Below, in pieces: positions 1 to 33,869 of a stretch of 33,869 nt of DNA. The DNA lies in NCBI GenBank assembly GCA_011959925.1, contig BLMD01000392.1, positions 1 through 33,869 on the forward strand. Reading direction: 5' to 3'. The notes beneath the pieces were generated by a model. The model did not search any database. It was not told the DNA's origin and worked only from the letters and a program-made list of their open reading frames with translations. Origin of the DNA: Lachnospiraceae bacterium (GTDB lineage Bacteria > Bacillota > Clostridia > Lachnospirales > Lachnospiraceae). Both the position numbers and the translations under genes were made by a program. Every line of letters begins with the position of its first letter. The first letter of the stretch is position 1.

Positions 1-52
1 ACGGTGGTGTGGGAGGTCGGTAGATAAAATAATTATCTACCTCCTACCCGAT
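1..52 (+). mobile_element. 3' end of a group II intron (domain VI), 5' part outside window
   Basis: The first ~52 bases fold like group II intron domain VI. GTGGGAGG pairs with CCTCCTAC (with one G-T pair), and an upper stem TAGATAA/TTATCTA closes an AATAA loop. An adenosine at 46 lies seven bases from a terminal ...CCGAT, the usual place of the branch-point A, and group II introns commonly end in A-pyrimidine. The orientation matches the ABC gene that follows, so splicing in the sense direction is possible. Domains I-V and any intron-encoded reverse transcriptase would lie left of the window. Assignment is by structure and remembered similarity only. Confidence 0.65.
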
Positions 53-268
53 TGTCAGAATGTTCCTGCTACTAACTTATACCCGCCGACCGGGAACCTG
101 GATTCTAAGAACAGCCAGGAGGTCATCACCCTCTTGAAATCCATGTCGGCCAAGTACAGGCAGACAATCCTGATGATCACCCACAATGAGAACCATGCGG
201 ACGCAACAGACCGGGTACTGCGCATGACGGACGGCAGGCTGAAGGATCTGGGGGTGGCGGCGAGATGA
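53..268 (+). pseudogene. ABC transporter ATPase, C-terminal fragment, intron-interrupted and lacking Walker B acidic residues
   Basis: The frame carries the end of a MacB/LolD-type ATP-binding subunit: PTGNLDSKNS (D-loop), then LLKSM...QTILMITHNE (H-loop His) and ...VLRMTDGRL. It stops with TGA at 266-268, sharing ATGA with the following permease, so the two formed one operon. Upstream of PTGNLD the frame reads ...PATNLYPPTGNLD, where this family normally has ...ADEPTGNLD. The Walker B Asp and catalytic Glu are therefore missing, apparently by a small deletion. The gene is also split by the intron-like sequence ending at ~52. Even if spliced, the ATPase would probably be inactive. The 5' part lies outside the window. 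Confidence 0.7.
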
Positions 269-2589
269 GAAGTTATCTTGGGCTGATACCCCAGTATGAA
301 AAGGTTCACCGCAAAAACAACCGGATTTCTGTATTGTGCATCATGCTTTCGGTATGCCTTGTAACGGCGATTTTCAGTATGGCGGACATGGCGATGCGTT
401 CCCAGAAAAATTATTTTATTAAATCCAATGGCGAATACCATGCGGCGCTCCATGATGTGGAGGCGGAGACGGCAGAACTGGTATCGGCAAGGGTTGACGT
501 GGCTTTATCAGGATGGGTCTACCAGGGCAGTACGGGAAGGTTATCCGGCAAAGCCGTCAGTTTTGTGGGGGCAAATGAAGAAACCATGGAATCCCTGACT
601 GAAATGGATATGACGGCCGGGGCATACCCTTCCCTGCCGAATGAGGCGTTGCTGAATGAAAACGCCATGGGGCAGCTGGGTCTGTCCATTGGCGATTATG
701 TGACGGTTACGGTTCCGGACGGCTCACAAAAACAGTACCGGATTACCGGAACCCTTGCGGATATGGGTTCCATGCTGAAAGCGGATATCTGTGGGATGGT
801 GCTTTGCAAAGAGGGCTTCCTTGCCATTGCAGATGAAAATGCGGCAGACGGCACCACCTACCGCATCCAGTTTAAGAGAGGCGCCCATATTCAGGAGGCC
901 ATAAAGGAAATCAAGAGCCGGTTTGGCCTTTCTGACGGCCAGATCTCAGAAAATACCGCTTTGTTGGGTCTGATGGGACAAAGTGAGAGCAATATCATGC
1001 AGGCTCTCTATCTGATCGCGGCGATCCTGGTTTTCCTTGTTTTGATTGCGGGAACGGTGATGATCTCCGCAAGCTTTAACACCAATGTGTTGGAGAGGAC
1101 ACAGTTTTATGGGCTGCTGCGCTGTCTTGGGGCATCCAGGAAACAGGTAAAGCATTTTGTGATCCTGCAGGGGCTCCGGCAGAGCGCAAAGGGCGTTCCC
1201 ATTGGTCTGCTGGCGGGCCAGGCTGTGACATGGGCAGCCTGTCTGTTACTGGGATCCATCAGCGGAGACCGGTTTTCAGAGGTCCCGTTATTTGAATTCA
1301 GTATCGCCGGCATATTGGCAGGGATTGTGGTGGGCTTTCTGATTGTCCTCCTATCTTCCCTTTCCCCGGCGAAAAAAGCCTCCAGGGTTTCGCCTGTCAC
1401 GGCAATCAGCGGAGGCTCCCATCTGACGCAGAATAAGCGTGCGGCGAATACAAAGCTGTTCCATGTGGAAACAGGCATGGGCATGTTCCATGCGTTGTCC
1501 GGAAAAAAGAATTTATTCCTGATGACCTGTTCCTTTGCCATCAGCATCATGCTTTTCCTTGCTTTCCAGGTTCTGGTCGTCTTCCTGGGCCAGGGTATGC
1601 CTGCATTAGCCCCGTGGGCGGGGGATGTATCTGTGACAGCCGCTGCAGGGCTGGAAACTTCTGTAATAGAAGAAATCGAAGCTGTCAATGGTGTGAAGCG
1701 TGCTTTTGGCAGAATGGAATACGGCGGATTATCTGTTTCTTCCGATACTGAGAGCGGAACGGCTACACTGGTTTCCTATGAAGAAAATCAGTTCAAATGG
1801 GCAAAAAAGGAACTGAACGGGGGAAATATCAATGCGGTTTCGGGAGGAGACGGGGATATCTTAGTGTCCTACCGGGATGGCATGCAATGGAAGGCCGGGG
1901 ACACCGTGACGCTCCATACGCCTTTGGGGGAGAAACAGGTGAGGATTGCGGGAATCCTTTCTTCTGCAAATGCATCAAGTGAAGCCGGAAGCCTTGGATA
2001 CATCATATGCGCAGAACAGCTATTTACAGAGAGCATCGGTGCGGCAAGTTATACGGCTGTGGATATACAGCTTGCAGGCAGCAGCACGGATGAGACGGTA
2101 TCGGCAATACGGAGCCTGTTTCCATCTGATGTCTCCATTGCAGATAAACGGCTGTCAAATTCGGAATCCCAGAGTTCCTACTATACAGGTGCAGTGTTTA
2201 TTTATGGGTTCCTGCTTATCATTGCGCTGATCACCGTATTCAATATCTTTAACAGTATGAATGCCAGTGTGGCGGCAAGGACCAGACAGTATGGCGTAAT
2301 GCGCTCCATTGGGATGGGAGCCGGGCAGCTCTACAAGATGATTGCTGCAGAGGCAGCCACCTATGCAGTATTGGGATGTGTCACCGGTTGCGTCTTGGGC
2401 CTGCCGTTGAATAAGATGATGTTTCAGTTTCTGATTGCAGATAAATGGGGAACAACCTGGCAGCTTCCGGTTGCCTCTCTGCTGCTGATCGTCATGTTAT
2501 GTTTTGGATCTGCGGCGTTGGCGATTCGGCGGCCAATCAAAAGAATCGGGCAATTGTCCATTGTGGATACCATAAAGCTGCAGCAGTGA
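265..2589 (+). CDS. FtsX-like ABC transporter permease (774 aa)
   Basis: Large permease of the MacB/FtsX type. A first membrane helix at ~20-42 is followed by an extracytoplasmic domain of about 200 residues. A three-helix FtsX block follows (~245-272, ~305-330, ~342-366), then a helix at ~420-445, a second outer domain (~450-640) and a second FtsX block (~648-672, ~700-722, ~740-765). The repeated motifs 'ERTQFYGLLRCLGASRKQV' and 'ARTRQYGVMRSIGMGAGQL' are the coupling segments typical of both FtsX halves. The start ATG overlaps the stop of the ATPase fragment (ATGA), so translation was coupled to it. Such permeases usually export or detach peptides and lipids, often antimicrobial peptides. 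With its partner ATPase damaged, this one may be an orphan or may use another ATPase. Confidence 0.88.
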   Translation: MRSYLGLIPQYEKVHRKNNRISVLCIMLSVCLVTAIFSMADMAMRSQKNYFIKSNGEYHAALHDVEAETAELVSARVDVALSGWVYQGSTGRLSGKAVSFVGANEETMESLTEMDMTAGAYPSLPNEALLNENAMGQLGLSIGDYVTVTVPDGSQKQYRITGTLADMGSMLKADICGMVLCKEGFLAIADENAADGTTYRIQFKRGAHIQEAIKEIKSRFGLSDGQISENTALLGLMGQSESNIMQALYLIAAILVFLVLIAGTVMISASFNTNVLERTQFYGLLRCLGASRKQVKHFVILQGLRQSAKGVPIGLLAGQAVTWAACLLLGSISGDRFSEVPLFEFSIAGILAGIVVGFLIVLLSSLSPAKKASRVSPVTAISGGSHLTQNKRAANTKLFHVETGMGMFHALSGKKNLFLMTCSFAISIMLFLAFQVLVVFLGQGMPALAPWAGDVSVTAAAGLETSVIEEIEAVNGVKRAFGRMEYGGLSVSSDTESGTATLVSYEENQFKWAKKELNGGNINAVSGGDGDILVSYRDGMQWKAGDTVTLHTPLGEKQVRIAGILSSANASSEAGSLGYIICAEQLFTESIGAASYTAVDIQLAGSSTDETVSAIRSLFPSDVSIADKRLSNSESQSSYYTGAVFIYGFLLIIALITVFNIFNSMNASVAARTRQYGVMRSIGMGAGQLYKMIAAEAATYAVLGCVTGCVLGLPLNKMMFQFLIADKWGTTWQLPVASLLLIVMLCFGSAALAIRRPIKRIGQLSIVDTIKLQQ

Positions 2590-2614
2590 CACATGGATAC
2601 TGACAAAAAATTTT

Positions 2615-2682
2615 GAAATGTCCGAGCTTTGTAACAATTCAGGCTGTTTTTAAGCTGATCGGATGATAGGCTCGGACATTTC
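2615..2682. repeat. 13-bp perfect inverted repeat with a 42-bp loop
   Basis: GAAATGTCCGAGC (2615-2627) is exactly mirrored by GCTCGGACATTTC (2670-2682), just after the FtsX permease stop. The loop is long and no clear T-run follows on the plus strand; on the minus strand the left arm runs into CAAAATTTTTTG. It could act as a weak terminator or be a scar or the ends of a small element. I do not recognise it. Confidence 0.55.
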
Positions 2683-2989
2683 TGTGACAGTTTAGTTTTA
2701 CAATGTCCTTACCATAAAAAATGGTATGGGGATTTAAGGGAGAACCACCTGGCAATAGGGTGATAAGAATAATCCTCATGTATAAGATGGAGGGATGCGT
2801 ATAGAGGAAAATAAGAAATCTTCTTCTCCTTATTGCATATCTGGATATTCCCAATATGCAGTTCCCTACAACAAAATAAAATCATATCGGCGTCATGGAT
2901 CGCAAAAGGCGGTGCGCAATCACAAAGCTGTAATCCCTGCGAGGTAACAGAGGGACTTATTCCTCTATTTTTCTTTTGCCCAGATATTT
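2683..2989. other. Non-coding or decayed stretch
   Basis: About 300 bases between the inverted repeat and the next gene remnant. I see no ribosome binding site with a convincing frame, no RNA gene and no strong hairpin. The mixed composition fits a patchwork of degraded mobile DNA. Confidence 0.4.
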
Positions 2990-3135
2990 TTATTTAAAGT
3001 GATTGAATAGTGCGAGCGCATCTGATATAAGTTTGGTCATTTCTTCCGGCGTCTTTTTATCATAAAGCTCAAGCCATAGGCGGATAATATTATAGTGTTC
3101 GACACGGATTGTCATTAAAAAGACCTGTTCGACTT
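2990..3135 (-). pseudogene. Remnant resembling the C-terminus of a TetR-family regulator
   Basis: On the minus strand the frame ends ...FLMTIRVEHYNIIRLWLELY followed by KTPEEMTKLISDAL. This resembles the last helix pair of TetR/AcrR regulators, where a 'W...G...TPEEMA..I..L' tail is usual. There is no N-terminal helix-turn-helix. Upstream of ~3135 the sequence changes into an unrelated open frame read on the other strand, so the gene appears cut by recombination. Similarity is judged by eye and is modest. Confidence 0.4.
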
Positions 3136-3150
3136 CCTTGCTTCCAGAAA

Positions 3151-3342
3151 ATGGATGTTCCCATATGCGGTCACGCCTGTGCGCCAGATGATTATGACGG
3201 CTATTATGATGATATTCTGCCAATGAATGAAGGAAGGCAGCGGGAGGGGATCGACCCTTCAATCGTCAAACAGATAGCAGCGCTGCTCGGTTGCCTTGTG
3301 GTAGTGATAGGGCTCTGCATTGCCCTAATGTACCTGTTGTAA
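3151..3342 (+). pseudogene. Small C-terminal membrane-anchor fragment, mobile-element type
   Basis: The frame from ATG 3151 reads MDVPICGHACAPDDYDGYYD, then an acidic linker ending GIDPSIVKQI, and a single hydrophobic helix (~42-63) before TAA. It has the look of a zinc-ribbon plus tail anchor. I recall similar tails in proteins of clostridial conjugative elements but cannot name the family. No ribosome binding site precedes it, and its left edge abuts the TetR-like remnant, so it is probably a broken gene end and not a complete gene. Confidence 0.4.
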
Positions 3343-3393
3343 TTATCTTTGGCGTACCGTGTAATGTAAGTAAAAAGACAAGAGGTGACAGAG

Positions 3394-3537
3394 ATGATTT
3401 ACATATCCAAAGGGATTGCCGGGAAAGGTTCGAAAATAGAGCTGGTACAAGCAGCAAGGGGCAGTCAGGAGGTGCATCTTTCAGATAAGGAAGCAAAATT
3501 ATGGCTGAGAGGCCGGTTTTTTTGCAGTAGAAAGTGA
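3394..3537 (+). CDS. Short hypothetical protein (47 aa), possibly truncated
   Basis: ATG 3394 is preceded by AGAGGTGACAG, a usable ribosome binding site. The product starts MIYISKGIAGKGSKIELVQA and continues with LSDKEAKLWLRGRF, a pattern like the start of small regulatory proteins found in conjugative elements. It stops after 47 codons at TGA 3535-3537. It may be the N-terminal piece of a longer gene that lost its end. The family is not recognised. Confidence 0.4.
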   Translation: MIYISKGIAGKGSKIELVQAARGSQEVHLSDKEAKLWLRGRFFCSRK

Positions 3538-3674
3538 TTCCTGCCGTCCGTATGCAATGCTGTTGATAGCAGTGGGAATAACGGGTATAATTAGTAATCG
3601 CCTGGCATGAAATTGTCGAAAATCTGTCTTTTATCGGCTACAATAAAGGGATTCACTGATAAGGAGCATTGCCT

Positions 3675-4346
3675 ATGAAATACAAGATACTGATTATTGA
3701 TGATGAAGAAATGATATTATCCATGATGGAAAAATGTTTAGGAGAAGAATTTTCCGTATATACGGCGGAAAATGCAAAAAAAGCGTTAGAACTATTAAAC
3801 GTAATACCAGATATTATATTGTTGGATATCAATATGCCAGAAATGGACGGATTGGAATTGTGCCAGCTTATTAGGGGGCATATATCCTGCCCGATTATTT
3901 TTTTGACAGCACGGGTAACGGAACGGGATGTGATAAAGGGGCTGTCTGTCGGCGGGGATGATTATATTACGAAACCTTTTCGCATGGATGAATTATTGGC
4001 AAGAATTTCGGCACACCTTCGGCGTGAAGAAAGAAAAGGCACAGCAGAAAATCTAAGGTTTGATGAAGAATTGATGATTGATTACAATAGCCGAACGGTA
4101 TTTTATGGTAAGGAACAGTTAGACTTCTCAAATAAAGAATTTGAGATTATCCGTTTTCTTTCCCAAAATGCAGGCATGGTTTTTGACAGGGAAACCATCT
4201 ATGAAAAACTTTGGGGATATCATGGCGAGGGCGATAGCATTGTAGTAAAAGAACATATCCGAAAGATACGGAATAAGCTGTCAGTTTATACGGATAAAAA
4301 CTATATTGAAACAGTATGGGGAGTTGGTTATAAATGGGCAAAATAA
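3675..4346 (+). CDS. OmpR/PhoB-family response regulator
   Basis: The 223-residue protein has a receiver domain (1-~115) with acidic pair D9-D10, phospho-acceptor D51 in LLDINMPEMDG, T78 and K100 in DYITKPF. A C-terminal winged helix follows (~130-223; LSxKEFEIIRFL-type start and YIETVWGVGYKW end). ATG 3675 is chosen over an in-frame TTG at 3669 because AAGGAG (3661-3666) is 8 bases from the ATG but only 2 from the TTG. The kinase gene overlaps its 3' end by 13 bases. It probably controls the ABC genes at 5584-8483, the usual arrangement for peptide-sensing or lantibiotic-immunity modules of Firmicutes. The sequence is AT-rich compared with the genes right of 17 kb. Confidence 0.92.
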   Translation: MKYKILIIDDEEMILSMMEKCLGEEFSVYTAENAKKALELLNVIPDIILLDINMPEMDGLELCQLIRGHISCPIIFLTARVTERDVIKGLSVGGDDYITKPFRMDELLARISAHLRREERKGTAENLRFDEELMIDYNSRTVFYGKEQLDFSNKEFEIIRFLSQNAGMVFDRETIYEKLWGYHGEGDSIVVKEHIRKIRNKLSVYTDKNYIETVWGVGYKWAK

Positions 4347-5512
4347 AAACAAGGCCGCTCAAAACATCTATGGCAGGTACTTTTTTCATTACGATATGTG
4401 TGACTGCCCTGTTATCGTCTGTCACTATCCTTGCGGCAAACCAAGTGCAGCATGAAATATTAAAGAAACGGTATATGACGATAAATTCCCCTGATTTTCA
4501 GGTGGATGAGAACACAGGCAATTATATTTTGGATATTGATAACAACAATATCACATGGCAGCCTTTAAGCAGGTGGGATACTGTCGTCTATTATGGCTCT
4601 TACGCTGCTATGGTTGGTCTGCCTGTTTTTTATATTGCTGTCGGGATTGGGGCGGCTGCGGCGGTATATTACCGAAAGAAGCTTCGGGAGCCTATCACAC
4701 AGCTACAGAATGGCGTAGAAAGAATACAGGAGGATAATCTTGACTTTCACATTGAATATGACAGTGATGATGAGTTAGGGCGGTTATGCTGTTCTATGGA
4801 AAAAATGCGCAGGGAGCTTCGGCAAAAACACAAAGCGTTGTGGGAATCCTTAGAACAAAGGAAATTATTGAATGCTTCGGTATCCCATGATTTAAGAACG
4901 CCGATTACCGTCCTCAAAGGATATTTAGACTATTTAGAGAAAAATATCCCACAGGATAAGCTTACGGAAGATATGCTTTTCGATACGGTATCATCTATGC
5001 AGGGAGCGGTAAACCGTTTGGAGCTATATGTGGAGAGCGTTCGGGATATTGAGAAGATTGAAAATATTGAAATTGAAAAACGGTCTGAAAATGGGAAGCT
5101 ATTATGGAATGAATTAAGAAGTAATGTGCGGCAGCTTGCGGGAAATAAAGAAATCATTCTTTCAAACGATATTACAGTGGACAAAATTCAAATAGATAAG
5201 GGTGTGTTTTTTCGGATTTTAGAAAATCTCCTGCAGAACGCATTAAGATATGCAGAAAAACAAGTAAGCATAAATCTTTCACGCGAAAAAGATTTTCTCA
5301 CTCTTACCGTAAAGGACGATGGGAAAGGTTTTTCAGCGGCAGATTTGGAAAAAGCAACTACTGTATTTTACAGTAATGATAAGGAAAAACAGCATTTTGG
5401 GATAGGACTGAGCGTATGTAAGATACTTTGTGAAAAACATGGCGGTTTATTGTATGTCGGAAATCAGAAAGAAAAGGGGGCATGTGTAACCGCCAAATTG
5501 AAAATTTTTTAA
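4334..5512 (+). CDS. Sensor histidine kinase (392 aa)
   Basis: Membrane sensor with two helices (~14-35 and ~92-113) around a short outer loop of about 55 residues, then a HAMP linker (~114-165). The HisKA dimerisation helix carries the phospho-acceptor in SVSHDLRTP (H185). The ATPase domain shows the N box (LLQNALRYA, N302), G1 (DDGKGF) and G2 (HFGIGLSV). The short outer loop suits kinases that sense signals in the membrane or through a transporter. Its start lies inside the response regulator gene, so the pair is translationally coupled. The cognate partner is almost certainly the regulator at 3675. Confidence 0.92.
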   Translation: MGKIKTRPLKTSMAGTFFITICVTALLSSVTILAANQVQHEILKKRYMTINSPDFQVDENTGNYILDIDNNNITWQPLSRWDTVVYYGSYAAMVGLPVFYIAVGIGAAAAVYYRKKLREPITQLQNGVERIQEDNLDFHIEYDSDDELGRLCCSMEKMRRELRQKHKALWESLEQRKLLNASVSHDLRTPITVLKGYLDYLEKNIPQDKLTEDMLFDTVSSMQGAVNRLELYVESVRDIEKIENIEIEKRSENGKLLWNELRSNVRQLAGNKEIILSNDITVDKIQIDKGVFFRILENLLQNALRYAEKQVSINLSREKDFLTLTVKDDGKGFSAADLEKATTVFYSNDKEKQHFGIGLSVCKILCEKHGGLLYVGNQKEKGACVTAKLKIF

Positions 5513-5583
5513 TATCCTTTTCGGAAAATTGGCTTTTCTATTATAAAATCTCCTTACAACACAGATAGGAGGTTTTTGTATTT

Positions 5584-6516
5584 ATGGAAATTCGAAAGGA
5601 TACCTTTATACCCAGCCGGGCACACGTGCCATACGGCAAAAACAATGAAATTGAAATAAGAAATCTTTCCAAAAACTATGGAAAAAAGACAGCCCTTGAA
5701 CATGTATCTGTTACGATCCATTCTGGAATGTACGGGCTTCTTGGGCCAAATGGCGGAGGAAAAACAAGCCTAATGAGAATTTTGGCGACGCTTTCGGAAG
5801 CGTCAGGCGGGGAAATCAGTATGAATGGTATCCCAATCAAAGAAACTGGTAACATACGGGAAATCGTAGGTTATCTCCCGCAGGATTTTTCTTTTTACAG
5901 AGGTATGAGTGTTTATGGCGCAATGGATTACCTTGGGCTGCTGTCGGAAATTCCAGATAAAATCCGAAGAGAAAGAATATTGGCATTACTTGAACAGGTA
6001 AATCTAAAAGAAGATATGAGGACGAAAGTAAAGGCTTTATCGGGTGGGATGAAAAGACGGCTGGGGATTGCCCAGGCACTGTTACATAACCCGCAAATCC
6101 TTATTGTTGACGAACCGACAGCAGGGCTTGACCCAGAGGAACGTATTCGTTTCCGTAATCTGTTAAGTGAATTTGCAGAAGACAGGATCGTGATTCTTTC
6201 CACCCATATTTCTTCGGATGTGGAATCGTGTTGTGAAAATATAGGAGTATTGAACAATGGGAAAATGATATGGAATGGCAGCACAAAAGAACTGGCGGGA
6301 CAGGCAGAGGGAAAAGTTTATCTTATTTCAGCGGCAAAAAAGCAAGATAAACAGATCAAGGAAAAGTATGCTGTCTTAAATATCATTTCTTCACAGTCAG
6401 GCACACAGTACAGGGTATTGTCAGACGTGGAGCCAGAAGAAAAATATATGCTTCAACCCCCCTACGTTGGAAGATGGGTATATGTATCTGTTAAGCCAGA
6501 CTTAAGGGAGGGATAG
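5584..6516 (+). CDS. ABC transporter ATP-binding protein (310 aa)
   Basis: Complete nucleotide-binding subunit. Walker A GPNGGGKTS at 54-62 has Gly where most relatives have Ala or Ser. The Q-loop is at Q100, the signature LSGGMKRRLG at 152-161, Walker B ILIVDEPTAGLD at 172-183 and the H-loop His at 208. A C-terminal extension of ~90 residues resembles that of bacitracin/lantibiotic-type exporters. ATG 5584 follows AGGAGG. A 71-base gap separates it from the kinase gene, with a TATAAA-like -10 near 5542, so it may have its own regulated promoter. The two following membrane proteins are its likely permeases. The substrate is unknown; antimicrobial-peptide export or immunity is an inference from context. 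Confidence 0.9.
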   Translation: MEIRKDTFIPSRAHVPYGKNNEIEIRNLSKNYGKKTALEHVSVTIHSGMYGLLGPNGGGKTSLMRILATLSEASGGEISMNGIPIKETGNIREIVGYLPQDFSFYRGMSVYGAMDYLGLLSEIPDKIRRERILALLEQVNLKEDMRTKVKALSGGMKRRLGIAQALLHNPQILIVDEPTAGLDPEERIRFRNLLSEFAEDRIVILSTHISSDVESCCENIGVLNNGKMIWNGSTKELAGQAEGKVYLISAAKKQDKQIKEKYAVLNIISSQSGTQYRVLSDVEPEEKYMLQPPYVGRWVYVSVKPDLREG

Positions 6517-6520
6517 AACG

Positions 6521-7915
6521 ATGAAGTTATATTTGAAAGAGTGTAAAAAGATTGCAGAAAGCGTGATTTATTATTTCTTTATCGCTATTTTGGTTTTTAG
6601 CTGGTTCCAGAATTTTCGGGGAGTGACTAAAACAGAAATCAATTGGGAAAAGGGTATTCCCCCGGCAGATATAGGTTTTGAACGCTCATTACTGTCCAAA
6701 CCATCCGAGGAGGATGATTACTTTGGCAGTAAAGTTTCAGAGGATGACCCGGCGGCAATCATGATGGGCGTTACAAGGGCGTTGCTGTCAGAATATGAAA
6801 GCAATCGTTACGCCACATATCCCCTTGGATACTATAAAGCGATTACACTTAGCGATGATGAGCAAAAACGTGTACTTGAAATACTTTGTGAAATAACGGG
6901 ATTGACGGAAGAACAATTAAAAGATTTGCCAGAAGATTATTTTCCGGCAGTCACAGGCACAATTATTTCCTTTGATGCAATGAGTGTTGATGAAAATGGA
7001 AATTTGAATACGGTGATGGGAAACAGGGCAGACACAGAAAGCGGAGATGATAAATATAAGCATTTTGTATCACGGGTCACGTATGAACATTTCAAAGAGC
7101 TAATGCAGGAAATGGAAAATATGATAGGGGAAAACGGTTCACGGTATTCCCCCGAAATGATGATTACCTATTTTGGCATGTCTGAAATGACTTATGAGGA
7201 AGCATGTGAGGAATATAACCAGACAATCAATAAGGATAAAGTGGCGGGCGGTTTTGCACGGTTATTTTGTGATTATATGGGATTGGAACTGGGCTTGTAC
7301 CCTATATTTTTGGTAGTGCTTATATGGATGAAAGACCGCATGGGAAATGCGTCAGAATTGATTTACAGCAAAAAAATATCTTCGGCAAAGCTGGTGGTTT
7401 TGAGATGTTTGGCAAGTATCACTATGGTTCTCCTGCCTGTTTTGCTGTTAAGTTTGGAATCTCTTGTGCCGCTTATATCATTTGGCGCTAAGAAAGGTAT
7501 TTCAGTAGACTATTTTGCGTATATCAAATACATTTTATGGTGGCTTCTGCCAGAGGTCATGGCGGTATCCGCAATCGGAATATTTTTCACTTTGCTCACA
7601 GACTCTCCGATTGCAATTGCCATTCAATTCCTTTGGTGGATGGTTGATAAGGGAGTAACTGGACTGTCAGGGGACACGAAAGCAGCGACTTTCATGATAA
7701 GACACAATACATTGCGTGGCTATGAAATAATACAAGATGAATTTCAAATGATTTGTACGAACAGGCTGCTTATGGCGGGAATCGGTATTCTATTTGTCAT
7801 TCTGTCCATATGGGTTCTTAAGTTTAAGCGGAAAGGAAAAATAAATGCGGCAAATTTCTATCACAGATTTTTTGGACATATGCAGGACAAACTTTCTTTT
7901 GGCAGTAAGAAATAA
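6521..7915 (+). CDS. ABC-type membrane protein with large outer domain (464 aa)
   Basis: Starts 4 bases after the ATPase stop, with GGGAGGG just upstream. One membrane helix (~15-32) is followed by an extracytoplasmic region of about 200 mostly acidic residues, then a C-terminal bundle of about five helices (~248-266, ~290-312, ~335-360, ~366-385, ~408-430). A helix, soluble domain and bundle in this order is seen in ABC-2-like permeases paired with two-component systems in Clostridia. No enzymatic motif is seen. Its last 71 bases overlap the next gene in another frame, which supports tight coupling. The exact family is not recognised. Confidence 0.72.
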   Translation: MKLYLKECKKIAESVIYYFFIAILVFSWFQNFRGVTKTEINWEKGIPPADIGFERSLLSKPSEEDDYFGSKVSEDDPAAIMMGVTRALLSEYESNRYATYPLGYYKAITLSDDEQKRVLEILCEITGLTEEQLKDLPEDYFPAVTGTIISFDAMSVDENGNLNTVMGNRADTESGDDKYKHFVSRVTYEHFKELMQEMENMIGENGSRYSPEMMITYFGMSEMTYEEACEEYNQTINKDKVAGGFARLFCDYMGLELGLYPIFLVVLIWMKDRMGNASELIYSKKISSAKLVVLRCLASITMVLLPVLLLSLESLVPLISFGAKKGISVDYFAYIKYILWWLLPEVMAVSAIGIFFTLLTDSPIAIAIQFLWWMVDKGVTGLSGDTKAATFMIRHNTLRGYEIIQDEFQMICTNRLLMAGIGILFVILSIWVLKFKRKGKINAANFYHRFFGHMQDKLSFGSKK

Positions 7916-8483
7916 CTTATTTTTGGCTATTGTTTATTTGTTGATAATTCCTTTACTAAGGGGGATTGCAAATTTAGATATGGTTCGTTCTGCGGAATGT
8001 TTGGAACAGGCTGTAATACTAACAGGAATATTTCTCATAGCTCCGCTGTCTGCTCCAGAACAGTCTAAGGCAATACAGGACGTAGTTTGCACAAAGAAAA
8101 TTCCTCATTGGAAAATCTTATTGCTGCGGTTCATCATGTCAATGCTGCTGCTAATTCTGATAGTATGCCTGTTCTCTGGAATTATGGTATGGAAAAACTG
8201 TATATTTCCCTTTATGCCTTATGTGGCGGGAACAGTGATAAGCGCAATGGCATTGGGGAGCTTTGGATTTGCAGCAGCCATATTCAGCAATTCTGTTATT
8301 GCAGGTTACTTGGCGTCAATCGGATATTTTCTTTTAAATTCTTTGGGGAATGTATCAGAGGATAGTATTTTCTATTTGTTCTCAATGGGAAAAGGCAATT
8401 ATTCCACAAAGATATGGCTTTTCGGTTTAAGTTTGCTGGTAATTGCAGTAGTTTTTATTTACGAAAGAAGAAAGAGATATTGA
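7845..8483 (+). CDS. Second ABC-type membrane subunit (212 aa)
   Basis: Small polytopic protein with about six hydrophobic segments (~20-42, ~55-72, ~92-118, ~125-150, ~153-172, ~188-207) and a basic C-terminus YERRKRY. Its start lies 71 bases inside the preceding gene, preceded by GGAAAGGAAAA. With the ATPase and the 464-residue protein it would make a heteromeric transporter under the two-component system upstream. No substrate can be assigned. The overlap is long but the frame is open, hydrophobic and ends with the operon, so I take the upstream ATG; a later start is possible. Confidence 0.68.
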   Translation: MRQISITDFLDICRTNFLLAVRNNLFLAIVYLLIIPLLRGIANLDMVRSAECLEQAVILTGIFLIAPLSAPEQSKAIQDVVCTKKIPHWKILLLRFIMSMLLLILIVCLFSGIMVWKNCIFPFMPYVAGTVISAMALGSFGFAAAIFSNSVIAGYLASIGYFLLNSLGNVSEDSIFYLFSMGKGNYSTKIWLFGLSLLVIAVVFIYERRKRY

Positions 8484-8530
8484 TAAAAAATCATTGTGGT
8501 ACTTGCCCACCGAATAAAAAATACGAAATC

Positions 8531-8555
8531 GCCGTTTTCTGCGCCCGGAAACGGC
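8531..8555 (+). terminator. Possible terminator of the two-component/ABC unit
   Basis: GCCGTTTTC (8531-8539) pairs with GGAAACGGC (8547-8555), with one G-T pair, around a 7-base loop. It lies 47 bases after the last ABC gene. The T-run after it is poor (ATTTGCTT), so termination strength is uncertain. Confidence 0.45.
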
Positions 8556-8617
8556 ATTTGCTTAAAAAATGTTTGTTTTAAATACAGCAATTTTTTCAAT
8601 TTATATACCAACAGGGA

Positions 8618-8660
8618 TACGTTTATTTTCCGCGGTTCGAATTCTGGTACGTTTATTTTC
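8618..8660 (+). repeat. Direct repeat TACGTTTATTTTC, two copies 30 bp apart
   Basis: The 13-mer occurs at 8618-8630 and 8648-8660, exactly 30 bases apart, in a stretch without a clear gene. Equal phase (about three helical turns) could mark a protein-binding site. No function is known to me. Confidence 0.5.
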
Positions 8661-8692
8661 GAGTTTTTTACGATTGGTCATGAAAAATAACT

Positions 8693-8911
8693 ATGCCGAT
8701 TGGCTTTTCAAACGATATTGAAAAAAGTGCGTATCAAAATTATTATATTAACCTTGGGTTTGATGAAGAGAAAGTTAATAAATTCAATTTAGTTAGTGGG
8801 TCGGAGATAGAGGGACGTCGTTTTTGCGGCATCCCCTCTGTCATTCCCAGGCAAAGATTTTTTTATAAAGCCTTTTGGACAGAATACGAATGTGGATGGA
8901 GTATGAAGTAA
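8693..8911 (+). CDS. Doubtful short ORF (72 aa)
   Basis: An open frame starting MPIGFSNDIEKSAYQNYYIN with no convincing ribosome binding site. Composition is protein-like, with the segment LGFDEEKVNKFNLVSGSEIE, but I recognise no family. It may be a gene remnant between the ABC unit and the toxin-antitoxin pair. Confidence 0.25.
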   Translation: MPIGFSNDIEKSAYQNYYINLGFDEEKVNKFNLVSGSEIEGRRFCGIPSVIPRQRFFYKAFWTEYECGWSMK

Positions 8912-8923
8912 AGATTGCTCTTT

Positions 8924-8940
8924 TGATAATATTCTGATAA
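8924..8940 (+). promoter_or_regulatory. Possible operator, TGATAA repeated 11 bp apart
   Basis: TGATAA at 8924-8929 and 8935-8940 is repeated one helical turn apart, 41 bases before the antitoxin start. Antitoxins of this class usually repress their own promoter, so this is a plausible binding site. No clean -35/-10 pair with standard spacing is visible. Confidence 0.3.
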
Positions 8941-8980
8941 AATTAGGATAGAATAAGTAACGAGAAAGGAGTGCTTAAAC

Positions 8981-9241
8981 ATGATACAGATTCGGCCTGT
9001 TTCTGACCTTAGAAATAAATTCCCGGAGATTGAGACCATCGTAAACAATGGGGAGCCGGTCTACCTTACAAAGAACGGTTATGGCGCGATGGTAGTTTTA
9101 AGCCTGGAGGAGTATGCAGGCCTGACAGACAGTATTGAAATGAAACTTGATGAAGCTGACCGGCAGGCGGCTATATCGGAAGAGAGGCTTTCCCATGAAA
9201 CAGTCTTCCGTAATGCAAAGGGTGCGGTGTATGGAAAATAA
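8981..9241 (+). CDS. Phd/YefM-family antitoxin
   Basis: The 86-residue protein begins with the DNA-binding domain typical of Phd/YefM antitoxins: RPVSDLRNKFPEIETIVNNG, then EPVYLTKNGYGAMVVLSLEEY. A charged C-terminal tail follows that would wrap and neutralise the toxin. ATG 8981 follows GAAAGGAG. The gene overlaps the toxin gene by 11 bases, as is usual when the antitoxin is made first and in excess. It should bind its own promoter together with the toxin. Placed beside a partition module, it likely stabilises the mobile element by killing or arresting cells that lose it. Confidence 0.9.
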   Translation: MIQIRPVSDLRNKFPEIETIVNNGEPVYLTKNGYGAMVVLSLEEYAGLTDSIEMKLDEADRQAAISEERLSHETVFRNAKGAVYGK

Positions 9242-9545
9242 ACCCTATCAGCTCCGGTATTTGCCGATATTTGAGCAGGATTTAATCAGTACGGCGAATT
9301 ATATTACGAATGTTTTGAAAAATGAGGATGCGGCGCTTCGGCTGATTGATGATGTGGAGTCCGCTATCCTGGAAAGGCTGGATAATCCTGTTGCCTTTGA
9401 GCCATACCGTTCTGCAAAAAAGCGTGACCATCCTTATTATCGAATTTATGTGAGAAATTATGTTGTCTATTATGTGGTGATTGGCGATGTGATGGAGGTT
9501 CGGCGCCTGATATATGGTGCAAGGGATACCGACAGCCACTTATAA
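9231..9545 (+). CDS. RelE/ParE-family toxin
   Basis: The 104-residue product starts MENKPYQLRYLPIFEQDLIS and shows the ParE/RelE fold pattern: an N-terminal strand, helices with AALRLIDDVESAILERLDNP, then strands YYRIYVRNYVVYYVV and VMEVRRLIYGARD. Members are either ribosome-dependent RNases or gyrase poisons; the sequence alone does not settle which, though the pairing with a Phd-type antitoxin is common to both. ATG 9231 is chosen over an upstream in-frame ATG at 9147 because AAAGGGTG precedes it and because this is the family's usual N-terminus. The upstream ATG would bury most of the antitoxin tail. Confidence 0.88.
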   Translation: MENKPYQLRYLPIFEQDLISTANYITNVLKNEDAALRLIDDVESAILERLDNPVAFEPYRSAKKRDHPYYRIYVRNYVVYYVVIGDVMEVRRLIYGARDTDSHL

Positions 9546-9737
9546 CGAATACAGGATCCAGAGCAGTTAGTCTTTGATGATTAGCTGCTTTTTTGTATGT
9601 TTCTTTTTTATAATGCGTATTTTGGTTGTAAATGCGTATATTAAACCGTGTAATGATTATATAGGTTATCTACTTATGGAAACTGTTTTTCTATTCATAG
9701 GCATAGAAAATATTTTTGAAATTCAGGAGGTTTTATT
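9546..9737. promoter_or_regulatory. AT-rich leader of the ParM-like gene with AATGCGTAT repeats
   Basis: This 190-base AT-rich gap holds two copies of AATGCGTAT (9612-9620 and 9631-9639), 19 bases apart, and ends with AGGAGG before the ParM-like start. In ParMRC systems the centromere and operator parC lies upstream of parM and consists of short direct repeats, so this is a candidate site. Two copies are few compared with known parC arrays. Confidence 0.35.
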
Positions 9738-10658
9738 ATGTTGGTATCCATCGATCATGGCAACTATGCCATAAAAACGCCGAATGACTCATTTGTATCC
9801 GGTCTTTCCGAACATACGGCCAAGCCGCCAATGGCAGAAGAGATATTGGAGTATGACGGAAAATTTTGGACTTTGAGCGGGCAGCGGTTAAGTTATATGA
9901 GGGATAAAACCTGTGATGACCGCTATTTTATTCTGTCTTTATTTGCCATAGCGAAGGAAATGGAACGGTCCGGGTATTATTCCCCGCTGGAACAGATCCA
10001 GTTAGCAGTCGGCCTCCCGCCTGAACATTATGGTATACTGAAAGATAAGTTTGCCGGTTATTTCAAACGGGGAATCGTTTCATTTGCGTATAAGGACAAG
10101 CCCTATACGGTGATGATCAACCGTGTTATGGTATTTCCGCAGGCATATGCCGCCGTAGTGCCGCAGAGCAGCCTGGTTGTGCATACGCTCCGCATTTTCA
10201 TTATTGACGTAGGCGGTTATACGACAGACGTGCTGCTCCTTCAGAATGGCAAGCCGGACCTTCAGTTCTGCCGTTCGCTTGAGACTGGCATTATTACGAT
10301 GAATAACGAAATCATTCGCAAAGTCGGCGCCTTGCACGATATGCTGATCAGCGATGAACATATCACGGCTGTGCTGCGGGGCGAAGACAGTGTCATACTT
10401 CCGGATGACGTGAAAACGGCAATCTATGAGGCGGCAAAGCAGCATGCAAATGATATTTTGAACCGCCTGCGCGAGCTTCAGGTGGATCTGCGTGCGAATC
10501 CCGCTGTATTTATCGGAGGGGGCAGCATCCTGCTTCGCCCGTTTTTTGAGGCGTCGCGGCTGGTGGCAAAAGCTGATTTTGTGGAATCCGCCAATGCGAA
10601 TGCCCTTGGGTATGAAATGCTGGCAAGGAAACAGCTTTCCCTTCGCCCTACCGAGTAA
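9738..10658 (+). CDS. ParM/StbA-like actin-family ATPase (306 aa)
   Basis: Actin-fold protein of the plasmid segregation type. The first phosphate loop is at the N-terminus (SIDHGNYAIK), the second at IIDVGGYTTDVLLLQNG (~155-170), and the adenosine motif is AVFIGGGSILLRPFF (~258-272). Length is within the range of ParM and Alp proteins. ATG follows AGGAGG at 8 bases. With the small gene just downstream it forms a type II partition pair that pushes replicated copies apart as filaments. Its presence in an integrative element suggests that the excised circle replicates or must be segregated. Confidence 0.85.
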   Translation: MLVSIDHGNYAIKTPNDSFVSGLSEHTAKPPMAEEILEYDGKFWTLSGQRLSYMRDKTCDDRYFILSLFAIAKEMERSGYYSPLEQIQLAVGLPPEHYGILKDKFAGYFKRGIVSFAYKDKPYTVMINRVMVFPQAYAAVVPQSSLVVHTLRIFIIDVGGYTTDVLLLQNGKPDLQFCRSLETGIITMNNEIIRKVGALHDMLISDEHITAVLRGEDSVILPDDVKTAIYEAAKQHANDILNRLRELQVDLRANPAVFIGGGSILLRPFFEASRLVAKADFVESANANALGYEMLARKQLSLRPTE

Positions 10659-10676
10659 TGGGCGGAGGGATGCGTA

Positions 10677-11039
10677 GTGAAAAAAGATGGAAAATATCGT
10701 TTTACCCTTCAGTTTGGGGCTGATTCAGAGGAACAGATCCGGGTAGGGGAATTCCTGGAAAGCTTGGGCAACAAAAAAAGCGCCGTTATGGTGGACGTGC
10801 TGAATGAGTATCTGGCGTCCCGCCCGGAATTACAAAAGGCGCATGGTAAAATAGAAGTGAAAGTCGCTTCCGGTTATAATCGGGATAGGATGGAACAGAT
10901 GATACGGCAGATAGTAGAAGAACATATTGCCAAGATGCAGTTAACCGAAATTCAGGCAGATGTCCCACAGGATAAAATCCCGGAAACAATGGAAGACGAT
11001 ATTGCGCAGATGCTTGACAATCTCGATTTGTTTCAGTAA
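10677..11039 (+). CDS. Small partner of the ParM-like protein (ParR-like adaptor?)
   Basis: The 120-residue product starts with GTG 10677, 6 bases after GGAGGG, and 18 bases after the ParM-like stop. The N-terminal part (KYRFTLQFGADSEEQIRVGE, then FLESLGNKKSAVMVDVLNEY) fits a ribbon-helix-helix DNA-binding fold. A basic middle and an acidic C-terminal tail (~95-120, AQMLDNLDLF) could bind the filament end. This is the position and size of ParR in ParMRC systems. The assignment rests on context and pattern; the sequence family is not firmly recognised. Confidence 0.65.
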   Translation: MKKDGKYRFTLQFGADSEEQIRVGEFLESLGNKKSAVMVDVLNEYLASRPELQKAHGKIEVKVASGYNRDRMEQMIRQIVEEHIAKMQLTEIQADVPQDKIPETMEDDIAQMLDNLDLFQ

Positions 11040-11050
11040 TGGCAAAAGTG

Positions 11051-11074
11051 GACCTGCTAAGGCTATGGCAGGTT
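11051..11074 (+). repeat. Hairpin at the left end of an IS200/IS605-type remnant
   Basis: GACCTGC (11051-11057) pairs with GCAGGTT (11068-11074), with one G-T pair, around a 10-base loop, 36 bases before the transposase start. IS200/IS605 elements carry subterminal hairpins that the Y1 transposase recognises, so this is probably the left-end structure. Confidence 0.5.
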
Positions 11075-11109
11075 CGCCAACCGTATTAAGGACAAAGGAG
11101 GTTATCCAT

Positions 11110-11229
11110 ATGGATAGTAATAATTTATCATATACGAAGTGGAATTGTAAATATCATATTGTTTTTGCACAAAAGTTCAGAAGGAAAATCATATATGAGC
11201 AGTTAAAGCGGGACATTGCAAATATATAG
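11110..11229 (+). pseudogene. tnpA: IS200/IS605 TnpA transposase, N-terminal remnant (39 aa)
   Basis: ATG 11110 follows AAAGGAGG. The product starts MDSNNLSYTKWNCKYHIVFA followed by KFRRKIIYEQLKRDIANI, the typical opening of Y1 transposases of the IS200 group, which are about 150 residues long. The frame stops after 39 codons, and the HUH motif and catalytic Tyr are absent. The following ~80 bases (to TAA 11306-11308) read in another frame as LYDLGLRSGYPIVWQAELEA, an unrelated C-terminal scrap I do not recognise. The insertion sequence is therefore dead and its right part has been replaced. Confidence 0.8.
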
Positions 11230-11371
11230 CTTTCAACTCTACGATCTTGGACTGAGGAGCGGCTATCCGATTGTGTGGCAGGCAGAGCTTGAGGCATTTT
11301 TTGAATAAACAAGGAAAATAATGGTAAGAATATTTTAGGAAGGTAAGAGATGGAGGTGAATATCAGCCATT

Positions 11372-11596
11372 ATGAAAGATAGTACGAATCAAATATCAAA
11401 TCTTACGGATCTTGTTGATATCAGGGACGTTAAAGTCGATTGCAGTCTTTCAACTGAAGAAAGGGTGCGGTCATATGTTGAACAGATTAAGAACCCGTAT
11501 TGTTTTCGCGTAGGTGATGTAAAGGTTCGTGTTTCCTATGCAGATAAAGCACAGTCATTGGATGATAGCTTCCGTGAAATGATAGCATCTATGTAA
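11372..11596 (+). CDS. Small conserved-type protein beside the recombinases (74 aa)
   Basis: The product begins MKDSTNQISNLTDLVDIRDV and contains LSTEERVRSYVEQIKNPYCF followed by VGDVKVRVSYAD. From memory it resembles small uncharacterised proteins (DUF6870-like) that sit next to serine recombinases in Lachnospiraceae elements. GGAGGTGA lies 12 bases or so before ATG 11372, slightly far but usable. No membrane segment or catalytic motif is seen. It could be an excision or directionality factor for the recombinases, but this is only suggested by position. Confidence 0.55.
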   Translation: MKDSTNQISNLTDLVDIRDVKVDCSLSTEERVRSYVEQIKNPYCFRVGDVKVRVSYADKAQSLDDSFREMIASM

Positions 11597-11697
11597 TGGA
11601 AATACCCAGGGGGTATACCTCTATGCCATTTGGCAGATGCATGGAAACAATTACCTGCGGTAAATCCACGAAAACGGCTGGATTTTGGAAGGACCTA

Positions 11698-11706
11698 TGC
11701 TATAAT
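11698..11706 (+). promoter_or_regulatory. Extended -10 promoter for the recombinase operon
   Basis: TGCTATAAT (11698-11706) is a perfect -10 with an extended TGn element, 108 bases before the first recombinase. No strong -35 is seen 17 bases upstream, which extended -10 promoters tolerate. Confidence 0.5.
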
Positions 11707-11763
11707 GAGTGTGGACAAAATCAGTGAACACCTTGCTGTTTATACGGATTTCCGTTATACATG

Positions 11764-11794
11764 CTTATGAAAACCTGTTTTTGGTTTTCATAAG
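11764..11794. repeat. 12-bp perfect inverted repeat before the recombinases
   Basis: CTTATGAAAACC (11764-11775) and GGTTTTCATAAG (11783-11794) form a perfect stem with a TGTTTTT loop, 20 bases before the first recombinase start. It lies between the promoter and the gene, so it could be an operator or an RNA hairpin in the leader. No T-run follows, which speaks against a terminator. Confidence 0.6.
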
Positions 11795-11814
11795 ACACAG
11801 ACAGGAGTGGCGCT

Positions 11815-13506
11815 ATGAAGCAAATACAGGACCAATTATTTAAGGTCGCCATCTACCTACGCTTGTCGAAGGATGATGGCGATTTTTCTTCTGCCGAAAA
11901 CGGAAAGTCGGAGAGCAATAGCATTCATAATCAGCGAGAGCTTTTGATGGCGTTTTTGGCAAAACATCCGGAAATGGAACTCTACGATGAGTATAAGGAT
12001 GATGGACGGACTGGCACAAATTTTGACCGGCCCCAGTTTCAGCGCATGATGGATGATGTGCGAAAAGGCAGCGTCAACTGTGTCATTGTTAAGGATCTAT
12101 CCAGATTCGGAAGAGACTATATTGAATGTGGAAAATATATCGAAAAAATATTCCCCCAGCTGGGCGTTCGGTTTATTTCCATAAATGACGGATTTGATAC
12201 AAGGGCGGCCGGCAGTGCAGACAGCATTGTCATTCCTTTTAAGAATCTGATTAACGATTCTTATAGCCGTGATATTTCTATTAAAGTGCGCAGCAATTTG
12301 GATGTAAAGCGCAAGAACGGGGAGTTTATCTCAAACTTTGCCGTGTACGGTTATAAGAAGGATCCGGAGAATAAAAACCAGCTCATTGTGGACGAAGATG
12401 CTGCGGAGGTTGTCAGGGACATTTTTAAATGGAAAGTTGAGGGTTTAAGCCCCAACAGGATTGCCGACAAGCTGAACGGACTTGGTATTCTTTCCCCTAT
12501 GGAATACAAGAAAGCCAGGGGAAGCAAGTTTAAAACGGAATTTAAAACAAATGGAAAAGCGCTCTGGAGCCATGTGGCTGTACGGAGGATACTGAAAAAC
12601 GAGGTATATGTAGGGGTATTGGTGCAGGGAAAACGCACAACGCCCAATTATAAGACAAAGAAATTCATCTATAAAAACGAAAGCGAATGGGTACGGGTGG
12701 AAGACCGCCATGATGCAATTATCTCCCGGCCTCAGTTCGACCTGGTACAGCAGCTGCTCCGTGAAGATACCCGCGCTAGTTCCGAAAAGAGAGAGGTGCA
12801 TCCCTATTGCGGGCGTATCTTTTGCGGGGATTGCGGGGCGCCTGCCGTCCGGAAAACCGCGGGTAGCTGCGGCAGGCGGTATGTCTACTATGTGTGCAGT
12901 GCAAATAAAGCAAACCGCGATGTCTGCAGCAAGCACAGCATACGGGAGGATGTTCTCGATAAAGCAGTTCTGGCAACGATTCAGCGGCAAATCGAAGTGA
13001 TTTTGGATATGGATCGTGCCATGCAGCAAATCGAAGCCCTTTCATGGGAAAAAGCGGAAATCAAAAAGATTGACGCCAACATTGAGTATCAGAACCAGGT
13101 AATTGAGAAAAACAATGCTTTGCGGCTTGGAGTGTATGAAGATCTCCGGGCAGGTATTTTAACAAAAGAAGAGTTTCTGACATTAAAAGAAGAGTTCATG
13201 GAGCGGATAGATACAGCAAAACAGCTGATAGAACAGCTGACCAGTGACAAATCCGGCATCCAGCACGGACTTAAGAAGCAGCAGAGCTGGCTGTCGGGGT
13301 TCCGGGAATATAAGAATATTTCAGAAATCTCCAGGATTATTGTCGTCAACCTGATTGAGCGGATTAACATTTTTGAAAACGCTGAGATTGAAGTGGTATT
13401 CCGCCAGCGTGACCAGTTTGCGAATATTATGTCTTTTCTGGAAGAACAGGAACAAAAGAAGGCGGCGAAAGGGGCAATCCCATTTCCAGGATTGGAGGTG
13501 GTGTAA
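11815..13506 (+). CDS. Large serine recombinase 1 (563 aa)
   Basis: Site-specific recombinase that cuts DNA through a phosphoserine link. The N-terminal resolvase domain (~10-165) has the catalytic Ser at 18 (YLRLSKDDGD) and the conserved Arg-rich helix KDLSRFGRDY. The recombinase domain (~175-290, GYKKDP...YVGVLVQGK) follows, then a zinc ribbon with CGRIFCGDCG and a later Cys pair (~335-375). A coiled-coil region (~400-500) completes it, as in TnpX/TndX-like integrases. Length is normal. It is first of three recombinases in one operon and ends directly at the start of the second (TAA then ATG). The three together are expected to integrate and excise the element. Confidence 0.93.
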   Translation: MKQIQDQLFKVAIYLRLSKDDGDFSSAENGKSESNSIHNQRELLMAFLAKHPEMELYDEYKDDGRTGTNFDRPQFQRMMDDVRKGSVNCVIVKDLSRFGRDYIECGKYIEKIFPQLGVRFISINDGFDTRAAGSADSIVIPFKNLINDSYSRDISIKVRSNLDVKRKNGEFISNFAVYGYKKDPENKNQLIVDEDAAEVVRDIFKWKVEGLSPNRIADKLNGLGILSPMEYKKARGSKFKTEFKTNGKALWSHVAVRRILKNEVYVGVLVQGKRTTPNYKTKKFIYKNESEWVRVEDRHDAIISRPQFDLVQQLLREDTRASSEKREVHPYCGRIFCGDCGAPAVRKTAGSCGRRYVYYVCSANKANRDVCSKHSIREDVLDKAVLATIQRQIEVILDMDRAMQQIEALSWEKAEIKKIDANIEYQNQVIEKNNALRLGVYEDLRAGILTKEEFLTLKEEFMERIDTAKQLIEQLTSDKSGIQHGLKKQQSWLSGFREYKNISEISRIIVVNLIERINIFENAEIEVVFRQRDQFANIMSFLEEQEQKKAAKGAIPFPGLEVV

Positions 13507-15216
13507 ATGGCCCGTGTATCCCGTAAGAGAGGAACAGAGAAAGCGGAGGGCTTCAAGGAGGCAGGGATTTACCATACTGGCATCTATCTTCGCCTTTCTG
13601 TGGAGGATAATGGCAAAAAGGATGCGGATTCCATGGAGAACCAGAAAAATCTGTTGATGGAATACGTCAGCGCAAGACCATATTTGATGCTGACGGATAT
13701 TTATATGGATAACGGATTTACTGGTACAGACTTTGAACGTCCGGAGTTTAACCGGATGCTGCAGGATGCAAGAGATGGCAGGATTCACTGTATTGTGGTA
13801 AAAGACCTGTCGCGTCTGGGGCGTAATTATGTAGAAGCCGGAGACTATATTGAAAAGGTGTTCCCATTCCTGGGAATCCGGTTTATTGCTGTGAATGATC
13901 ATTATGACAGTGATTCCCTGACGTCTGGCGATGAATTGGGAGCTTCTTTGAAAAATGTGGTAAATGACGTCTATGCCAAAGATATATCCCGAAAAGTGGG
14001 TACGGCAATGAAACAAAAGCGTCTGCGCGGCGAATATATTGGAAATTATGCCCCCTATGGATATCTGAAGGATCCGAAAGCTAAGAACCATCTGATTATA
14101 GACCAGGAGATTGCGCCAATTGTAGTTGAGATTTTTGAATTAAGGGCAAAAGGGGATGGTATCAATACAATCGCCAGAATATTAAATGAACGGGATATCC
14201 CGTCACCGGGACGGCTTCGGTATGAGCGTGGGATCATCACAAATAATAACAAGAAGGGGTCCGGGCTTCTCTGGAGCCGTCATGTTCTTTCAGATCTGCT
14301 GAAGAATGTTGTGTATATTGGGAACCTGGCCCAAGGGCGCAGCGCCAGCTGTCTTTATAAAGGAATCCCATTTCATTGGACAGAGGAATCGGAGTGGGAT
14401 CTAGTGGAAAATACACATGAAGCGATTATCAGTCCGGAACTATGGAAAAGGGTACAGGAAGTCACAGCCAGGAAGAGCCGGGAGGCAAAAGAATCGCATG
14501 GAAAATATGCGAACCTTCCGAAACGGGAAAATCCGTATGGCTCACTGCTGCGGTGCGCAGATTGCGGACGGGTCATCAAGCAGGTTCATGCGTACAATAC
14601 CTCTAAGCGGAACGGAACCGTGGTTTACTACAATTACAAATGTCCGGAGAATATTGAGCTTGGGCGTCTGGCGTGTCCAAAGAAGAATATCCGGGCGGCA
14701 GATTTGGATGAGGCAGTTCTTGCGACAATCCGAAAGCAGATGGAGATATTCATGGATACGCAGAAAATCTTGAAGGAATTGATTGCACAGGAAAAAGAAA
14801 CAGCAAAGCAGGAAGCGCCGATTTCGAGGGTCAAGGACATTCAAAAGGAAATTGACCGGCGAAAGGGCCTCTGCACAGCCCTCTATACGGATTTGAAAGA
14901 AGGGATTTTGACGCAGGATGAATATTTTTATGCGAAGATGCGCTATCAGGAAGAAATAGATTCTCTGGAAAAGGAGCTTTTGGAATTGAAAAGTATCCGG
15001 GGCAAGGCAAGCGAGGCGGCTCAGGGGGAAAAGAAGTGGGAACAGCTGATTTCGAAATATTATAAGGCACAGACACTGAACCCTGCCATGATGGAAGCCA
15101 TCGTAAAAGAGATCAAGCTGTATGCGGACAACAGCATATCCATTGAATTCCGCTATATGAATGAGTTTGAGGAACTGCTGCAGGAGTGCGAACGTATACG
15201 AAGGGAGGTTGCATGA
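13507..15216 (+). CDS. Large serine recombinase 2 (569 aa)
   Basis: Same architecture as its neighbours. The resolvase domain has catalytic Ser31 in IYLRLSVEDNG, the motif KDLSRLGRNY, and DMENQK-like Arg/Gln helices. The recombinase domain (~185-310) ends VYIGNLAQGR. The zinc ribbon has CADCGRVIKQ and a second pair CPENIELGRLACPKKN, and a coiled coil occupies ~430-510. The ATG abuts the stop of recombinase 1, and its ribosome binding site GGAGGTGG lies inside that gene. An N-terminal extension of about 20 basic residues precedes the fold. The three proteins are similar but clearly diverged, so they are likely specialised and not recent copies. Confidence 0.93.
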   Translation: MARVSRKRGTEKAEGFKEAGIYHTGIYLRLSVEDNGKKDADSMENQKNLLMEYVSARPYLMLTDIYMDNGFTGTDFERPEFNRMLQDARDGRIHCIVVKDLSRLGRNYVEAGDYIEKVFPFLGIRFIAVNDHYDSDSLTSGDELGASLKNVVNDVYAKDISRKVGTAMKQKRLRGEYIGNYAPYGYLKDPKAKNHLIIDQEIAPIVVEIFELRAKGDGINTIARILNERDIPSPGRLRYERGIITNNNKKGSGLLWSRHVLSDLLKNVVYIGNLAQGRSASCLYKGIPFHWTEESEWDLVENTHEAIISPELWKRVQEVTARKSREAKESHGKYANLPKRENPYGSLLRCADCGRVIKQVHAYNTSKRNGTVVYYNYKCPENIELGRLACPKKNIRAADLDEAVLATIRKQMEIFMDTQKILKELIAQEKETAKQEAPISRVKDIQKEIDRRKGLCTALYTDLKEGILTQDEYFYAKMRYQEEIDSLEKELLELKSIRGKASEAAQGEKKWEQLISKYYKAQTLNPAMMEAIVKEIKLYADNSISIEFRYMNEFEELLQECERIRREVA

Positions 15217-15219
15217 TGT

Positions 15220-16785
15220 ATGATGAGGTGTATCGCTGCATACCTGAGGCTTTCTCAGGATGATGTGGATATAGGGAACAATTCATGGAAGGATGAGAGC
15301 GACAGTATCCACAGCCAGCGCCTGTTGATTCAGCAGTATAGGAAAGAGCATACGGATTTAAGCAATCTTCCGGTCATAGAGTTTGTGGATGACGGATATA
15401 CGGGAACCAACTTTGACAGACCCGAATTTCAGCGTATGATTGAGAAGGTCAGAAGCGGAGAGGTTGTCTGTATCATTGTAAAGGATTTATCCCGGTTTGG
15501 AAGAAATTATCTGGAGGTAGGGGACTATCTGGAGCATATTTTCCCTTTTCTGGGTGTGCGGTTCATATCTGTCAATGACCATTATGACAGTAAGAGCTAT
15601 ATGGGGACAACCGGTGGAATTGATGTGGCGTTCCGTAATCTGATTTATCAGCGGTACAGCCAGGATCTTTCTGAAAAAGTAAAGTCTGCCATGCACCTTA
15701 AAATGTCAAGAGGACAGTATGTGACACATTGCCCCTATGGGTATAAGAAGAAACAGGGTGTGAAACATGAGATGATTCCGGATCCGGTAACGGCTCCAAT
15801 TGTGCGGGAGATTTTTGAAGCTACAATCGGCGGAATGAAATCCACGGAAATAGCCGCAATGCTGAATGCAAAACAGGTTCCTACGCCGATGGAGTATAAG
15901 AAGGTGAACAGGAAGATGCACAGTGACGCCATGTGGAGCCATCAAGCGGTCTTGCGTATTATTAAGGAATATAAGTATACGGGCGCCATGGTGAATTTTA
16001 AATGTGAAAATGAAACGATACGGGCGTCTGTCCAGCGCAAATGCAAGCCGGAGGAATGGGTGGTTGTGGAGAACCGACACGAGGCAATTGTGACACATGA
16101 GGAATATGAGGCCGCCAATGCAAAGCTGCGGAAAGTGAATTACAAAGGAGCGAAGCGGGGTGACCTTTCTGACCGTGTCTATTATTGCGCATATTGCGGC
16201 AGGCGGCTGCGGAAAACATTCGGCAATGATGAATACTATTCCTGCTCAACCAAGCTTTACCGCACGGATTCGCCATGCTGCCAGGTCAGATGGAGCCGCA
16301 CGGAAATTGAGGAAATAGTTTTGGCGGCGTATAAGGCGCAGCTTATGTTGATGAATGAAAGATATAAAAAGCTAAAATCCCAGCCGCAGTCAAATCCGCT
16401 CGAGGATTGCAGAAATGCGGGACAGAGTATCCAGAAAAACCTGGATGGGTTCACTTCCAAAAACCTGACCTTGTATGAGCAATACCGCGACGGCAAATTT
16501 GATAAAGAGGTATTCCTGAAAAAGAAAAACCAATTATTGCAGCAGAAGGAGGAATTACAGGCACAGCTTGCAAAGCTGCAGGAGCAGGAAGAGGAAATAA
16601 TCAGACAGCAGAAGGGCGAGGAGCAAAAAAACCAGGCGCTAAAGGCATCTGAGGATATGCTGGCAAAGGAAGAGGGTGAGATGCGGATCCAGATGTACGA
16701 TGCAATCGAGAAAGTGATTGTATATGTCGGAAAAGAGATTGATATTCATTGGAAGTTTGACCTCTCGTTTGAAAATATTCCATAA
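15220..16785 (+). CDS. Large serine recombinase 3 (521 aa)
   Basis: Resolvase domain with catalytic Ser12 (AYLRLSQDDVD) and KDLSRFGRNY. The recombinase domain (~165-275, GYKKKQ...YTGAMVNFK) and a zinc ribbon with CAYCGRRLRK and a CSTKLYRTDSPCCQVRWS segment follow. A strongly charged coiled coil (~400-490) comes near the C-terminus. It starts 3 bases after recombinase 2; GGGAGG at ~15203 serves ATG 15220 or ATG 15223. It is the last gene of the element: the SpoVT frame begins about 140 bases later, so the attachment site lies just downstream. No terminator follows, and transcription may run into spoVT. Confidence 0.93.
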   Translation: MMRCIAAYLRLSQDDVDIGNNSWKDESDSIHSQRLLIQQYRKEHTDLSNLPVIEFVDDGYTGTNFDRPEFQRMIEKVRSGEVVCIIVKDLSRFGRNYLEVGDYLEHIFPFLGVRFISVNDHYDSKSYMGTTGGIDVAFRNLIYQRYSQDLSEKVKSAMHLKMSRGQYVTHCPYGYKKKQGVKHEMIPDPVTAPIVREIFEATIGGMKSTEIAAMLNAKQVPTPMEYKKVNRKMHSDAMWSHQAVLRIIKEYKYTGAMVNFKCENETIRASVQRKCKPEEWVVVENRHEAIVTHEEYEAANAKLRKVNYKGAKRGDLSDRVYYCAYCGRRLRKTFGNDEYYSCSTKLYRTDSPCCQVRWSRTEIEEIVLAAYKAQLMLMNERYKKLKSQPQSNPLEDCRNAGQSIQKNLDGFTSKNLTLYEQYRDGKFDKEVFLKKKNQLLQQKEELQAQLAKLQEQEEEIIRQQKGEEQKNQALKASEDMLAKEEGEMRIQMYDAIEKVIVYVGKEIDIHWKFDLSFENIP

Positions 16786-16803
16786 GGACAAAATTTGTCT
16801 TAT
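16782..16803. repeat. Imperfect palindrome at the right end of the element
   Basis: ATAAGGACAAA (16782-16792) mirrors TTTGTCTTAT (16794-16803) with one unpaired base, overlapping the stop of recombinase 3. It has no GC-rich stem, so it is unlikely to be a terminator. Position suggests recombinase binding, but this is inference. Confidence 0.45.
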
Positions 16804-16925
16804 TATATCACATGGGGCAGCTTTATTTTGGGTATGAGTGTTCTTTCGGGATTTTCTGGAAATCCAGTGTTTATGCGGGTTTTCAGAAATTTAAAAAAAT
16901 GTTTTGTGAGGACTTGACACAATCA
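16786..16925. other. Candidate attR: element end joined to spoVT
   Basis: Between the last recombinase stop and the first conserved SpoVT codon (GAC 16926) lie 140 bases with no sign of the normal spoVT promoter or first ten codons. The host-element join must be at or close to 16915-16926. It contains TTGACA at 16914-16919, but no good -10 follows at 17 bases. I see no copy of a typical spoVT 5' end elsewhere in the window. Confidence 0.55.
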
Positions 16926-17444
16926 GACGATTTGGGAAGAGTAGTAGTGCCGAAGGAAATCCGCAGGACGCTGCGGATCCGGGAAGGTGATCCGCTGGAG
17001 ATTTTTACGGACCGGCAGGGGGAAATAATCTTAAAAAAATATTCGCCGATCGGAGAGTTAAGCCAGTTTGCAGGGCAGTATGCGGAAAGCCTTTCTCAGA
17101 CGACCGGGAATCTGGTCTGTATTACGGACAGAGATCACGTAGTAGCCGTCGCCGGCAGCGGAAAAAAGGAATTTGACGGGAAACCTTTAAGCAAGCAGAT
17201 GGAAGGGATCATTGAAAACCGGGAAGATTTTGTGGCGAATAAAGAAGACGAGGGGTTTGTAAAGATTACATTGGACGATACCGGAGAACTGTGTTCGCAG
17301 GCAGTGGCCACGATCATCTGCCAGGGAGATGCGATCGGAGCGGTTGTGATTTCCGACAAAAATGAGAAACATCCGATGGGTGATACGGAACATAAGCTGG
17401 CCGTTACGGCAGCAGGCTTTTTGGGCAGGCAGATGGAGCAGTAA
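16812..17444 (+). CDS. spoVT: SpoVT sporulation regulator with its N-terminal strand replaced
   Basis: From residue 39 the frame is a textbook SpoVT: DDLGRVVVPKEIRRTLRIRE, then GDPLEIF and EIILKKYSPIGEL (AbrB-type swapped-hairpin domain). A GAF-like domain follows, ending AVTAAGFLGRQMEQ. SpoVT activates and tunes late forespore genes. Normal SpoVT (about 178 residues) starts with ten conserved residues of the MKATGIVRRI type directly before DDLGR. Here that first beta strand is missing, and the upstream in-frame codons (MGQLYFGYEC...) come from the element side. ATG 16812 has no ribosome binding site, nor do ATG 16899 or TTG 16914. I judge the gene split by insertion and probably non-functional unless the element excises. 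The listed start is merely the longest frame. Confidence 0.85.
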   Translation: MGQLYFGYECSFGIFWKSSVYAGFQKFKKMFCEDLTQSDDLGRVVVPKEIRRTLRIREGDPLEIFTDRQGEIILKKYSPIGELSQFAGQYAESLSQTTGNLVCITDRDHVVAVAGSGKKEFDGKPLSKQMEGIIENREDFVANKEDEGFVKITLDDTGELCSQAVATIICQGDAIGAVVISDKNEKHPMGDTEHKLAVTAAGFLGRQMEQ

Positions 17445-17454
17445 CGGCGGCGGT

Positions 17455-17490
17455 CCCGGAAATTTAATTGAAATTTCCGGGGCTTTTTTT
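17455..17490 (+). terminator. Intrinsic terminator of spoVT
   Basis: CCCGGAAATTT (17455-17465) and AAATTTCCGGG (17471-17481) form a perfect 11-bp stem with a 5-base loop, followed by seven T (17484-17490). Confidence 0.9.
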
Positions 17491-17690
17491 AATTTGCTTA
17501 TGGAGAAATTGTACAAAATATTTGGAAAAAACGTAAAATTTATGAAAAAATGTGCTGCTTTTCGGCAGGAAGCAAAAAAAGATTTGTGTATGATAGAGCA
17601 AAGATGGCATTTATATTGATAATTTTTGTGAAAAGTAATAAAATAATATCGATATAAGATTTTACAGAAGAATTTTAGGAGGATAAATGA

Positions 17691-20600
17691 ATGGGTAATT
17701 GGAAGAGGTTTTTGTCCCTGGCAATTACAGCGGGCATAACGATCTCTGCCGTTTTTGTTCCGCAGAATGCGTACGGAGCGGCAAAGGAAACAAAGGTAAC
17801 CGACGATCAGTTAAGCGATACAAAAGCAGAGGAACCCGATGCCTGGGGAGCTTTGCCGAATGAGGAACAGCTGCACTATATGAAAACGGGTCTTTCGGCG
17901 TTCTGCCATTTCGGACCCAATACATATAATAATGTGGAGTGGGGAGAATCTTACGGAACCAGGAAACCCGCCGATATATTTAAACTTAAGGCGCCGCAGA
18001 AGTTTGACGCGGAACGAATCGTAAAAACGGTAAAAGAAGCCGGTTTTAACAGAATGATACTGACGGCAAAACATCATGACGGATTTGGATTGTGGGACAG
18101 CGCGCTGACGGATTATGATATCGGAAGCACACCGTACGGCGGAGATATTTTAGAAGAGCTTTCAGACGCATGTACCAAGTATAATCTGGATATGGGATGT
18201 TATTTGTCGCCCTGGGATATCCACGAAGATCATTACGGCTGCTTTGGCGACAATAATAACGGACCGAATTCTACGGGATATACGGATTATGATAAATTAT
18301 ATCAGGATGAGATCAAAGAAATCTGCACGGCGGTAAAAAAAGACGCGAACGGAAATGAGCTGAAGGATGAGAACGGAAATCCTGTCTACAAATACGGAAA
18401 TAATCATCCTAACAGGCGTTCCGACCGTTTTGTCGAATGGTGGATGGACGGCGCTCAGGGAGGCGGCAGCAATACACAGACGTTTACCTGGCCTGGGATA
18501 TTTGAAGCCATCCGGGGCACGAATCCAAACTGCCAGATTTTCGGAACGCATAAAGCCGGCAAGCCGGAGGTAAACGGAGAGACGGTCAAACTGGGAAGTA
18601 CGGGCGGCATTCACTGGATCGGAAACGAAGCCGGGTGGGCGGCGGACGAAACCTGGGCAAAACTCATCGCGGGTGAAAATTATGAGGATACATCGCTGTT
18701 TCCAAGGGAAAACGGCGGAATCATAGGTAAGCCCGACGGCGACTGCTGGTCGGTTCCGGAGGTTGACGTAAGAATGCTGTCCGGATGGTTCTGGACAGAG
18801 AATAATCCGGACAGTTCGGTAAAATCGGCAAAACAGCTGGGAAATATTTATTTTAATTCCGTAGGTCACGGAGCCGTGCTGCTGTTAAATCTTTCTCCGA
18901 ATAAGACCGGTTCCGTAGGAGAACTGCAGCTGAACCGGTTCAAACAATTCGGCGAAAATATAAAGAATACATTTCGGGACGATCTTACAAAAGAAGACGG
19001 CGTAACGATATCCGCAACTTCCGTATGGAAAAATTCGAAAGCGTTTTCGCCCAATAACGTCCTGGACGAAATACCGGAAGGGGAAACATACGATACTACC
19101 TATTGGGCTCCGGCAGAGGGAGAGACGACGGGCAGCCTGGAAATCGATCTGGGCGGACATAAAGTATTTGACGTCGTATCGATCGAAGAGTATATCCAGA
19201 AAGGCCAGACCATTTCTTCTTTTTCCGTCGAATATAAAGACGTGAACGGAGACTGGCAGGCGTTCGGCAGCGGAAAAACAATTTCTTCCAAACGTTTATG
19301 CAGAAGGACGCCTGTAGAAGGAACAGCTGTCCGCATCAACATTCTTTCGGCGCATTCCACCCCGATGATTAATGACGTCGGCGTGTTTAAGGCGGTAGAG
19401 GATTTTGAGATGGAAGCGGAAGGGAAAGAGAAGCTTCCGGAGAATCTGAAAACAATTACCATGAAAGACGCCGTGAAAACAGGCGAATGGACGTCCGAAA
19501 ATAACGGAGCTTACCAGTATACAGACCAACAGAATAATTCTGCGCAGTTTACGTTTACAGGGGTAAAAGCATGGGTACTCGGAAGAAAAGCATTAAACCA
19601 CGGCAGGGTTGACATTTATCTGGATAACGAGTTGCAGGAGACGGTGGATACGAACGCTTCTTCGGCGCAATTGCGGCAGATTCTTTATCAGACGAACGAG
19701 CTGCCCTACGGGGAGCATACCATTCGATTGGTCTGTAAAGACACTGGTAAGATCGTTGGCCTCGACAGGGTAGAATATACGGACGGCAGCGGTATTTTTT
19801 CGATGCATCCGGCGGAAACCAATCTGCTGTACGGAGAGACGGCAGATGTAGAAATTGTCCGTACGCTTGGAAGCCGGGGACGTGTGGAGATTACTTATAC
19901 GACCGAGTCGGCAGGCGCCGAGCAGGGCGTCAATTATAAGCATCTGGCGGGTTCTGTATTGTTTGAGGAAGGAGAGACTTCTAAGACGATCACATTGACG
20001 GGGTTGGTCAGCATTGACAGAAATGTAGACGGAAAAGATTTTTATTTTGTAATCCGATCGGATTCGGGAGACGCAGCGATCGGTCCGGTTTCTTCCACGC
20101 ATGCGATTTGTTATACGGTAGATCCGGAGCGGATTTTGAATGAATGCAGGGCGGTCAATCCGGATGATTATAAAGATGCGGGGAAGGAGGCATTTCAAAA
20201 AGCGCTGCGGGAGCTGGAACTGTTTATGGAAAGCGGCATAGCGACAGAAAATGCAAAAAAAGCGGCTGCCAGCGCGGCATACAGAGCCAAACAGGCTCTG
20301 GTCAGATGGGATGGGAATTACTCGCAAAACGAACCATACAAACTTCCGTCCGGTTATCAGGAGACAAAAACAGTAGAAGCAGAGCGTTTTATTTTGGATG
20401 CGTCGGAAGCAAAAAACCCGAATCATTATGTTCGTATTTCCGAAAACGGTTCGATCCAGGAGGTCAACTGGTTTGAAGACGGAAACAAAATAAAATTACC
20501 GTTTTACGCAGAGAAAGCAGGTACTTATAAAGTAACGGCGCATTATCGAAGCGGAAGAAGTGCGAACAGCCCAAATGCGCTGAACTGGAGCGGCACAAAT

Positions 20601-22007
20601 GTAGAAAGCGGCAGCCTGGATGTGCATGGGGAAGGACAGGCAGATACCTATCGAACGGCGGAATTTACAATGCGGATTACGGCTGCCGGAGCCGGAGAAT
20701 TGGTATTTACGGCGGATAGTAAAGGATCGCCCGTTTTGGATAAATTCGACGTTTTGTATCAGGATGCTGCGGCTCCTTCCGGATCGGCAGTCACGGGTGT
20801 AGCGTTAAATTATGAGGAACTGACGATTGGAATGGATGAAGAATGCGCTCTTTTAACGGCAGAGGTTTTTCCCGCAGACGCAGGAAATAAACAGGTCACC
20901 TTTACAAGCGCCGATACTGAAATTGCGGCGGTAGACGAATATGGCATTGTCAAAGGAATCAAAGACGGAACGACGACCGTTACCGTTGCGACGGAAGACG
21001 GAAATAAGACGGCGGAGTGTATCGTGCATGTTGTGATTGAACAGGAAGCGCTGCAATATACAGAAGGAAAAGAAGAATTATCCGTGATCGTTTCGGACAA
21101 TACCTATACAGAAGCGGTCCAGGATGAGAGCAAACCGTATTCTGCCGCAATGAAACAGAATTTTGAAGAAGCATATCGGGCGGCATCGACCGCGGTGGGA
21201 CGGGACGATACAAAATTAAAGGAATTGATCGCCTGTACCGAAGCGTTAAAGAAAGCCCGGAACGGACTGGATCTCGAGGAAGCGGTTGCAGAGGCGGCAG
21301 CTTTTGCCAACGCAGGCGGGTATACGGAATCTTCCATGAGAGCTTTTATGCAGAAGTATAACACAGCAGTCTCGGCGGTATCGGAAGCAGGATATGCACA
21401 GGAAACGGCGCAAAGCCTTAAGGCTATTCTGGCAGAGTTAAAAGAAATGCAGAAAAAACTGGAAAAACTCGTTACCATACAGACTCTGCAAACGCCGGCA
21501 GGCGTAAAAGCGGTCAGCAAAGCGACCGGAGAGGTTGTCGTTACGTTCCAAAAAGTAACAAATGCGACTTCCTATGACATTTATCGCCAGTCTGTAAAGA
21601 TCGCTTCTGTGACAGGAACTTCGTATACGGACGCAAAGGCGCCGGGAGGGAAGACTTCTATCTATACCGTAATTGCGGTTTCCTCCGATCCGAATTATAA
21701 AAACAGCGCCGCCAGCTCAGGAGCGAGCGTGAGGATGTTGAACACGGTCAAGAAGCTGAAAATAAAAGCCGTAAAAGGCGGTGCGAAAATTACGTTTCAA
21801 AAAGTAAAAGGCGCTAAGAAATACCTTGTTTACCGTGCGTCAAAAGAAGACGGTCCTTATAAAAAAGTGAAAACCTTAAAAGCGAAACAGACCAGCTTTA
21901 CGGATAAGAAGGCGAAGAAGGGAAAGAATTTCTATAGAGTAGTCGTACAAAGCGGGAAATCTTACAGCCCTGCGGCTGCCAAAAAAGTAACGGTGAAAAA
22001 GAAATAA
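17691..22007 (+). CDS. Secreted multidomain GH29 alpha-L-fucosidase (1438 aa)
   Basis: Removes terminal fucose from host glycans such as mucin outside the cell. A signal peptide (1-~29, cleavage near AYGA) leads into a GH29 barrel (~55-425) with AKHHDGF (124-132) and the nucleophile Asp253 in VEWWMDGAQGG. Next are an F5/8-type-C-like module (~435-568), a beta-sandwich module (~590-703) and a Calx-beta-like module (~706-795). A FIVAR-like helical stretch (~820-875), a CBM6-like module (~890-1012) and a bacterial Ig-like group 2 domain (~1022-1105) follow. The end comprises helical FIVAR-like repeats (~1110-1270) and two FN3-like modules with a very basic tail. There is no LPXTG sorting signal, so release or non-covalent wall binding is likely. 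AGGAGG (17677-17682) fixes ATG 17691. It is monocistronic with its own terminator. Confidence 0.92.
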   Translation: MGNWKRFLSLAITAGITISAVFVPQNAYGAAKETKVTDDQLSDTKAEEPDAWGALPNEEQLHYMKTGLSAFCHFGPNTYNNVEWGESYGTRKPADIFKLKAPQKFDAERIVKTVKEAGFNRMILTAKHHDGFGLWDSALTDYDIGSTPYGGDILEELSDACTKYNLDMGCYLSPWDIHEDHYGCFGDNNNGPNSTGYTDYDKLYQDEIKEICTAVKKDANGNELKDENGNPVYKYGNNHPNRRSDRFVEWWMDGAQGGGSNTQTFTWPGIFEAIRGTNPNCQIFGTHKAGKPEVNGETVKLGSTGGIHWIGNEAGWAADETWAKLIAGENYEDTSLFPRENGGIIGKPDGDCWSVPEVDVRMLSGWFWTENNPDSSVKSAKQLGNIYFNSVGHGAVLLLNLSPNKTGSVGELQLNRFKQFGENIKNTFRDDLTKEDGVTISATSVWKNSKAFSPNNVLDEIPEGETYDTTYWAPAEGETTGSLEIDLGGHKVFDVVSIEEYIQKGQTISSFSVEYKDVNGDWQAFGSGKTISSKRLCRRTPVEGTAVRINILSAHSTPMINDVGVFKAVEDFEMEAEGKEKLPENLKTITMKDAVKTGEWTSENNGAYQYTDQQNNSAQFTFTGVKAWVLGRKALNHGRVDIYLDNELQETVDTNASSAQLRQILYQTNELPYGEHTIRLVCKDTGKIVGLDRVEYTDGSGIFSMHPAETNLLYGETADVEIVRTLGSRGRVEITYTTESAGAEQGVNYKHLAGSVLFEEGETSKTITLTGLVSIDRNVDGKDFYFVIRSDSGDAAIGPVSSTHAICYTVDPERILNECRAVNPDDYKDAGKEAFQKALRELELFMESGIATENAKKAAASAAYRAKQALVRWDGNYSQNEPYKLPSGYQETKTVEAERFILDASEAKNPNHYVRISENGSIQEVNWFEDGNKIKLPFYAEKAGTYKVTAHYRSGRSANSPNALNWSGTNVESGSLDVHGEGQADTYRTAEFTMRITAAGAGELVFTADSKGSPVLDKFDVLYQDAAAPSGSAVTGVALNYEELTIGMDEECALLTAEVFPADAGNKQVTFTSADTEIAAVDEYGIVKGIKDGTTTVTVATEDGNKTAECIVHVVIEQEALQYTEGKEELSVIVSDNTYTEAVQDESKPYSAAMKQNFEEAYRAASTAVGRDDTKLKELIACTEALKKARNGLDLEEAVAEAAAFANAGGYTESSMRAFMQKYNTAVSAVSEAGYAQETAQSLKAILAELKEMQKKLEKLVTIQTLQTPAGVKAVSKATGEVVVTFQKVTNATSYDIYRQSVKIASVTGTSYTDAKAPGGKTSIYTVIAVSSDPNYKNSAASSGASVRMLNTVKKLKIKAVKGGAKITFQKVKGAKKYLVYRASKEDGPYKKVKTLKAKQTSFTDKKAKKGKNFYRVVVQSGKSYSPAAAKKVTVKKK

Positions 22008-22026
22008 AAAAGAAACAATCGGAAAA

Positions 22027-22056
22027 ACTGTCCGTATACTGTGCGGGCAGTTTTTT
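22027..22056 (+). terminator. Intrinsic terminator of the fucosidase gene
   Basis: ACTGTCCG (22027-22034) pairs with CGGGCAGT (22044-22051), with one G-T pair, and is flanked by five A and six T, so it may also work in reverse. Confidence 0.85.
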
Positions 22057-22073
22057 CTATGCAGGTCTTGGCA

Positions 22074-22102
22074 TTGCGTTTCCGCTTTAAAAAGTGTAAA
22101 AT
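22074..22102 (+). promoter_or_regulatory. Promoter of the class A PBP gene
   Basis: TTGCGT (22074-22079), a 17-base spacer and TAAAAT (22097-22102) match a SigA-type promoter, 33 bases before the start codon and after the preceding terminator. Confidence 0.5.
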
Positions 22103-22134
22103 AACCGGGAGAGTATATGGGATAAAGGAGATCT

Positions 22135-24162
22135 ATGAAACACAAGAAGAAAAAGAAGAAAAAATACCGCGTATTCTGGTTTTTTGTAAAGCTGCAGTTT
22201 GTTCTGATGCTTCTGGTTGTCGCGGGACTCGGATATTACTATTACGGCGGTTACGCCGTGCAGGTGAAAAATATGAAGTCGGAAGCGGTGCGGTTTGTAC
22301 GGAGTTCCACGGCGGATACATTTTGTGCGGCGCAGACCAGCGTCGTATATGATAAAGACGGCAATACGATTTCCACGTTAAAGGGAGAAAAAGACGTCTA
22401 TTATCTGACCTATGATCAGATTCCGGTGGATGTGTGCGCGGCGATCGTCAGTATTGAGGATAAGAAGTTTTATCAGCACAGCGGGATCGATATCCGGGCG
22501 ATTCTGCGGGCGGCAAAAGCGGCGCTTGAGAACGGGGAAGTGACGCAGGGAGGCAGTACGATCACGCAGCAGCTGGCAAGGACGATTTTTCTGACACAGG
22601 ATCAAACCTGGCAGCGGAAAGTAGAAGAGATTTTTATCGCGACCGAACTGGAAAAGAAATACAGCAAAACGGAGATTCTGGAATTTTATCTGAACAATAT
22701 ATATTTTGGAAGCGGGTATTATGGGATCCAGGCGGCGAGCATGGGTTATTTTAATACCGAAGTAAAAAATCTGGATCTGTCTCAGATTGCTTTTTTATGT
22801 GCGATTCCCAATAATCCTACCCTGTACGATCCGCTGAAGAACATGGAAAATACGATCGGAAGGCGGGACCGTATCCTGGAAAATATGTACCAAGACGGGA
22901 AAATCACACAGGGCGCGTATCGAATGGCAATTGCGGAGGAGATTACGTTAAGCCGTCCGGAGCATGAGAAAAACAACTATGTGGAGACGTATACGTATTA
23001 CTGTGCGATAAGGCTTTTGATGGAGCAGGAAGGGTTTGTTTTTCAGACAGAGTTTGACAGCGATGCGGAGCGTGAAGTATACAATGAAACTTATAATGAC
23101 GCCTATACGGAATGCCAGAAAAAACTGTTTACGGAAGGATACCGGATTTATACCTCGATGGATCTTGGGCTGCAGGAAATGCTGCAGGAAGCCGTCGACG
23201 GCCAGCTTGCCGGATTTACGGAGGTAAATGAAGAAGGCGTTTTCAAACTGCAGGGAGCGGGAGTCTGTATTGACAACGAAACCGGATACGTCCGTGCGAT
23301 CGTAGGGGGCAGAAGCCAGGATTTTGACGGATATACGTTAAACCGGGCATATCAAAGCTACCGTCAGCCCGGGAGCAGCATTAAGCCGCTGATTGCCTAT
23401 ACGCCTGCGCTCGAGAGAAATTATACGCCGGATACCATTGTGACGGATGCGTACATCGAGGAAGGACCTTCCAATGCCGACGGAAGCTACAGCGGGGAAA
23501 TGACGCTGCGCAGCGCCCTGTCGCGGTCCAAAAATACAATTGCATGGAAACTGCTGGAAGAACTGACGCCGCAGGTGGGCCTGTCTTATTTGAAAGCGAT
23601 GAATTTTTCTAAAATCACAAAGGACGACGAACGTTTGACGTCTTCTTTGGGCGGATTGACCAACGGGGCTTCTCCGGTAGAAATGACGGCGGCATATGCC
23701 GCTCTGCAAAATGACGGGAATTACCGGATACCTACCTGTATCGTGAAGATTACCGACGCGGACGGAAACGAGGTGCTCTCGACCGTCCAGGAAGAGAAGA
23801 AAGTGTATAAGACGACGGCGGCGCGGATGGTGACGGATATGCTGGCAACGGCAATCACGGAAGGAACGGGAGCGGGACTCGGCGTTTCCGGTATGCCTTC
23901 CGCCGGGAAGACAGGAACGACAAATGACAATAAGGACGGTTGGTTTGCCGGTTATACGCGCTATTATACGACAAGTATCTGGGTCGGATACGATATGCCC
24001 GCGGAGCTGCCTGGATTGTCCGGTTCGACGCATCCGGGGGCGATCTGGCATACGTTTATGGAACGATGCCATCAGGGGCTGGCTCCGCTGGAATTTCTGC
24101 CATATGTAGAAGCGGATCTCTATCAGAAGATCCGGGAGGATGCGCTGGGCACACAAGAGTAA
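22135..24162 (+). CDS. Class A penicillin-binding protein (transglycosylase/transpeptidase)
   Basis: Bifunctional cell-wall enzyme of the PBP1A type, polymerising lipid II and cross-linking stem peptides outside the membrane. A very basic cytoplasmic start (KHKKKKKKKYR) and one membrane anchor (~14-38) lead into the GT51 domain with EDKKFYQHSG (catalytic Glu108) and QGGSTITQQL. The transpeptidase domain has SSIK (Ser414), SKN (465-467) and KTGTT (592-596). The 675-residue length is at the short end for the family and there is no long C-terminal extension. ATG follows AAAGGAG. It stands alone, with its own promoter after the fucosidase terminator. Confidence 0.93.
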   Translation: MKHKKKKKKKYRVFWFFVKLQFVLMLLVVAGLGYYYYGGYAVQVKNMKSEAVRFVRSSTADTFCAAQTSVVYDKDGNTISTLKGEKDVYYLTYDQIPVDVCAAIVSIEDKKFYQHSGIDIRAILRAAKAALENGEVTQGGSTITQQLARTIFLTQDQTWQRKVEEIFIATELEKKYSKTEILEFYLNNIYFGSGYYGIQAASMGYFNTEVKNLDLSQIAFLCAIPNNPTLYDPLKNMENTIGRRDRILENMYQDGKITQGAYRMAIAEEITLSRPEHEKNNYVETYTYYCAIRLLMEQEGFVFQTEFDSDAEREVYNETYNDAYTECQKKLFTEGYRIYTSMDLGLQEMLQEAVDGQLAGFTEVNEEGVFKLQGAGVCIDNETGYVRAIVGGRSQDFDGYTLNRAYQSYRQPGSSIKPLIAYTPALERNYTPDTIVTDAYIEEGPSNADGSYSGEMTLRSALSRSKNTIAWKLLEELTPQVGLSYLKAMNFSKITKDDERLTSSLGGLTNGASPVEMTAAYAALQNDGNYRIPTCIVKITDADGNEVLSTVQEEKKVYKTTAARMVTDMLATAITEGTGAGLGVSGMPSAGKTGTTNDNKDGWFAGYTRYYTTSIWVGYDMPAELPGLSGSTHPGAIWHTFMERCHQGLAPLEFLPYVEADLYQKIREDALGTQE

Positions 24163-24184
24163 ATGAACTTGCCCGAATTATAGA

Positions 24185-24213
24185 TTGACAGCCGCCGCAG
24201 GTTTTTCTATACT
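24185..24213 (+). promoter_or_regulatory. Consensus promoter of the glucokinase gene
   Basis: TTGACA (24185-24190), a spacer of exactly 17 bases and TATACT (24208-24213) make a near-perfect vegetative promoter. It leaves an untranslated leader of about 130 bases. Confidence 0.8.
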
Positions 24214-24220
24214 GAAATCA

Positions 24221-24311
24221 GGACGCGCTTGAAACAGATACGGACATAATTCCGATCGAATATTCGGGCGCGCATGAAATGCCCCGGGGAAGTTAACCGC
24301 CGAAACGGCGG
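24221..24311 (+). promoter_or_regulatory. Structured leader before the glucokinase gene
   Basis: The leader holds a near-direct repeat, GGACGCGCTTGAAA (24221-24234) and GGGCGCGCATGAAA (24266-24279), 45 bases apart. It also holds a tight hairpin CCGCCG-AAA-CGGCGG (~24297-24311) 40 bases before the start codon. A binding site or RNA control is possible; no known riboswitch is recognised. Confidence 0.35.
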
Positions 24312-24352
24312 GGCGCCGGGAAGAGCAATAAAAGGAGAAGGAGAAGAAACAT

Positions 24353-25291
24353 ATGAAAAAATATGGGTTTGGGGTAGACATCGGAGGAACGACATGCAAA
24401 ATCGGACTGTTTGAAACGACGGGCGTACTGGTGGAGAAATGGGAAATTCCTACCAGAAAAGAAAATAACGGAGAAAATATTCTCCCGGACGTAGCGGCGT
24501 TTATTGCGGCGAAAATGGTAGAAAAAGAAATTATGAAGGGAGATATCCAGGGCATCGGCATCGGCGTTCCGGGACCCGTGACAAATGAAGGCGTGGTGGT
24601 CCGCTGTGTAAACCTCGGATGGGACGTGATCAATGTGGCAAAAGAGATGACGGAGCGTACCGGATTTACGGTGAAAGTGGGCAATGACGCCAATGTGGCG
24701 GCGCTTGGTGAAATGTGGCAGGGAGGCGGCAAAGGACATACGGACGTCGTGCTGATTACGCTTGGAACGGGCGTCGGAGGCGGCGTGATCGTTGACGGCA
24801 AAGTGGTAACCGGCAATAAAGGCGCCGGCGGCGAGATCGGCCATATTATTGTCAACGACAAAGAAACGGAATGCTGCGGCTGCGGGCAGAAGGGATGCCT
24901 GGAGCAATATGCGTCTGCGACCGGTATCGTCCGCATGGCAAAGAAAAAACTGGAACAGACAAAGAAAGAGTCTTCGATCGGCGCGTTAAATCCTCTGACG
25001 GCAAAAGACATTTTTGACGCGGCAAAAGCGGGCGATGCGCTGGCAGATGAAATCGTGGACGATATGACGAAAGTGTTGGGAGAGGCGCTTGCAAATGTTG
25101 CCCGTGTCGTAAATCCGGAAGTTTTTGTTATCGGAGGCGGCGTATCAAAAGCGGGGAGCATCATTACGGACAGGGTGAAAAAATATTACGGCGAGAAATC
25201 GTTCAGCTCCTGTCTGGATGCGCATTTTGAACTGGCAACGCTTGGCAACGACGCGGGAATGTACGGCTGCGTACAGATGATATTGGCGTAA
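24353..25291 (+). CDS. glcK: ROK-family glucokinase
   Basis: Phosphorylates glucose with ATP in the cytoplasm, feeding glycolysis. The phosphate loop is FGVDIGGTTCKIGLF at the N-terminus. The sugar-binding and catalytic region includes GNDANVAALGEMW, with GTGVGGGVIVDG and the GEIGH His. The ROK zinc motif CCGCGQKGCLEQYAS (~178-192) and the adenosine-side glycines VFVIGGGVSKAG follow. Its 312 residues match GlcK of Firmicutes. A ROK fructokinase or N-acetylmannosamine kinase would look similar, but the overall match is best to GlcK. ATG follows AAAGGAGAAGGAG. It has its own promoter and terminator, so it appears monocistronic. Confidence 0.9.
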   Translation: MKKYGFGVDIGGTTCKIGLFETTGVLVEKWEIPTRKENNGENILPDVAAFIAAKMVEKEIMKGDIQGIGIGVPGPVTNEGVVVRCVNLGWDVINVAKEMTERTGFTVKVGNDANVAALGEMWQGGGKGHTDVVLITLGTGVGGGVIVDGKVVTGNKGAGGEIGHIIVNDKETECCGCGQKGCLEQYASATGIVRMAKKKLEQTKKESSIGALNPLTAKDIFDAAKAGDALADEIVDDMTKVLGEALANVARVVNPEVFVIGGGVSKAGSIITDRVKKYYGEKSFSSCLDAHFELATLGNDAGMYGCVQMILA

Positions 25292-25322
25292 CAAAGTGAA
25301 AAAAGCAGCGTTTGATGTATGC

Positions 25323-25358
25323 AATGGTTCATTTCCTGAGCGGAAATGGACCATTTCT
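25323..25358 (+). terminator. Hairpin terminator after glcK
   Basis: AATGGTTCATTTCC (25323-25336) pairs over 14 positions (one G-T) with GGAAATGGACCATT (25342-25355) around a 5-base loop, followed by TCTTT. The T-run is weak but the stem is long. Confidence 0.7.
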
Positions 25359-25478
25359 TTGGCATGGATTTTAACACGGCTGCATTCAGGGGAAGGATGC
25401 GGTAAACATGAATCAAACCGGAGATTCGAATAGATTTCTGTATGTTCGGGGATTCTTAATGGAAAAAGGAGTAGGAAA

Positions 25479-26417
25479 ATGAACGTAGAAGTGATTTTTG
25501 CGCAGATGCTCATGCTGTTTGCCATGATGCTGACTGGGTATTGGATCTGGAAAAAAGAATGGTTTGACGAAGCGGCATATCAGAAACTCTCGAAAATCGT
25601 CGTAAATATCTTAAATCCGATTCTGGTTATTTACGGGGTGGTGGGTAAGGATTCCGGAGGCGATGCAGAACTTGTACTGTGGAATTTGGGTTTTGTCGCT
25701 CTTTTTTATGTGATTCTGATTCTGACGGGACTGGTATACGTCTGGGTCTTTCGTCCGGCAGAATCCGAGCGAAGGCTGTATCGATTGATGACGATTTTTC
25801 CGAATGTCGGATTTATGGGAATACCGGTGATTTCCGCAGTGTTTGGGGAAGAAAGCATGATTTATATTGTGCTGTATATGCTTGGGTATAATCTGATCTT
25901 GTATACGTACGGTCTTGCCCTGGCAAGAAAGGCGGCGGAAGACGCCGGTTCTGTTGTCAGCCGGGAACAGAACCAGTGGAAACGCATGATCAATCCCGGA
26001 ACGATTTCTTCCGTGGCTGCCGTAATCATTTTTCTGTTTGGCATTCCGCTGCCGGCGCCTGCGGTAAATTTTTGTGATTATATGGGAAACGCGACGATTC
26101 CACTGTCTATGCTTTTGATCGGCATGTCGATTGCAAAGGCGGATTTAAAAAAGATTTTCTCGAACGGAAAGATCTATGCTTATACGGCAGTCAAAATGCT
26201 GCTTTTGCCGATTCTGATGATTGTCCTGTTCCGGCCGTTTTCTGTAGAACCTGTAATATTCGGAGTATTTATTCTGCAGCTTGCCATGCCGGTGGGCAGT
26301 ATTGTAACGTTGGTGGCAAAAGAAAGCGGCGCAGATGAGACGCTTTGTACCAACGGGATTGTGCTTAGTACATTGGCGTCCATCGTTACGATTCCGCTTG
26401 TATGTATGTTTCTGTAG
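25479..26417 (+). CDS. AEC-family (auxin efflux carrier-like) transporter
   Basis: The 312-residue membrane protein has about ten hydrophobic helices in two halves. Typical AEC segments are visible: an N-terminal FAQMLMLFAMMLTGYWIWKK, FPNVGFMGIPVISAVFG (~110-126) and a C-terminal LQLAMPVGSIVTLVAKESGA followed by a final helix. Bacterial members move malate or other carboxylates or remain unassigned, and the substrate cannot be read here. ATG 25479 follows AAAGGAG. It is transcribed towards the DUF4317 gene, with only 41 bases between the two stops and no clear terminator in that gap. Confidence 0.87.
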   Translation: MNVEVIFAQMLMLFAMMLTGYWIWKKEWFDEAAYQKLSKIVVNILNPILVIYGVVGKDSGGDAELVLWNLGFVALFYVILILTGLVYVWVFRPAESERRLYRLMTIFPNVGFMGIPVISAVFGEESMIYIVLYMLGYNLILYTYGLALARKAAEDAGSVVSREQNQWKRMINPGTISSVAAVIIFLFGIPLPAPAVNFCDYMGNATIPLSMLLIGMSIAKADLKKIFSNGKIYAYTAVKMLLLPILMIVLFRPFSVEPVIFGVFILQLAMPVGSIVTLVAKESGADETLCTNGIVLSTLASIVTIPLVCMFL

Positions 26418-26458
26418 TCCGTCTTTCCCAAGGACAAATCTGCGGCGAAATGGCTGGG

Positions 26459-27718
26459 TCAGACCGTGGTATTGACACCGTTGATGGCGGCATGTTCGTT
26501 TTCTTCCATCGGAATGACCAGGCATTTTTTGCCGTCGATCATCTGAGATTTGATATGGGCGGCTTTTTCCGGTTTGACACGAAGGATCACGTCGTAAGTT
26601 TTGGGGAGTCCCGGAACGTCTTCTTCGGAAAGTCCGGCAAGCATGCGGGCGTCTTTTAATTCCTGTTCCAGAACGCCGACTTTTTGTACCAGTTCTTTTT
26701 CCTGCCGCTTTCGGCTTCCGTCTTTGGCGGCCTTCTCATCGATCAGGTGGCTGATAGGCGGCGCTTCGTCCTGAAATTCTTCCCGGCAGGCGTTTTGTAT
26801 GACGGCGGCTGCCGTTTCCAAAACGGCGGATTCTTCGAGCAGTTCTTTGAGGGTATCCGGCGTTAAACACAGCGGTTCTTTCGGTACATCGTCTTCTTCT
26901 GCCGTCTCTTCTGCGGCAAGATCGGACAGTTCCTGCTGAAGTTCGCAGAATACGTCGCGGGAAGCTTCTTCATCCCCGCTGTAAGCGTTTTTGATGATGG
27001 AAGTAAACGCCAGTTTTTGTTCTGCGGCGGTCTTTTTTGCGCTGCAGCCTAAAATATCTTCCATCAGCTCCGTGTGCGGTTCCCTGGCATTTTTGTGGTA
27101 GGTTAATACGGCGTGCAGGTCGCTGCTTCTGTCTGTAAAGGCGGGAAACAAGAAGCCGCTTTCCGGCGGAGTGACAATCCAGTCCCGGATTCTGGGACCG
27201 ATCCTGTTTTCTTCTTCACGGTATCCAAGCCCCGGTTTGCTTAAGCTGACCGGGCAGATAGCGCAGAGCAGGTATTCATAGACTTCTTCCGATTCGTCCA
27301 GTTTGCTGTTGTCGCTTGTTTTTGTAATGACGTCGTAGGCGTCGTGGAAGATTAAGATCAAGTAGTTTCCTGCATATTCGTAGTGGTCGATGATCAGGTC
27401 GTAGAAGCGTTCCAGCAGGTCTTCATTCTGCAGGGCGCTGCTTCTTAAAGCGGTCAAAAACTGCTGTCTGCCTCCGGCGGATTCTTCTTCCGTCGGAAAT
27501 TCCAGTTCCAAAAGGTTGTTGCCCAGGGTTCCGGAAAGTGCCTTTTTGGCGATTTCTAAGTATTTGAAGAATTCTTCTTCTTCTAAATTTAAAAACGTTT
27601 CGGTCAGCTTTACCACGCGGTTGCGTTCACCGTCTACATAGCAGCCGCACATGCGTGTGAACGTGCAGGCATCTTTTTTGAAACGGCGTTTCAGTTCTAA
27701 GACATCTTTTTTTGTCAT
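26459..27718 (-). CDS. DUF4317-family protein (419 aa)
   Basis: A soluble, acidic protein that starts MTKKDVLELKRRFKKDACTF and contains MCGCYVDGERNRVVKLTETF, the conserved opening I associate with DUF4317 proteins of Clostridia. The middle (~130-215) includes YLILIFHDAYDVITKT and a conserved CPVSLSKPGLGYREEENRIG segment. The end has a coiled-coil stretch (~340-380). No function is known for the family, and no membrane segment or catalytic motif is obvious. GAGGAAA lies before the ATG on the minus strand. It is monocistronic, divergent from the lipoprotein gene and convergent with the AEC gene. Confidence 0.85.
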   Translation of the reverse strand: MTKKDVLELKRRFKKDACTFTRMCGCYVDGERNRVVKLTETFLNLEEEEFFKYLEIAKKALSGTLGNNLLELEFPTEEESAGGRQQFLTALRSSALQNEDLLERFYDLIIDHYEYAGNYLILIFHDAYDVITKTSDNSKLDESEEVYEYLLCAICPVSLSKPGLGYREEENRIGPRIRDWIVTPPESGFLFPAFTDRSSDLHAVLTYHKNAREPHTELMEDILGCSAKKTAAEQKLAFTSIIKNAYSGDEEASRDVFCELQQELSDLAAEETAEEDDVPKEPLCLTPDTLKELLEESAVLETAAAVIQNACREEFQDEAPPISHLIDEKAAKDGSRKRQEKELVQKVGVLEQELKDARMLAGLSEEDVPGLPKTYDVILRVKPEKAAHIKSQMIDGKKCLVIPMEENEHAAINGVNTTV

Positions 27719-27817
27719 ATGGTTTCCTCGTTTCTTGTATTGCGTATTTAGTTGCAGTTATCGTCGGATACAGTGCAGAAATATTATATAGAAAAAGAAG
27801 AAAAATGGCAAGATATG

Positions 27818-27826
27818 TGCTATACT
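27818..27826 (+). promoter_or_regulatory. Extended -10 promoter of the lipoprotein gene
   Basis: TGCTATACT (27818-27826) is a TGn-extended -10, 65 bases before the start. The -35 region is A-rich without a clear hexamer. Confidence 0.5.
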
Positions 27827-27891
27827 GAATAAAAGCGGCATCTCTGATCCATACTACGGAAAGAAAACGATTTATGAAGGAGATTTCAGAT

Positions 27892-28764
27892 ATGAAGAAG
27901 AGAGCAATGTTACTGTTTTTTACATCGGTGCTTTGTATGGCGTTTGCCGTGGGATGCGGACGGGGAAAACAGGACAATGCAGACGGCAGTCATCAGACGG
28001 CGCAGGATACGCAGCAGGGCGGCGAAATCGACAGTACCGGAACGGAATCTGCGGCGGATTCGGAAACGACCAGCCAGCTGCAGCTGGGGAACGCGGTGGA
28101 GATTCCGGAGAGCTTTGACGGGGAACTGGCAGAGACAGAGGCGCATCCGCAATTGGAAAAGGCGATTGCGGAGTACAGCGGCATCGCAGAAGAAGATTAC
28201 GGCAATGTGCGGTATTATTACAATTATGTGGATTTAAACGGCGACGGCAGAAACGAGATTCTGGCGCTGGTTTTGGGACAGGATGTCACGGGGATTGACG
28301 GGAATATGCTGCTTTGGCTGGATGAGCCGGAGGATGTGAATGTGACGTCGCATTCGATCCGACAGGTGTTTCGTCAGGTGGGCGCGCCGATTTATATCAG
28401 CAACCATATGACAGAAGGATACCGGGATCTGATCATTACGGAAAAACAGGCGGCAAATGGAAACGGAGACCGCACAAAGGCGGTCAATGCAGCCAATGCC
28501 GGACGCACGGTGGACGGGGAAGAGACTTCCCTGGATGAAACGGCGGGACTGGACGAAACAACGGGCGAAAACGGAGCGGAAATGATCTCCATCGAACAGA
28601 CCTATTTTCTGTCCGTCTGGAAAGGAGATAAGTATCAGGAACTGGAAGAGGCGACGGCAATTTCTTCCTTGGACGGATACGAAGGAACCGCTATTTTAAC
28701 AAACAATATGGAAAGCGATATCGTAACAGACAATTATCACTTTCTCGGAGAAGCTATGAAGTAG
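27892..28764 (+). CDS. Lipoprotein of unknown function (290 aa)
   Basis: A signal peptide with a lipobox (MAFAVGCG) ends in the Cys that would be lipidated, so the protein sits on the outer face of the membrane. A Gly/Thr/Asp-rich linker (~22-65) is followed by a domain with RYYYNYVDLNGDGRNEILAL. Its DxNxDGxxE pattern resembles calcium-binding or FG-GAP-like loops of surface proteins. A second low-complexity acidic insert lies at ~195-225. I choose ATG 27892 over ATG 27874 because AAGGAG (27877-27882) lies between them, 9 bases from the former. The family is not recognised. The phosphotransferase gene follows after 29 bases, so they may share a transcript. Confidence 0.78.
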   Translation: MKKRAMLLFFTSVLCMAFAVGCGRGKQDNADGSHQTAQDTQQGGEIDSTGTESAADSETTSQLQLGNAVEIPESFDGELAETEAHPQLEKAIAEYSGIAEEDYGNVRYYYNYVDLNGDGRNEILALVLGQDVTGIDGNMLLWLDEPEDVNVTSHSIRQVFRQVGAPIYISNHMTEGYRDLIITEKQAANGNGDRTKAVNAANAGRTVDGEETSLDETAGLDETTGENGAEMISIEQTYFLSVWKGDKYQELEEATAISSLDGYEGTAILTNNMESDIVTDNYHFLGEAMK

Positions 28765-28793
28765 ATGCCAACATTCAGAAGGGGGAGATACGC

Positions 28794-30317
28794 TTGCTGA
28801 AACAATACAGGGATAAGGACTGCATGCAGGGAATCGGGATGCCCGCCGGATCTGAATTTCGGAAACATCCAATGGATCAGGAGGAGATGAAGGCGCTGAT
28901 CAAAGAAAAACGGTCCCGTCTGGTCAGTCAGCAGATGCTGATCAAAGAACACAGGATACCGGTTTTTGTTCTGGTGGACGGCTGGGGCGCCGCCGGCAAA
29001 GGGACGCTGATCGGAAATTTAATTAAGGATCTGGATCCGAGGTTTTTCAGCGTGATTACAATGAAAGAACCGGGAGAAGAAGAATTGCGGAAACCGTTTT
29101 TATGGCGTTACATGGAAACGATTCCGGAAGCGGGAAAGTTTGTGTTTTTAGATTCCGGATGGCTCAATGAAACCGTTTCGGATGTGATCGGTCATCGTAT
29201 CAAAGAACAGGATTTGGAGAAACGCCTGAAACAAATCGGCATTTTTGAACGCCAGTTAAAGGATAACGGTTACCTTGTGGTAAAATTATTTTTGCAGATT
29301 TCTCCTTCGGAGCAGAAAGAGCGGTTAGAAAAGCTGAGAGAAGAGAAAGATACGAAATGGCGCGTTGCCGAAAAAGACCTGCTGCAGGTAAAGAAACGGG
29401 AAAAATACGAAAAGGTATACGACAGGATATTAGAAGCCACGCATACGGCTTCCATTCCCTGGAATATCATAGACGCCGCGGATAAGAGACAGGCGCTGCT
29501 GCAGGTGCTACATTTACTGACCAGCCAGATCGATCAGGCAGTAGAAAATCTAAATGTGCTGCCTGAAATTTTACATAAAGATTATCCGCTGCTTAAAATG
29601 CCGCTTCTTTCGCAGGTGCCCCTGGATCAGGAAATGACGAAAGAAGCATACGATATCCGGTTGAAAGAGCTGCAGAAAAAATTAAAGAAGCTGCACAATA
29701 AGATTTACAGAAAGCGGATCCCGGTGATTATTGCATACGAGGGCTGGGACGCCGCCGGAAAGGGCGGAAATATCAAACGCTTAACCAGCGCGTTGGATCC
29801 CAGAGGGTTTGAAGTACATCCGATCGCTTCGCCGGAGCCGCATGAAAAAGCGCGCCATCATCTGTGGCGGTTTTATCACCGGCTGCCAAAGGACGGCCAT
29901 ATTGCAATTTTTGACCGGACCTGGTACGGAAGGGTGATGGTAGAGCGGCTGGAAGGATTCTGTACGGAAAATGACTGGAAACGGGCGTATAACGAGATCA
30001 ATGAATTTGAACAGGAATTGTCCGACTGGGGCGCGCTGATCTTAAAGTTCTGGGTTCACATTGACAAAGATACGCAGCTCGCCCGCTTTACACAGCGGCA
30101 GAATACGCCGGAGAAACGGTGGAAGATTACGGAAGAAGACTGGCGCAACCGGGAAAAATGGGATGCGTATGAAGCGTGTGTGGATGAGATGATCGCGAGA
30201 ACATCTACAGAATACGCGCCATGGTTTATCATTCAGTCCAACAATAAATATTTTGCCAGGATCCAGGCGATTGAAACGGTAATCGCAGAGATAGAAAAGA
30301 GGGTGGGGAGCGTATGA
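28794..30317 (+). CDS. Polyphosphate:AMP phosphotransferase-like, tandem PPK2 domains (507 aa)
   Basis: Two PPK2 kinase domains lie in one chain. The first (~50-250) has the P-loop GWGAAGKGT at 63-71. The second (~305-505) has EGWDAAGKGG at 316-325 with DRTWYGRV at 374-381 and the lid Arg region KARHHLWRFYHRLP. This two-domain layout is that of class II PPK2 (polyphosphate:AMP phosphotransferase), which makes ADP from AMP using polyphosphate. In such enzymes the C-terminal domain usually carries activity. The first domain here keeps its P-loop but lacks the DRTWYGR motif (it has DSGWLNE), fitting that rule. The TTG start at 28794 is preferred because GGGGGAG lies 6 bases upstream. Confidence 0.88.
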   Translation: MLKQYRDKDCMQGIGMPAGSEFRKHPMDQEEMKALIKEKRSRLVSQQMLIKEHRIPVFVLVDGWGAAGKGTLIGNLIKDLDPRFFSVITMKEPGEEELRKPFLWRYMETIPEAGKFVFLDSGWLNETVSDVIGHRIKEQDLEKRLKQIGIFERQLKDNGYLVVKLFLQISPSEQKERLEKLREEKDTKWRVAEKDLLQVKKREKYEKVYDRILEATHTASIPWNIIDAADKRQALLQVLHLLTSQIDQAVENLNVLPEILHKDYPLLKMPLLSQVPLDQEMTKEAYDIRLKELQKKLKKLHNKIYRKRIPVIIAYEGWDAAGKGGNIKRLTSALDPRGFEVHPIASPEPHEKARHHLWRFYHRLPKDGHIAIFDRTWYGRVMVERLEGFCTENDWKRAYNEINEFEQELSDWGALILKFWVHIDKDTQLARFTQRQNTPEKRWKITEEDWRNREKWDAYEACVDEMIARTSTEYAPWFIIQSNNKYFARIQAIETVIAEIEKRVGSV

Positions 30318-30856
30318 GTAAATTGTCATCCAAACAACTGGTGTACGCGTCGGCGGCAATTGCGCTTGCGATGGTGACTTCTATGATCAAACTGTTTTCG
30401 ATGCCTATGGGCGGTTCCGTGACGCTGCTTAGTATGCTGTTTATTGTTTTGATCGGTTATTGGTACGGTCCGGCGGCGGGGATGATTTCGGGAGCGGCGT
30501 ACGGATTGCTGCAGTTTGTGATCGAACCGTACTTTTTTACGATACCGCAGGTAGTCGTGGATTATCTGCTGGCATTTGGCGCATTGGGCCTGTCCGGATT
30601 TTTCCGGAATTACAAATACGGGCTTACGATCGGCTATCTTGCAGGAGCGGCAGGCAGATGTCTGTTTGCGTTTTTTTCCGGATGGATTTTTTTTGGCGCG
30701 TATGCGTCGGATTACGGTATGGCGGCTCCGGTGTATTCCCTTGTATATAACGGGTCTTATCTGGGAGCGGAGGCATTGATTACAATTCTCGTGATCCAGC
30801 TACCTCCTGTGAAAAAAGCGCTCGCCCATATGAAAAAGATGGCGTTGGGCGAATAA
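30314..30856 (+). CDS. thiT: ThiT-like thiamine transporter, ECF S component
   Basis: A small polytopic protein of 180 residues with about six helices. It shows the ThiT pattern ALAMVTSMIKLFSMPMGGSV near the N-terminus, a GYWYGPAAGMISGAAYGLLQ segment and the conserved end YNGSYLGAEALIT. ThiT binds thiamine and works with a shared ECF energising module (EcfA, EcfA', EcfT) encoded elsewhere. The start overlaps the PPK2 stop (ATGA), so the two are translationally coupled. There is therefore no room for a TPP riboswitch directly before it, unlike many thiT genes. A strong terminator follows. Confidence 0.87.
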   Translation: MSKLSSKQLVYASAAIALAMVTSMIKLFSMPMGGSVTLLSMLFIVLIGYWYGPAAGMISGAAYGLLQFVIEPYFFTIPQVVVDYLLAFGALGLSGFFRNYKYGLTIGYLAGAAGRCLFAFFSGWIFFGAYASDYGMAAPVYSLVYNGSYLGAEALITILVIQLPPVKKALAHMKKMALGE

Positions 30857-30861
30857 AAAAT

Positions 30862-30900
30862 ATCCTGCTTTAGAATGTGTTTTGTATTCTAAAGCAGGAT
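30862..30900. terminator. Bidirectional terminator between thiT and the small minus-strand gene
   Basis: A perfect 15-bp stem ATCCTGCTTTAGAAT / ATTCTAAAGCAGGAT with a 9-base loop, with A-rich sequence on the left (AAAAAAT) and GTTTTAATTT on the right. It can end both converging transcripts. Confidence 0.88.
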
Positions 30901-30903
30901 GTT

Positions 30904-31098
30904 TTAATTTCCCTTGCTGCTCAAAGGATTGCTGCGTCCTTCAAAAAACGGGCTGTTGTCCGGAATCGGCCGGTCGGATTTGCTGTACAGGCTCTGCTGC
31001 CGCAGCGCGTCGGGAGACGGAGAGGCTTCTTTCTTTTTGCGGACATTGGAATGTTCTCTGTGGCAGTTGGAGTCTGCGCATTTTGTTGGATCTTCCAT
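30904..31098 (-). CDS. Small cysteine-containing protein (64 aa)
   Basis: On the minus strand ATG 31098 is preceded by AAGGAGGTCCCT, a strong ribosome binding site. The product starts MEDPTKCADSNCHREHSNVR and is hydrophilic, with a basic middle (RKKKEASPSPDALRQQ) and a Pro/Ser-rich end. The Cys-x4-Cys-His-x2-His cluster could bind a metal. No family is recognised. It is a single gene running into the shared terminator with thiT. The good ribosome binding site and precise end at a terminator make it likely real despite its size. Confidence 0.6.
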   Translation of the reverse strand: MEDPTKCADSNCHREHSNVRKKKEASPSPDALRQQSLYSKSDRPIPDNSPFFEGRSNPLSSKGN

Positions 31099-31224
31099 AG
31101 GGACCTCCTTGTGTGTTTTCTGTTATTTTGGATTATTTTTTAAAAAATATGCAGAGATTCGGAATTTTGAATCGGCAGGCAGGGAGCTCAGGCGTCTTCT
31201 TGCCAATGGCGGGTGTTTTTGTGT

Positions 31225-31230
31225 TATAAT
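31225..31230 (+). promoter_or_regulatory. -10 element before the AAA-ATPase gene
   Basis: A perfect TATAAT lies 66 bases before the start codon. The best -35 (TTGCCA, 31200-31205) is 19 bases away, longer than usual. Confidence 0.4.
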
Positions 31231-31296
31231 GAGACCGTATCATAGTGTATACGTGACTGTGTGAATTATCTTAGGTAGAAGGAGCGTGAACAAACA

Positions 31297-33024
31297 ATGG
31301 ATACCAATAAAAAAATGCTTCCGATCGGAATTGATAATTTTGAAAAATTAAGAGAAGAAAATTTTTATTATGTGGATAAAACGGGTTTGATCCGGGATTT
31401 GCTTTATAATTGGGGCGAAGTAAATTTATTTACAAGACCCCGTCGGTTTGGGAAATCATTAAATATGAATATGCTGAAGCGTTTTTTTGAAATCGGAGGG
31501 AGAAAGGAGATTTTTGACGGACTGCAGATTATGGAGGAAAGAGATCTGTGCGAGCGGTATATGGGAAAGTTTCCGGTAATTTCTATTTCCTTAAAAGCTG
31601 TCAATGGTATGGATTTTACAGCAGCCCGTTCCATGCTGTGTTCTGTGGTTGGGAAAGAAGCCATGCGCTTTCAGTTTCTTATGGAAAGTGAACGGCTGTC
31701 AGAAAAGGAAAAAGAGCTGTATGAGCTTTTGACAAAAATAGGAAGACCAGGGGAAGCCGCGTTTATTATGGAAGATTCTGTATTAGAGGGAAGCTTGCAG
31801 ACGCTTTGCGGATTGTTGGAACGGCATTATGATAGAAAAGCCATTCTTTTGATCGACGAATATGACGTACCGCTTGCAAAAGCGTTTGAACGTGGGTATT
31901 ACGATCAGATGCTTGTTCTGATCCGGAATTTGTTTGAATATACGCTGAAAACAAATGACAGCCTGCGGTTTGCAGTTCTGACCGGATGTATGCGGATTTC
32001 AAAGGAAAGCATCTTTACGGGGCTGAATAATTTGAAGGTGTTATCTGTCGTAGAAGATCGTTTTGACGAATATTTTGGATTTACGAATCAGGAAGTCAGG
32101 GATATGATGGAATACTATGGCTGTGCCTGCCAATATGAAGTGACGAAAGATTGGTATGACGGATATGAATTCGGTCATACGGATGTGTACTGTCCATGGG
32201 ATGTCATTAATTACTGTGACAGTCTGCGGGCAAACAGCCGTGCGCAGCCGCAGAACTATTGGTCCAATACCAGCGGCAACGAGGCAGTTCGGAAGTTTGT
32301 GGAACTGTCGAGTAATGGTATGGCGAAGAATGAAATGGAACGTCTGATTGCCGGAGAGACGATACAAAAAAAAATCCGGCAGGAATTAACGTATCGGGAT
32401 ATGTACGATTCGATCGATCATTTGTGGAGTCTTTTATTTATGACGGGGTATGTGACAAAGAGAGGAATGCCGAAGGGAAAAATGTTTTCGATTGCAATTC
32501 CCAATATGGAAATCCGTGAAATTTTTACCGACCAGATTATGGAATTTTTCAGGGAAGGCGTGAAAAAAGCAGGAGAAGTTGTAGATCGATTCTGCAGCGC
32601 TCTTGAGGATGGTGATACAGAACAGGCAGAACGATGTCTGGAGGGATATTTGAGAAAGACCGTCAGTATACGGGATACGTTTATAAACAGGCAGATGACA
32701 GAAAACTTTTACCATGGGATTCTGCTTGGGATTTTGGCTTCCCGAGACAGCTGGATGGTATTGTCTAATCATGAAACAGGAGACGGGTACGGAGATATTC
32801 TTGTGGAAACGGAAGATCAGACCGTCGGTATGGTGATTGAAGTTAAGTATGCCAGAGACGGAAATTTGGAAGCGGGATGCCGGAAAGCCCTGTCGCAGAT
32901 TGAGAAAAACCGGTATATGGAGTATCTGCTGGAAGAAGGGGTGGAAAAGATTTTAAAATATGGAATCGCATGTTATAAGAAGAGATGCCGGATTGTTTTG
33001 GGCGGAATTTGGACTATGGAATAG
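31297..33024 (+). CDS. AAA-ATPase-like protein with C-terminal PD-(D/E)XK domain (575 aa)
   Basis: The N-terminal ATPase part carries Walker A RPRRFGKSLN (47-56) and Walker B ILLIDEYD (183-190), with the family hallmark FYYVDKTGLI at 23-32. The C-terminus has a nuclease-like fold: GDGYGDILVE with Asp500, then IEVKYA with Glu515 and Lys517, and a QIEKNRY helix. This is the AAA-ATPase_like plus DUF1703 (PDDEXK_9) architecture, often present in many copies in gut Firmicutes and Bacteroidetes. Its function is unknown; defence or DNA processing has been suggested from fold only. ATG follows AAGGAG. It stands alone between thiT and the fatty-acid operon. Confidence 0.88.
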   Translation: MDTNKKMLPIGIDNFEKLREENFYYVDKTGLIRDLLYNWGEVNLFTRPRRFGKSLNMNMLKRFFEIGGRKEIFDGLQIMEERDLCERYMGKFPVISISLKAVNGMDFTAARSMLCSVVGKEAMRFQFLMESERLSEKEKELYELLTKIGRPGEAAFIMEDSVLEGSLQTLCGLLERHYDRKAILLIDEYDVPLAKAFERGYYDQMLVLIRNLFEYTLKTNDSLRFAVLTGCMRISKESIFTGLNNLKVLSVVEDRFDEYFGFTNQEVRDMMEYYGCACQYEVTKDWYDGYEFGHTDVYCPWDVINYCDSLRANSRAQPQNYWSNTSGNEAVRKFVELSSNGMAKNEMERLIAGETIQKKIRQELTYRDMYDSIDHLWSLLFMTGYVTKRGMPKGKMFSIAIPNMEIREIFTDQIMEFFREGVKKAGEVVDRFCSALEDGDTEQAERCLEGYLRKTVSIRDTFINRQMTENFYHGILLGILASRDSWMVLSNHETGDGYGDILVETEDQTVGMVIEVKYARDGNLEAGCRKALSQIEKNRYMEYLLEEGVEKILKYGIACYKKRCRIVLGGIWTME

Positions 33025-33061
33025 CAATTAGAATTTTAATAAAAAAAGTTGAATTGTGTTG

Positions 33062-33090
33062 TTGACAAAACTTTCCAGCTGTAATATACT
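33062..33090 (+). promoter_or_regulatory. Promoter of the acpP-fabK operon
   Basis: TTGACA (33062-33067), 17 bases and TATACT (33085-33090) give a near-consensus vegetative promoter. The -10 and transcription start lie inside the left arm of the palindrome at 33084-33140, so a bound repressor would block it. Confidence 0.85.
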
Positions 33091-33140
33091 TTGCCTGTCA
33101 AATAATTTGATAATCAAACTATTTGACAGGCAAAGTATAT
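33084..33140. promoter_or_regulatory. 57-bp palindrome with four FabT-like half-sites
   Basis: The two 21-bp arms (33084-33104 and 33120-33140) are perfect reverse complements, and the 15-base centre is itself palindromic apart from one mismatched pair (105/119). Inside are four alternating half-sites: TCAAA (33098-33102), TTTGA (33106-33110), TCAAA (33114-33118) and TTTGA (33122-33126), each separated by 3 bases. TTTGA-n3-TCAAA matches the known operator form of FabT, the MarR-type fatty-acid repressor of Firmicutes. A FabT-like repressor is inferred; its gene is not in the window. Confidence 0.75.
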
Positions 33141-33169
33141 AATCAGGAAAAATAAAAGGAGAAAATGAT

Positions 33170-33403
33170 ATGTTGGAAAAATTAAAAGAGATTATTGCAG
33201 AACAGTTGGGAATCGCCGCGGATGAAATCAAAGCGGAAAGCAATTTCAAAGACGACCTGGGCGCGGATTCCCTGGATTTATTTGAACTGGTGATGAGCCT
33301 GGAGGAAGAATACGGCGTGGAGATTCCGTCCGAAGACTTAGAGAAGATCGCAACGGTTAACGACGTGATGGAATATTTAAAAGCAAAAGGTGTGGAAGTC
33401 TAA
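33170..33403 (+). CDS. acpP: Acyl carrier protein
   Basis: The 77-residue acidic protein has the phosphopantetheine site [10 protein letters not shown] (Ser at ~35) and the standard four-helix pattern, starting [15 protein letters not shown] and ending [14 protein letters not shown]. It carries growing acyl chains in type II fatty acid synthesis. ATG 33170 follows AAAAGGAG at 7 bases. It is the first gene of the operon, directly after the palindromic operator, with fabK starting 1 base after its stop. Many clostridial fab clusters begin with fabT and fabH; here acpP is first. Confidence 0.95.
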
Positions 33404-33404
33404 G

Positions 33405-33869
33405 ATGAAAACCAAAATTACGGAATTATTGGGAATCCGGTATCCGATCTTTCAGGGCGGCATGGCGTGGGTGGCGGAATACCACCTGGCGGCAGCCGTA
33501 TCGAACGCCGGGGGATTGGGCATCATCGGTGCGGCAAGCGCCCCGCCGGAAGTCGTCAGGGAACAGATCCGGAAAGTCAAAGATCTGACCGACAAACCCT
33601 TTGGCGTAAATGTGATGCTGATGAATCCCAATGCGCCTGAGGTAGCAAACGTTGTAGTCGAAGAAGGCGTAGCGGCAGTTACGACGGGGGCGGGAAATCC
33701 GGCGGCTTATATGAAAATGTGGAAAGAAGCGGGGATCAAAGTGATTCCCGTTGTTGCAAGCGTTGCCATGGCGCGGATGATGGAAAAGGGCGGCGCGGAT
33801 GCCGTTGTTGCCGAAGGAACGGAGTCCGGCGGTCATATCGGATCCGCGACAACGATGACACTGGTTCCG
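33405..33869 (+). CDS. fabK: Enoyl-ACP reductase II FabK, N-terminal part (cut by window end)
   Basis: A flavin-dependent reductase of the 2-nitropropane dioxygenase-like fold that reduces enoyl-ACP in the last step of each elongation cycle. The visible 155 residues start MKTKITELLGIRYPIFQGGM and show AAAVSNAGGLGIIG, DKPFGVNVMLMNP and the FMN-binding TESGGHIG near the end. The start is one base after acpP. Full length would be about 310 residues, and the rest lies beyond the window. A FabK-type enzyme is expected to be less sensitive to triclosan than FabI, as known for the family. Confidence 0.93.
   Translation, partial: MKTKITELLGIRYPIFQGGMAWVAEYHLAAAVSNAGGLGIIGAASAPPEVVREQIRKVKDLTDKPFGVNVMLMNPNAPEVANVVVEEGVAAVTTGAGNPAAYMKMWKEAGIKVIPVVASVAMARMMEKGGADAVVAEGTESGGHIGSATTMTLVP

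Follow-up and report, generated by a model that had tools for sequence, protein, structure and literature searches.

How did the spoVT gene of this locus lose its beginning, and does the DNA lying in front of it act as a developmental switch or has it silenced the gene? The window analysed here is the whole 33,869-nucleotide contig (C391) of a Lachnospiraceae assembly. The earlier note, made from these letters alone, had proposed that an element with three serine recombinases is inserted in the 5' end of spoVT, with SpoVT homology beginning abruptly at DDLGR 140 bases after the last recombinase, and with the first strand of the protein, the promoter and the ribosome-binding site all absent. 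The homology does begin at GAC 16926 (residue 11, DDLGR), 140 bases past the stop of the third large serine recombinase (LSR3) at 16785, and the NCBIfam SpoVT model aligns from its position 9 only, scoring 234.4, just below the cut-off of 235.9. Pfam finds SpoVT_C and an AbrB/MazE-type domain in the remaining body. The features to which we refer, all on the + strand, are as follows.

1-16925, +: right-hand part of the integrated element, whose left end lies on contig C272 from 12867 (attR at 16926, attL on C272)
9738-10658, +: actin-like (ParM/MreB-type) protein, likely a partition gene (Pfam MreB-like_C, ALP_N)
10677-11039, +: small protein after the actin-like gene and conserved with it, possible partner
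11372-11596, +: DUF6870 small protein (Pfam), first gene of the recombinase operon
11815-13506, +: large serine recombinase 1 (LSR1), internal (Pfam Resolvase, Recombinase, Zn_ribbon_recom)
13507-15216, +: large serine recombinase 2, middle (Pfam Resolvase, Recombinase, Zn_ribbon_recom)
15220-16785, +: large serine recombinase 3 (LSR3), external, adjoining the junction (Pfam Resolvase, Recombinase; spoVT clade)
16914-16919, +: TTGACA, the -35 hexamer of the split promoter, equally spaced from the core in 15/15 right ends
16926-16927, +: GA, crossover dinucleotide of attR
16926-17444, +: spoVT body, codon 11 to stop, 172 codons, without its own promoter and start
17691-22007, +: host gene 3' of spoVT (ORF list), right flank, a large secreted protein, by eye a fucosidase-type enzyme

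The missing part of the gene lies elsewhere in the same assembly. Positions 12836-12868 of contig C272 hold a ribosome-binding site and ATGAAAGCAACAGGAATTGTGCGCAGAATAGAC, the first ten codons of spoVT, followed immediately by TAA and then by unrelated DNA, while the 1.45 kb preceding this piece match the region upstream of the intact spoVT of a relative (G012) at 77%. On sequence grounds the C272 junction must be the other, left end of the window's element. It was at this left end that the earlier note had suggested looking for the ten codons and the promoter, and there, beside host flank, they were found, separated from the body by a triple-recombinase element much as it had supposed. It had further named two observations that would speak against an insertion, a second intact spoVT in the genome and the same N-terminus in relatives free of the element. 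The assembly (418 contigs; completeness 92.9%, contamination 5.2%) contained a single SpoVT match and no second gene, and an uninterrupted ATGIVRRID(D/E)LGR was present in all 29 loci examined, which were the 29 best matches among the 50 relatives that gave a SpoVT hit and included 13/13 same-genus loci; no SpoVT match was obtained in the same-genus genome G002 (54% complete). On the right flank, part of the gene at 17691-22007 matches the same place in G012 (locus L002) at 65% DNA identity, a match absent in the other 12 of the 13 same-genus loci. Because C272 and the window contig do not overlap, the element would measure at least ~41.7 kb provided that it takes up the whole of C272 past attL, and its middle is perhaps not covered.

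Fifteen loci, some closely related to each other, have their junction at spoVT codon 11, a recurrence that excludes chance. A search with LSR3 in 397 genomes of the family gave six matches at E <= 1e-100. Five of these genomes, the window's included, have spoVT from codon 11 directly after LSR3; in the sixth (G258, LSR3 38% identical) the contig ends there and spoVT is intact elsewhere. Among 391 genomes of the class, 30 had matches at E <= 1e-90, and three of the 29 loci checked, from three other families, have spoVT at the junction (G656, G580 and G452, with LSR3s 60, 45 and 43% identical). The other 26 showed no spoVT within the ~1.5 kb examined, some being limited by the contig, and their LSR3s are at most 41% identical. 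Two of three named contigs, L035 (isolate C64_1, genome G434) and L037 (G435), likewise run into spoVT at codon 11, and the third (L036) ends after a broken LSR3, so that its site is unreadable. A related LSR3 was present at 19 loci of the viral collection, eleven of which were read for the junction (the other eight ending within or just after LSR3); the 19 comprise five that reach spoVT codon 11, one that runs into other DNA (L128), two of another group and eleven that end before the junction. Among the matches listed of one search, two of the interrupted genes appear (G000, the window's own genome, and G429).

The 14 spoVT LSR3s in a tree of 45 rows formed one clade with support 100/100; this tree omits L129, L134, L136-L143 and L146 (junction unreadable), G435 (a fragment) and L128 (3' end deleted), and three of its rows tagged 'other' (L044, L074 and L145) have unreadable sites. 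As judged from this tree and the junctions, one deep recombinase clade is tied to the same spoVT codon across several bacterial families. In L128 (6581), an element with 96% LSR3 identity in which the end of LSR3 is deleted, non-spoVT DNA follows right after the core, which we offer to read as a secondary site or a rearrangement. No plasmid or phage home of LSR3 emerged: the matches in 3 plasmid records and 19 of phages were without exception below 60% identity, the listed rows being 30-40%. Three co-oriented large serine recombinases adjoin spoVT in 14/14 element sources searched, partial at some contig ends, and DUF6870 lies upstream of LSR1 in 11/14, the other three contigs starting in or just before LSR1. 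The DUF6870 protein is a candidate accessory or directionality factor. The LSR3 zinc ribbon of the window falls below the Pfam cut-off (21.7 against 25.3 bits).

Comparison of the two ends pointed to how the element is joined. The ends of G366, G353 and G656 have only GA in common at the junction and the crossover dinucleotide is therefore GA; the window's element has AGAC at both ends, a very short direct repeat. TTGACA stands six bases before GA in 15/15 right ends, and nine bases past GA in all seven left ends found stands TATAAT (six) or TATATT (G149); those of G580, G429 and G435 were searched for and not found. Neither TTGACA at the right end nor GTTATA at the left varies. Joining the ends of the seven elements with both gives TTGACA-17-TATAAT/TATATT in 7/7, counts that are not independent, the elements being related, and in 6/7 this is the exact sigma-A-type consensus at best spacing, with 11/12 positions in the seventh. 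For the first five elements, the top-scoring promoter across the core matched 12, 12, 11, 12 and 12 of the 12 bases in the circle, compared with 7-9 for attL and attR and 5-6 for attB, and among 200,000 simulated sequences 12/12 was reached by two and 11/12 by 67; the controls here, for the forespore promoter and for the TTGACA tails below were first-order simulations, not shuffles. The joined ends thus form a predicted promoter that would be complete, and presumably active, only in the circle. It faces away from the recombinases and into the left-end genes, which in three elements are for replication, partition or transfer. No other site of at least 10/12 occurs in the first 960 bases of four of five left ends; the window's element has another promoter-like site there (11/12), 734 bases in. 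Neither a circle nor a joined attP was present in the window's own assembly, and the 397 family genomes gave one unrelated-looking match (G066), using a pattern that would miss some variants, for example that of G656. The 26 viral contigs that matched the attP pattern were discarded, none having a related recombinase at E 1e-20.

Promoters made by circle formation are familiar from other elements. Lyras and Rood reportedly described in 2000 that circle formation by the large serine recombinase of Tn4451/Tn4453 makes a joint promoter for TnpX, and the arrangement is alike here in that a -35 at one end and a -10 at the other are joined in the circle in 7/7 spoVT elements; the promoter there serves the recombinase, however, whereas that of the spoVT elements faces away from it, into replication, partition and transfer genes. 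Celli and Trieu-Cuot are said to have reported in 1998 that the transfer genes of Tn916 are expressed only after circularisation, but there through transcription running across the joined att site, while in the spoVT elements att itself splits the promoter. The same promoter register was not matched at fewer than two mismatches in two elements with right ends in hsdM-like reading frames, nor was a 5' hsdM motif present within ~78 kb in G649, so that the split promoter is so far seen in the spoVT clade. Downstream of non-spoVT recombinases TTGACA occurs in 15/26 tails against 4.3 expected, an excess that is only suggestive since the antisense word also occurs in 10/26; with these mixed controls, the half-promoter end may extend beyond the spoVT clade. 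The tails of L067, L069, L070, L073, L077, L078 and L080 share CTTGACAYRA after their serine recombinases.

One relative shows what such an element can carry. In G366 both ends are on one contig, with 62,329 bp between the GA cores. From the left end its genes run DUF5348, RepA_N, ParA, ParB, DUF4313, DUF3801, a T4SS coupling ATPase and Maff2, then TrbL-like, MT-A70, PrgI, a VirB4-type ATPase, NlpC/P60 and a CD1107-like protein, then a topoisomerase, a large helicase-like protein and the relaxase, and finally BREX-type genes (BrxP, BrxC, PglZ, DndA-like), IrrE and Cro-type regulators, DUF6870 and the three serine recombinases. With relaxase, coupling protein and VirB4 together, the G366 element is by its gene content a complete integrative and conjugative element (ICE) of 62.3 kb. 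Its BREX-type defence cargo occupies L051 334-13000 and L050 17459-18589, the DndA-like protein being a cysteine desulfurase. The left end of G149 has ParA, ParB and RepA_N on the + strand, and that of G656 a Bro-N protein, a PrgI-like protein below cut-off and a VirB4-type ATPase (+ strand).

All of 1-16925 in the window would belong to the element. The stretch with the actin-like gene is 89% identical in DNA in the C64_1 element, and the protein of 10677-11039 has no Pfam match. No conjugation genes were detected among the ORFs tested by Pfam, seven before the junction and ten on C272, and the left ends of this element and of that in G434 hold other cargo; that the window's element is a working ICE we infer from its relatives. 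The element also contains a pair of Phd/YefM antitoxin and ParE-type toxin (window 8981-9545), and C272 a further serine recombinase (L034 12717-14126, C272 30517-31926) that suggests a nested element. A recombinase-like frame with one TGA occurs on another contig of the same genome (G000:C80:2436-3986).

Taken together, we consider it probable that an ICE-kind element has its right end in the window, at spoVT codon 11, and that its joined ends make a split promoter which excision completes. One serine recombinase of the triplet, most likely the outermost LSR3, would insert the element at codon 11 and thereby part the promoter and first ten codons from the spoVT body. While the element is in the chromosome, spoVT would be silent and the split promoter off. 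Excision would restore spoVT and complete the promoter on the circle, where it would drive the left-end genes (replication, partition or transfer genes where readable), mainly in the mobile form. Against this reading count the search for a circle, which gave only the unrelated-looking G066 match, the negative Pfam result for conjugation genes in the window's element, the other cargo and second promoter-like site at its left end, and L128, which is not in spoVT. The simplest account is that of an ICE excising for transfer with spoVT as its conserved landing site, since the G366 relative is conjugative and transfer would explain excision.

Upstream of the spoVT start a forespore-type promoter, searched with the crude consensus G[ACT]AT[AG], 16-18 bases, [ACG]ATN[ACT]TA, occurs in 31/35 loci, whereas 300 simulations averaged 0.75 and never exceeded 4, one of 36 sequences (L025) being unmatched by the start pattern. 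Five of the seven split loci have it, reading into the element in the split state, and in 4/7 elements a stop follows right after the core of the 5' piece. Both parts, the 5' piece and the body, agree with the unbroken spoVT of relatives and would rejoin to an intact gene. The split bodies are open to their own stop in 11/11 readable cases; at the other four junctions two bodies are broken at about codon 33 (L130 and L135) and two end with the contig (L131 and L133). Sigma-G gave one long contiguous match, below the model's curated cut-off, in 6/7 hosts. In Clostridioides difficile spoVT is a forespore gene (PMC3789822), and for Bacillus cereus a severe sporulation defect has been reported (PMC5061766). 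The integrated state would thus probably block spore maturation, and silencing in that state is the likeliest answer to the question of switch or silencing.

Whether that silencing is lasting has to be weighed. It is possible, if doubtful, that spoVT was put out of use for good in a lineage that no longer needs mature spores; attR has no promoter, ribosome-binding site or start, sigG is also split in G434 and spoVT has its second break in two viral-collection contigs, yet none of the 11 readable bodies has decayed, and the window's body differs from that of L002 by 66 silent but only 2 amino-acid-changing differences, although a recent insertion would look alike. The open bodies, the pieces that would rejoin in frame and the contiguous sigma-G gene in 6/7 hosts also suit a sporulation switch, in which a developmentally timed directionality factor excises the element and restores spoVT as with skin, SPbeta and gin, the last of which splits gerE, carries a triplet of serine recombinases and leaves during sporulation (PMC5595907). 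We nevertheless regard such a switch as distinctly unlikely, for spoVT is a forespore gene and excision would strip the element from the spore's own chromosome, no forespore-type promoter was matched by our crude patterns at the recombinase operon in 4/4 elements, where a single weak mother-cell-type match (G434) was the only hit, and transfer genes already account for excision. An ICE that has to leave the chromosome in or shortly before the forespore so that the spore can mature, rides in the spore as a circle with its promoter completed and re-enters spoVT after germination is highly unlikely; if true, it would mean a heritable plasmid phase at the spore stage with replication and partition genes switched on by the circle promoter, in contrast to elements of the skin type, which are lost along with the mother cell.

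The split promoter itself and the reading frame at attR bear on two further readings. TTGACA and TATAAT could be recombinase-binding sequence with no promoter role, as conserved att arms are a requirement of serine integrases, the two arms look partly inverted-symmetric by eye and the promoter is a predicted one; the exactness of the consensus and its spacing, which simulated sequences almost never reach, makes this unlikely. That the element instead provides a new start, from which an altered SpoVT is still made at attR, we find scarcely credible. The frame is indeed open upstream, with in-frame starts at ATG 16812, ATG 16899 and TTG 16914, but the ATGs are not common to all elements and the first conserved strand, MKATGIVRRI, would be absent. 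The TTG, inside TTGACA, is the sole in-frame start at a fixed place across the 15 junctions, and because the bases before it differ (GTGAGGAC, GCACTTAC, GTGAATAC) no Shine-Dalgarno sequence is conserved, in agreement with the earlier note, which had seen no usable one before any of the three. A conserved alternative start at attR was accordingly rejected on comparison of the 15 junctions. We retain the ICE with a promoter completed by excision as the preferred reading.

Triplet-serine-integrase ICEs, insertions in sporulation genes and circle-made promoters are each known on their own. The target of yin, yabG, is a mother-cell gene. The genes sigK, gerE and spsM likewise act in the mother cell (PMC5595907). 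Skin (sigK), SPbeta (spsM) and yin (yabG) resemble the spoVT elements in lying within a sporulation gene and being removed by a serine recombinase, but are prophage-like and have been observed to excise (PMC10747680). Closer is gin, a non-phage element with three serine recombinases that splits the gene of a small sporulation regulator, gerE, in B. cereus; it is, however, 28.6 kb long, is described in the excerpted text of Abe et al. (2017, PMC5595907) as having no conjugation genes of its own, has been shown to excise in sporulation and targets a mother-cell gene, whereas the spoVT elements sit in a forespore gene and one relative is a full ICE. Streptococcal ICEs with a serine-integrase triplet (Ambroset et al. 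2016, PMC4701971), among which Tn1549-type conjugation modules occur, are alike in having three recombinases of the same orientation by the target, a disrupted gene and repeats of 2-8 bp. Their targets are mutT, traG and hsdM, unlike spoVT in other bacterial families here, and the excerpt of that paper used for this comparison makes no mention of a split promoter such as is predicted for the spoVT elements.

Among the hits listed from the open-licence papers searched, spoVT is nowhere described as an attachment site, in keeping with the earlier note, which knew of none, and the papers searched yielded no circle promoter facing the replication and transfer genes of an ICE. The spoVT site, its dedicated recombinase lineage and such a promoter thus look new within those papers. 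With this insertion a forespore regulator joins the sporulation genes used by mobile DNA as docking sites, and a single recombinase lineage has been kept to one site across several bacterial families. The predicted promoter would amount to a simple integration-sensing switch that insertion cuts in two and excision completes. Should these hosts depend on spoVT as strictly as C. difficile does, carriers could not finish spores unless the element leaves, which would bear on the passage of gut Clostridia between hosts.

Three smaller observations concern neighbouring sites. In isolate C64_1 (G434) sigG is split as well, into residues 2-96 (L087 7115-7426) and 91-253 (L088 13029-13517), the pieces lying ~170 kb apart on one contig and both containing TTCCCATGA; the 5' piece adjoins a serine-recombinase-like ORF, with phage-type genes by eye. 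In the two viral-collection contigs with the second break in spoVT (L135 4844 and L130 6106) the gene breaks off near codon 33, past GGCGACCC, and gives way to unrelated DNA, as though it offered a second landing site. Finally, a GGGTTTTC-like word recurs, by eye, ~40-60 bases in from each end of several elements (C272 from 12905, window ~16870), and these words are possible accessory sites.
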